This document shows positions 1-46,524 of a DNA stretch of 46,524 nucleotides, piece after piece. Location of the stretch: NCBI GenBank assembly GCA_937910235.1, contig CALENB010000523.1, positions 1 through 46,524 of the forward strand, written 5' to 3'. Under the pieces are notes generated by a model. The model saw only the letters and a program-made list of their open reading frames with translations, was not told the origin of the DNA and made no database searches. Made by a program: the position numbers and the translations under genes. This DNA is from an uncultured Myxococcales bacterium. Lineage in GTDB: Bacteria; Myxococcota_A; UBA9042. Each line of letters begins with the position of its first letter. The stretch's first letter is position 1.

Positions 1-72
1 CGCACGGCAGCCACGGCTCGCACGGCAGCCACGGCTCGCACGGCAGCCACGGCTCGCACGGCAGCCACGGCT
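1..72. repeat. 18-bp perfect tandem repeat, four copies
   Basis: Four exact copies of the 18-bp unit cgcacggcagccacggct run from the window edge to base 72, so the array probably continues upstream. Read in the frame that closes at 78-80, each unit encodes two His-Gly-Ser triplets. The array is therefore coding and would change protein length by six residues per unit gained or lost. Confidence 0.9.
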
Positions 73-80
73 CCTGGTAG
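3..80 (+). CDS. 3' end of a gene encoding a His-Gly-Ser repeat tail (partial)
   Basis: Only the last 25 codons are inside the window. The frame beginning at base 3 reads His-Gly-Ser eight times, then Trp and a TAG stop at 78-80. Nothing of the main domain is visible, so the protein cannot be named. A regular HGS tail is low-complexity, probably disordered, and rich in potential metal ligands; a metal-binding or surface-exposed tail is inference only. The regular period of nine bases makes the frame convincing, because the other two frames give Arg/Thr/Ala or Arg/Gln/Pro mixtures. It converges on the sigma-factor-like gene ending at 339. Confidence 0.55.
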   Translation, partial: HGSHGSHGSHGSHGSHGSHGSHGSW

Positions 81-338
81 AGGCGCCTGCTTGTCGGCCG
101 TCGTGGTTCTGCGAAGTCTCGCTTGCGAGTCGGCAGGTCCACCCAATCGGCTAGGCTAGGCAGGGCGCTTCGGCGTCGCCGCTATCGACGCGCTAGTTGG
201 CATGCAGATTCGCACTTGGCCGTAGTTCCTGCTTTGCAGGGCTCGGTCTTCGTGCTTTTTTGGGCTTGGTCACGGTCGTTGTCCCGGTCGCCGTTGCCCT
301 CGTCGCCGTGGCCCCCGGTCGCTGATCGGCGCGGTTGC

Positions 339-896
339 CTACGGGTGGCACCCATCACCAGCCCCGTGAGGCGCTGTCGCGCCTGCCCGCGATCCGTCGG
401 CAGGGTCGGCCTCGCAGAGCGATGATCGCAGCGCCCGCAGCAGCCTGGAGTGACGGCGTCGCGCCGCCGGGTGTGACCAGCCCTGATCTCGCGCGACGTC
501 GGCGAGGGTCTCCCCGGCCACGTAGACGCGCTCAAGCACCAGCTTTTCACGCGCGTCGAGCTCATCGGATGCACGCGCGATCGCGCTTCCCAGATCGATT
601 CGGTCGCGCATCGGCGCCGTCTGAAGCCGTGGTTCCACGTAACTTGCGGCGAGCTGCTGCCAGCCCATGCGCCGTCGTGACTGCGTGCGCACACGGTCCA
701 TCGCCCGGCACTGCAACACACGCCAGTGCGGTTCTGAGAGCGCAACGTCGATGTCGATCGCGTGGCGATTGGCGTGTTCGAGCAGGCCCAGCAGGGCGAC
801 GGAGGCCAGATCCTCCCGTTCTGTGCGGTTTGAGCTGAGTTTTCGCGCGACAACGTGCGCGGCGACGAGCGCGGGCATGGGTGTGGACTGGTTCAT
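339..896 (-). CDS. Sigma-70-family-like transcription factor, 185 aa
   Basis: Small protein with the layout of a sigma-70-family factor. Residues about 25-45 (EREDLASVALLGLLEHA) resemble the core-binding part of region 2. Residues about 112-160 resemble region 4, with a helix-turn-helix around LVLERVYVAGETLADVA and a basic recognition helix RRRHSRLLRAL. The frame is open upstream to 1151, but I chose ATG 896 because GGAG lies seven bases before it and the similarity starts after it. The C-terminal 25 residues are low-complexity. It is divergent from the L,D-transpeptidase gene with 284 bp between starts, so it could regulate that gene; this is inference. Region 2 is degenerate, so it could be a sigma-like DNA-binding protein rather than a working sigma factor. 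Confidence 0.65.
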   Translation of the reverse strand: MNQSTPMPALVAAHVVARKLSSNRTEREDLASVALLGLLEHANRHAIDIDVALSEPHWRVLQCRAMDRVRTQSRRRMGWQQLAASYVEPRLQTAPMRDRIDLGSAIARASDELDAREKLVLERVYVAGETLADVARDQGWSHPAARRRHSRLLRALRSSLCEADPADGSRAGATAPHGAGDGCHP

Positions 897-1024
897 GGGC
901 GACTCCGAGATGAGATGGGATGAACATGGCGCCCGATAAAGCACAACGGATGCCAACGCCCGGGTCGACATGGAATAAACAGTCATTCTGGGCTGTTGAC
1001 TCGGAGCTGTCGCTGGCGCCCGGC

Positions 1025-1053
1025 GGCCTGTGGGAACCAGAGGCCCCACGGCC
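1025..1053. other. Hairpin in the divergent intergenic region 897-1180
   Basis: GGCC-T-GTGGG (1025-1034) pairs with CCCAC-GGCC (1045-1053), a nine-pair stem with one bulged base and a ten-base loop. It lies about 130 bp before the transpeptidase start. It may be a leader structure or an operator. I found no well-spaced sigma70 promoter in 897-1180: TTGACG at 1116-1121 has only an AT-rich GAATAA 13 bases further on. Confidence 0.4.
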
Positions 1054-1180
1054 TTTGAGGTCACGCGACCCCATGCGGTCGATTGGTGGGCTTCTGCACG
1101 ACGACATCTCGAATGTTGACGATCGTCCGATGCCGAATAAGGTCGAAGCATGTCGCCTCAGTTGCGTCGAAGGAGTCATC

Positions 1181-3169
1181 ATGGAAGACAAACTCAGCAC
1201 ACGACGCGGCTCGACGCGGGGGATCGTCGCCCTGTTCAGCGTGGCGTGCATGGCGGCTTGCGCCACGAGCGCGCTGCCAGAGCCCGCCACAGGCCCGGGT
1301 ACTGAGGCGGCCGGCGAGTCGGCGCCAGTTGCCCGCAATGTGCCCGTGGCGGCGGCCGTGAAGGGGCCGGCGTTGTCGGTGATCGCTGCTCGCGTCGCCG
1401 AACGCGCAGCCAAGCAGGTCGCCGCCGACAAGGCGACACGAAAGGCGTTGCTCGCTGGCGTCAAACACGACGGCAAGGTGATGCAGATGCTGTACGCCAA
1501 GGGGACGCTGCGGCACTACCAAGCCGACGGACACCTGACGGCCGACGGCGCGCGCGTGTTGGCCCTCCTCGCAGATCTCGATCGTCACGGCGTCGATCGC
1601 CGACCCTATCGGCTGGCGAACATCGACGCGGCGACCGCCGGTGTCGTCTCGGCGTTTCAAGCTGAGCGCGACGCGATCCTCGCGATTGGGCCGGATATTG
1701 GGGCTGCGAAGGTTGCGGCTGCAGCGGCCGCGTGGGTTCGTGGTGGGCCCGCCGGCGAGATCGTGATGGTGAAAGCTGGCGGCGACAAGCTCGACGGCGC
1801 CGCACGGAAGGCGCTCTCGGAGGGCCTCGATCGGGTGCTCACGTCTGCTGCTGCCGTGCGAAAGGCGATTTGGGCCGCGGATGTGGTCATCGCCAGCGCG
1901 ACGGTTCGGTATGTCATCGACTTCACGCTCGCGAAGCCGGCTCATCCGCATGACTACATGAGTCCAGGCACGCTGCGTAAGTTGGCGGACGCCGAGGCGG
2001 ACGCCATCGCTGCGCGGTTGCCAGCCGACGGCGGCAAGGTCAGCGCGGCGCTTCGTGCGGTGTGGCCGAAACAACCCCAGTACAAGCGCCTGCTGGGCGC
2101 CGTAGATCGCTACCAAAAGCTCGTCGACGGCGGTGGTTGGGAGAAGTTGCCGCCACTCGGCAAGAAGAAGGTGGAGAAGGGTGGGCACAGCTCTTTTGTG
2201 GTTGCGCTGCGTCTCCGACTGAACGCAGAGGGCTACACGGTGCCGCCGGATGGGGAGCAGTTTGACCAAGCGGTTCACGACGCCGTGGTTGCGTTTCAAC
2301 GCAACCACCAGCTCACCGAGGACGGCGGCGTCGGCAAAGGTACGATCGTCGAGTTCGATGTCACGGCGGAGCAGCGCCTTCGGCAACTCAAGCTGGCGCT
2401 AACGCGGTGGCGCAGTGCGTACGCGAAGGACGCCGAGGGTTTCTACATCCACGTCAACGTCGCTGCGCAGCAGGTCAAGATCTACGACAAGTCGAAGCGG
2501 GTTCGGCAGCACCGCGTGATCGTGGGCAAGGACAACGACGACGTCGACTACGACAAGCGCATCAAGGGCAAGTTGAACCGCACACGTCTCTTCAAGGCGA
2601 AGATGACACGCATCACCCTAGCGCCGCGCTGGTATCCCACGCCGCGGGTCATCGACTTGGAGTTGGGTCCGGCGTTGGCGAAAGACCCCGACTACTTTGA
2701 GAAACATGGCTACGTCTCCGAGATGCAGGCCGACGGCTCTGAGAAGGTGTACCAGCGCGCCGGCAAGTCGAACTTGCTCGGCGTCGTGAAGTTCCAGTTC
2801 CCCAACAAACACGCGATCTACATGCACGACACACCGGGCCGATCCATCTTCAAGCGGGCACGGCGGGCCTACTCTCACGGGTGCGTGCGCTTGCACAAAC
2901 CCAAGCAGCTCGCCTACTACTTGCTGGCCCGCGACCGCGGCTGGAAACGTAAGCAGGTTGATGAGATCATTGAGAAGCGCGAGGAGAAGATCGTCGGGTT
3001 GCGGACCTCGTTCTGGGTCTATCTCGACTACATCAGCGCGACGGTGGACGACAACGGCGACATTCGATTCTGGGGCGACATCTACGGATACGACCTCGCC
3101 TACTTCACCGGGCAGCTCCCCGTGGAGGAGATCGAAGAGTACAAATCGGCCTCCACGCGTGGACTCTAG
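1181..3169 (+). CDS. L,D-transpeptidase (YcbB/LdtD-like) with peptidoglycan-binding domain, 662 aa
   Basis: Predicted peptidoglycan cross-linking enzyme making 3-3 links, acting in the periplasm. The N-terminus has a basic stretch, a hydrophobic segment and a weak lipobox ending at Cys27 (MAAC). A YcbB-type scaffold region precedes a PG-binding_1-like segment at about residues 335-395 (AVHDAVVAFQRNHQLTEDGG). The YkuD catalytic domain follows, with the signature SHGCVRL; the nucleophile is Cys568 and the paired histidine is His566. Length fits the long YcbB type, not the short YkuD type. Start ATG 1181 is preceded by AAGGAG with five-base spacing; the frame is open further upstream but those residues are not protein-like. 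A coupled small gene and kinase gene follow within 10 bp, suggesting one transcript. Confidence 0.9.
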   Translation: MEDKLSTRRGSTRGIVALFSVACMAACATSALPEPATGPGTEAAGESAPVARNVPVAAAVKGPALSVIAARVAERAAKQVAADKATRKALLAGVKHDGKVMQMLYAKGTLRHYQADGHLTADGARVLALLADLDRHGVDRRPYRLANIDAATAGVVSAFQAERDAILAIGPDIGAAKVAAAAAAWVRGGPAGEIVMVKAGGDKLDGAARKALSEGLDRVLTSAAAVRKAIWAADVVIASATVRYVIDFTLAKPAHPHDYMSPGTLRKLADAEADAIAARLPADGGKVSAALRAVWPKQPQYKRLLGAVDRYQKLVDGGGWEKLPPLGKKKVEKGGHSSFVVALRLRLNAEGYTVPPDGEQFDQAVHDAVVAFQRNHQLTEDGGVGKGTIVEFDVTAEQRLRQLKLALTRWRSAYAKDAEGFYIHVNVAAQQVKIYDKSKRVRQHRVIVGKDNDDVDYDKRIKGKLNRTRLFKAKMTRITLAPRWYPTPRVIDLELGPALAKDPDYFEKHGYVSEMQADGSEKVYQRAGKSNLLGVVKFQFPNKHAIYMHDTPGRSIFKRARRAYSHGCVRLHKPKQLAYYLLARDRGWKRKQVDEIIEKREEKIVGLRTSFWVYLDYISATVDDNGDIRFWGDIYGYDLAYFTGQLPVEEIEEYKSASTRGL

Positions 3170-3177
3170 GGGGCGGG

Positions 3178-3381
3178 ATGGGCGACGAGCGCGACGAAGA
3201 CCTCGAGGAGTCCGGGCCAGGAGCGGGGTTGCCCAACCGATACGAGATTAGAATCCTCGCGGACGGACGCGTCGTCTTCGGCGACCTCCCGCAGGGGCTT
3301 TTGGAAGTGGCGCGAGTTGTGGCAGGGTCCGAGCTTGAGCCGCAAACCGTGGCGACGGAGAGCGAGCAGCACGACGCATGA
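3178..3381 (+). CDS. Small conserved-looking hypothetical protein, 67 aa
   Basis: Unrecognised small soluble protein with an acidic N-terminus (DERDEDLEES) and a central segment, YEIRILADGRVVFGDLP, that looks like a short beta-hairpin fold, followed by a helix (GLLEVARVVAG). There is no signal peptide or membrane segment. It begins eight bases after the transpeptidase stop, and its TGA overlaps the kinase ATG as ATGA at 3378-3381, so it is very likely translationally coupled to the kinase. The coupling and the ordered sequence argue that it is real. A role as kinase partner or substrate is possible but only inferred from position. Confidence 0.7.
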   Translation: MGDERDEDLEESGPGAGLPNRYEIRILADGRVVFGDLPQGLLEVARVVAGSELEPQTVATESEQHDA

Positions 3382-5294
3382 ATCGCCTTTGTCCCATGTG
3401 TGGCAACCGGACCGAAGAGGCCCGCTGCCCCCAAGACGGTACCGCCACCCTCGTCTTGGCTCAAAACCCGGACAGTCGCCTGTCGGACGGGGCAGAGGTG
3501 AACGGCCGCTACCGCATTGGCGCGCTGATCGGGCAGGGCGGCTTTGGCGCCGTCTACCGCGCCACCAGCTTGACGACCGGCCAGGCGATGGCTGTGAAGG
3601 TGCTGGCCGTGTCGCTCGACAGCGACGAGTCAGAGCTGATCCAGCGGTTTTTCGCTGAGGCGCAGATCACGGCAGGTCTCAGCCACCCGAACACGATTCG
3701 TGTCTTCGACTTCGGCCAAACCGAGGGTGGCGCGCTGTACATCGCCATGGAGCTCCTGAGCGGCCAGGCGTTGAACGACCTGCTGCGCGAGCGGCGCAAG
3801 GCAGGCACGGCGCTCACCCAAGAAGAGACGCTGAACATCGCGAGCCAGACCCTCCGCAGCCTGACCGAAGCGCACATGAACGGCTTGGTGCACCGCGACT
3901 TGAAACCGCACAACATCTTCCTCAACGACGTGCCGGGTGACGACCCTGTCGTGAAAGTGCTGGATTTTGGCATCGCGAAGCGGCTTGGGTCGAACCTGAC
4001 GGGGACGGGCCAAGCCTTTGGCACGCCCACCTACATGAGCCCGGAACAGGCGCAGAACCGGCCGATCGACGCCCGCAGTGACCTCTACTCGCTCGGCGTC
4101 GTGCTCTATCAATGCATCGCAGGCGCGTGTCCATTTGAAGGTGACAACCCGCTCGCGGTGTTGTTGTCGCACGTGACCGATACCCCCGGCGACCTCTATG
4201 CGCGGGCCGCTCACCCCGTCAGCCGCGATTTTACTGCGTTGATTGAGCGCGCGCTGGCGAAAGACCCCGGAGACCGCTTCGCCGGCGCCGTCGAGATGCG
4301 GAAAGCGTTCGAAGCATGCGAGCGCGCGCCGTCGCGGGAGGTCTGGCAGGCGCAATCCGTCGTCGTCTCAGATGACGCAGGGCGCCACATCGACACGGAC
4401 GAGCGCACCGCGGCCTACCTGCCGGTCGACCCGAGCGCCACGGAGCCGAACGCGCCCACGGCGGATAGGTCGCCGCCGTCGCCGCCATCATCGCCGCCAT
4501 CATCGCCGCCCTCGCCAGAGGACGCTGGTCGTGACGGGTCGTCGGGTGCGACGCCCGGTGGCAATTCGGGATTCACCGAAGCCTTCATCAATCGTGGCGT
4601 CGTCACCGAGATGGCGGCAGCCGAAGCGCTTGGCACGGCCGCGGCGCCGAACGCCGCCACCACGTACGACGACGCGCCGTTGCCCAAACCAAGCGCTCGC
4701 GCAGCGAAGTGGATCGGCGTGTTGGTGCTCCTGATCGCGTTCGCTGCCGGCGGCGCGTGGCTGATCTTGGCGCCGCCCGGCGCGGCCGTCGTGGGTGCCG
4801 CCGAAGCGGACAGCTCGGCGCCAATGGCGGCCGCTGACACCGCCACGACCATCGCCGCCGACGCGGCGGTAGCGACTGAACCCGACACGTCCGCGCCTGC
4901 GGATCGCCCGGATTCACAGGCTGTGACGGATGGTGGCGCGGCGCCCGACACGCCGGTGGATACTGGCCCGGCCGCGCCGGCTGCGCCCGTCCTGACAGCG
5001 GTGCGGATCGCGTCTGTGCCGACCGGCGCGCTGATCCGCGTCGGCGGCGTGTCCCACGGCAAGACACCGCACACGCTCATGATCACACAGGGCACCCCGC
5101 TCCGAGCGACGCTGAGCCATGAAGGCTATCGCGGCAGAGAGGTGCTGCTCATCGCGGGCGACGCGCCCTCGCGTACCATCAACCTGACGAAGGTGACCGG
5201 ACCGCGGCGACCGCGTCCAGCCCGTCGCGTGCGCGTCGAACCGGCGCAGCCTCCTCGCGATAAGGTCAAGAGCGCACTAGAAGAGCGGCTCTAG
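3378..5294 (+). CDS. Membrane Ser/Thr protein kinase with zinc ribbon and PEGA domain, 638 aa
   Basis: Hanks-type kinase anchored in the inner membrane. Domains in order: an N-terminal zinc-ribbon-like segment (CPMCGNRTEEARC); a kinase domain from about residue 45 to 315 with the glycine loop GQGGFG starting at about 52, ATP lysine K74, catalytic HRDLK with D174, and DFG with D196; a Pro/Ser-rich linker coded by imperfect 12-bp repeats near 4469-4516; one membrane helix at about 445-470; an Ala/Asp/Thr-rich stretch; and an extracytoplasmic PEGA domain at about 545-615 (ASVPTGALIRVGGVSHGKTP). All catalytic residues are present, so it should be active. PEGA domains are thought to bind surface or wall material. 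Its place directly after an L,D-transpeptidase suggests wall sensing, which is inference. Confidence 0.93.
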   Translation: MNRLCPMCGNRTEEARCPQDGTATLVLAQNPDSRLSDGAEVNGRYRIGALIGQGGFGAVYRATSLTTGQAMAVKVLAVSLDSDESELIQRFFAEAQITAGLSHPNTIRVFDFGQTEGGALYIAMELLSGQALNDLLRERRKAGTALTQEETLNIASQTLRSLTEAHMNGLVHRDLKPHNIFLNDVPGDDPVVKVLDFGIAKRLGSNLTGTGQAFGTPTYMSPEQAQNRPIDARSDLYSLGVVLYQCIAGACPFEGDNPLAVLLSHVTDTPGDLYARAAHPVSRDFTALIERALAKDPGDRFAGAVEMRKAFEACERAPSREVWQAQSVVVSDDAGRHIDTDERTAAYLPVDPSATEPNAPTADRSPPSPPSSPPSSPPSPEDAGRDGSSGATPGGNSGFTEAFINRGVVTEMAAAEALGTAAAPNAATTYDDAPLPKPSARAAKWIGVLVLLIAFAAGGAWLILAPPGAAVVGAAEADSSAPMAAADTATTIAADAAVATEPDTSAPADRPDSQAVTDGGAAPDTPVDTGPAAPAAPVLTAVRIASVPTGALIRVGGVSHGKTPHTLMITQGTPLRATLSHEGYRGREVLLIAGDAPSRTINLTKVTGPRRPRPARRVRVEPAQPPRDKVKSALEERL

Positions 5295-5354
5295 CGCCGC
5301 AACCATCAGCCGTGCGTACCCGACCCCGCGTCAGGTACCCATGCGGAGCCACAC

Positions 5355-6104
5355 GTGTCCCGACGCAGCCCGGTATTCGATTCACTCTCCATCGTGATTC
5401 CGGCCTACAACGAGGCGGATCGGCTTCCGACCAGTCTTGAGCGGGTCTTGGCCTGGATGGACGAGGCGGGTGTAGCCGGTGAGGTCATCGTCGTCGACGA
5501 CGGCTCGACTGACGACACCGTCGCGCTGGCAGAAGCGTTCACCACACGGGACGCCCGCGTCAGTGTCATCCGCCAGCCGGGCAATCACGGCAAGGGCGCC
5601 GCTGTGCGACGCGGCGTGGAGGTCTCGCGTGAGGCCTGGGTCCTGTTTACCGACGCGGATCTGTCGACCCCCATCGAGGACGCGCAGCGCCTCGCAGACG
5701 TCGCGGCTACCGGCGTGGAGGTCATCATCGGCTCACGCGACGTCCAGGGCAGTGACATCGAGCGGCACCAGCCATGGTATCGCGAGGCGATGGGCCGCAC
5801 GTTCAATCGTATCGTGCAGACACTGGCCGTGCCCGGGGTCAAAGACACGCAGTGCGGCTTCAAGCTCTTCTCGCGAGAGGCCGCGCGACGCTGTTTCGGT
5901 CACATGACCATCGAGCGCTTCGCCTTTGACGTCGAGGTGCTCTTCCTCGCCCGGCGCTTTGGCTATCGGGTCGTCGAGGTCGGTGTGCGCTGGCGCAACG
6001 ACGACCGCTCGACGGTCGACCCGCTTCGGGATTCCACCCGGATGTTCGTGGACGTGTTGCGGATTCGGCTCCGACACCGGCATCTCGACACGGCGGCGCC
6101 GTGA
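5355..6104 (+). CDS. GT2 glycosyltransferase, dolichyl/polyprenyl-phosphate glucosyltransferase-like, 249 aa
   Basis: Family 2 glycosyltransferase of the ALG5/DPM1 type, which moves a sugar from a nucleotide donor onto a polyprenyl phosphate at the inner face of the membrane. Visible signatures are VIPAYNEADRLP near the N-terminus, VVDDGSTDDT, the metal-binding FTDADLSTP, and later DTQCGFKLFSR and a terminal RWRNDDRSTV typical of this subgroup. There is no membrane helix. The start is GTG 5355, with GGAG six bases upstream. It follows the kinase by 60 bp and could be on the same transcript. Downstream it converges on a polytopic protein that may use the lipid-linked sugar; that link is inference. 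Confidence 0.88.
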   Translation: MSRRSPVFDSLSIVIPAYNEADRLPTSLERVLAWMDEAGVAGEVIVVDDGSTDDTVALAEAFTTRDARVSVIRQPGNHGKGAAVRRGVEVSREAWVLFTDADLSTPIEDAQRLADVAATGVEVIIGSRDVQGSDIERHQPWYREAMGRTFNRIVQTLAVPGVKDTQCGFKLFSREAARRCFGHMTIERFAFDVEVLFLARRFGYRVVEVGVRWRNDDRSTVDPLRDSTRMFVDVLRIRLRHRHLDTAAP

Positions 6105-6129
6105 ACTGCTCGCGCGCCCTGGACTGCTG

Positions 6130-6156
6130 CGGCGCCTTTGAGGGGTGGAGGCGCCG
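6130..6156. terminator. Hairpin between convergent genes
   Basis: CGGCGCCT (6130-6137) and AGGCGCCG (6149-6156) form a perfect eight-pair stem around an eleven-base loop. It lies between the stop of the GT2 gene (6104) and the stop of the opposing membrane-protein gene (6160). There is no T-run on either side, so termination may be weak or Rho-assisted. Position and symmetry suggest a shared bidirectional terminator. Confidence 0.55.
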
Positions 6157-6159
6157 AAT

Positions 6160-7662
6160 CTAGGGTCGACGTGGACTCAGGACCGGTCTCGCCGTGGCTG
6201 GTTTCGCCCCCGCTTGAGGCCGGGCGACCGCGGGTGCTCGCGCGGGCGCTTGGGGTCCATCGCTCATGGCCAGCAGACACGCGCCGGTCGCGCAGCGCAG
6301 GGTCGGCAGCTTGGCGTGCCACGCCGTCGCCACAGGGCCCACCGGCGGATGGTGGATCAAGACGAACCGCGCCGCGAACGCGTCCCACTCGCGCACTTTG
6401 CCTCCGATCACCTTGAGGCGCCGCAGGGCCTCGACCAAACCTCTTGACCCCGCGCGATCGGGAAACACACGCGCTGGTGCGTCGATCTCCTGCAAAAGCG
6501 CGAGGGCTTGAGCGTCCAGCACGGCAGGCCGACTCGCGGTCGGGTCCTCGATCGCGTGCACGGCGCGCGCCAACGTGCTGCGAGGATCTGGGCGAGAGGT
6601 TCGGTCCGCCCAGGTCGCCAGCAGCAGCGCGGCTGCCAAGACCACGACCAGCGTCCGACCCTGCACCATTCGCACGTCGATCAGCCAGCGGCGCAGGTTT
6701 GGCAGCGTCGCCATCAGCACAAGCGGCGTGATGAGCGGACCAGCATCGACGATCGTCGTGTTTGCCGTGAACGCGACGACGCACCCCCACGTCGCTGCCG
6801 CGGCCAGCGCGCCATGACTCCGCGCGGCCCCGGACTGCACCGCCAGCACGAGCGGGACGGCCGGTAGGACCGCGAGGACGGCCACGAGCCCTCCAATGCC
6901 TGCGAGCTCCGACCAGCCGCCTAGCAGCAGCGGCGGCGTGGGCACCCGCAGCGCGCTCAGGTTGCTCGTCCACCACGTGACAGCGGCGTCGCCGGGCAGC
7001 GCTAGGCGCACCACAGCGACGGCACCGATGACCCCTGCTATCCAGGCAGCGGCGACCGGACGCGACGCCACACCATGCGCTGTGGACCCATCCGGCCGCG
7101 GGTAGAGCGCCGCGATCACGGCCAGCGGCGCCGCCGCGAGCAGGCCGAGCGGCGACAGGAGCGCCACGCCCGCTAAGGCGAGCGCCAGGGTCGTAGCCGC
7201 CGCCATGGGCGCACGCGCCGCCATATGACCCGCGATCAAGATGGTCTGGGTTGTGAGCAATAGCGGCCCCTCGATTCCCACCGTGAGCAGGGCATCTGGG
7301 CTGATGAGCAGCCACAGCCCGCCGGCGATCCACGCCAAGCGCTCCGCGCCGCACAGACGCGCCAGCAGCACACTACCCGTGGCGTTCGCCGCTGCTATCA
7401 GGGCCCAGATGGCCTGAACCTGCCCGGCGGTGGCGCCCTTTCCCAGCGCCCGACCGACCCACGACAGGGGCCCCGGTGCGCCGCCTGCGCCATCGAGCAG
7501 GGCGGTTGCCGAAGCGGACCACGCCGGCGCCATCAGCCACAGGCCGGCTACCAACAGCCCGCTCGCGGCCGCCGCTGCGAGCGTGGCCGCGTCGAACACG
7601 GTGCCGCCTGCCGCCGTCCGCGATCGGGGGCCGTCAGGGCGATGGGCGACGCTATCGTGCAC
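6160..7662 (-). CDS. Polytopic membrane protein, GT-C glycosyltransferase-like, 500 aa
   Basis: Integral membrane protein with roughly ten hydrophobic segments between residues about 20 and 390 and a soluble C-terminal part of about 110 residues. I do not recognise a diagnostic motif. The pattern of alternating Ala/Leu-rich helices, including LWLLISPDALL followed by further helices, recalls GT-C enzymes that use polyprenyl-phosphate sugars, and the neighbouring GT2 enzyme could supply such a donor; both points are inference. I chose GTG 7662 because GGGAGG lies eight bases upstream. Earlier residues of the open frame are charged and unlike protein. The start overlaps the end of the upstream exported-protein gene by 11 bases, pointing to coupled translation. 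It could equally be a transporter-like protein. Confidence 0.75.
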   Translation of the reverse strand: MHDSVAHRPDGPRSRTAAGGTVFDAATLAAAAASGLLVAGLWLMAPAWSASATALLDGAGGAPGPLSWVGRALGKGATAGQVQAIWALIAAANATGSVLLARLCGAERLAWIAGGLWLLISPDALLTVGIEGPLLLTTQTILIAGHMAARAPMAAATTLALALAGVALLSPLGLLAAAPLAVIAALYPRPDGSTAHGVASRPVAAAWIAGVIGAVAVVRLALPGDAAVTWWTSNLSALRVPTPPLLLGGWSELAGIGGLVAVLAVLPAVPLVLAVQSGAARSHGALAAAATWGCVVAFTANTTIVDAGPLITPLVLMATLPNLRRWLIDVRMVQGRTLVVVLAAALLLATWADRTSRPDPRSTLARAVHAIEDPTASRPAVLDAQALALLQEIDAPARVFPDRAGSRGLVEALRRLKVIGGKVREWDAFAARFVLIHHPPVGPVATAWHAKLPTLRCATGACLLAMSDGPQAPARAPAVARPQAGAKPATARPVLSPRRP

Positions 7663-8419
7663 GACGTCGTCCTCCCGCTGGCGCACCCGTTGGGGTGACC
7701 TGCGGCGGAAGGCCGGGCAGCCGCCTCGGTGTCCTCCGCATGGCGCCCGCTCCGTCGAGCCTGGGTCGCCGTCCGCGCCTGCCGGATGTCCTGGTACCGG
7801 ACATCCAGACGTCCACACACACCATCCGCCATCGATTGTCGCCCGCGTCCACTTCGATCCGCACGTCGGCCTCGCGCGCGCCAGGTGGCACATCAGCGTC
7901 GGCTTCGCCGCGACGCCACTCATCCTTGACGGAGGTGCTGACCACCTTGCGACCATCCACAAGCACCCGCACCGAGACGGCCTTGCCGTCGCCCGCGCCC
8001 TTGAGCAGCGCCGCGCGCGCGTGCACGTTGGCGCCTACCTGAACTTTGTCCCAGCGCAGCACGGTCGTGGCGCCGCCCGGCTGCGGATGCATCCACAAGC
8101 ACCGCACAGCGCGGCCACCGCTGCGCCCGGCGTGCGGCCCAACATACGCCCAAGCCTCTGTGCCGCATCGAAATCGTCCCGGCGTTGGCAGCCAGGTACA
8201 CGGCGACGCGGGGCCGCGGCGCTTGATCGTCGCGGACGCGCCGGCGAGCTGCGTCATCGCATCAAAAACGACCGCCGTGGCGACGGCTGGGGCGGGCCCG
8301 GAGTCGTCGTGTTGGGCAGCCGCGGGCGGGCCATCCCACGCGAGCGCCATCAGCGCGTAGACGAGAAGACCGGCGATCAGCCCGATTGAGGCGGCCATCC
8401 CGCTGCCACGCCGTGTCAT
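7652..8419 (-). CDS. Exported or membrane-anchored hypothetical protein with beta-sandwich-like domain, 255 aa
   Basis: An N-terminal hydrophobic segment (MAASIGLIAGLLVYALMALA) is a signal anchor or signal peptide. The middle, from about residue 40 to 200, contains paired cysteines and an ordered stretch with VRVLVDGRKVV and ending ADVRIEVDAGDNRW, which resembles NPCBM/galactose-binding-like domains that hold carbohydrate. The last 45 residues are Arg/Pro/Gly-rich and probably disordered. Start ATG 8419 has GAGGG six bases upstream; the frame is also open to 8476. Its end overlaps the next gene by 11 bases. A role in handling a glycan made by its neighbours is plausible but not shown. Confidence 0.65.
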   Translation of the reverse strand: MTRRGSGMAASIGLIAGLLVYALMALAWDGPPAAAQHDDSGPAPAVATAVVFDAMTQLAGASATIKRRGPASPCTWLPTPGRFRCGTEAWAYVGPHAGRSGGRAVRCLWMHPQPGGATTVLRWDKVQVGANVHARAALLKGAGDGKAVSVRVLVDGRKVVSTSVKDEWRRGEADADVPPGAREADVRIEVDAGDNRWRMVCVDVWMSGTRTSGRRGRRPRLDGAGAMRRTPRRLPGLPPQVTPTGAPAGGRRRAR

Positions 8420-8531
8420 GATCGCCCTCTCCAGCCACCCGAGCCTCATCGCACGGCATGGCGTGTGGTAGCCCACGCCCTCCGCTCAGGCAAGGCCCAC
8501 CCAGAGACCGAATCCATCGTCGTCATGGCGT

Positions 8532-8560
8532 TTGACCAACCGCAGGAGTTTCGGTATACA
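8532..8560 (+). promoter_or_regulatory. Sigma70 promoter for the RNase E/G gene
   Basis: TTGACC at 8532-8537 is followed after exactly 17 bases by TATACA at 8555-8560, five of six matches to each consensus hexamer. Expected start of transcription is about 8567. It is the best promoter in the window by hexamers and spacing together. Confidence 0.7.
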
Positions 8561-8682
8561 GGCCGCGCGTTTTCGCGCCATGAGGAACTGCGGGGCAGAG
8601 AGGCGACGACCGACAGGTCACGCCGGAGAGCCCCCGCCTCAGCGCAGCCCGTTCGCGCGATATGGTCGCGCCGGAGGCACGC

Positions 8683-8727
8683 TGTCAGTGAAAGCTGACA
8701 TTTACCCCGGAACCAAAGGCTCCGGGG
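8683..8727 (+). other. Two adjacent perfect hairpins in the RNase E/G leader
   Basis: TGTCAG/CTGACA (8683-8700, six-base loop) is followed four bases later by CCCCGGA/TCCGGGG (8705-8727, nine-base loop). They lie about 120-160 bases into the predicted leader. A stem-loop in the long rne leader is the known sensor of RNase E autoregulation in E. coli; an equivalent role here is inference. Confidence 0.5.
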
Positions 8728-9076
8728 ACCGGACAGACGGTGATGCGACCGACCCCAAAGCAAGACACGATCCAAGTTGCAGCGCCACGTCGCGCTGGCT
8801 TGATCGCGTCTGCCTGCCGACCAGCCGCTTGGCGCGCTGGCAGCGGCTCCTCCGCAGGCTCAACTCGACCCCAGAATTCGACAGTCGCACTTGTGAACTT
8901 CGCTCAGCCACCCCAGCTCCAATCGCGCGCACCCGCTGCGCGTATCCATTTGGAGTCAGGTGGTTCCGGATCACCGCCCCGTTTCGGTCTCCACGCACTC
9001 CCAGTTGGCGGTTGCCTTCTGACGTGAGCCCTTGGCTCCGGCATCGGGTCGCGCTTATCGCGGTCAGGAGTCGGAC

Positions 9077-12000
9077 ATGAAGCGAATGCTAATCAGCGCA
9101 GACCTCGAAGAGTCGCGCGCCGCAGTTGTAGACGATGACACCCTGGTTCACCTTGAGATCGAGCCGGTAGACCGGGACTCGGTCAAAGGCAACATCTACC
9201 GCGGCGTTGTTGCGCGCGTGGAACCCTCGCTTCAGTCCGCGTTTGTCGACTTTGGCAGCCCGAAACAGGGTTTTTTGCCCGTCGGTGAGATCCACCCGAA
9301 GATCCGCGGCGATGACACCGACAAGCGCACGCCTATCCAGCAGCTGCTCAAGGCGGGCCAGGTCATCCTCGTTCAGGTGACGAAGGACGAGATCGGCAAC
9401 AAGGGCGCGACGCTCACGACCTTCATCTCGCTGCCCGGTCGTTACCTGGTCTTGATGCCGGAGAGCGACAAGACCGGCGTCAGCCGCAAGCTCAGTGACT
9501 CCGCTCGCGCGCGCGTAAAAGAGCTCACCGACAAGATGAAGGTGCCGGACGGATTCGGCCTGATCGTGCGGACCGCAGGTGAGCAGGCGACGAAGCTGGA
9601 GCTGACCAAGGATCTGGTCTACCTCAACCGGCTCTGGACCCACATTGATACCGGCTTCAACACGGGCAAGGGTACGGCGGCGCTGTACCACGAGCGCAGC
9701 TTGGCGATCCGCTTTGTGCGGGACTACTTCAAGCGTGATGTGACCGAGATCGTGGTGGATGATGAGGACACGCTCGCCGAGGTGACGGCGTACCTCAAGG
9801 TGCTGATGCCGCGCAATCTGAGCGCCGTCGAGCGCTATTCCGGCGTGATCCCGCTGTTTGCGCGCTATGGCATCGCCGGACAGGTCGAGAGTGTGTTTGC
9901 GCGGCAGGTGCCGATGCGCGGCGGGGGCTCGATCGTCATCGATCAGACCGAGGCGCTCGTCTCGATCGACGTCAACTCGGGTCGGGTCAAAGGCAAGGAC
10001 ATCGAGGAGACCGCGCGGCAGACGAATCTCGAGGCTGCCCGAGAGGTCGCTCGCCAGCTGGTGCTGCGGGACCTTGGCGGCTTGGTGGTTATCGACTTTA
10101 TTGACATGCGGGATCGCAAGTACGTCCGCGAGGTGGAAGCTGAGCTCAAGTCCGCCATGAAGAGCGACAAGGCGCGCCACAAACTCGGTAAGATCAGCGA
10201 ATTCGGTCTGATGGAGCTGTCACGTCAGCGGCTGAAGAGCTCGGTGAACAAGGGGGTGTTCGAGACCTGCGAGCACTGCAGCGGCACCGGGTTCTACCGC
10301 ACCACCCCCAGTTTGGCCGCGTCGGTGATGCGCCGAATTCATGAGCTGGTGGCGAAGGGCAACATCGCTTACGTCGTGGTGACGCTGCCGCACGAGGCGT
10401 CCAACTACCTGCTCAACGCCAAGCGCACCGAGCTCGCCAACGTGGAACGCGAGTATCACGTCTCGATCGAGATCATCGGCGTCGAGGGGATGACCGCAGC
10501 GCAGGTGACGATCGAACACATGCAGCGTATGCCGTCGCAGTCTGGCTCTGAGAAGATCCGCGAGGCGCGATTCCTGCGGGTGACGAACTCGCTGGACCTC
10601 GTGCGCAACAAGCTCCTCAAGCAGGAGGAGGCGCGCATCGATCGCAAGCTGGCCGCGGCGATGTCCGGCTCGGCCGTCGACTACGCCGATGTGTACAACG
10701 GCGTCATCGCAGAGACGGCTGACATCGCGCGGGAGACAGAGGCGGCCGACGTTCGTCGTGAGAAGCGCCACGTGCGGGACAGAGAGCATCGAGACGAGCG
10801 CCCGACGTCAGCTGCGTCGCTGCAATCCGCCACGGTTCAGCCCACGCTCGATCAGATGGTTCCACCCCAGCCTCAGGGGTTCACCTCTTGGCTCAAGGGC
10901 CTCTTTCGCTTTGGCGACAAGGGCGACGCGGTAGAGCCAGAGCCTGTGACGGTGGTCCCCGCGCCTGGGCTGGCCGCGCCTGAGATCAGCGCCGTTGGCG
11001 GGACCGCGCCCAGTGCGGCGCCCGATCTAGGCTCGTCCAACCACGCCGCTGCTGATGGCGCCGCCTCCGACGGGGGCCCGTCGCGTCGGGGTCCCCAAGG
11101 CCAACGCCCACCGCGTGAGCCTCGTGAAGCGCGTGAGCCCCGCGAATCCCGTGACGATCGCGGATCGCGCGGTCCTCGCGCAGACGCAGTGGATGACGAT
11201 GGGACGGATGAGTCGGGGGACGACGCCGATGGTCGTCGGGGTCGCCGCGGAGGCCGTCGACGTCGTCGTCGGGATGATGACCGTCGCCCAGAGCGTGGCC
11301 CTCGCGCGTCCGTCGAGGGCGAAGTCGGTGACGCGGCGATCGCAGCCGACGCGTCAGCGGAAGCGCCGCGGACGAACGAGGCTGACGCCGCCGCAGCGGA
11401 CCTCGATTCAGATGACGAGCAAGCGTCCAAGCGCCGCCGTCGCCGGGGTGGCGGGCGCCGTAGCCGCCGTCGCGACGAGGACGAGGTCGCGACCCAGCGC
11501 GATGGCGCGGGTGATGCCGAGGGCGACGCCGGTTTGGCCGCAGCGCAGGGCGGCAGCGACGCCCCATCCAAGGCCGAGGTGGCTGACACGAACGCTCGGG
11601 AGAGCGCGCTGACAGATGACGCAGTTGTGGCCGCTTCGGTCACTGAGGTTGCGGGTGACGGCGAGACGGCCGCAGATGTGGCCGATCCCGTTGTGGACGC
11701 GCGTGCGCTCGCCGAGGCCCGTTTGGCGGAGCTTCGCGCGGCTCGTGGTCTCGCCGACCCGCAGGCAGCGGCGTCGGCAGGCACGTCCACCATCGACGCC
11801 TCGACAGACGCGTCATCCGACGAAGCGGAGCCAACGCTGGCCGCTGAACCCGGCGCCCCTGGCGACGTGGCAGACGCGCCCGAGCAGGCCGAGACGCCCG
11901 AGCAGACCGAGGACGCCCTCGCTGCGACCGGAGCCGTGACGCGGGAGGCGGCGACGGAAGCTGAGTTGTCAGCCGCCGGTCAGCCGCCAGCGCTGCCGAC

Positions 12001-12169
12001 GGCCGATGCGGAAGATGACGCCGCGGCAGCTGCCGCTAATGGGGGCGAAGAGGCCGCCGTTCCGGCGTTGGAGCCGGCGCCGGACGCACCGAACTCGTCC
12101 ACAACGAACCCATTCGTGATCGACATGCGCTCACCCGGGGGGAACAACCCAAGCTCCTCTGGGCGTTGA
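9077..12169 (+). CDS. rne: Ribonuclease E/G family endoribonuclease with long disordered C-terminus, 1030 aa
   Basis: Single-strand endoribonuclease for mRNA decay and rRNA/tRNA processing. An S1 RNA-binding domain lies at about residues 35-125 (GNIYRGVVARVEPSLQSAFV). The DNase I-like catalytic domain carries the magnesium ligands D298 (SIDVNSG) and D340 (VIDFIDMRD). Zn-link cysteines C398 and C401 sit in CEHCSGTG and would hold tetramers together. The catalytic part ends near residue 520. At 602-613 an amphipathic segment (FTSWLKGLFRFG) resembles a membrane-targeting helix. From about 650 on, the protein is low-complexity, with Arg-rich blocks between 675 and 815, then an acidic Ala-rich tail. 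Such tails bind RNA and degradosome partners in other bacteria. Start ATG 9077 has CAGGAG six bases upstream. It is RNase E-like in size, not RNase G-like. Confidence 0.95.
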   Translation: MKRMLISADLEESRAAVVDDDTLVHLEIEPVDRDSVKGNIYRGVVARVEPSLQSAFVDFGSPKQGFLPVGEIHPKIRGDDTDKRTPIQQLLKAGQVILVQVTKDEIGNKGATLTTFISLPGRYLVLMPESDKTGVSRKLSDSARARVKELTDKMKVPDGFGLIVRTAGEQATKLELTKDLVYLNRLWTHIDTGFNTGKGTAALYHERSLAIRFVRDYFKRDVTEIVVDDEDTLAEVTAYLKVLMPRNLSAVERYSGVIPLFARYGIAGQVESVFARQVPMRGGGSIVIDQTEALVSIDVNSGRVKGKDIEETARQTNLEAAREVARQLVLRDLGGLVVIDFIDMRDRKYVREVEAELKSAMKSDKARHKLGKISEFGLMELSRQRLKSSVNKGVFETCEHCSGTGFYRTTPSLAASVMRRIHELVAKGNIAYVVVTLPHEASNYLLNAKRTELANVEREYHVSIEIIGVEGMTAAQVTIEHMQRMPSQSGSEKIREARFLRVTNSLDLVRNKLLKQEEARIDRKLAAAMSGSAVDYADVYNGVIAETADIARETEAADVRREKRHVRDREHRDERPTSAASLQSATVQPTLDQMVPPQPQGFTSWLKGLFRFGDKGDAVEPEPVTVVPAPGLAAPEISAVGGTAPSAAPDLGSSNHAAADGAASDGGPSRRGPQGQRPPREPREAREPRESRDDRGSRGPRADAVDDDGTDESGDDADGRRGRRGGRRRRRRDDDRRPERGPRASVEGEVGDAAIAADASAEAPRTNEADAAAADLDSDDEQASKRRRRRGGGRRSRRRDEDEVATQRDGAGDAEGDAGLAAAQGGSDAPSKAEVADTNARESALTDDAVVAASVTEVAGDGETAADVADPVVDARALAEARLAELRAARGLADPQAAASAGTSTIDASTDASSDEAEPTLAAEPGAPGDVADAPEQAETPEQTEDALAATGAVTREAATEAELSAAGQPPALPTADAEDDAAAAAANGGEEAAVPALEPAPDAPNSSTTNPFVIDMRSPGGNNPSSSGR

Positions 12170-12233
12170 CCCCTGAGGATGCCGACGGACTCAGCCGCGA
12201 CGAGGGCTTGGTCCGGCATGAGGAGCGGTCCGG

Positions 12234-13676
12234 ATGACGCAGACAGTGCAGGGCATCGACGTGCTCGTTGTTGATGACGACGCAGCAAACCTCCGAAGCC
12301 TGGAGAAGATCCTCACGCGTGAGGGCCTGATTGCGAGGGCCGTTAGTGATGGACAAGAAGCCGCCCGGCTGCTGCGTTCGGTTCGGGTCGGGGTGCTGCT
12401 GACCGATCTCATGATGCCCGGCGTGGATGGGATGGAGCTGCTCCGCACCGTGGGCGCGCACAGCCGTCACACCGCGGTGGTGGTGATGACGGCGTACGGC
12501 ACCGTTGAGACCGCGGTCGCAGCTATGAAAGAAGGCGCCTACGATTTCATCACCAAGCCGCTGCGACGGGCTGAGGTCGTGCGCGCGGTGACCCGTGGAC
12601 TGGAGCGCTCCCGATTACGCGCCGAAAATGCGTCGTTGCTTCAGGAGCTGGAGCGCGCTGGGCGGAGCCGCGAGATTATCGGCAGCAGCCCACTGATGCG
12701 TCGCAGCCTAGATTTGGTGGAGCGAGTCGCCTCTGCGCGGACCACCGTCATGCTGCTCGGCGAGAGCGGCACGGGCAAAGAGGTGTTCGCGCGCGCGCTG
12801 CACAGACTCAGCGGTCGCGACGGTCCGTTCATCGCGATAAACTGCGCCGCCATTCCGGAGAATCTTCTTGAATCGGAGCTTTTTGGCCACGAAAAGGGCG
12901 CTTTCACAGGCGCGGTTGTACGTCGTGATGGTCGATTTCACCTCGCCCATGGCGGCACGCTGCTGTTGGACGAGATCGGTGATCTGCCGCTAGCGTTACA
13001 GGGAAAGCTGCTCCGAGTCTTGCAGGAAGGCGAGGTGGAGCGCGTCGGTGGCGGCCGGCCCATGGCGGTGGACGTGCGTGTGCTCGCGGCCACCAATCGC
13101 GTGCTCGAAGACGAGATCGCCGTCGGAAGATTTCGCCAAGATCTCTATTATCGCCTCAATGTCATCAGCATTGAGCTACCACCGCTGCGAGAGCGCGGGG
13201 GTGACGTGCCGCGGCTCGCCCATCATTTCCTGCGCCGCTACGCAGCGGTTAATGGCAAAGACGTCAATGTGATCACCGCTGATGCCATGGAGGCCCTCAC
13301 CGCCTATCGCTGGCCCGGCAACGTCCGCGAGCTCGAAAACGTGATTGAGCGGGCGGTTGTCCTCGCCCGTGGCTCAGAGATCATCCTCGCCGACCTACCG
13401 CCGACTGTCGCGCAGGCGGAGGGGGGAAGCCGCATCCTGCACGTGCCCGTCGGTACACCGCTGGAGGAGATGGAGCGTCTCGCGCTGGTCGAGACCTTGA
13501 AGATGACGGGCGGAGACAAGCGCCGCGCCGCGATGCTGCTCGGCATCGCCGTACGCACGATCTACCGTAAACTTGAGGGTATGGAGCGCGGCCAGCCCGC
13601 TCCGCCGGACGCCGACGAGCGCAGCGTCGCGCCTGAGACGAGTGACCCCAGCACTGGAGCGGTCCATGACGGATGA
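12234..13676 (+). CDS. NtrC-family sigma54-dependent response regulator, 480 aa
   Basis: Two-component regulator activating sigma54 promoters. The receiver domain has acidic residues D14/D15, phospho-acceptor D58 (LLTDLMMPG), T86 and K108. The AAA+ domain has Walker A GESGTGKE (176-183), the sigma54-contact motif GAFTGA (222-227), Walker B in GGTLLLDEIGDLP, and RWPGNVRELEN. A Fis-type helix-turn-helix is at the C-terminus (KRRAAMLLGIAVRTIYRKL). All key residues are intact, so phosphorylation and sigma54 contact are both expected. No histidine kinase is encoded nearby, so its sensor is elsewhere. It lies 64 bp after the RNase E/G gene and overlaps the start of the next gene by 11 bases. Confidence 0.96.
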   Translation: MTQTVQGIDVLVVDDDAANLRSLEKILTREGLIARAVSDGQEAARLLRSVRVGVLLTDLMMPGVDGMELLRTVGAHSRHTAVVVMTAYGTVETAVAAMKEGAYDFITKPLRRAEVVRAVTRGLERSRLRAENASLLQELERAGRSREIIGSSPLMRRSLDLVERVASARTTVMLLGESGTGKEVFARALHRLSGRDGPFIAINCAAIPENLLESELFGHEKGAFTGAVVRRDGRFHLAHGGTLLLDEIGDLPLALQGKLLRVLQEGEVERVGGGRPMAVDVRVLAATNRVLEDEIAVGRFRQDLYYRLNVISIELPPLRERGGDVPRLAHHFLRRYAAVNGKDVNVITADAMEALTAYRWPGNVRELENVIERAVVLARGSEIILADLPPTVAQAEGGSRILHVPVGTPLEEMERLALVETLKMTGGDKRRAAMLLGIAVRTIYRKLEGMERGQPAPPDADERSVAPETSDPSTGAVHDG

Positions 13677-15171
13677 ACGCGTCAGCGCAGATTTGTTGGG
13701 GCGCGCGACTGTCCCGTCAACGGCGGTCTCTGTGTCGGGCGCGCTGGCCTGTGCAGACGCTGGCGCCATCGCTCGTGCGGCGCTTGATGTCGCGATCGCG
13801 GGTCGCGGCGACGCTGCGCTGATGGAGGCGATCGCTACCCTGGTCACCCACGACACGGACGGTCTCGACGGTGCATTCGTCAGCGCAGTCGCGTGTCTGC
13901 GCGTCTTGCCGGATCACTCGGGGCTCCGCGCCGCGCTGCCGGTCGCCCGCTGTCTTGACGTCGTCGCGCACGGGATCGCAGGCCGGCAGCAGCGCTCTCC
14001 GCCCCTGGCGACCGATGTTTTGGCGCTAGAAGCGTTCGCGTTGACGTTGGCGCAGCTGCCGGATACGGCCGCGACGCTGGCTTCTGACGCCGCCGCCGCA
14101 GAGCTCGCCGTCCGGCGCGTCGCGCTCGGCGACGTTGAGCCCGGCGCGATCGCCGAGGAGGTGGTCGACCTGCTGTATCTTCGCGCCGGTCGCTGCGCCC
14201 ACCTCGCCCCGATCGTGCTCGCCACCGTGCAGGTCGCGCGTGTCGCCGAGCGCGCCGTCGCCGTCGATGCGCTGGCCCGGACCGCGCGGACCCTCGTCTT
14301 GCGTGGCTTGCCGCGCAACGCCGCGTTCGAAGACGTCGTGACGCCGATCGTCGCCTCGGCGCTTCGAATCCACGGTGCCCAAGATCCCGACAAAGCCGGC
14401 GCCTTCCAGGAGGCGCGGTTTCGGCCACACCTGCTCGGCGCGAAACCGGACGTGCTGGTGCGCGCGGTCGGCAAAGCGCTCGCGTTTGGGGTGCCCCGCG
14501 GCCGCGTCGCGTCGTCGCTGTGTCTGGCCGCCGCTGAGCGTGTGCTGCGCTTTGACGCGGCGATCGCCCGCAGCGCGCGCCGCCAGGAGACTTGGCTGGA
14601 CATGGGCTGGTTGCTGCAAATCTGTGAGGCGATCCGCACGTTGGGCGTCTTGCATGATCGACCAGGCTGGCTCGCGCTGTTGTTGCATGGCGCGCTGTGG
14701 ACACGCGCGGCTAGCCCTCTCGACGCCGCCACGCCCCAAGCGCTGCCGGAGCCGGAGACCCTAGCGCGGACGTGGGATCACGGCCCGGAGATCGCCCGCG
14801 TCACCGGCGCGATGCTGCGCGGCGACGGGCGCGCCGCCATGGCAGTGCTCCGCGGCTACTTGATGATGGTGCTACCAGAGCAACCCCTCAGCGCAGAGAT
14901 CGCCTCTGCAGCCCTGGAAGATCGGGCTGCCAGCGCCGCGGAACAAGGCGCGCTGCTCGCCACGGTGGTCGCGGCGCTCGCCAGTTTTGGTGCCGCGGCA
15001 GGCCTCCCCCACCGCGATCTGCTGCTCTGCGCTGCGCTCCACGTATGGACGGCGCCGCAGCCGCCCAGAGCCGTGTTTGCGCTCGCCCACGCCGAGGTCG
15101 ACCGCGCAGAAGGCGCGCTGCCCGCCGACACCACCAGCGTATTGCCCTGGTTGGCGCACCGCCCGACCTAG
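13666..15171 (+). CDS. Hypothetical Ala/Leu-rich helical protein coupled to the response regulator, 501 aa
   Basis: I do not recognise this protein. It has no signal peptide and no clear membrane helix, and it is rich in Ala, Leu, Arg and Val in a pattern of many amphipathic helices, like a HEAT/TPR-type or all-alpha enzyme fold. Short ordered stretches such as WLDMGWLLQICEAIRTLGVL and RGYLMMVLPEQPLS suggest a folded protein. Start ATG 13666 has GGAG seven bases upstream and lies 11 bases inside the end of the response-regulator gene, so translation is probably coupled. That makes a role in the same signalling path reasonable, but nothing in the sequence defines one. Confidence 0.7.
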   Translation: MTDERVSADLLGRATVPSTAVSVSGALACADAGAIARAALDVAIAGRGDAALMEAIATLVTHDTDGLDGAFVSAVACLRVLPDHSGLRAALPVARCLDVVAHGIAGRQQRSPPLATDVLALEAFALTLAQLPDTAATLASDAAAAELAVRRVALGDVEPGAIAEEVVDLLYLRAGRCAHLAPIVLATVQVARVAERAVAVDALARTARTLVLRGLPRNAAFEDVVTPIVASALRIHGAQDPDKAGAFQEARFRPHLLGAKPDVLVRAVGKALAFGVPRGRVASSLCLAAAERVLRFDAAIARSARRQETWLDMGWLLQICEAIRTLGVLHDRPGWLALLLHGALWTRAASPLDAATPQALPEPETLARTWDHGPEIARVTGAMLRGDGRAAMAVLRGYLMMVLPEQPLSAEIASAALEDRAASAAEQGALLATVVAALASFGAAAGLPHRDLLLCAALHVWTAPQPPRAVFALAHAEVDRAEGALPADTTSVLPWLAHRPT

Positions 15172-15213
15172 TTGCGTCGCCGCTGAACCGACGGCTGCCT
15201 CGGTTTGCGCAAC
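15171..15213 (+). terminator. Nested hairpin after the 501-aa gene
   Basis: GTTGCG (15171-15176) can pair with CGCAAC (15208-15213), enclosing a second perfect stem AACCGA/TCGGTT (15186-15205). It begins at the last base of the TAG stop and is followed directly by a new promoter, so it may end the upstream transcript. There is no T-run. Confidence 0.4.
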
Positions 15214-15215
15214 GA

Positions 15216-15244
15216 TTGACCGAGCCTAGGCCCGCGATCATACT
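15216..15244 (+). promoter_or_regulatory. Sigma70 promoter for the lipoprotein/VWA cluster
   Basis: TTGACC (15216-15221), 17 bases, CATACT (15239-15244). Expected transcription start is near 15251, giving a leader of about 55 bases to ATG 15307. Confidence 0.55.
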
Positions 15245-15306
15245 GGCGCGGCGCCACCGGAGAGAGTCGTTGACCCAAGAGCCGGCCGGTCTAGGAGATA
15301 TCTCAT

Positions 15307-17235
15307 ATGAATCGCAATCTTACACTCACGATAGCCTCATGCGTCGCCGTCGCCTTGATTGGCTGCGGCAACAAAAAGGACGCAAAGAAGTCCGCCGCGC
15401 CCAAGGTGGAGGCCGCCGCGAAGGGCGTCGCCGCCAAAGCTGGCGCGGCCGCTGCGAAGGCGAAGGACGCCGTCAAGAAAGCTGCCTCAGCGGTCGTCGC
15501 CGCGCCGGCGCCAAAGGACGTGGTGCTCGCTGAAGATGCTGGCGTCGTCGGTTGGTTGACCATCAAGTCGATCGGCGCTGCCTTCGACGCCGGTGAGACT
15601 ATCGCCGGCAAGATGGGACTCGCGCCGCCCGGCCAATCGCTGCGCGACGGCGCGTACAATGACTTGACCAAGCTGCTCGCCGCGCAAGGGATCACCGGTC
15701 ACGAATGGCTCGACAAGTCGAAGCCGGTTCACGTCGCGATGCAGGACGACGACAAGACCAATCCGCAAGGTGGGCTGGTGATTTTGCTGCCCGTCACCGA
15801 GCAGAAGAAGGCCCAGGGAGCGCTCGCCGCGGCGAAGACGGGCGCGGAGGCCAAAGGCCACGCCGCGCTCCTCGCCATCGGCCAGAATACGCTGTTCATC
15901 GACTTCATCGACGGCTACATGGTGCTCAGCAGCGTGGACAGTCGATTCAAGAAGATCCAGGGCTTCGCCAAGCGACTCAGCCAGCTCAAGCCGCCAGCGT
16001 TGGTGTACGTTGGCTTGTCGATGACAGAGGCCAGCAAGTCGCGGAAAGACGAGATTGCCGGGCTCCTGGCGCAGCTCGACAAGGTCAATCGCAACGCGGC
16101 TGGCGGTGGTTCGGCCGCGACGAGCGACTACTACAACAAGATGCTGCTCGAGTGGGTCAGCGACCTGCAGCGGCTTGAGGTGTTGGTCAACGCGTCGGGC
16201 GAAAACGTCGAGGTCGGTTGGCGTCTCCACGCCAAGCCGGGCACGCGTATCGCCAAGCAGATGCTGGCAGGCAAAGGCCGCAACGCGAGCGCGCTGGCAG
16301 AGACCTTGCCGGGTAACAGCTACTTCGCGTTTGTCGCCAACATGGATCCGCAGGCTGCGACGGGCCAGCTCGAGGACTCGGCGAAGCTGTTGCAGGAGGC
16401 GTTCAAGCTTGACGACGCCACCATGGCGCTGCTGAAGGCGGACATCCGCAGCACCACGAAGTTGCAGACCGGCGAGAGCTTCGCTGCGGCGTATCCCGAC
16501 GGTGACGCCGCGCTCGGCTTCGTCGCCGGCGCGGGCTCGAGTGATCCGGCGGCCATGATCAAGGTGATGCGCAAGCTGATCAGCGTCGTCATGATGCGGC
16601 TCATCGTCATGGAAGAAGAAAAAGCGGCGAAGCGTGATCCGAAGGCGCCGGCCGACCCGAAGCTCGCGATCGTGAAAAAGGCCGTGAAAGAGATGCGGGT
16701 GACACCGCTGATCGAGGCGTTTGGCCCCATCGCCAAGGAGGCCGGTGTGACCGTCACGGCCAACTCGAACGCGGACGCGGGGATCGCCTGCGACGTCGTC
16801 GACCTCGCCATGGATTGGGACAAGATCGCGAAGAGCGGCGGCGGCCAAGAGAGCGAGCGAGTGGCCAAGGTCATCGGTCCGCGCACCGCCCTGGCGCTGT
16901 GCGCAGGCACGCAACGGGTCGTGCTAGCCGTCGGCCCGAGCGCGCTGGAGCAGGGGCGTCGTGGCGCCGCGGCAAAAGCGGGCGGGCTGGCGTCGTCACC
17001 CGTGTTCAAGGGATCATTGAAGCGCTCCGTGGCGAGCCCGGCGTGGTACATGTACCTCAACGCGGGCGCGGCTCTCAAGGCGTTTGAGAAGGTGTTGCCC
17101 GCCCCCATGCCGATGCCGGCTGATCGCGCGATCAGCGTTGGGTGCGGCAACCGCGAGCGTTCCTTTGGCTGCCAACTCGACGTACCGGTGGAAGTCATCA
17201 AGGCCGTTATGGCGCTCGCCAAGCGCGGGCGCTAG
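15307..17235 (+). CDS. Outer-membrane-type lipoprotein of unknown function, 642 aa
   Basis: A clear lipoprotein signal peptide ends in the lipobox LIGC (Cys20, Gly at +2). Next comes a Lys/Ala-rich helical linker up to about residue 70 that could span periplasm or wall, and then a large folded domain with no signature I recognise. Phrases such as VVGWLTIKSIGAAFDAG and LPGNSYFAFVANMDPQ recall large DUF3352-like exported proteins, but I would not assign it. Start ATG 15307 has AGGAG nine bases upstream. Only seven bases separate its stop from the GTG start of the first VWA gene, which suggests a shared transcript and possibly a shared envelope task. Confidence 0.75.
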   Translation: MNRNLTLTIASCVAVALIGCGNKKDAKKSAAPKVEAAAKGVAAKAGAAAAKAKDAVKKAASAVVAAPAPKDVVLAEDAGVVGWLTIKSIGAAFDAGETIAGKMGLAPPGQSLRDGAYNDLTKLLAAQGITGHEWLDKSKPVHVAMQDDDKTNPQGGLVILLPVTEQKKAQGALAAAKTGAEAKGHAALLAIGQNTLFIDFIDGYMVLSSVDSRFKKIQGFAKRLSQLKPPALVYVGLSMTEASKSRKDEIAGLLAQLDKVNRNAAGGGSAATSDYYNKMLLEWVSDLQRLEVLVNASGENVEVGWRLHAKPGTRIAKQMLAGKGRNASALAETLPGNSYFAFVANMDPQAATGQLEDSAKLLQEAFKLDDATMALLKADIRSTTKLQTGESFAAAYPDGDAALGFVAGAGSSDPAAMIKVMRKLISVVMMRLIVMEEEKAAKRDPKAPADPKLAIVKKAVKEMRVTPLIEAFGPIAKEAGVTVTANSNADAGIACDVVDLAMDWDKIAKSGGGQESERVAKVIGPRTALALCAGTQRVVLAVGPSALEQGRRGAAAKAGGLASSPVFKGSLKRSVASPAWYMYLNAGAALKAFEKVLPAPMPMPADRAISVGCGNRERSFGCQLDVPVEVIKAVMALAKRGR

Positions 17236-17242
17236 CCGCCGA

Positions 17243-18967
17243 GTGGGCGTGCCTGACGCAGGGATCGTCGCGGTCGGCTACCGCCAGCCTGGTGAGACCA
17301 CCACGCCCCAAACCCGTGCGACGACCGCGTCGGCTGCGCTCTCCGTCTCGCTGGCGATCACGGTCCTCATCGGCGCATGCACCCGCCCGCCGCCACCTGA
17401 TGTCACAGCGGCAGCCCTCCCTCGATCTGACGGCGTCGGCGCGCCGTTTGACCCGGACGCCGCAGCCGCTGGCTTGACGGACACGGCCGGCGCCGCGTCA
17501 GACGCACCGGCGGACTCCTCCGGTGTGGCCGACACAGCCCCAACCTCCGCGGGCGACGCGGCGCCCACCACGTGGCTCGCCGACGGAGCGTGCACGCCTG
17601 GTCAGCAAATCTGTCTGGGTGTCCAGCTCGCCACCTGCTCATCGGTGGGTGACGGTTGGTCGCTTTCGCCCTGCTATCCCGGGCAGTACTGCGATGTCGA
17701 TCACTGCGTCGCCATCGAAAACAACCTCATCATCGCGTTTGACACCTCTGGCTCGATGAACGCCATGGTGCCCGGCAGCACGTGTGCGCAGAAGGGGTAT
17801 CCAGATTGCGCACCGAGCAAGGGGTGTTCACGGATGGACGCGTCCAAGACCGTGTTTCTGCAAGCGCTGAAGAAGGTCGACACCAAGTTCACGCGCCTCG
17901 CGCTGTTTCGTTTTCCGCAGCGCATTGCCCAGACCAGCGGCGCGACGTGCGCGGCCGGGTACTACGCCGGGTTTGGAACGCTGAGCGGCGACACGACCGG
18001 CGCGCAGTCCGTCACGACCAACAGCGCCTGGTACTGGGACAGCATTCACGAGATCAGGTGCGTGGCGTATCCGGGCAACAAGACGGAGGCCCAGCTCGGA
18101 CATCTGCAGATCGGGGGCTGGATGGATGGCGAGGAGGCGCTTACAGCGTCTGGCGACCCTTGCGGTGGCGGTCTGAGCGGCTGTGTCGCAGCCGCGAAGT
18201 GTGGCGCGGGCGCCTGCTGCGATGGCGCCTGCGTCAAGCACGCCAAACCCGAGCTGCGGGCGCACGGCGGCACGCCGATCGGCAAGACGCTCTTTTACAT
18301 CGGCGAGTACCTGCGCCACCGAGTCGTGGTCGACGGCCTGCCGTGCGTCTCGGACGCGGGCTGCGCCAACCCCAACTATCATTGTGAAAAGGGGCTCTGC
18401 ACCGATCGTGCGCGCAGCTGCCGCGCGACCGTCGTGGTGCTGTTCACGGACGGCGGTGAAGCCAACGACCCGACGAACTTCTTCTCGCCGCGCGTCGCCG
18501 CCCAACGGCTCGCGTTTGGCCTCGCCTGCGGGCTGGATAGCGACTGCGTCGGCGGCGCCTCATGCCAAGGCGGCCGGTGCCTGCCACCGTCACCAACCGG
18601 TTTTCATTGCGTCGCGACGGGGACGCCGTGCAAGACGGCCGAGACCAACTCCAAGAGCGCCTTGTTCTGCCCGGGGTTGATGGGTCAGCCTGGCAAGTGC
18701 CTGCCCGACCTGCTCTCGCTGACGAAGGCCCAAGCCGACGCGCCGCTCAACAACGTGCTGCGCTCGCCGGATGGCCGGCCCTTTGGCGTCCGGGTCCACG
18801 TCGTCGATATCAGCGACAACCCCGATCCTGCGCTGTCGTACTACCTCGCGCGGGCGGGTCGCGGCCGGCTCTTCACCGCTTCAAGCGCAGATCCTCTGGC
18901 GTTTGTGAACGCCCTTGAGAGCGCCTTTGATATGAAGAACAAGACCGTCTGTGGTACCAAGCTGTAG
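17243..18967 (+). CDS. VWA-domain lipoprotein with Cys-rich modules, copy 1, 574 aa
   Basis: Exported protein with a von Willebrand factor A domain, which binds protein ligands through a metal site. The signal peptide ends in lipobox IGAC (Cys46, Thr at +2). An Asp/Ala/Thr linker is followed by a Cys-rich module (CTPGQQICLGVQLATC) and the VWA domain with MIDAS motif DTSGS (D167, S169, S171) and FTDGG later. Inside and after the domain are disulfide-rich inserts such as CVSDAGCANPNYHC. The protein aligns by eye along its whole length with the next gene. The start is uncertain: GTG 17243 and GTG 17249 are both possible with weak ribosome sites. I chose the first because it lies closest to the upstream stop. 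Confidence 0.85.
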   Translation: MGVPDAGIVAVGYRQPGETTTPQTRATTASAALSVSLAITVLIGACTRPPPPDVTAAALPRSDGVGAPFDPDAAAAGLTDTAGAASDAPADSSGVADTAPTSAGDAAPTTWLADGACTPGQQICLGVQLATCSSVGDGWSLSPCYPGQYCDVDHCVAIENNLIIAFDTSGSMNAMVPGSTCAQKGYPDCAPSKGCSRMDASKTVFLQALKKVDTKFTRLALFRFPQRIAQTSGATCAAGYYAGFGTLSGDTTGAQSVTTNSAWYWDSIHEIRCVAYPGNKTEAQLGHLQIGGWMDGEEALTASGDPCGGGLSGCVAAAKCGAGACCDGACVKHAKPELRAHGGTPIGKTLFYIGEYLRHRVVVDGLPCVSDAGCANPNYHCEKGLCTDRARSCRATVVVLFTDGGEANDPTNFFSPRVAAQRLAFGLACGLDSDCVGGASCQGGRCLPPSPTGFHCVATGTPCKTAETNSKSALFCPGLMGQPGKCLPDLLSLTKAQADAPLNNVLRSPDGRPFGVRVHVVDISDNPDPALSYYLARAGRGRLFTASSADPLAFVNALESAFDMKNKTVCGTKL

Positions 18968-19096
18968 TTGGCGGCGAGATCCGCTACCCTGCTGGTCGGC
19001 GTTTGGTTTGTGCGGTCGGAGACCCATTGCCACACCCGCCGCCCAACCCCCCCCGGTCGTCGTTCACAAGTGCCGCTATCTGATTGAGGTCGATCC

Positions 19097-20890
19097 ATGC
19101 CTATCGCTCCACGACGTACGCCATCGCCCGCTTGGCGCATGCCCACCCGGCTTGTGCTGGCCAGCCTCCTGATCGCGGCGTGCTCGGCCGAACCCGTCGC
19201 GCCGGCCAACGACGCCTCGGCGCCTCTCGACACCGCGCCCGCGCCCGACGCCGGCGCTGACAGCCAAGATGGCACCACGACAGACGCCGCAGCGTCCGAC
19301 GGCGCGGCCACCGACACGAGCGCTGCCAAGGCGGACGGTGTTGCCACGGACAGCGGCGCGATGCTGGATGACGCTGCGGTCAACGACGGCGTCGCTGATG
19401 ACGTCGCGGTGGCCGACGGCGCTGGCGATGGAGTCGGCGCCGCGGACGCAGGCGACGCGGGCGCTGATATCGCGGTGGACACCACGGTTCCGAAAGTCTG
19501 CAACTCCGGTGAGACCCAGTGCGCAGGCGCAAAGCTCGCCACATGCGGCGTGTACGAAGACGGCTGGATCGAGACAAACTGCTTTCCAGGGACGACATGC
19601 AGCGGCGGCAAGTGCGTGCCGGTGAGCAACAACCTCATCATCGCGTTCGACACCTCTGGCTCCATGGGCGGCACCGTGCAGGGCTGCTCGGCCAGTGGCC
19701 AGTCCTGGCCGACCTGCGATCCGACCAAGAAGTGTACCCGCATGGACGTCTCTAAGGTTGTATTTACGGCCGCGCTGAAGAAGATCGACGCCAACGCGAC
19801 ACGCATGGCGCTCTTTCGGTTTCCGCAGAAGATCTACCAAAAGAGCACTGGCTCCTGCACGAGCGGCTACTACCAGGGCGCCAGCACCATCAGCGGCGAG
19901 CAGAGCCCGGGCCCCTCCAATCAGGAGGAGGTCACCGCGACCTCGAATTGGTACTGGCTCTCGCTGAACGAGACGCTCTCGGTGCGTTTTCCACCCGACG
20001 GCACGTTCAAGTCGAAAGACAAAATTCTGAAGTGGATGGACGGCACCGAAGCCATTCAGAGCGCCGGAAGCTGCAGCAACTCGTCGACGATCTGCAAAGC
20101 GGTGGCTGGCTGCGCGGGTTCGTGCTGCTCGGGTACGTGTTGGACGCACTCAGACCCAGAGCTGCGGCAAACGGGCGGCACGCCCATCGGCAAGACCCTC
20201 TTCTACCTCGGCGAGTACTTGAAGAATGTCGTCGTGATCGACGGCAAGTCGTGCAAGGCCTCGGCCGACTGCGACAACGTGAACTACGCCTGCAAAATGG
20301 CGAAAATCGGCGACACGGTCGGCCAATGCAAGGACATCGCGCGGACGTGTCGCGAGACGATCGTGGTCTTGTTCACCGACGGCGGACAGGGCAACAGCAA
20401 CACCTTCTTCGCGCCGTGGGTGCAGGCCAAACGCTTGGGTTATGGCCTCTGCTGCCAGAGCGACGGGGATTGCGTGGGCGGCACGGTCGAAAATCCCACG
20501 GTCTGCAAGAGCGGACAGTGCCGCCCGAAGATCGCCGTCACCGGCTACTTCTGTTCCACCGACATGAAACCGTGCTTGCCGTCGTCAACGCTGGGCGACG
20601 CCACATATTGCAGCAAGCAGTGCATCAAAGATCCGCTTCCGACGCTCACCGCATGCGCGAAAAGCCCACAGAACAACGTGCTGCGCTCGCCCGACGGCAA
20701 GCCGTTCGGCGTCAAGCTCAACGTCGTCGACATCAGCGGCGCGACGAACTTGAGCGGCTCGATGAACATCTCGCTCGCCGGTAATGGCCAACTGCTTGGC
20801 ATTGACGCCTCGAATCCGGACGTGTTCCTCAAGACGTTGACGGCGGTCTTCGACATCAAGAACAAGAAGGTCTGCAACGAGAGCTTCTGA
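19097..20890 (+). CDS. VWA-domain lipoprotein with Cys-rich modules, copy 2, 597 aa
   Basis: Tandem paralogue of the preceding protein. The lipobox is IAAC (Cys29, Ser at +2), followed by about 100 residues rich in Asp, Ala, Thr and Gly. A Cys-rich module (CNSGETQCAGAKLATC) precedes the VWA domain with DTSGS (D185, S187, S189) and LFTDGG. The two copies share blocks such as GGTPIGKTLFY and NNVLRSPDG plus the same cysteine spacing. They differ clearly in the signal peptide and linker, so the duplication is not recent. Start ATG 19097 has GAGG seven bases upstream. The 129-bp gap from copy 1 holds no convincing promoter. Likely role is a surface ligand-binding protein; the partner is unknown. 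Confidence 0.88.
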   Translation: MPIAPRRTPSPAWRMPTRLVLASLLIAACSAEPVAPANDASAPLDTAPAPDAGADSQDGTTTDAAASDGAATDTSAAKADGVATDSGAMLDDAAVNDGVADDVAVADGAGDGVGAADAGDAGADIAVDTTVPKVCNSGETQCAGAKLATCGVYEDGWIETNCFPGTTCSGGKCVPVSNNLIIAFDTSGSMGGTVQGCSASGQSWPTCDPTKKCTRMDVSKVVFTAALKKIDANATRMALFRFPQKIYQKSTGSCTSGYYQGASTISGEQSPGPSNQEEVTATSNWYWLSLNETLSVRFPPDGTFKSKDKILKWMDGTEAIQSAGSCSNSSTICKAVAGCAGSCCSGTCWTHSDPELRQTGGTPIGKTLFYLGEYLKNVVVIDGKSCKASADCDNVNYACKMAKIGDTVGQCKDIARTCRETIVVLFTDGGQGNSNTFFAPWVQAKRLGYGLCCQSDGDCVGGTVENPTVCKSGQCRPKIAVTGYFCSTDMKPCLPSSTLGDATYCSKQCIKDPLPTLTACAKSPQNNVLRSPDGKPFGVKLNVVDISGATNLSGSMNISLAGNGQLLGIDASNPDVFLKTLTAVFDIKNKKVCNESF

Positions 20891-21184
20891 GCTGCGGCGG
20901 ACGGGACTCATCCAAAACCGACCAATTTTGGATAACTCGGCAGCGAGAGAAAAATAAAAAGGGCGGAGCCCGTACGCGGTGGGGAGTGCAAGCGACAGAT
21001 CCGACCGGAGGGAGGTCTGTCTCGCGCGGCAGAGGTTGGGATCCCCAGGCTGGGGCGCGCGCCCCGCGCCCCCAAGAAACAAAAATGGGACTGGACCGTG
21101 CGCTATCGTACTTGTACGGCGCTGGTTCCGTCCCCGGCGGACCGAGTGTGCGCTACAACGTCGACCCTATCGGAGGCGCGGCGC
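20891..21184. other. Intergenic region between convergent genes with two strong palindromes
   Basis: Two symmetric elements stand out. ATCCAAAA/TTTTGGAT (20910-20933) is a perfect eight-pair inverted repeat with an eight-base loop, starting 20 bases after the VWA stop; it may be the terminator of that transcript although no T-run follows. GGGGCGCGCGCCCC (21052-21065) is a 14-base perfect palindrome in a very GC-rich stretch, possibly terminating the opposing ROK transcript. GACAGA/TCTGTC (20994-21021) adds a weaker stem. No believable gene is present. Confidence 0.5.
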
Positions 21185-22180
21185 TCAGCATCGGTCGCGG
21201 TGTGGCCCGGGGTCGAGCAGCGCGGCGCCGATGACGCCAGCGTCGGGGCCGAGGGTGCCCAACAGCAGGGCCACGCCGTCTGAGACGGCGTACCGGTCGA
21301 GCGCCCGACACATGCTGGGCCGCAGCTGCGGCAGCGCAGCCGAGATGCCACCTGCAAACACGTAACAGCGGACACCGGTCAATCGGATGAGCCCGGCGAT
21401 CGCTTGTCCCAGCGCGGCGCCGGCGTGGTCAACCACGGCCCTTGCGCGTGGATCTTCGGCAGCTGCGGCGGCGAAGAGCGCGGGGATGGCGTCCGGTCCA
21501 TCCGCCGGCAGCCCCACCTCGGCCATCATCCGCAGCAACCCAGTCTGCGAGGCGTATTGTTCGAGGCAGCCGCGCCCGCCGCAGCCACAGGGCGCGCCGC
21601 GGCGATCGACGCAGATGTGGCCCAGCTCGGCGCCGCGGCCCCGGCTGCCATGCTCCAGCTCACCGTCTACGACTAGGCTGCCGCCCACGCCGGTGCCCAG
21701 CGCGAGGCAGATCTGATTTGGGCACATCTCATTCGCGGCGCCCAGATTCACGCCGCCCAGATTGACGCTGCGCTGATCAGATGCGCCGCGCCCGGCACCA
21801 GCCATGGCCTCACCCCAACCGACGCAGTTGGCGTCATTGTCGCAGTGCACAGGCACGTCGAGGCTAGCAGAGAGGGCGGCGCGCAGGTCCACACCGTCGA
21901 GCCACGGCAGGTTGGGACTCTGCAGCACCGGCGACCCGCCAAGGCCCAACACCCCGGCGATGCCTACGCCCGCGGCGGTGATCGGGAGGCCACAGTCGTC
22001 ACTGAGGCGCAGCGCGGCGGTCCGTATCGCGGCGACCAGCGCGGCGGGCGTGTTCATGTCCGCCGGAACGATAATCCGAGCGACCACGGCTCCCTGGTGC
22101 AGCAGGCCCAGCTTCAGCCGCGTGCCACCGACATCGACGCCGAGCCGGGCGCCGTCCACTTTCGCGGCGGTCACGGGCAC
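21185..22180 (-). CDS. ROK-family sugar kinase (glucokinase-like), 331 aa
   Basis: Predicted ATP-dependent sugar kinase, probably phosphorylating glucose or a related hexose. The phosphate motif DVGGT is at residues 16-20 and the sugar-binding/catalytic block DNDAN near 114-118. The ROK zinc motif is complete: H188 with C198, C200 and C205 in GHICVDRRGAPCGCGGRGC. No helix-turn-helix is present, so it is a kinase and not a repressor. A segment at about 132-158 is longer than usual and contains a duplication (VNLGGVNLG). I chose GTG 22180 because GAGG sits six bases before it; GTG 22174, which overlaps the tlyA stop as GTGA, is the alternative. Either way it is coupled to tlyA. Confidence 0.88.
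   Translation of the reverse strand: MPVTAAKVDGARLGVDVGGTRLKLGLLHQGAVVARIIVPADMNTPAALVAAIRTAALRLSDDCGLPITAAGVGIAGVLGLGGSPVLQSPNLPWLDGVDLRAALSASLDVPVHCDNDANCVGWGEAMAGAGRGASDQRSVNLGGVNLGAANEMCPNQICLALGTGVGGSLVVDGELEHGSRGRGAELGHICVDRRGAPCGCGGRGCLEQYASQTGLLRMMAEVGLPADGPDAIPALFAAAAAEDPRARAVVDHAGAALGQAIAGLIRLTGVRCYVFAGGISAALPQLRPSMCRALDRYAVSDGVALLLGTLGPDAGVIGAALLDPGPHRDRC
21740..21769 (-). repeat. 15-bp imperfect duplication inside the ROK kinase gene
   Basis: gcccagattcacgcc (21740-21754) and gcccagattgacgct (21755-21769) differ at two positions and encode the doubled peptide VNLG-GVNLG. It falls in a loop between the DNDAN block and the LGTG phosphate motif, in a stretch about 20 residues longer than in typical ROK kinases. 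Confidence 0.7.
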
Positions 22181-22923
22181 GGCGAACCTCGCTCCAGCAA
22201 GACAAATCGCTCGCGATTGCCGCTGGGTCCCGCGACTCGGGAGTCCACTTCGCCAGTCAGCTTCCAGCCCAGTTTCTCGGCCTCTTGGGCGACATCCGCC
22301 GCGGCGCGCAGGCGCAAAGCTCGGTCCAGCACGACGCCACCGGAGGGGACCTCCGAGCGTGGCAACTCGAACTGCGGCTTCACCATGGCCACGATCCGCG
22401 CCTCCGCCGCCGCGACGGCGGTCATGGCGGGCAGCAGCGCGCGAAGCGAGATGAAGCTGGCATCCACCACCAACAAACTCGGCCGCCACGGCAACAGGGC
22501 CACCGTCAGGTGACGGGCGTTAGTGCGTTCCAGCACATGCACACGCGCGTCGCGCCGCAGCGTGTCGGCCAGCAGCCCGTATCCGACGTCCACCGCGATG
22601 ACCGCGCGCGCGCCTCGTCGCAACAAGCAGTCGGTGAACCCGCCGGTGGAGGCCCCCACGTCCATGCATTGGAGATCGCGCACCTGTACGGAGAGATCGC
22701 CCAGGGCGCCCTCGAGCTTGTCACCGCCACGAGAGACAAAGGCGCGAACGGCGTGGGCATTTCTCAGCCTCACGAGGTCGCGGTGGCGCACTTGGGCGCC
22801 TGGTTTGTCGGCCGGGCGGTCGTTCACCAGCACCGCGCCCTGCATGATCAGCCCCGTCGCCTCCCGCAGATCTCCCGCGAGCCCGTCCTGCAACACGCGG
22901 GCGTCGAGACGCTGGCTCGTCAC
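22171..22923 (-). CDS. tlyA: TlyA-family rRNA 2'-O-methyltransferase, 250 aa
   Basis: SAM-dependent ribose methyltransferase for cytidines in 16S and/or 23S rRNA. An S4 RNA-binding domain occupies residues 1-60. The FtsJ-like methyltransferase domain has the SAM loop MDVGASTGGFTDCL (about 87-100). The expected catalytic tetrad is present as K69, D154, K182 and E238, the same numbers as in Mycobacterium TlyA, so the protein should be active and the GTG 22923 start is well supported. The start codon follows the xseB stop by six bases, and its end overlaps the ROK kinase start, so xseB, tlyA and the kinase form one minus-strand unit. Confidence 0.95.
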   Translation of the reverse strand: MTSQRLDARVLQDGLAGDLREATGLIMQGAVLVNDRPADKPGAQVRHRDLVRLRNAHAVRAFVSRGGDKLEGALGDLSVQVRDLQCMDVGASTGGFTDCLLRRGARAVIAVDVGYGLLADTLRRDARVHVLERTNARHLTVALLPWRPSLLVVDASFISLRALLPAMTAVAAAEARIVAMVKPQFELPRSEVPSGGVVLDRALRLRAAADVAQEAEKLGWKLTGEVDSRVAGPSGNRERFVLLERGSPCP

Positions 22924-22929
22924 GGCGCT

Positions 22930-23169
22930 CTAGGCCTCGCCAAATGGCGTCGTCTCAGCGGGCTCTGCGCGCACCAGCAGGTCGACGCGGGCCTCTGCGT
23001 CGTCCAGCAGCGCAGAGGCGGCACGGCTCGCGCCGACCCCGCGCTCAAAAGCGGCGAGGCTCTCTTCCAAGCTGAGCTCGCCGCGCTCAAGTCGACCCAC
23101 GATGCCGTCGAGCTCCTCCATGAGCCCTTCGAATCCGGGTTGATCGTCGTGTTGCTGCTGGTCGCTCAC
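22930..23169 (-). CDS. xseB: Exodeoxyribonuclease VII small subunit, 79 aa
   Basis: Small helical subunit that binds the large XseA subunit to form the single-strand exonuclease VII. The typical pattern is clear: FEGLMEELDGIVGRLERGEL followed by LEESLAAFERG and a second helix with ALLDDAEARVDLL. Size matches the family. The GTG start at 23169 follows a strong GGAGGTG site. xseA is not in the window. Neighbouring tlyA is a common partner of xseB in bacteria. Confidence 0.95.
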   Translation of the reverse strand: MSDQQQHDDQPGFEGLMEELDGIVGRLERGELSLEESLAAFERGVGASRAASALLDDAEARVDLLVRAEPAETTPFGEA

Positions 23170-23210
23170 GTGTCACCTCCACGCCGACGTCATACCGCGC
23201 CCTTCACTCC

Positions 23211-23238
23211 CTGAAAAGACAGAAGGGTGTGCTATGGT
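23211..23238 (+). promoter_or_regulatory. Possible sigma70 promoter for rnd
   Basis: CTGAAA (23211-23216), 16 bases, TATGGT (23233-23238), four of six matches to each consensus hexamer, in the 107-bp gap between divergent xseB and rnd. Expected start is about 23245, leaving a 30-base leader. Confidence 0.35.
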
Positions 23239-23276
23239 GCGAGCACACGCCATGACTGGCGCCGCAGCGAGTCAAC

Positions 23277-24467
23277 ATGACCCCAAAGTCCGATCCGCAC
23301 TGGGTAGCCACGCAAGCGGAGGTCACGCAGCTGATCGCCGACCTCGCCGGTGAAGAACGCGTCGCAATCGACACGGAATTCCACGGTGAACGCTCCTACA
23401 TTCCACACCTCATGCTGGTTCAGATCGGCACCGAAACCGACATTTGGCTGATCGATCCGCTCGCCGACATCGATCTGACCCCGCTCTTTGAGTTTCTGGC
23501 TCAACCCACGCCGCTCGTGATCGGCCACGCGCTGCACAATGATCTCGAGATCATCTATCTGAAGTACGGCGTCGTGATGCAGGGCGTGTTCGACACCCAA
23601 GTGGCCGCGTCCTTCCTCGGCTTCGGCCTGCAGATTGGGTTGACTGGGCTGCTGCGGGAGCTGGCCGATGTGCGGCTGCCCAAGGGCGCCCAGATGGCTG
23701 ACTGGAGCCGGCGTCCATTGCCGGAGCGGCAGGTAGTCTACGCAGCGAATGACGTGCGGTATCTGCCGACGGCGCACCATGCGCTGGCAGCTGATCTGGA
23801 GACCCGGGGTCGCGCAGACTGGGTCGCAGAGGAGTGCCGTGTCTTGGGTGCAGCGAGCCGCTACGCACGCAACCCGCGCCTCGCCTACTTGCGGGTGAGC
23901 GGGTTCCGGAAACTGCGACCGATCGAGGCTGGCGCGCTGGTGGAGCTGGCCGCTGAACGCGACAAGCTCGCCGCCGAGTGCGACACGGTCCCGCACTTCC
24001 TGCTCTCGGACGACGTGCTGACGACGATCGCGCGCGCGATGCCGACGTGTCGCGAGGACCTCAACGGCAATCGCCGCCTGAACAATCGCAACGTGCACCG
24101 GTATGCCGACATCTGGATTGCCGCGGTCGAGCGTGGCAAGCAATCCCCGGTCGCGCGGCCGCCGGCGCGGCCCCCGATCACACCGGGGATGGACGCCGCC
24201 TCGGCGCTGATCATGTTGATGGTCAATGAGGTCGCCGATCGTGAATCGCTCGCGCCACAGCTGCTGCTGCGCCGAAAACTCGTGCAGGAAGCCCTCATGG
24301 ACACGTTCGCGAACCGAGAGGCGCTGCTGCAAGCCCTCGGTCTGACGGGCTGGCGTCTGGCCTTGCTGGGTGATCTGGCCTGGAACTTGCTCGATGGCCG
24401 GATGAACGTGGCGTGCGAGCGAGACACCAAGGGTGCGGTCGGCGTGGTTTTTCGGCCCGTCAGCTGA
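23277..24467 (+). CDS. rnd: Ribonuclease D, 396 aa
   Basis: 3'-5' exoribonuclease that trims tRNA precursors and other stable RNAs. The DEDDy active site is complete: D32 and E34 in IDTEF, D89 in GHALHNDLE, and Y155/D159 in VYAANDVRYL. HRDC-like helical regions follow from about residue 210. Length is usual for the family. The ATG 23277 start has only a weak ribosome site (GCGAG). The gene stops two bases before the stop of the convergent pyk gene, with no room for a terminator between them. Confidence 0.95.
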   Translation: MTPKSDPHWVATQAEVTQLIADLAGEERVAIDTEFHGERSYIPHLMLVQIGTETDIWLIDPLADIDLTPLFEFLAQPTPLVIGHALHNDLEIIYLKYGVVMQGVFDTQVAASFLGFGLQIGLTGLLRELADVRLPKGAQMADWSRRPLPERQVVYAANDVRYLPTAHHALAADLETRGRADWVAEECRVLGAASRYARNPRLAYLRVSGFRKLRPIEAGALVELAAERDKLAAECDTVPHFLLSDDVLTTIARAMPTCREDLNGNRRLNNRNVHRYADIWIAAVERGKQSPVARPPARPPITPGMDAASALIMLMVNEVADRESLAPQLLLRRKLVQEALMDTFANREALLQALGLTGWRLALLGDLAWNLLDGRMNVACERDTKGAVGVVFRPVS

Positions 24468-24469
24468 GC

Positions 24470-26074
24470 CTACGTGCGCTGGTGCCGATGGCGACCGGTG
24501 CTGCGCCGCCGGCGATCGTTGCCCAGCGCCTCATCAAAATCTTCGACCAAGACGCGAATACTGTTGGTGCCGCCCTTCGGCCAGTCCGCACCAGCGGTGA
24601 CCACCAAGGCATCGCCGCGGGTCAGGCCGTAATCGGCGCGCAGCACCTTTCGTGCCACCGCGATCATGCGAGATGGTCCATCGATGTCGACGTCGAAGTC
24701 GTGCAGCACCACAGGGTGCACGCCGTAACAGAGCAGCAGCGATCGGGCGACGCGCTCACCCTGACACACGGCGAGGAGCGGAACGTGACTGCGATGGCGC
24801 GACATCCGACGCGGCGTGCCGCCCGATCGCGTGAACGTCACAACGGCTTTGGCCGGGATACGCTCGGCGAACTGCACGGCCGTGATCGCGAACTCTTCGT
24901 TGATGCGCCGAATGAACGCGTCTTCGTCGTCCGTGAACAGCGCGATCCGCGCGTCGGTCGTCGTGGTCGGATCGGCCCGGTATCGCTCAGCGACCAAGGC
25001 GAGGCCAGCGATGGTCTCTACGACGGCATACGGCCGACTGCCGACGCTCGTTTCGCCCGATAACATCACGGCGTCGCCACCGTCGAGGATGGCGTTGAAC
25101 ACGTCCGTCGCCTCCGCTCGAGTCGGTGCCGGGTGGCTGATCATGGACTCCAGCATCTGCGTCGCCACGATCACCGGCTTGCCTGCATCACGCGCTCGCC
25201 GTGCCAGGACCTTCTGCGCGAGGGGGACCTCAGCGACGCCGAGCTGCAACCCCAAATCACCGCGCGCGATCATGATGCCGTCGGCCGCGTCGATGATCCC
25301 GCCGATATTCTCGACAGCGGCGAGCGTCTCGATCTTCGCGATGAGACGCACGGGCGGTCCGTCTGGCCCTTGTTTCTCGGCGATATAGCGGCGCACGCGC
25401 TTCACGTCACTCGCGGTGCGGACGAAGGAGACGGCGAGAAAATCGATGCCCTGTACGAGCAGAAAGTCGAGATCGGCCTGGTCCTTGGCGGGGAACGGGT
25501 CCAGATCAATATCGACGCCGCGAATGGTGATGCCCTTTCGGCTGCTGAGGTTGCCGCCAGCGAGCACCCGCCCACGCGCATGGTGGCCTTCGATCTCGAT
25601 CACCTCGATCACGAGATCGCCGTCACCAAACAGCATCCGCGGCGACTCCCCTGGTCGCTCGCGGTGCAGCGCTCGCAGCGCACGCATCACGGCAGGGCCA
25701 ACCTCGCCCGGGAGCTTGATCGCGATCGCGCCCTCATCTGGCGTGCCGGCGTCCGTCACGAGCTGCACGACCGTGCCTTCAACGAGCTCAAGCCCCGCCT
25801 CGCCTAGATCGCCAACGCGCGCCTTGGGCCCCTGCAGGTCGGCCAACACCGCCACCCGCGGCGCGCCGTGGTTCTCGCCGGGGCGGTTGGCCCAGGCGAG
25901 GATCTCCTTCTCCTTCGTGTAGCCCGCGCCGGCATGCGACATGTTGAGGCGCACGACATCGACGCCGGCGTCGACCATGCGATCGAGGTAGGTGGCGTAG
26001 TCGGGCTCTGGGCAGAGTCCAATGGTGGCGACGATTCGTGTCTGACGGGGGCTTTCGCCCATGTGGCGTCGCAT
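24470..26074 (-). CDS. pyk: Pyruvate kinase, 534 aa
   Basis: Glycolytic enzyme converting phosphoenolpyruvate and ADP to pyruvate and ATP. Signatures: RIVATIG near the N-terminus, RLNMSHA, ADLQGPKARVG, catalytic lysine region RLIAKIETLAAVENI, metal/substrate segment MIARGDLGLQLG, and ATQMLESMI followed by PTRAEATDV. The C-terminal allosteric-type domain is present and there is no extra PEP-utiliser domain. Position four after the first ATIG is Leu-Cys-Pro-Glu in place of the usual Pro-Ala-Ser. The ATG 26074 start has GGAGG five bases upstream. It is the last gene of the nadC-birA-coaX-queE run, 39 bases after queE, and probably shares its transcript. Confidence 0.95.
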   Translation of the reverse strand: MRRHMGESPRQTRIVATIGLCPEPDYATYLDRMVDAGVDVVRLNMSHAGAGYTKEKEILAWANRPGENHGAPRVAVLADLQGPKARVGDLGEAGLELVEGTVVQLVTDAGTPDEGAIAIKLPGEVGPAVMRALRALHRERPGESPRMLFGDGDLVIEVIEIEGHHARGRVLAGGNLSSRKGITIRGVDIDLDPFPAKDQADLDFLLVQGIDFLAVSFVRTASDVKRVRRYIAEKQGPDGPPVRLIAKIETLAAVENIGGIIDAADGIMIARGDLGLQLGVAEVPLAQKVLARRARDAGKPVIVATQMLESMISHPAPTRAEATDVFNAILDGGDAVMLSGETSVGSRPYAVVETIAGLALVAERYRADPTTTTDARIALFTDDEDAFIRRINEEFAITAVQFAERIPAKAVVTFTRSGGTPRRMSRHRSHVPLLAVCQGERVARSLLLCYGVHPVVLHDFDVDIDGPSRMIAVARKVLRADYGLTRGDALVVTAGADWPKGGTNSIRVLVEDFDEALGNDRRRRSTGRHRHQRT

Positions 26075-26113
26075 GACGGCCTCCAGCGTGGCGGAATCGC
26101 CATGAGATCAAGG

Positions 26114-26770
26114 TTAGACGCCGCGGTCGGTGTCCGGCCAGAGCACTTTGTGCAGCTGAATCTGCATGCGGCCGGGCGCGCGATAGTCCAGTAGCAGGGC
26201 GGCGAGACGCGCCGCCGGGAGCTCGTCGTGAACGGCGGACCAGAGCACCTTCGCCGTGATCCCGACCAGCTCGTGCTGTAACCGCCCCAGCGCCCAGGTG
26301 AAGTCCGATTCGTCCGCGACGACGATCTTCAGCTCGTCCTGGGGTCGCAGCGCCGCGAGTTGTGCCCACAGGTTACGGCCATGCTCGCCTGAGCCCGGGC
26401 ACTTCAGGTCCGCGATCACGGTCACGCGGGGATCGATCTGCGTCATGTCCACCGCGCCGCTCGTCTCAAGCAGCACCTCGAAGCCCGCCTCAGCCAGCGC
26501 GTGCATCAGCGGCCGCGCGCCCTGCTGCGACAACGGTTCGCCGCCGGTGACCTCGACGAGCGGCAGCCCGAGCGCGCGCACCGCCTCGACGACGGCTGGG
26601 ATGGCCATCCGGGTGCCTGCATCAAAGCTGTACTCCGTGTCGCACCACCGGCAGCGCAGCGGGCAGCCCGCCAGACGGATGAACGTGCACGGCCGGCCCA
26701 TGTGGGTCGACTCGCCTTGGATGGAGGCGTACAGCTCGGTGACGCCCACGCGGTCCGCAGCGGCGCTCAC
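26114..26770 (-). CDS. queE: 7-carboxy-7-deazaguanine synthase QueE, radical SAM, 218 aa
   Basis: Radical SAM enzyme of the queuosine/7-deazaguanine pathway. The N-terminus has the substrate loop ASIQGESTHMGRP, and the iron-sulfur cysteines C36, C40 and C43 are in CPLRCRWCDTEYSF. VTGGEPL and LETSGAVD follow, with DLKCPGSGE later, all as in QueE. The GTG 26770 start forms a GTGA overlap with the coaX stop and has AGGTGG six bases upstream; residues further upstream in the open frame are not homologous. No queC, queD or queF gene is in the window. Confidence 0.93.
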   Translation of the reverse strand: MSAAADRVGVTELYASIQGESTHMGRPCTFIRLAGCPLRCRWCDTEYSFDAGTRMAIPAVVEAVRALGLPLVEVTGGEPLSQQGARPLMHALAEAGFEVLLETSGAVDMTQIDPRVTVIADLKCPGSGEHGRNLWAQLAALRPQDELKIVVADESDFTWALGRLQHELVGITAKVLWSAVHDELPAARLAALLLDYRAPGRMQIQLHKVLWPDTDRGV

Positions 26771-27585
26771 GTGCGTCCACCTCGTCGCGTGGTCGCGCTG
26801 CGGGCGCCCGGGCTGCGGGTGTGTTCGTTGCGGGCCCACACCATGCGGAGGCCGTCGAGGGTTAAGAACTCCACGACCTCGTCTACCACGCTGCTTTCTC
26901 GGCTGATCAGCTGCGCCAGTCCCCCGGTCGCGATCACCGCCGGTTGCGCGTCCAACTCCGCCGAGATGCGGGCCACGAGCCCCTCGATCAGCCCGACGTA
27001 GCCAAAGACGAGGCCGGACTGAATCGCCTCCACCGTCGTCTTGCCGATCACGTTGCGAGGTCGGACGATCTCTACCCGTGGCAGCTTCGCGGCGCGGCTG
27101 AACAGCGCGTCGGCGCTGATGCCGATGCCGGGCACGATGACGCCGCCGAGGTACTCGCCCTTGTCGCTGATGACGTCGAACGTCGTCGCCGTGCCGAAGT
27201 CGACCACGATGCAGGCGCGTCCGCAGCGTTCGTAGGCCGCGATGGCGTTGACGATGCGATCGGCGCCGACCTCGCGCGGGTTGTCATACAGGATGGGCAT
27301 GCCGGTTCGCACGCCAGGGCCGATGACCATGGGCTCGTGGCCGAACCAGCGACGGCACAGGCCTTCGAACATGGTGGTGAGCGGCGGGACGACCGAGCCG
27401 ATGATCGCGTGGCGAACAGCGTCGAGCGGGACCCCTCGTTGCGACAGCAGCGTCGCCACCAGCGCACCATACTCGTCGCTGGTGGCGCTCTTGCGGCTCT
27501 CGATGCGCAGGTGGTCGAGCAGCTCCGTGCCTCGGTAGATTCCCAGGACGGTGTTGGTATTTCCGATGTCGATCGTCAACAGCAT
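26767..27585 (-). CDS. coaX: Type III pantothenate kinase, 272 aa
   Basis: First enzyme of coenzyme A synthesis, of the ASKHA-fold CoaX type. Key motifs are DIGNTNTVLGIY at the very start, GADRIVNAIAAYE, and VVDFGTATTFDVI followed by GGVIVPGI. The ATG 27585 start is five bases after GAGG; the open frame extends upstream into birA but without similarity. It begins seven bases after the birA stop and its TGA overlaps the queE GTG. The last 20 residues are Arg/Ser/Thr-rich and variable. birA and coaX are very often adjacent in bacteria. Confidence 0.96.
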   Translation of the reverse strand: MLLTIDIGNTNTVLGIYRGTELLDHLRIESRKSATSDEYGALVATLLSQRGVPLDAVRHAIIGSVVPPLTTMFEGLCRRWFGHEPMVIGPGVRTGMPILYDNPREVGADRIVNAIAAYERCGRACIVVDFGTATTFDVISDKGEYLGGVIVPGIGISADALFSRAAKLPRVEIVRPRNVIGKTTVEAIQSGLVFGYVGLIEGLVARISAELDAQPAVIATGGLAQLISRESSVVDEVVEFLTLDGLRMVWARNEHTRSPGARSATTRRGGRT

Positions 27586-27592
27586 GAACACC

Positions 27593-28519
27593 TCAGTCAG
27601 CCGGATGGGGGGCCGGATCGGGCGGATGATGCCACGGCGGATCGGTCCTGGCATCCAGCACCCGCAAGGCGATGACGCTGCGCTTTGGGCCGACCGGCGC
27701 GCCGTCCACGACGTCCCGCACCAGCAGCGCCCCGACGCGGTCGATGCCACACAGCCAGGCGGCGACGCGTCGCCCATCACCCAGGTCGAGACCGACCTCG
27801 CCGTCACAAAACCGCAGCGACTCGCCGTGAAGGTCCGGCAGCAGGAAACCGCCACGCAGCTGCCAAGCGTCGATGTGCCGCGCGATCCCCTGGGCGAGCT
27901 GGCCAATCAGCGTCTCGGGCGCTAGCCGTGCAGCGTCCTCGGCGCTCAGCAGCGTCAACAGCCCGGTCCCGCTCGCGGTGAGATGAGGCTCGAGCGGCGC
28001 GCGGAGGTTCACGCCAACGCCGGCGATCCAAAGCGCCTCGCCGGTCGCCGCGTGGGGCGGTTGAATGCGCTCGCAGAGCACGCCGCCGACCTTGAGGTGA
28101 TGCTTCCCGACCAGGACGTCGTTGGGCCAGCGCAAGCCGAGCAGGTCACGGGGCGCATCGGCCGGCAGCAGCTGACGCAGGGTCTCGACGACGGCGTGGC
28201 CGACGATCAAAGACGCGCTGGGCCACCGCTCGGCCGGCACCTGCAGCCGCGTCGCGATGGAGAACAGGACCGCGTCGCCGTCTGCGGCCTGCCATGACCG
28301 GCCGCGTCGCCCACGTCCGGCGCGCTGATACCGAGCTGCGACAAGCGCCCACGCACCGGCGCCGATCCCGTGATCCTCGGCAAATCGGGCGATGTCGTCG
28401 TTCGTGGAGCCCGTCTCAGTCCGCAGCTGGGGCGTCGCCCAACGGCCATCGAGCTCGCGATGCAGCGTCTCGGCCAGCCAAGGACGTGCTGGTTCAGCGC
28501 CGAGGTCGGACAGACTCAC
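27593..28519 (-). CDS. birA: Biotin-[acetyl-CoA-carboxylase] ligase, 308 aa
   Basis: Attaches biotin to acetyl-CoA carboxylase and related enzymes. The catalytic GRGRRGRSW loop and the block LRWPNDVLVGKHHLKVGGVL are intact, and a small C-terminal SH3-like domain is present. There is no N-terminal helix-turn-helix, so this is a class I ligase and not a repressor. The start is GTG 28519, which overlaps the nadC stop as GTGA (28516-28519). The last 25 residues are Pro/His/Asp-rich and look disordered. Confidence 0.95.
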   Translation of the reverse strand: MSLSDLGAEPARPWLAETLHRELDGRWATPQLRTETGSTNDDIARFAEDHGIGAGAWALVAARYQRAGRGRRGRSWQAADGDAVLFSIATRLQVPAERWPSASLIVGHAVVETLRQLLPADAPRDLLGLRWPNDVLVGKHHLKVGGVLCERIQPPHAATGEALWIAGVGVNLRAPLEPHLTASGTGLLTLLSAEDAARLAPETLIGQLAQGIARHIDAWQLRGGFLLPDLHGESLRFCDGEVGLDLGDGRRVAAWLCGIDRVGALLVRDVVDGAPVGPKRSVIALRVLDARTDPPWHHPPDPAPHPAD

Positions 28520-29355
28520 GAATCGAGGCGCAACGACAGATCCGCCACCGTCACCGTGTGGGTCAGCGCGCCGAGCGAGATGAAGTCGACCCCTGTCGCG
28601 GCCACACCGGCCAGTCGCGGCACGGTCATGTTGCCGCTGGCTTCGATCTGCACACGCCCGGCCACGATCGCCACGCCTTCGCGGAGCTGGGCGTTGGTCA
28701 TGTTGTCGAGCATCACGACGTCCGCGCCCGCTTCGATCGCGTCTTCAAGCTGGTCGAGGCGTTCGATCTCGACCTCGACTTTGAGCAGATGTGACGCGCC
28801 AGCTTTGGCCCGCCGCACCGCCTGCGCGACGCCGCCCGCGGCTAGGATGTGGTTCTCTTTGATGAGGATGCCGGCGTCGAGCGCGGTCCGGTGATTGCCG
28901 CCGCCGCCCATTCGAACCGCGTATTTGTCGAGGCTCCGGAAGCCCGGCAGCGTCTTGCGCGTGTCGAGGATGATCGTCCGGCTGCCCGCGATCTCGTCGA
29001 CGCAGCGCCTGGTCTCAGTCGCGATGCCTGAGAGGCGACCCATGAAGTTCAGACCGAGTCGTTCGGCGGTGAGAATCGCCGCGACACGGCCGTGGATGGT
29101 CAGCACCCGCGTCCCTGTCACCGCCAGATCGCCCTCGGAGACGTGCTGCATGACCACCAACGTCGCGTCAACGCGTCGCATGACCGCGGCTAAGAGCGGC
29201 CCTCCGGCTACGACGGCGTTGGATTTGGCCCACACTCCCGCGCTGCCGATCAGCTCAGGATCGACGGTGGCGTCGGTGGCGGCGTCGCCAGTGCCGATAT
29301 CCTCGGTGAGCGCGAGGTCGATGAGCGTGACGATGGCGGGCGTATTGAACCACAT
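28516..29355 (-). CDS. nadC: Nicotinate-nucleotide pyrophosphorylase (quinolinate phosphoribosyltransferase), 279 aa
   Basis: Makes nicotinate mononucleotide from quinolinate and PRPP in NAD synthesis. Family motifs are EDIGTGDAATD near the N-terminus, DTRKTLPGFRSLDKYAVRMG, GGGGNHRTAL and IKENHI, and later VEVEIERLDQ. The start ATG 29355 gives a standard N-terminus but has no ribosome site; a promoter just upstream places the transcript start at the start codon, so it may be read as a leaderless mRNA. GTG 29379 is in frame upstream but would lie inside that promoter. It is the first gene of the nadC-birA-coaX-queE-pyk run. nadA and nadB are not in the window. Confidence 0.95.
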   Translation of the reverse strand: MWFNTPAIVTLIDLALTEDIGTGDAATDATVDPELIGSAGVWAKSNAVVAGGPLLAAVMRRVDATLVVMQHVSEGDLAVTGTRVLTIHGRVAAILTAERLGLNFMGRLSGIATETRRCVDEIAGSRTIILDTRKTLPGFRSLDKYAVRMGGGGNHRTALDAGILIKENHILAAGGVAQAVRRAKAGASHLLKVEVEIERLDQLEDAIEAGADVVMLDNMTNAQLREGVAIVAGRVQIEASGNMTVPRLAGVAATGVDFISLGALTHTVTVADLSLRLDS

Positions 29356-29362
29356 GGCGCGT

Positions 29363-29390
29363 AGTGTAGTGACCAGCACGCGGATGGCAA
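29363..29390 (-). promoter_or_regulatory. Promoter for the nadC operon, overlapping the priA start
   Basis: On the minus strand TTGCCA (29390-29385), 16 bases, TACACT (29368-29363). Expected start of transcription is near 29356, one base before the nadC ATG at 29355. The -35 hexamer overlaps the proposed priA ATG at 29384-29386. Confidence 0.5.
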
Positions 29391-31849
29391 CGCCTGCAGG
29401 CCGCGCCGCGCCGTGCCCTGGTGGCGGCCATCAAAAACCGGATCGCCCGCTTGCCCCAGCCCATCGGCGCGCCCACCCTACCGGCGTGTGTGCCGCCTCC
29501 CGACCCCCCGCTCCGCGCAATGCTGCCCGCAAGGCTGCGGCCTCACGTCGTCCACGCGCCGGCGCAGCGCTCGACGTCGGCGCGCGCTTCACCCACGGCG
29601 TTGAGGTCGCCGTAGCGGCCGCCACAGGCGCCCTGAGCTACGGGCTGCCAGCCGCGATCACCACACTGCCGAAGCCCGGCACCCGGGTGCGGGTGCCGAT
29701 TCGCGGTCGCCTTCACGTCGGTGTGATCTGGCGCGTCGCCCCGGTCGCGGACCTCGAATGCCCGGTCGACAAGCTCCGGCCCATTGACGCGCTCCTCGAC
29801 GACGAGCCGCTGCTCCCCGAACCGCTGCTGCGGTGCCTCGAGTTTGCGGCCCGCTACTACCAGGCGCCGCTCGGTCAAGCGATGCGGCTCGCCCTGCCAG
29901 CGCCCCTGCGACGCACCGGCGTGACGGGTGACGAGGCCTCCACAAAGACCCGTTGGATGGTCGGGCGCATCGAAGGCGTCGACTGGCCGACCGATCTGCG
30001 TAAAAGCGAGCGACGCGTGCTGGAGCACGTGCTGGCCCACGGCGAGGTCAGCGCGTCCGACCTGCGCCGCAGCTCCGACCCGCTCACGGGTACGTTCAAG
30101 CGCGTCGCGGTGCCGCACCAGCTGCTCGAAGACCTCGCTGCGCGCGGGCTGCTGCGCTTGTCACAAGAGCACGTGCGGCGCGATCCGCTCGGCATGCGCG
30201 CAGACGTGTCGGTTGAGCCGCCCCCACCCGCCACCGACGAGCAGATCGCGGTCCTCGCGCACCTGAGCACCGCGCTGCAGACCCGCAAATACGGCGGTTT
30301 TGTGCTGCGCGGCGTCACGGGTAGCGGCAAGACGGAGGTCTACCTGCAGCTCATCGCCGAGGCGCTGGAGCAGGGCAGGGGCGCGCTAGTCTTGGTGCCT
30401 GAGATCGCGCTGACGCCGCAGCTCGTGCAGCGCTTTCGCGGTCGTTTTGGCGATCGCGTGGCGGCGCTGCACTCCGGCATGAGCGACGGCGAACGGCTCG
30501 ATCAGCATGGTCGGGTGCGGCGCGGCGAGGCGCGGATTGTCATCGGGCCCCGGTCCGCGCTGTTCGCGCCGCTCTTTGATCTTGGCGTGATCATCCTCGA
30601 CGAATGCCACGATCCCAGCTTCAAACAGCAGTCCGGTCTGCGCTACCACGCCCGCGATCTGGCGTTGGTGCGCGCGCGCGAGTCTGGCGCGGTGTGTGTG
30701 CTCGGCTCGGCGACGCCGGGTTGCGAAGAGATGGTCTTGGTCAGCGATGGCCGCCTCACGCTGCTGGAGATGCGACGCCGCGTCGCTGATCGGCCGATGC
30801 CTGAGGCGTTTGTGATCGATCTGCGCGACGCGGAGCGGCTCCGCGATCCCGACGACGAGAGTCGGCCGAGCCTGCTGTCCGTGCCGTTGCGCGACGCCAT
30901 GGTCCAGACCATCGCGCGTGGCGAGCAGGTGATCGTGCTGCACAACCGCCGCGGGTACGCCACGACCGTCGTCTGCGCGGGTTGCGGCGACAGCGTCGAG
31001 TGCCCCGACTGCGCCATCAGCCTCACGTGGCACCAGCGCCAAGGCCGCCTGCGCTGCCACTACTGCAACCACAGCGTCGATCCCGACCAGCCGTGCGAGA
31101 GCTGCAGCGGCCGAAACTTCCTCCGCGTCGGCACCGGCACCGAGCGCATCGTCCATACGCTGGAGCGCGAGCTGCCCGGCGCGCGGGTGGCGCGTTTTGA
31201 TCGAGACACGGCGACTGGCCAGCGCATGCACGAGCTGCTCAAACAGTTTCGTGATCGCGAGATCGACGTGCTAGTGGGCACCCAGATGCTCGCCAAGGGC
31301 CACGATTTTCCCAGCGTCACGCTCGTCGGGGTGTTGCTCGCCGAGACCGGCCTGCGCATCCCCGACTTCCGCGCCGCCGAGCGCACCTTTCAGCTGCTCA
31401 CCCAGGTCGCTGGTCGCGCGGGCCGTGGCGACCGACCCGGGCAGGTTTTGGTGCAGAGCTGGGCGCCCGAACATCCGGCGATCATGAGCGCCTTGCGGCA
31501 CGATCACCCCGGATTTCTGGCCCAGGAGTTGGAGCGACGCCGCCTGAGCGCCTATCCGCCCTATAGCCACCTCGCCTTGCTGGAGCTCCGCCACACGGAC
31601 CATCAGCGCACGGCGACCGCGGCCCGCATTCTGGCGGAGGCGTTGCGGGGCCATGGTGCGGACGCGCGTGGCCCGGTGGCGGCGGGTGTCGCCAAGCTAC
31701 GCGGCGTGCATCGCTACCACGTGCTGCTGCGTGCGGAGACGCGCGCGACGTTGCATGGCCAACTGCGGTGGGTGCAGGACCTGGCAACGAACGTCTTGCC
31801 GCCGGGCGTACAGCTGTTTGTCGACGTTGACCCCGCCGACTTCAGCTAG
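29384..31849 (+). CDS. priA: Primosomal replication restart helicase PriA, 821 aa
   Basis: Superfamily 2 3'-5' helicase that reloads the replisome at stalled forks. A 3'-DNA-binding domain starts at about residue 65 (VEVAVAAATGALSYGLP). The helicase has Walker A GVTGSGKT (K316) and a motif II that reads DECH (D406-H409) where PriA proteins usually have DEEH. Two zinc sites are formed by cysteines between about 531 and 575 (CAGCGDS, CPDC, CHYC, CESC). VGTQMLAKGHDFP and QVAGRAGRG complete the helicase motifs. The start is uncertain: ATG 29384 gives a basic N-terminal extension of about 60 residues with no good ribosome site, and GTG 29486 is a shorter in-frame option. It is divergent from nadC and converges on a lipoprotein gene 29 bp away. 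Confidence 0.93.
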   Translation: MATPAGRAAPCPGGGHQKPDRPLAPAHRRAHPTGVCAASRPPAPRNAARKAAASRRPRAGAALDVGARFTHGVEVAVAAATGALSYGLPAAITTLPKPGTRVRVPIRGRLHVGVIWRVAPVADLECPVDKLRPIDALLDDEPLLPEPLLRCLEFAARYYQAPLGQAMRLALPAPLRRTGVTGDEASTKTRWMVGRIEGVDWPTDLRKSERRVLEHVLAHGEVSASDLRRSSDPLTGTFKRVAVPHQLLEDLAARGLLRLSQEHVRRDPLGMRADVSVEPPPPATDEQIAVLAHLSTALQTRKYGGFVLRGVTGSGKTEVYLQLIAEALEQGRGALVLVPEIALTPQLVQRFRGRFGDRVAALHSGMSDGERLDQHGRVRRGEARIVIGPRSALFAPLFDLGVIILDECHDPSFKQQSGLRYHARDLALVRARESGAVCVLGSATPGCEEMVLVSDGRLTLLEMRRRVADRPMPEAFVIDLRDAERLRDPDDESRPSLLSVPLRDAMVQTIARGEQVIVLHNRRGYATTVVCAGCGDSVECPDCAISLTWHQRQGRLRCHYCNHSVDPDQPCESCSGRNFLRVGTGTERIVHTLERELPGARVARFDRDTATGQRMHELLKQFRDREIDVLVGTQMLAKGHDFPSVTLVGVLLAETGLRIPDFRAAERTFQLLTQVAGRAGRGDRPGQVLVQSWAPEHPAIMSALRHDHPGFLAQELERRRLSAYPPYSHLALLELRHTDHQRTATAARILAEALRGHGADARGPVAAGVAKLRGVHRYHVLLRAETRATLHGQLRWVQDLATNVLPPGVQLFVDVDPADFS

Positions 31850-31878
31850 CGCATCCGCCCGCCGTCACGGCTGACCCG

Positions 31879-34032
31879 CTACTCCTGCCGAGTCGCAAAG
31901 AAGGTCGCCTTCACTTGCTGGGGCTTGCCGCCGATCTTGACCTGCATGTTCCAGTCGCACGGGTAGGTCGACTTGCCGATCGAGTCGATGATCATGTCCT
32001 GATTGTCGTCGAAGATGGCGCACGCGTCGGTCTTGATCGTCATCGTGTTGCCCTTCGTCGTGTCGGTATCCAGGGCCACCAGCTGCGACTCGATGAGTCC
32101 GGCGCCGAGCGTCACGATCAGCTCGCAGGTGCCCTCCAGAAAGCTCGCGCCCACAAGCGACTGCTGCGCAGCGAGGCCTTTGCCGAAATCCGCACAGCAG
32201 GTGTCTTTGATCAGGCAGGCCTTGCCGGCGAGCAAGCTCTTGATCAGCTTGGCGTAGGAGTCCACCACCGGCGCCGCCGGATCTTTCGGATCCGCTGTGA
32301 TCGCGGGCAGCAGCTGCTTCTGGATGATGTAGTTGAGCAGCGCGCCCCACTTGATGCCGAGGCCGTGCTCGCCAATCTTGATCTCGCTCTTGGGCGTGTC
32401 CCGCCACAGGTCGAAGTGGCCGACGATCGCGTCTTGCTGAAAGGCGATGAAGCTGAAGGTCTTCTTGCCGCAGTTGGGATCCTTAGGGTTGCAGGCTTGG
32501 CCGAGCGACCACTTGTACGTCACCGACTGCCACTCGTCCTTGGTGTAGTCCTTGCTCAGAAAGCCCGTATTATCAGGCTCCTGTTTCAGATCGATGATGC
32601 CGCCCATCTCCAAGTCGGTGAGGATCTTGCCCAGGTCGGCGCCCGCGTTGAGCCCGGACTTCACGCTGTCTGGCAGGAAGCTGTACAGGATCGCGTCGAG
32701 AAACTTCACGATGAGCGCGCCAAACGGCTGCTTCAAGTTGTTGATATCGGGTTTTTTCACGTCCTCAAAGATCAGGCCGCAGAAGCTGTCGAGCTTGCCG
32801 TTGCCGAGCTTGCAGGTCAGCGACAACGTGCCGGCGATCGGGTCTGTGATGATGTCGAAGATCGCCTTGAACACGAACTCGACCGTGTCGGGCAAAATCG
32901 AGAGCAGGTCGAGGCGGGTCACCATGTCGTAGGTGCCCTTCAGGCGCGGCGGCAGGTCTTTGACGATGACGGTGACATCCGAACCCTCGAGCGCTTGTGT
33001 GCCGGGATTCCAGGTGATCGTCGCGCCTGTGTCGATGCAACCGGCGGCCCGCACGGCGCCGATGTTGCTCTTCGCTGCGACGCCAATGACGGTGAAGGTC
33101 AGCGGTTTTCCGCCGTTGATCCCGACCTCCTTCTCGACCCACTTGGCGAACGACGGGTACGTGATCGTCCACGGCTTGTCCCACTGCAGGTTGCCGGGGC
33201 TCTCCCACTGCGCTTTGGGCAGCGTGTCGCCCAGATCGACGTCTTTGCACGCCGGCTCCCCGTCGATGACCTGCCGCGTCAGCCGTGCCTTGATGTGCGC
33301 GAGCTCGAGTGGGTTGTTGGAGCCGAGGTAGTGCAGCCGAATCTGCAGCGGTCCCTTGGCCTTGGAGATCACGTGAACCTTGAAGATCTTGGCCCCTGCC
33401 GCCTCGTCGGCCGGCACGACCGCGGCGATGTCGATAGTGCCAGGCGATCCACCGGCCTTGAGCTCACTGACCGCGACCCCGTTTTCATCCGTGATGCTGT
33501 TCTCGATGAGGATCTCCGCCTTGGTGTTCTGCGGGTCGATCAAGCCAAAGCGGACCAACACATCGGCCTTCGGTTTGCCGTCGACGAGGTACTGCGCGTA
33601 GATCTTGCGCACGCTATTTTGCGGCAAATTCAGCTTGCACACATCCGCGCAGACCCCGCCGAAGTCGTCTTTGTTGTTGTTGGGCATGGCGAAACGCAGC
33701 TCGCTGCCCGCGCTTCCATCCGCCGTTGTGCCCGTGTCCGCGCCAGCTGTCGGGGCGTCTGAAGCGCCCATGGTGCCGTCCGACGTCCCGACGCCGCTGT
33801 CGGCGCCCCAGCCGCCGTCCCCAAAGATCGCGGCGCCGCCGTCGTTGCCGCCGCCATCCACCGGCGCCATTTGGCCGGGGACAATCGTGGTGCCGCAACC
33901 AGTGGCGAGGACAAGCAGGAGCAGCGTGTACCCGACAGACGTGCGCTCCTGCTTTGCCGCGGCGCCCGCACGCGCAGCGACTGCCCCGGGTGCGTGGGCG
34001 CTGTCGCGGTTCGCGGTGCCGAAGTCTCGCAT
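31879..34032 (-). CDS. Lipoprotein with Big-1-like domain, last gene of the surface operon, 717 aa
   Basis: The signal peptide has an unusually long n-region and ends in lipobox ATGC (Cys46, Gly at +2). A Gly/Asp/Thr linker of about 60 residues follows. Residues about 130-240 contain VRFGLIDPQ and TDENGVAVSELKAGG, which fits a bacterial Ig-like (Big-1) domain. The remaining 470 residues have scattered disulfide-type cysteines and a hydrophobic stretch (GALIVKFLDAILYSFLP) but no family I recognise. Start ATG 34032 has a GAGGAG site. It lies 132 bp after the preceding propeller gene, with a tandem repeat in the gap. It is probably the distal member of the five-gene lipoprotein run; an adhesin or structural role is inference. 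Confidence 0.78.
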   Translation of the reverse strand: MRDFGTANRDSAHAPGAVAARAGAAAKQERTSVGYTLLLLVLATGCGTTIVPGQMAPVDGGGNDGGAAIFGDGGWGADSGVGTSDGTMGASDAPTAGADTGTTADGSAGSELRFAMPNNNKDDFGGVCADVCKLNLPQNSVRKIYAQYLVDGKPKADVLVRFGLIDPQNTKAEILIENSITDENGVAVSELKAGGSPGTIDIAAVVPADEAAGAKIFKVHVISKAKGPLQIRLHYLGSNNPLELAHIKARLTRQVIDGEPACKDVDLGDTLPKAQWESPGNLQWDKPWTITYPSFAKWVEKEVGINGGKPLTFTVIGVAAKSNIGAVRAAGCIDTGATITWNPGTQALEGSDVTVIVKDLPPRLKGTYDMVTRLDLLSILPDTVEFVFKAIFDIITDPIAGTLSLTCKLGNGKLDSFCGLIFEDVKKPDINNLKQPFGALIVKFLDAILYSFLPDSVKSGLNAGADLGKILTDLEMGGIIDLKQEPDNTGFLSKDYTKDEWQSVTYKWSLGQACNPKDPNCGKKTFSFIAFQQDAIVGHFDLWRDTPKSEIKIGEHGLGIKWGALLNYIIQKQLLPAITADPKDPAAPVVDSYAKLIKSLLAGKACLIKDTCCADFGKGLAAQQSLVGASFLEGTCELIVTLGAGLIESQLVALDTDTTKGNTMTIKTDACAIFDDNQDMIIDSIGKSTYPCDWNMQVKIGGKPQQVKATFFATRQE

Positions 34033-34051
34033 GGCCCTCTCCTCGTCTGGT

Positions 34052-34112
34052 GACCCAGCGCCGGATGGACCCAGCGCCGGATGGACCCAGCGCCGGATGG
34101 ACCCAGCGCCGG
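34052..34112. repeat. 16-bp tandem repeat, 3.8 copies, between lipoprotein genes
   Basis: gacccagcgccggatg repeats exactly at 34052-34067, 34068-34083 and 34084-34099, with a fourth partial copy at 34100-34112. It lies in the 132-bp gap 20 bp before the start of the 717-aa lipoprotein gene, so it would be in the leader between the two minus-strand genes. It is not coding. Confidence 0.9.
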
Positions 34113-34164
34113 GCGTCGTCTTCGTCTACCGAACCCGGGCCGTCGTCGCGCGCGCTGTCCGGCG

Positions 34165-36984
34165 TCACGGGGTCGTGTCGCCGCTGGGTTCGGGCACCAA
34201 CGGCGGGATGTAGCGTAACACGGTGCCTATGCTGCCCACGAAAAGCGCGTCTTTGCCCCATCCGCAGACGTCGAAGAACGTCGCGATCGAACCAGAGTCC
34301 ACCTCGGCGAGGCTCTTACCGTCGAACGCGAGCACCATCCCTTGCGTGCCGGCTAGCAAGAGTCGGTCCTTGCCCCAGCCCCACATCGCGCGCACCACTC
34401 GGCTCTCATCCTTGAGGATCTGTGTGTATTTCCACGTCTTGCCATCCCAGTGCACAAGGACGCCGTTGCCGTGACTGTCGGGCGCGCCGGCCGCCCACAC
34501 GTCGTCCGCGCTCGCGCCCCAGACGGCGTAGAGCGTCGACTCGACGATGTAGGGATCTTGGTCGGGGATCTTGAAGGGCTCCACGGGCGTAGGCGACCAG
34601 CCGCCGCCAGTGTTGTGGTAGATCGCGCCCTTGTCGCCGACCGCCCACACATCCTTGGGTCCAAGCCCCCACACGGCGCGCATCGTCTGGATGACAGGCG
34701 CGGCGATGACGGCCCATTTCTGGCCGTCCCAGCGCCCTAGGATGCCACCCTTGCCGGCCGCGTAGATGTCGTTGGGGTCGCTGCCCCAGATCGCGATCCA
34801 GTCGATCTCTGCCGACGGGCCCTCGACGACGGCCCACTTGGCGCCGTCATAATGAACGATCGTGCCCGCCAGCCCGACGGCCCACACGTTGTCCGCCGCG
34901 CTCGCCCAAACCGCCCGAAGATGCTTGCCCGTTGGCGACTTGACGCCTTCCCACTGCGGCCCGCCGGCCCAACGCGCGATCATGCCGGTGTTGCCCACCA
35001 CCCAGATGTCCTTCGTGGAGTTGACGTGGATCCCATACGCGTCGTTTAGCCCGAATGTGCCGGTTTTCTGGGTCCAAACGCCGCCCTTGAGCTCCATCAG
35101 CAGCCCGGTTGAGCCGACCGCCATCGCTTGCCCCGGACCGGTGACGGCGACGTCGTTGAGGAACGCGGGTGCGCTCGTCTTCAACGCAAACGCGCCGGTG
35201 CTGCTGCGCTCGTAGATGAGGTTGTTGGCGATGATGTAGTACTGTCCGCCGCCGATCGCCGCCACCGATTTCAGCGTCGCGCTGCTGGGGAACGTCTTCT
35301 TGGTCCACTTGCCCTTGTCGAACTCCAGCACGGTGCCCTGCGCGCCGACCGCTAGCGCGTGGATCTTTGACGGGTCGTCGGCCGTCACCGCGACGTCGTA
35401 CAGGTCGTTTGTGACGCCGCTGCTGATCGGATCGATACCGTTTGGCCCCAGCGTGCCGAGCATGCCGCCCTGTCCCACCGCGAGCTGCAGCACGCCGGGC
35501 GCGCCGCCGAGCCCGAGGATGTCCTTCGGCTTGCCGCCCGTCTGCATCGTCCATTCGGTGCCGTCCCAACGCGCGATCGCGCCGGCGACTCCGACCGCGT
35601 AGGCCAGATCGTCGCCATAGGCCCACACGTCGAAGAACGTTGATTTGGTCAGCCCCTTGATGGCCGTCGTGCCTGCCGGGCAAGTCGTCGACACCAGCAG
35701 GTCATCGATGAACACGCCCTCACCGTCGTTGAGGTCCTTCTGCTTGGCGTCGAATGTGAACACCAGCTCGATGCTGACCCCGGACCAGTTGGTGAGGTCC
35801 ACGACCTGGGTGACGAACTTGCCCGCGGTGTCACCCGCGCCGCCGATCGCGTTCTTGTCCCAGACGAGCGTCATCTTGGTGCCCTGCTTCACGTGCAGCG
35901 TCAGCACGTCGAAGCCGACCCCGTTCTCGACGTCCATCAGCAGCTGGAACGTCAGGGTGACCTTCTCAGACACCGGCAGCTGAAAGAGCTGCGACCGCGC
36001 CGAGGCGCCGACGACCTTGCCGTTGTCGAACGTCGGGCACATCTTGGTCTTGTCGCCCGGACACGGCGCATCCACACGCCCGAAATACATGGATTTCGGC
36101 GCGCTGGTGACCCGGAGCTTGCCGTCTTTGCCGGTCATGGCCGCCGCGGACCAGGAGATGCCGCCCTTGTCCGTGGTCTTCTCGTACAGGTCGTTGACGG
36201 TCCAGTTCGCGAGGTTGCCAAAGCCGTCGGAGAACGCGACAGAGCCGCAGCATCCGGCCGCCCCCGACGCCGCGTGTTGGCAGATACCACTCTCGCAGTA
36301 GTCGCTGGTGCAGCCGTTATTGTCGTTGCAGTCGGCCCCGGATTTACAGCCGCCCGGCGGTCCCCAGACGGTGGCGACGTCCGTCTTGGTCGCGGCGAGG
36401 CCGGAGACGACCGTGCCGCTCAGGCCGGCCGCATGGGCTCGCAGCCCGCCTTTGCCTGCCGCGACGCCGTTGAGCGTCGTGAAGACGCCCGTCGTGAGCT
36501 CCTGCCAGGCGAGCCCGTTCCAGCCCAAGATCGTGCCGCCGGTCCCGGTCAGGTAGGCGCGTGTGCTGCCCTCCGTCCAGCAGCCGTGGAACACCTGATT
36601 CGCCACGCCCGGAACCTTGAGCTCTTGAAACAGACCTTGCGCGCGCACGCGCCCGGATACGTCGGGTAAGTTGACGTCGCTCTCGCCGCCGAGCCCTACG
36701 TCGACGACGTCGCTGAGCCCGCCGGCGTCGGCCGTCGCGCCGCTGGTGTCAGTCGCCGCCGCAGCGTCGACCGCAGCCGTGGCGTCGGTCGGCTTCGCCG
36801 CGTCCTGTTCCCCGCACCCACTCAGCCAACCCGTGACGCTCAGCACCGCGAGCCCGGCCCACAGCGCCCATGCGACCGCGCGTCCAGCGTGCCCGGCTTG
36901 CGCGGTTTGCCCGGTTTGCCCGGCTCGGCGGGATCGCCGTGATCGGCGGGTTGAGCCTGACAGGCCCGGTCGAACGTGCACCAT
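34165..36984 (-). CDS. Lipoprotein with beta-propeller interrupted by Cys-rich and jelly-roll domains, 939 aa
   Basis: An Arg-rich n-region and hydrophobic core end in lipobox LSGC (Cys57, Gly at +2), then an Asp/Ala/Thr linker. Two propeller-like repeats (TGTGGTILGWNG, TLNGVAAGKGG) precede a Cys-rich stretch (CKSGADCNDNNGC) and a jelly-roll segment from FSDGFGNLANW to EGVFIDDLLV, similar to MAM/immune-inhibitor-A-type domains. About ten further propeller repeats follow, with phrases like VWGLGPKDVWAVGDKG and ILGRWDGQKW. Such repeats form WG/YCF48-like propellers that bind proteins or sugars. Start ATG 36984 has AGGAG seven bases upstream, ten bases after the upstream stop, so co-transcription is very likely. 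No enzyme motif is seen. Confidence 0.85.
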   Translation of the reverse strand: MVHVRPGLSGSTRRSRRSRRAGQTGQTAQAGHAGRAVAWALWAGLAVLSVTGWLSGCGEQDAAKPTDATAAVDAAAATDTSGATADAGGLSDVVDVGLGGESDVNLPDVSGRVRAQGLFQELKVPGVANQVFHGCWTEGSTRAYLTGTGGTILGWNGLAWQELTTGVFTTLNGVAAGKGGLRAHAAGLSGTVVSGLAATKTDVATVWGPPGGCKSGADCNDNNGCTSDYCESGICQHAASGAAGCCGSVAFSDGFGNLANWTVNDLYEKTTDKGGISWSAAAMTGKDGKLRVTSAPKSMYFGRVDAPCPGDKTKMCPTFDNGKVVGASARSQLFQLPVSEKVTLTFQLLMDVENGVGFDVLTLHVKQGTKMTLVWDKNAIGGAGDTAGKFVTQVVDLTNWSGVSIELVFTFDAKQKDLNDGEGVFIDDLLVSTTCPAGTTAIKGLTKSTFFDVWAYGDDLAYAVGVAGAIARWDGTEWTMQTGGKPKDILGLGGAPGVLQLAVGQGGMLGTLGPNGIDPISSGVTNDLYDVAVTADDPSKIHALAVGAQGTVLEFDKGKWTKKTFPSSATLKSVAAIGGGQYYIIANNLIYERSSTGAFALKTSAPAFLNDVAVTGPGQAMAVGSTGLLMELKGGVWTQKTGTFGLNDAYGIHVNSTKDIWVVGNTGMIARWAGGPQWEGVKSPTGKHLRAVWASAADNVWAVGLAGTIVHYDGAKWAVVEGPSAEIDWIAIWGSDPNDIYAAGKGGILGRWDGQKWAVIAAPVIQTMRAVWGLGPKDVWAVGDKGAIYHNTGGGWSPTPVEPFKIPDQDPYIVESTLYAVWGASADDVWAAGAPDSHGNGVLVHWDGKTWKYTQILKDESRVVRAMWGWGKDRLLLAGTQGMVLAFDGKSLAEVDSGSIATFFDVCGWGKDALFVGSIGTVLRYIPPLVPEPSGDTTP

Positions 36985-36994
36985 CACTGCGCTC

Positions 36995-39022
36995 CTAGAG
37001 ACCTGCGTCGAGTTGATAGATGCCGCCCTTGTGGCCGATCGCGACGGCGTCTTTGCCGGAGACCGCCACGTCCAGCAGCACGTTTGGCAGACCCGACTCG
37101 ACGACCTTCCAGTCACCTCCGGCGCCAACGACGAGCGTGCCCTTCCAGCCCACGCCGATGATGTTGCCGTCAGCGCTGCGGGCCACACCGTACAGAAACA
37201 GCCCTGGGCTCTCGAAGACCTTGCTCCACTTGCCGTCCACCCGCAGCAGCACCAACCCGTTGTCGCCGACCGCGACGACGCCTTTGTCCCACGCCGCCAC
37301 TCGGTGCAGGTTGAACGACTCACCGCTCGCTTCCTTGTTCCATTTGCCGCTGCTGTCGCGGTGGATCACCGTGCCGAACTCGCCGACGGCCCACGCCTCG
37401 CCGCCGTGCGTGGCGATGGCCGTCAGATTGAACTGCACGCCCGTCTTCTCGGCCTTCCAGTCGCTCCCATCCCAGCGCAGCGCGATGCCGCCGTGACCAA
37501 CCGCGACGACGTCCTTGCCGACCAGCGCGACGCCCGAGAGGCGCTGGCCGGCGGCTTCGGCGGCGACGCGCACCTGCGGATCGCCGTCAGCCGTGATCCG
37601 CACCGTCACCCCGTTGTCGCCGACCGCCCAGAAGCCCTTGGCGCCGTCGTCGGCGACGCCGCGCAGGTGAGTCCCTGTCACCGCGACACCCAGATCGACG
37701 AACCCCGCGTTGGCGTCTTTGGCCTCGAGCAGCACCCCCGAGTCGCCCGCCACGATGAGGCGTCCGTCCGGCAGCGTGGTGATGTTATTGAGATGGGCCG
37801 TCGTCTCGGCGCGATAGTCGAGCCACTTCTCCGTCGCGCCGTCAAAGCGGATGCCCACGCCCTTGTCGCCAACCGCGAACGCAAACGCCGCCTCAGCCCC
37901 TTGCGCAGCCATGCCCCACACCGCGCGGAACGTCCCGGTCTTCATGTAGGTCCCGTCGATGTCGGTGACGTTCCACTTGCTGCCGATGTGGTGGATGAGC
38001 GCGCCGTCTGCGCCGACCGCCCAGGCCTCTTTTTCGCCCATAGACCAGATACCAAAGAGGTCGCGGCTCTTCGGGTCGTTGGTCAGCGAATCCACCCACA
38101 GCTTGCTCTCAGTCGCGGCGACATAGCCGCCGTCGCCGACGGTCAGCAAACGTCCCGTCGCGGTCGCGGTGAGCCCGTGTAGGTCCGCGTTGGCCTTCGG
38201 CAGCGGCACCGAGGCCCACGATCCACCCGACAGCCGGAGCGCCTGACCTTTATCGCCAACCGCCCACACATTGCCGGCGTTGATCGCGTGAATCGCTCGG
38301 ATCTTCAGCGCGAAGTTGGTCTGCTCTTTCATGAGCTTGTTGCTTGGCAAGACACGGTAGACCACGCCGTCGTCGCCGCCCATCATCACAGTGCTGGCGT
38401 CAGCGGGCGCGTGCACGCCACGCAGGATCACCTTGCCGATGTCGTCCGGCGTTCGGTCCTGCATCTTCACGCCGTTGTAGTGCAGCACGATGCGATCGCC
38501 GACCAGCCACACGTCTTTCGGGCCGCGGCCCCAGACGCCATAGAGATCCCTGTCCGTCCCGGATTTGCGGGGTGTCAGCACGCTGCCGTTGTAGTGCAGC
38601 ACACGTCCGCCGGAGCCCACCCACCAGATGTCGTCAGGGCCGCTGCCCCAGATCGCCGTCATGTTGTCGGTGAAGCGAAGCGAGCGCGCCGTCAGCACCT
38701 CGCCCGTGCCAGCGCCGTCCGTCGCGCCGACGTCGCTGTTCGCCACGCCGTCCGTCTGGCCGCTGCCGTCGATCGCGGTGTCGCCCGCGCCGCCATCCAC
38801 GCCGCCGTCCACGCCGCCATCCGCGCCCGCCGTATCGCCGCCGGTCGTGTCCTTCTTGTCGTCGTCGCCCGTACCGCAGCCACTCAGACAGCTGAGGCCG
38901 AAAATCAGGGCCAACAGCGCTGCCGCTGACGCACTAGAGCGCGTCGTCGCCGACCCCGCCACGCAGCGTCGAACGCTCCCCACTCGGCCGCGTGATGCGG
39001 TCCGCTCCTGGTTGCTCGTCAC
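36995..39022 (-). CDS. Lipoprotein with beta-propeller, 675 aa
   Basis: The signal peptide ends in lipobox LSGC (Cys49, Gly at +2), followed by a Gly/Asp/Thr/Ala linker of about 60 residues. The rest, from residue about 115, is a continuous run of roughly 12 propeller repeats of 40-45 residues, each with a core like AIWGSGPDDIWWVGSGG or WAVGEFGTVIHRD. It is a simpler relative of the following 939-aa protein and of the C-terminal part of the preceding TIG protein. The start is GTG 39022, with AGGA eight bases upstream, ten bases after the upstream stop. No catalytic motif is visible. Probable role is surface binding or scaffold. Confidence 0.86.
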   Translation of the reverse strand: MTSNQERTASRGRVGSVRRCVAGSATTRSSASAAALLALIFGLSCLSGCGTGDDDKKDTTGGDTAGADGGVDGGVDGGAGDTAIDGSGQTDGVANSDVGATDGAGTGEVLTARSLRFTDNMTAIWGSGPDDIWWVGSGGRVLHYNGSVLTPRKSGTDRDLYGVWGRGPKDVWLVGDRIVLHYNGVKMQDRTPDDIGKVILRGVHAPADASTVMMGGDDGVVYRVLPSNKLMKEQTNFALKIRAIHAINAGNVWAVGDKGQALRLSGGSWASVPLPKANADLHGLTATATGRLLTVGDGGYVAATESKLWVDSLTNDPKSRDLFGIWSMGEKEAWAVGADGALIHHIGSKWNVTDIDGTYMKTGTFRAVWGMAAQGAEAAFAFAVGDKGVGIRFDGATEKWLDYRAETTAHLNNITTLPDGRLIVAGDSGVLLEAKDANAGFVDLGVAVTGTHLRGVADDGAKGFWAVGDNGVTVRITADGDPQVRVAAEAAGQRLSGVALVGKDVVAVGHGGIALRWDGSDWKAEKTGVQFNLTAIATHGGEAWAVGEFGTVIHRDSSGKWNKEASGESFNLHRVAAWDKGVVAVGDNGLVLLRVDGKWSKVFESPGLFLYGVARSADGNIIGVGWKGTLVVGAGGDWKVVESGLPNVLLDVAVSGKDAVAIGHKGGIYQLDAGL

Positions 39023-39032
39023 GTCGTCGGTC

Positions 39033-42000
39033 CTATTGCTTGGTGAAGAAGAACTGGTTGATGGCCCACGAGCGCCACGTCAACTGGTTCATATCGGTGA
39101 GGTCGTAGGCGTCGATGTCGAAGCCTTCCTTGTAGCCACGCACCATGGTCAACCGCAGGGTCGTGCCCGTCGGGATGCCCGGCGTACCTTGGATATTCGG
39201 GAACGCCGGCAGCTTGGTCTGAGTCAGCCCGCCCTCCGCCATGATGTTCCACACCGGCGTGTCTGGCCCCATCCCGGGGATGCCGATGGTGATGTAGTTG
39301 AAGTGCGGCTGCGTCGTCGACTCGTCCACGTTCCACTTCAGCAGGTAGTCCGTGAGCACGCCGTTCACCTTCGGGTTCACGTCCAGCGGCGGGTAGATCA
39401 TCGGCCCGATCAGCAGCTCCTGCTCTCCCATCGCGAAGAAGTCGCCGTTTGGCTGGGTGTAGAGCGCGTGCAGAGACTTGTGCACCTCTTTCACGTTCAC
39501 CTTGTCCCACGTCTTGCCGTCGTAGTGCAGGACCACCGAGCGCGTGCCGACCGCCCAGACGTCGCTGTCGCCGTTGGCCCACACCGCGTGCAGTGTGCTC
39601 TGGACCGGGCTCTTGTGGGCCGTCCACTTCACGCCGTTGTAGTGCAAGATCTGCCCGGCCTCACCCACCGCATACACCGACGTGGCGCTCTGCGCGTAGA
39701 CGTCTCGCAACGCGATCGAAGAGCCGGATGGTTGCGTCTGCCAGACCTTGCCGTCCCAGTGAACGATGCTGCCGCCGTATCCCACCGCCCAGATGTGCTT
39801 GTTGTCCGAGCCGTGAATGGCCCACGCGTTCAGGTACGGTGAGGGGTAGTACTTCTTGAAACCCGTCTGCGAGCCCTGGTTTGCGAGCTTGTAGACGCCG
39901 CTCGTGCCAGCCGCCCACACGTCCACGTCGCCGGGTTTGTCGCCCGCCGTTGCGAACACGCCGTTGAGGTTGACCGCGCCAGAGATCATATCGAGCGGCT
40001 TCCATCCCGCCCCATCAAACGCCGCCGCCGCGCCCTTGTAGCCGACGACCCACACCTGATTCGCCGAGATGCCGTGCACGCCGCGCAGGTCGTCCTGCGT
40101 GAAGTTGGCCTGCTGGGTCCAGCCGTTGCCGCTCCAATTCATCAGCGCGCCCTTCGTGCCGACCGCGTAGATGTTCGTCGAGCTCGCGCCCCACATGTCG
40201 TAGATGGTGTTTTGCACGCCGGTGGCGATGCCCTCAAAGTCGCCGTTGCCCAAGCGCCGCACCATCGTGTCGTTGGTCATCGACTTGATGTCGTTGAGCA
40301 CCGACGCGCTCATGGGCATCTGGTTGCCGCCCGTGATCTGCACGACCAGCCCAAGAATGCTCAGCGAAGCGTCGAAGATGTCGCCCACAAACGCCGCCGG
40401 AAGCTGCTCGATCTCTAGCTTGTCGGGATCGGTGCTCTGGAACGGGGCCAGGAACTTCTGGTCGGTGTTGGGCATGCGAATGACGCCGTCCGAACCGAGC
40501 ACCAGATACGCAAACGCCGCGTCGACAATGTAGCCGCCGCCGGTGAACGTCCACGTCGGCGGCTCGTCAAAGCGCACCGAGGCTTTTCGTGACAGTGGGA
40601 TGTCGAGCTTGATGTGCACGTCTTTCGGGTTGTCGCCGGGACCCACAAAGAGGTGACGTTTCACGCCCATCGTCGTCGCCGTGAACTTCTGCATCGCGGT
40701 GGCGTCGTCTGCGTTCAGCACCGTACCGACGGCCTTGTAGCCGCCGAAACACACGATCGCCATCTCGCCGAACCCTGTTGTGATCGCGTAGCTGTAGCCA
40801 TTGGCGGGCGTCGCCTCAAAGCCGTTGCCAACCTTGGGCTGGTTCTCCGCGCTGAAGATCGTCGACTTGGTGTGGTAGCAGACCGCCGCCAGCTCTCCCG
40901 CCTTCGGTACACAGCGCGCGCCGCCAGCCTCCTTCTGCGGCGCACACACAAAGCCCGTGATGCACTTCTGGCCCTTGCTGCAGTCCTGCACGCACCGCTT
41001 GCCGTTGGCGTTGCCAATGTCGAGGCATGCGAAGTCCTGGCCACCGGTGGTCTGGCATTGCGCCGTCGTCGAGCAAGCATCACACGTCGGCTTCGGCGTG
41101 GTCGGTTTGCCGGTGTACTCGTAGCACTTACCGGCCGGGATGATGACGTACTTGTCCAGCCCAATCACCTTGCCACTCACCAGCGGCAGCGGCTGCCCGG
41201 GTGGCGGCGAGCCAGGGGAGGGTGGCGGGATCGGCGCGATAAACACCGTGACGTTGGTCGCGTTGAACTTCACCACAGAGGCTGATTCGTAGGCCTCCTT
41301 GCTGGCGGAGATCATCTGCGTACCCAGCACATCGCTGCCGCTGAACGTGATCTGGCCGTTCTTGTCGGTGAAGCCCTGGTGCGGCGTCGTTGGGTCCGTC
41401 CACAGCATGGTGAACGCGTCGGGTACAGGCTGCCCACTCGAGCTGTCCAGCACGGTCACGTTGACGGTGCCATCCACCGCCGCGCCCCAGGTGCCGCCGT
41501 ATTTGCTCATCGGGTTGAAGTAGGTGAAGCCGTTCTTCAGCGAGCGCGCTTCCTTGCCGACCTGCACCTTTACCGGTACGGCGCCGACCTTGCCCGGCGG
41601 CGTCTTCACGGTGATGTGGGTCGGATCGATGAACGTCACGTGGGTCGCCGGGTTGTCGCCGAAGAAGACCTGCATCGATTTCTCGAACCCAGCGCCGTAG
41701 ATGTTGACCTTGGAGCCGCCCGCCTGCGCGCCGTTGTCGGGGTAGACGACGTACAACGCCAGTGACTGGCCCGAGTAGGCAAACCCGTTTGGCAAGACGG
41801 CCTGGTCGTCGCCGATCTGCACGAGGATGTTGACGTAGCCGGGGCTGCCGGGGGGCGTGATCGCCTGGATCTCGCTGTCGCTGACCACGACGACGGTGGC
41901 GGCCTGCAGCGCGCCGATCCGCACCAGCGGTTTACCCTTGGAGAAGCCGGCCCCCTTGATGACGATCTTCGTATTGCCCGCCGGCGGACCGAACGCCGGC

Positions 42001-43313
42001 GCGATGCTGTGAACCTCGACGCTCAGGTCGTAGGTGTAGCCGTCTGTGGCGGTGTGCGTACCTTTTGAGGTCACCACCGTCACGTCGATGGCGCCTTCCT
42101 TGGCCCCCTTTGGCGCCTCGACCACGACGGTGTGCGCGCCCGGCGTCACACTGGCGATATTGGCGAGTTTGCCGCCAAAGAGCACGGTAGTGTCGTCCTT
42201 GCTGACCAATCCATTGGCCACGATCGTCACGGTTTGCCCACCAGCCAGCGGGCCCTTGGGCGGCGCGATGGCCAAGATCTTGGTCGCTGCCGTGCCCTTG
42301 TCGTCGGTGTACACGTAGCCGTTTGGCAGGCTGTGCGTGCCGTACTTCGTCTTCACGGTCACCGCGACAGCGCCGGACTGGCCGGGCGGCGCGCTGATGC
42401 GCAGCTTGCTGGTGCCCTGCACCTCAAGCACGGAGGCCTGGTTGTCGCCGAGCCAAACCTGCGTTTTGTCCGTAAAACCGGCGCCGAGGACCGAGATCTC
42501 GGTGCCGCCCGACGTGGGACCGGCCGCTGGGGCGACGGTCTGCACCTTGGGCTGGGAGTGATAGAAGAAGCCGTTCTTCAGCGTGCCAGTGCCGCGATCG
42601 TTGACGACGTGAACCGGCTGAAAGCCGAAGACGCCTGGCGGCGTGACCACGAGCACTTCCGAGTCGTCCACAACCTGCACCCCGATCGCGGGTTTGCCGC
42701 CGATCAGGACTTTGGTGTTCCCAGCGAAACCAGAGCCGCTGATCGTGACAGGCGAGCCGCCGGTCACGGAGCCCTCTGCCGGCGAGACCTTCGAGATGAT
42801 CACGTCGTTGTAGAACAGGAACGCATCATCGAGCGCGCTTGAGTAGGCCGGTTTGCTCGGATCTTCGTTGGGAACCAGCACCGTGATGTCCGACAGCCCC
42901 GGCGTGTGCGGCGGCGTCTGCACCTGGATCTCGGTCGCGTCGACGACAAAAACGGCCTCTGCGTCCAGCGGCGTACCGTCAAACAGCACCTGCGCTTCCG
43001 CCGTGAACCCCGTGCCCGTCAAGATGAGCGGTTCATTGCCCGTCGCCTTGCCCTGGCTCGGCGTCACCGTCAACAAGCTCAGTTTGGCGCTGACCGCCGC
43101 GTCAGCCACGGCGATGTCACCAGCTGCAGCCCCAGAATCTTCGGCATCTTCGCCGGTTCCGCTGTCAGCGGCGGAAACGCCGGTATCAGTCGATCCGCCC
43201 GCATCTGCCGGGCTAGCAGGCCCGTCGGTGGAGGTGTCTGAACAGGCTGGCGCGATCGCGAGCAGCACGCACAAGGTGAGGCTGCCGAGCCGTGGCCACA
43301 GATTCCGATTCAT
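39033..43313 (-). CDS. Giant TIG/IPT-repeat lipoprotein with C-terminal beta-propeller, 1426 aa
   Basis: Modular surface protein. The lipobox is APAC (Cys24, Ser at +2), then an Asp/Thr/Ser linker to about residue 75. Six TIG/IPT Ig-like domains fill about 75-590, each with the pattern GGSPVTISGSGF, a central strand such as VLIGGKPA, and a TPPG turn. Next is a carboxypeptidase-regulatory-like domain (about 600-690, FTDKNGQITFSG), a Pro linker, and a Cys-rich block (about 745-805). An unrecognised region leads to propeller repeats at about 1060-1290 (VWAVGTRSVVLHYDG). The C-terminal 110 residues are a separate fold. Start ATG 43313 was chosen because AAGGAG is seven bases upstream; ATG 43319 is only one base from it. 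Adhesion is the most likely role. Confidence 0.88.
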   Translation of the reverse strand: MNRNLWPRLGSLTLCVLLAIAPACSDTSTDGPASPADAGGSTDTGVSAADSGTGEDAEDSGAAAGDIAVADAAVSAKLSLLTVTPSQGKATGNEPLILTGTGFTAEAQVLFDGTPLDAEAVFVVDATEIQVQTPPHTPGLSDITVLVPNEDPSKPAYSSALDDAFLFYNDVIISKVSPAEGSVTGGSPVTISGSGFAGNTKVLIGGKPAIGVQVVDDSEVLVVTPPGVFGFQPVHVVNDRGTGTLKNGFFYHSQPKVQTVAPAAGPTSGGTEISVLGAGFTDKTQVWLGDNQASVLEVQGTSKLRISAPPGQSGAVAVTVKTKYGTHSLPNGYVYTDDKGTAATKILAIAPPKGPLAGGQTVTIVANGLVSKDDTTVLFGGKLANIASVTPGAHTVVVEAPKGAKEGAIDVTVVTSKGTHTATDGYTYDLSVEVHSIAPAFGPPAGNTKIVIKGAGFSKGKPLVRIGALQAATVVVVSDSEIQAITPPGSPGYVNILVQIGDDQAVLPNGFAYSGQSLALYVVYPDNGAQAGGSKVNIYGAGFEKSMQVFFGDNPATHVTFIDPTHITVKTPPGKVGAVPVKVQVGKEARSLKNGFTYFNPMSKYGGTWGAAVDGTVNVTVLDSSSGQPVPDAFTMLWTDPTTPHQGFTDKNGQITFSGSDVLGTQMISASKEAYESASVVKFNATNVTVFIAPIPPPSPGSPPPGQPLPLVSGKVIGLDKYVIIPAGKCYEYTGKPTTPKPTCDACSTTAQCQTTGGQDFACLDIGNANGKRCVQDCSKGQKCITGFVCAPQKEAGGARCVPKAGELAAVCYHTKSTIFSAENQPKVGNGFEATPANGYSYAITTGFGEMAIVCFGGYKAVGTVLNADDATAMQKFTATTMGVKRHLFVGPGDNPKDVHIKLDIPLSRKASVRFDEPPTWTFTGGGYIVDAAFAYLVLGSDGVIRMPNTDQKFLAPFQSTDPDKLEIEQLPAAFVGDIFDASLSILGLVVQITGGNQMPMSASVLNDIKSMTNDTMVRRLGNGDFEGIATGVQNTIYDMWGASSTNIYAVGTKGALMNWSGNGWTQQANFTQDDLRGVHGISANQVWVVGYKGAAAAFDGAGWKPLDMISGAVNLNGVFATAGDKPGDVDVWAAGTSGVYKLANQGSQTGFKKYYPSPYLNAWAIHGSDNKHIWAVGYGGSIVHWDGKVWQTQPSGSSIALRDVYAQSATSVYAVGEAGQILHYNGVKWTAHKSPVQSTLHAVWANGDSDVWAVGTRSVVLHYDGKTWDKVNVKEVHKSLHALYTQPNGDFFAMGEQELLIGPMIYPPLDVNPKVNGVLTDYLLKWNVDESTTQPHFNYITIGIPGMGPDTPVWNIMAEGGLTQTKLPAFPNIQGTPGIPTGTTLRLTMVRGYKEGFDIDAYDLTDMNQLTWRSWAINQFFFTKQ

Positions 43314-43385
43314 GTTCATTCTCCTTCTCGCACTGGACCCAATCGAACCGCTCTCAACCTAGCTCGTCGACGCCGACGCCCGCCC

Positions 43386-43444
43386 GCGCTCAGTCATCTC
43401 TGCGCTCAGTCATCTCTGCGCTCAGTCATCTCTGCGCTCAGTCA
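43386..43444. repeat. 16-bp tandem repeat, 3.7 copies, at the end of the IgGFc-type gene
   Basis: gcgctcagtcatctct repeats exactly at 43386-43401, 43402-43417 and 43418-43433, with a partial copy at 43434-43444. The TGA stop of the upstream-transcribed gene (43438-43440 on the plus strand as tca) lies in the partial copy. Each complete unit also contains the same tca, so the stop is re-created at every period. Confidence 0.9.
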
Positions 43445-45474
43445 CCAGGCTCTTTCACCAGCTTCAGGTCTTTCAAGTCGAGTCCTGCCGGGTAACCGTA
43501 CGACACGTATTGATCAAAGCCGTACACGTCGACCGCCACCGGCTGGTCAGACTTGACGCGATGCACCCCCTCTCCCACAAAGATCCGGGCCATCTGGTAC
43601 GTCTTGGACACCTTCTCGAAGAAGTCTGGCGACAGCAGGTTGCCGTCAAACGACACCTTCGCGCCCATGGGCGCCGCCACCGAGATGTAGTTCATGGCGT
43701 ACTTGTTGGGCGCAAGGAACACGAATTCGTTCCGCCACTGTGCCACAGGAATCGCCAGGAGGAACGCGGGATCTCCGGTACCGGCGTCGCCAGGCTGCGG
43801 CCCCACCGAGTTCGGGTCGGGCGCGTCCTGGCTCGCCATGAAGTGACCCACCATGATCGGAGCCGGGCTGCCATCGCCCTTCTTCGCAATGATCTCGAAG
43901 CTCTTACTCGTCTCGATCTCGTACCACTCGCCCTTGCTCAGCACCGGCACGTACACGTTCTTGCCGTCCTGGTCCTTGATCGGCGGGATCGTCGTCACCT
44001 TGGTGCCGTCCTCCGCCGCCATGATGCGCCAATAGTCGCTCTCCTGCCCCCGCGGAAACAGCTTCACGGCGACGTAGTGCGAGCCCCACGTCTTGATCGG
44101 GAACATCTGCATCTCGAGGTGATCGGCGCAGCAGGTGATGAACTGGCTGCACTGCTCATGCTTGTAGCAGGGCGTCTTCTTGTCGTACGCGCACACACCG
44201 CACTTGGAGTTGTTGGCGAGCTCCTTGGCGGTGCACAGATCCACATCACACCGGTTGGTGTTGGGGGCGTTGGCCGCTTCTGACCCGCCAAATACGGCGA
44301 CTCGCTTGTTCGCGGTCACGATCGATCCCGTCAGGTCCGAGCCGACCTGATCTGACTCGATGTTCAACGTGTCCCACTGATCGAGGATGAACTCGCCGCC
44401 CTCGCCGCCCTTGAACACCTTGATCGGCGTGCCCGTGGAGCTCGCCAGGGTCTTGCCCGTCGTCTTGGAGAACTGCACGTTCACCGTCGTCTGCCCGCCA
44501 AGCGTCGCCACGATCGTGATGAACCCGCGCAGAATCGAGAACGACTGCTCCCGGGACATGACCATGTAATACTTGCCCAAAAGCTCCTCGGGCAGCAGCA
44601 GGGACGCGTCGTTGGAGAAGACATTCTCGTTCTCCAACGGGTTGAACTGATACGCCGTGATCGGGACTGAGGAGCTGACTTTGTAGGCCAATTTCGCCTG
44701 GACGGTGCCGTTGATGTTGCGTGGCGGCAGGTTGTAGACGCGCAGTTGGCCCGGTTTTAGGGGGGACAGATCGAGCTTCCCGCCCTTTGCGTCGAACTCG
44801 ACGATGCCCTCGTTGGTCTCGATCTTGATGTTGGCCGCGAGTTTGTCCGACGGGTTGCTCACCACCACGGCGTACTGCGCGCCGGCTGCGTCGTAGTAAC
44901 CACGCTTGCCGCCCGGCACAAAAGCGTTGTCGAGGTCGGTCGCCCAGAACGAACAGCCGATGTAGCTGTTGGCTTTAACGTTGATTTCACAGGCCTCGGC
45001 ACACAGGCCGCCAGCGTAACACTGCTTACCGGCGCCGCCGTCGCAGGTCTTCGAATCGACCCACTCGCCCTCGGTGTTGCAGGTCTGGACGACCGTGCTG
45101 TCCGTTTCACTACAGCGGTTGAGGCCTGGCGTGCACACCGAACAGACTCCGGGGAGCTTGCAGCGGCTCACGCCACCGTCGCTTCCGAAGCACTGCGTCG
45201 CCTCCCAGCCGCTGCCATCCGCCTTGCATCGCTTCAGCTCGGTGTCGCTCGCGCAGCCATCGACGCTGCCCGGTGCGCACACGCCTCCGTCGGGGATGGC
45301 CTTGATCGTGTCCTGGCTCTGACCGTCGATTTGGCCGCCGCCGTCGGTGCCGATGGCGTCCAGATCGATCGTGACGGCGTCCTTCTCCGCCGGTGGTGTC
45401 GCGCTACAGGCCCCAAAACTCAGCATGAGCGCGAGGGCCAAGAGGGCGGAGGAGGGGTGACGGGTGCTGTGCAT
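43438..45474 (-). CDS. IgGFc-binding-type lipoprotein, first gene of the surface operon, 678 aa
   Basis: The signal peptide ends in lipobox FGAC (Cys23, Ser at +2), with a short Asp/Gly/Gln linker. Residues about 66-160 are Cys-rich modules (CAPGSVDGC, CTPGLNRC, CNTEGEW). The rest fits the IgGFc-binding N-terminal domain: KRGYYDAAGAQYAVVVSNPS, PITAYQFNPLENENVFSNDASLLLP in pieces, WGSHYVAVKLFPRGQE, and a closing GEGVHRVKSDQPVAVDVYGF. This domain was first described in a mucin-like human protein and is frequent in myxobacteria, where it is thought to bind glycoprotein. Start ATG 45474 has AGGA seven bases upstream. It heads a same-strand run of five lipoprotein genes. No confident promoter was found upstream. 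Confidence 0.87.
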   Translation of the reverse strand: MHSTRHPSSALLALALMLSFGACSATPPAEKDAVTIDLDAIGTDGGGQIDGQSQDTIKAIPDGGVCAPGSVDGCASDTELKRCKADGSGWEATQCFGSDGGVSRCKLPGVCSVCTPGLNRCSETDSTVVQTCNTEGEWVDSKTCDGGAGKQCYAGGLCAEACEINVKANSYIGCSFWATDLDNAFVPGGKRGYYDAAGAQYAVVVSNPSDKLAANIKIETNEGIVEFDAKGGKLDLSPLKPGQLRVYNLPPRNINGTVQAKLAYKVSSSVPITAYQFNPLENENVFSNDASLLLPEELLGKYYMVMSREQSFSILRGFITIVATLGGQTTVNVQFSKTTGKTLASSTGTPIKVFKGGEGGEFILDQWDTLNIESDQVGSDLTGSIVTANKRVAVFGGSEAANAPNTNRCDVDLCTAKELANNSKCGVCAYDKKTPCYKHEQCSQFITCCADHLEMQMFPIKTWGSHYVAVKLFPRGQESDYWRIMAAEDGTKVTTIPPIKDQDGKNVYVPVLSKGEWYEIETSKSFEIIAKKGDGSPAPIMVGHFMASQDAPDPNSVGPQPGDAGTGDPAFLLAIPVAQWRNEFVFLAPNKYAMNYISVAAPMGAKVSFDGNLLSPDFFEKVSKTYQMARIFVGEGVHRVKSDQPVAVDVYGFDQYVSYGYPAGLDLKDLKLVKEPGD

Positions 45475-45899
45475 GTACTGTCCTTGTTACGGGATCTGGG
45501 GTCGTCGGACGGGGGTCCAACGTGACACACCGACGCTGTCTGGCGCCAAGATCGTCTCCAGATCACCTGCCGAGCCCCAACCAACCGGCGCGATGGATCG
45601 CGAAACGGTAGCGAAGATCTACCCACGCGGTCAATTGTAGAAGCGGTGCAACACCGAGGTTCCTGCTTGGCGAGGCCGCCGCAGTCGCGCAGCCGCGCAC
45701 AAGATAGGTCGGGCCGGCGCGCTCGGTTATCCTTGACATTGAGCATCCCGTCCCGTATCTGCACCGCCCGTTCGTGGTCAGGCGTAGCCGGCCACAACTT
45801 GGGGACACGCCCCTAGCCACATCGCTAGAGCGCACACCCGCCAAAGGGATTTGGCACGAAACTCGCCGACCTACCTAGGTTGGCTCAGGAGAACGAGAC
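45475..45899. other. 425-bp divergent intergenic region between the lipoprotein run and rpsP
   Basis: It holds no convincing gene. It carries one good plus-strand promoter for rpsP at 45733-45761. On the minus strand, TTGACC (45634-45629) has only a poor -10 match (TACCGT) 18 bases away, so the promoter of the lipoprotein run remains unidentified. No strong hairpin or repeat was seen. Confidence 0.5.
45733..45761 (+). promoter_or_regulatory. Sigma70 promoter for rpsP
   Basis: A perfect TTGACA (45733-45738) is followed after 17 bases by TATCTG (45756-45761), which matches only the first half of the -10 consensus. Expected start is near 45768, giving a leader of about 130 bases before rpsP. 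Confidence 0.5.
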
Positions 45900-46166
45900 A
45901 TGGCCGTTCGCATTCGCCTCGCCCGCTACGGCGCCAAGAAGCGCCCTTTCTACCGCATCGTCGCCGCTGATAGTCAGTGCCGCCGCGACGGTCGATTCAT
46001 CGAGACCATCGGTACGTACAACCCGTGCGTGAACCCCGCTGCGATCGACTTGAAGCTCGATCGCTACGACCACTGGACCGGCCAGGGCGCCAAGCCCACC
46101 GAGACCGTCGCATCGATCGTGCGCAAGGCCCGCGGCCAGGTTCAGACCGAGACCACCGAGGGTTGA
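45900..46166 (+). CDS. rpsP: 30S ribosomal protein S16, 88 aa
   Basis: Small-subunit protein that binds 16S rRNA early in assembly. The N-terminus MAVRIRLARYGAKKRPFYRI and the later GRFIETIGTYNP are diagnostic, and length is normal. Start ATG 45900 follows CAGGAG with eight-base spacing. It is the first gene of the usual rpsP-khpA-rimM-trmD operon. The usual upstream neighbour ffh is absent here. Confidence 0.98.
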   Translation: MAVRIRLARYGAKKRPFYRIVAADSQCRRDGRFIETIGTYNPCVNPAAIDLKLDRYDHWTGQGAKPTETVASIVRKARGQVQTETTEG

Positions 46167-46262
46167 GGCGCAGGGTCGTGGTTGCGGCCCGTGTCTCCCC
46201 CTTGTCCTGTTGTCTTGCGCTTGCAGCTCCCGGTCCTTTGAGGGCCGCCAAAGGCGATCCCA

Positions 46263-46499
46263 ATGGATGAACTGCTCCACTACGTCGCTTGCATCCTCGT
46301 CGACCACCCCGAGTCGGTGGTCGTGGAGTCGGAGACCGACGATGACGGTACGGTCGTCCTGCGCCTGACGGTCCGCCCCGACGACATCGGCAAGGTCATT
46401 GGCAAGCAGGGGCGCACGGCTCGTGCCATGCGCAACCTGATGCACGCGGCTGCTGAGCAGCGACAAGTGCGTGTCAACGTTCAATTCGTCGACGCCTGA
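46263..46499 (+). CDS. khpA: KH-domain RNA-binding protein KhpA, 78 aa
   Basis: Small single-KH protein (YlqC family) that binds RNA and in several bacteria works with KhpB in cell-size and RNA regulation. The GxxG RNA-binding loop is visible in IGKVIGKQGRTARAMRNL. The N-terminus MDELLHYVACILVDHPESV is typical. It follows rpsP by 96 bp in the standard order, and the sequence beyond 46499 should lead into rimM. The ribosome site before ATG 46263 is weak (AAAGG at a long distance). Confidence 0.95.
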   Translation: MDELLHYVACILVDHPESVVVESETDDDGTVVLRLTVRPDDIGKVIGKQGRTARAMRNLMHAAAEQRQVRVNVQFVDA

Positions 46500-46524
46500 G
46501 CGTTCGGTCTACGAGGTCCCTTGC

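Follow-up and report, generated by a model that had tools for sequence, protein, structure and literature searches.

Analysis of the window, a complete contig of 46,524 bases belonging to a 7.1-Mb genome in 593 contigs, revealed five consecutive minus-strand genes, designated A to E, that we interpret, with a probability of about 0.45, as an operon for an outer-membrane lipoprotein assembly, likely outward-facing and involved in contact or adhesion. The domain content of the five products consists of binding modules only.

Gene layout of the locus

The five ORFs announced in a preliminary description of this DNA were all present at the locus, and the coordinates of A to E and of their domains refer to the minus strand. 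Gene A (positions 43438 to 45474), assigned from its ORF, its match to PF17517, its orthologs, and its dN/dS, encodes an IgGFc-binding lipoprotein of 678 residues (lipobox Cys 23). Gene B (39033 to 43319; ORF, six TIG domains, and orthologs) encodes a TIG-rod lipoprotein (lipobox Cys 26) of 1,428 residues counted from the first ATG; the 1,426 residues given previously correspond to a nearby start. Gene C (36995 to 39022), which starts with GTG and encodes a propeller lipoprotein of 675 residues (lipobox Cys 49), and gene D (34165 to 36984), which encodes a propeller/jelly-roll lipoprotein of 939 residues (lipobox Cys 57), were both assigned from the ORF, a Ycf48-like profile, and orthologs, the start of D being uncertain between 36846 and 36984. 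Gene E (31879 to 34032; ORF, orthologs, and structural model) encodes a lipoprotein of 717 residues comprising a Big_1 domain and a barrel (lipobox Cys 46). With the starts used here, the A-B, B-C, C-D, and D-E gaps were about 118, 10, 10, and 132 bp; the last three are those reported before, and the first had been given as 124 bp. Within-genus comparisons gave dN/dS ratios of 0.09 to 0.31 for all five genes, with saturated dS in one comparison of A, indicating that these are real genes under purifying selection. Gene calls were made with a simple gene caller, and many of the compared genomes are fragmented assemblies.

A domain-family search of the five products returned no match to an enzyme or transporter family, in agreement with the earlier statement that no such motif is visible. 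A promoter scan of the locus found none, and terminator matches were no more frequent there than in shuffled sequence. The cluster is flanked by rpsP (ribosomal protein S16; 45900 to 46166, plus strand), divergent from A, and by priA (29723 to 31849, plus strand), convergent with E. Elsewhere in the window (15307 to 20890), three successive plus-strand ORFs of 642, 574, and 597 residues had no Pfam family; the first and the third begin like lipoproteins.

Conservation of the cluster within the class

Relatives were searched with E and B, 19 loci of the same family were fetched, and gene order was established by tblastn; families (f1 to f43) and genomes (G) are designated below by arbitrary handles internal to this analysis. 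The preliminary description had proposed looking for conserved order in relatives, and the genes were indeed found to travel together: the order A-B-C-D-E was kept on one strand in 19 of 19 family loci, even where the proteins were only about 40% identical, and A-B-C-D recurred in one order, without E, in six more families (f2, f3, f6, f7, f8, and f9). The stop and start of C and D overlapped by 4 bp in 11 of the 19 family loci, as well as in f7, and the other gaps in the family were mostly below 150 bp. The short gaps, the 4-bp overlaps, and the conserved order are strong but indirect indications that A to E are cotranscribed as one operon. The surroundings were more variable. In the window's family, rpsP lay beside A in 12 of 19 loci and priA near E in seven, and another genus had a folE/MoxR block at the place of priA. 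Since flanking genes change between families while the block stays, merely frozen synteny was ruled out.

The set of five genes is divisible, because nested units (A-B, A-B-C-D, and A-B-C-D-E) occur and E is located elsewhere in other families. E belonged to the cluster in the window's family alone and was absent from it in f2, f3, f5 to f10, and f12. Homologs of E were present outside the A-D cluster in most genomes of the class, unlinked to A-D, and in four (L062 to L065) of eight loci from three families other than that of the window they lay beside a DAGK_cat (diacylglycerol-kinase-like) gene. The order A-B-C extended as far as the contig end in f10, A-B extended to near the contig end in f12, and no clear A ortholog was found in f4.

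Family f5 was heterogeneous, with the order C-D-A-B in genome G050 and A without B, C, and D in several other genomes. In an unrooted tree of the A genes, sequences grouped by family, which suggests largely vertical inheritance, and the lone-A sequences of f5 nested beside the C-D-A-B genome, indicating that B-C-D were probably lost in these members of f5. At four f5 loci (L092, L093, L099, and L100), the lone A was flanked by small outer-membrane-beta-barrel-like proteins (weak OMP_b-brl matches); these are possible partners of A at such loci. At locus L096 (genome G038, f8; positions 5035 to 8934), A was followed immediately by C, with neither B nor D present, an arrangement for which a natural deletion and an assembly fault are both possible.

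The A-B pair outside the class

Searching 237 genomes of the phylum with the A profile, at a match threshold of E below 1e-100 for the out-of-class set, identified 15 out-of-class genomes, in families f28, f30, and f43. B directly followed A on the same strand in all 14 out-of-class loci in which the contig continues past A; in most of these loci the junction was short or overlapping and both products carried lipoboxes. The pair was divergent from a Ser/Thr-kinase-like gene in f30 (L094, L151, L152, L155, and L158) and f43 (L156 and L157), and in most loci of these two families it was followed by a gene for a small CarboxypepD_reg lipoprotein and by others. At a further A-B locus, L091 (positions 166 to 3807), a protein of 1,213 residues encoded divergently from A-B contained nine thrombospondin type 3 repeats and six MopE-type putative metal-binding motifs.

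Domain content of the five products

Two domain types of the preliminary description, the IgGFc-binding type and the six TIG repeats, were confirmed, in A and B, respectively, by scores far above the curated cut-offs. A matched IgGFc_binding (PF17517) in two stretches (residues about 289 to 652; 43519 to 44610) with an E value of 1.3e-56 and 192.5 bits for a cut-off of 25.6. Its N-terminal Cys-rich block (residues 66 to 162; 44989 to 45279) is conserved, most of the cysteines being invariant among 11 relatives. The PDB sequence search gave no match for A, and the IgGFc_binding domain also occurs in other genes of the same genome and of the phylum.

In B, six TIG stretches (residues about 82 to 600; 41520 to 43076) were detected with an E value of 1.6e-70 and 233.6 bits for a cut-off of 20.9. 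They precede a weakly matched CarboxypepD_reg-like domain (residues 618 to 685; 41265 to 41468; E = 1.7e-4, below the curated cut-off), a beta-propeller recognized by alignment and blade motifs (residues about 1010 to 1300; 39420 to 40292), and a conserved C-terminal domain (residues 1301 to 1428; 39036 to 39419); B also carries a Cys block. Among 12 aligned out-of-class B proteins, the C-terminal domain was 96 to 97% occupied, and the propeller (residues 1051 to 1300) had an occupancy of 0.0 (0/12). The presence of the B propeller coincided with that of the C and D genes. The gene tree is unrooted; gain of the propeller and of C and D in the class would be simpler than their loss outside it. 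The association of the B propeller with C and D predicts a specific B-C-D interaction. The window's family also harbors diverged B paralogs (L071 to L080; 25 to 31% identity, many near full length) that are not adjoined by A, C, or D.

C and D had no Pfam family above its cut-off, and both matched Ycf48-like propeller structures in sequence-profile searches (E = 7.1e-9 and 6.5e-11, respectively). Blade spacing, a rough motif count, suggests five propellers in place of the three of the preliminary description, one in B, about two in C, and about two in D. D also contains a Cys block and a jelly-roll-like module (residues about 207 to 437; 35674 to 36366) with a weak Dicty_CTDC match. The jelly-roll assignment is putative, being based on the look of the sequence and on the recurrence of the module (profile positions 171 to 397) in many proteins of the class.

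The full-length E protein had no Pfam family match. Its first 107 residues comprise the signal peptide, the lipobox, and a linker modeled with low confidence (pLDDT under 50). The Big-1-like domain announced earlier was recovered in the AlphaFold model, in which residues 107 to 225 (33358 to 33714) form a Big_1/intimin-D0-like domain (VIA Z score of 11.4 to 6tqd over 97 residues, rmsd of 2.4). Because this Ig domain dominated the full-length fold search, the C-terminal 362 residues (356 to 717; 31882 to 32967) were modeled alone, with 48 homologs in the alignment. In the model (pLDDT of 81, pTM of 0.73), eight strands form a barrel, into which two helical segments are inserted. Pfam and PDB sequence searches returned nothing for this domain. 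Its best VIA structural matches were a designed barrel, Cap15, and avidins (Z scores of 9 to 11.6), and Foldseek gave no support (best E value of 0.16). The likeness to avidins and calycins is one of shared topology, which by itself establishes neither kinship nor ligand binding. A TULIP lipid-binding fold had been considered for this domain and was rejected, since the modeled fold is instead this barrel and no TULIP protein was among the structural matches listed.

Lipoprotein signals and sorting

The lipobox attributed to each gene in the preliminary description was seen in all five and in 79 of 95 copies of A to E from the 19 loci of the family; among the 16 copies without it, several were cut by contig ends or by the start placement of the script. 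The +2 residue, next to the lipobox cysteine, was Ser or Gly in most copies and Asp in two of 79; under the lipoprotein sorting rule of E. coli, this pattern favors the outer membrane. The linkers of A to E were Asp-rich and those of BamD Glu-rich, with median Asp fractions of 0.125 to 0.20 versus 0.025 for BamD of the same family. Total linker acidity, with medians of 0.15 to 0.25 versus 0.175 for BamD of the same genomes, separated the two sets only weakly and was discarded as a mark of surface sorting. The OmpA-type matches tried as a further comparison mostly had no lipobox. In Capnocytophaga, the surface export signal K-(D/E)2 lies near the +1 cysteine (PMC5080379). None of the 79 lipoprotein tails contained this motif, K/R-acid-acid being searched at positions +2 to +8; the scan addressed the strict K-(D/E)2 form, as distinct from its Q-A-(D/E)2 and SDDDD-type variants.

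Proposed assembly and alternatives

We infer that the products of A to E are sorted to the outer membrane, that they are probably exposed at the surface, as judged from their domain content, that they are rather likely to form a physical complex, and, more tentatively, that this assembly mediates adhesion. Each product would be exported by Sec, lipidated at the lipobox cysteine, and tethered through a flexible, Asp-rich linker. The ancient core would be a pair consisting of the IgGFc-binding protein A and the TIG rod of B. In the window's class, the propeller of B would form, together with the propeller lipoproteins C and D, a binding head of about five propellers. In the window's family, E would contribute, in addition, a Big_1 spacer and a barrel that may accommodate a small hydrophobic ligand. 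The assembly would most likely face outward and mediate contact, that is, cell-cell, prey, or matrix adhesion. A more ambitious interpretation, which we consider doubtful, is that of a layered surface machine of an uncultured Myxococcota class, in which an A-B pair became a multi-propeller receptor by insertion of a propeller into the TIG protein and the joining of C and D, a barrel lipoprotein being added afterwards, to give an undescribed contact or recognition complex.

Ycf48 is an assembly factor and not an adhesin. It is the nearest solved propeller to C and D, which would count against adhesion and makes a periplasm-facing scaffold the main rival: the lipoproteins would reside on the inner leaflet of the outer membrane and aid the assembly or stability of other outer-membrane proteins, as the Ycf48 or BamB propellers do with their clients. 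The small barrel-like proteins flanking A in part of f5, the absence of the strict surface-export motif, and the maintenance of the unit across most of the class, as for a housekeeping function, are consistent with such a scaffold. We nonetheless regard it as unlikely, since extracellular proteins are the more common place for long TIG and Big_1 stalks, Cys-rich blocks, and an IgGFc-binding domain, the Asp-rich tethers are unlike BamD of the same genomes, and B-C-D appear to have been lost in part of f5.

The presence of E at unlinked sites, the lone A in part of f5, and the A-C arrangement of L096 count against one fixed assembly. A to E could instead be coregulated but independent binders, adhesins needed together that form no single complex, an explanation ranked next after the scaffold and likewise improbable. 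The modularity of E, the occurrence of A alone or without B, and the many other propeller and TIG proteins that the class encodes outside the cluster fit this possibility; however, the adjacency of A and B in 14 of 14 testable out-of-class loci and the presence of the B propeller where C and D occur suggest functional coupling, and the B paralogs found without A, C, or D are all diverged. Capture of a ligand or nutrient appears very unlikely. A Sus-like outer-surface binder would pass glycans, lipids, or other compounds to an uptake channel, with the ligand held by the barrel of E, and both the avidin/calycin-like barrel (Z scores of about 9 to 11.6) and the DAGK_cat lipid-kinase gene beside E homologs in three other families would suit it. 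However, the cluster and the flanks examined contain no TonB-dependent receptor, transporter, or hydrolase, and the barrel match, given the Foldseek result, is one of topology.

Relation to known systems

The individual domains are known, the gene set is undescribed in the literature found, and the set can be viewed as a form of multi-lipoprotein envelope system. A shares its domain with bacterial IgGFc_binding proteins, for which no established bacterial function was found in the literature, and differs from the others by its fixed B neighbor and its conserved N-terminal Cys-rich block. C and D resemble cyanobacterial and algal Ycf48 structures in sequence profile but have two to three times their length, bear a lipobox, and are encoded in a lipoprotein operon; the role of Ycf48 in photosystem II assembly is not expected for them, as the lineage is not known for photosynthesis. 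The intimin-D0-like fold predicted for residues 107 to 225 of E recalls the Big_1 stalks of intimin and invasin adhesins. Unlike these adhesins, E is lipid-anchored, has a single Big_1-type domain and a different C-terminal barrel, and, in the AlphaFold model, lacks the N-terminal outer-membrane beta-barrel of inverse autotransporters. The Sus/Gpd surface complexes of Bacteroidetes also comprise several outer-membrane lipoproteins encoded together (PMC5080379, PMC3128124), as predicted for A to E. In contrast to these complexes, A to E include no enzyme and no K-(D/E)2 export signal, and neither the genes of the cluster nor the scanned flanks included a SusC/TonB-dependent channel. Literature searches, from which subscription journals were largely excluded, found no paper on this five-gene set and nothing relevant linking IgGFc-binding to Myxococcota or to lipoproteins or predation, or Ycf48 to Myxococcota.

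Because at least eight families keep it in set order amid changing surroundings, the unit stands out as an important and testable set among the large IgGFc-binding, TIG, and propeller lipoproteins that are abundant in these genomes and to which the papers found assign no function. A culturable carrier may be found in the three further families that have the minimal A-B pair. In the window's genome (G000), the D profile gave 879 first-look candidates, 10 of them scored; this number hints that propeller and jelly-roll proteins have expanded very strongly there.
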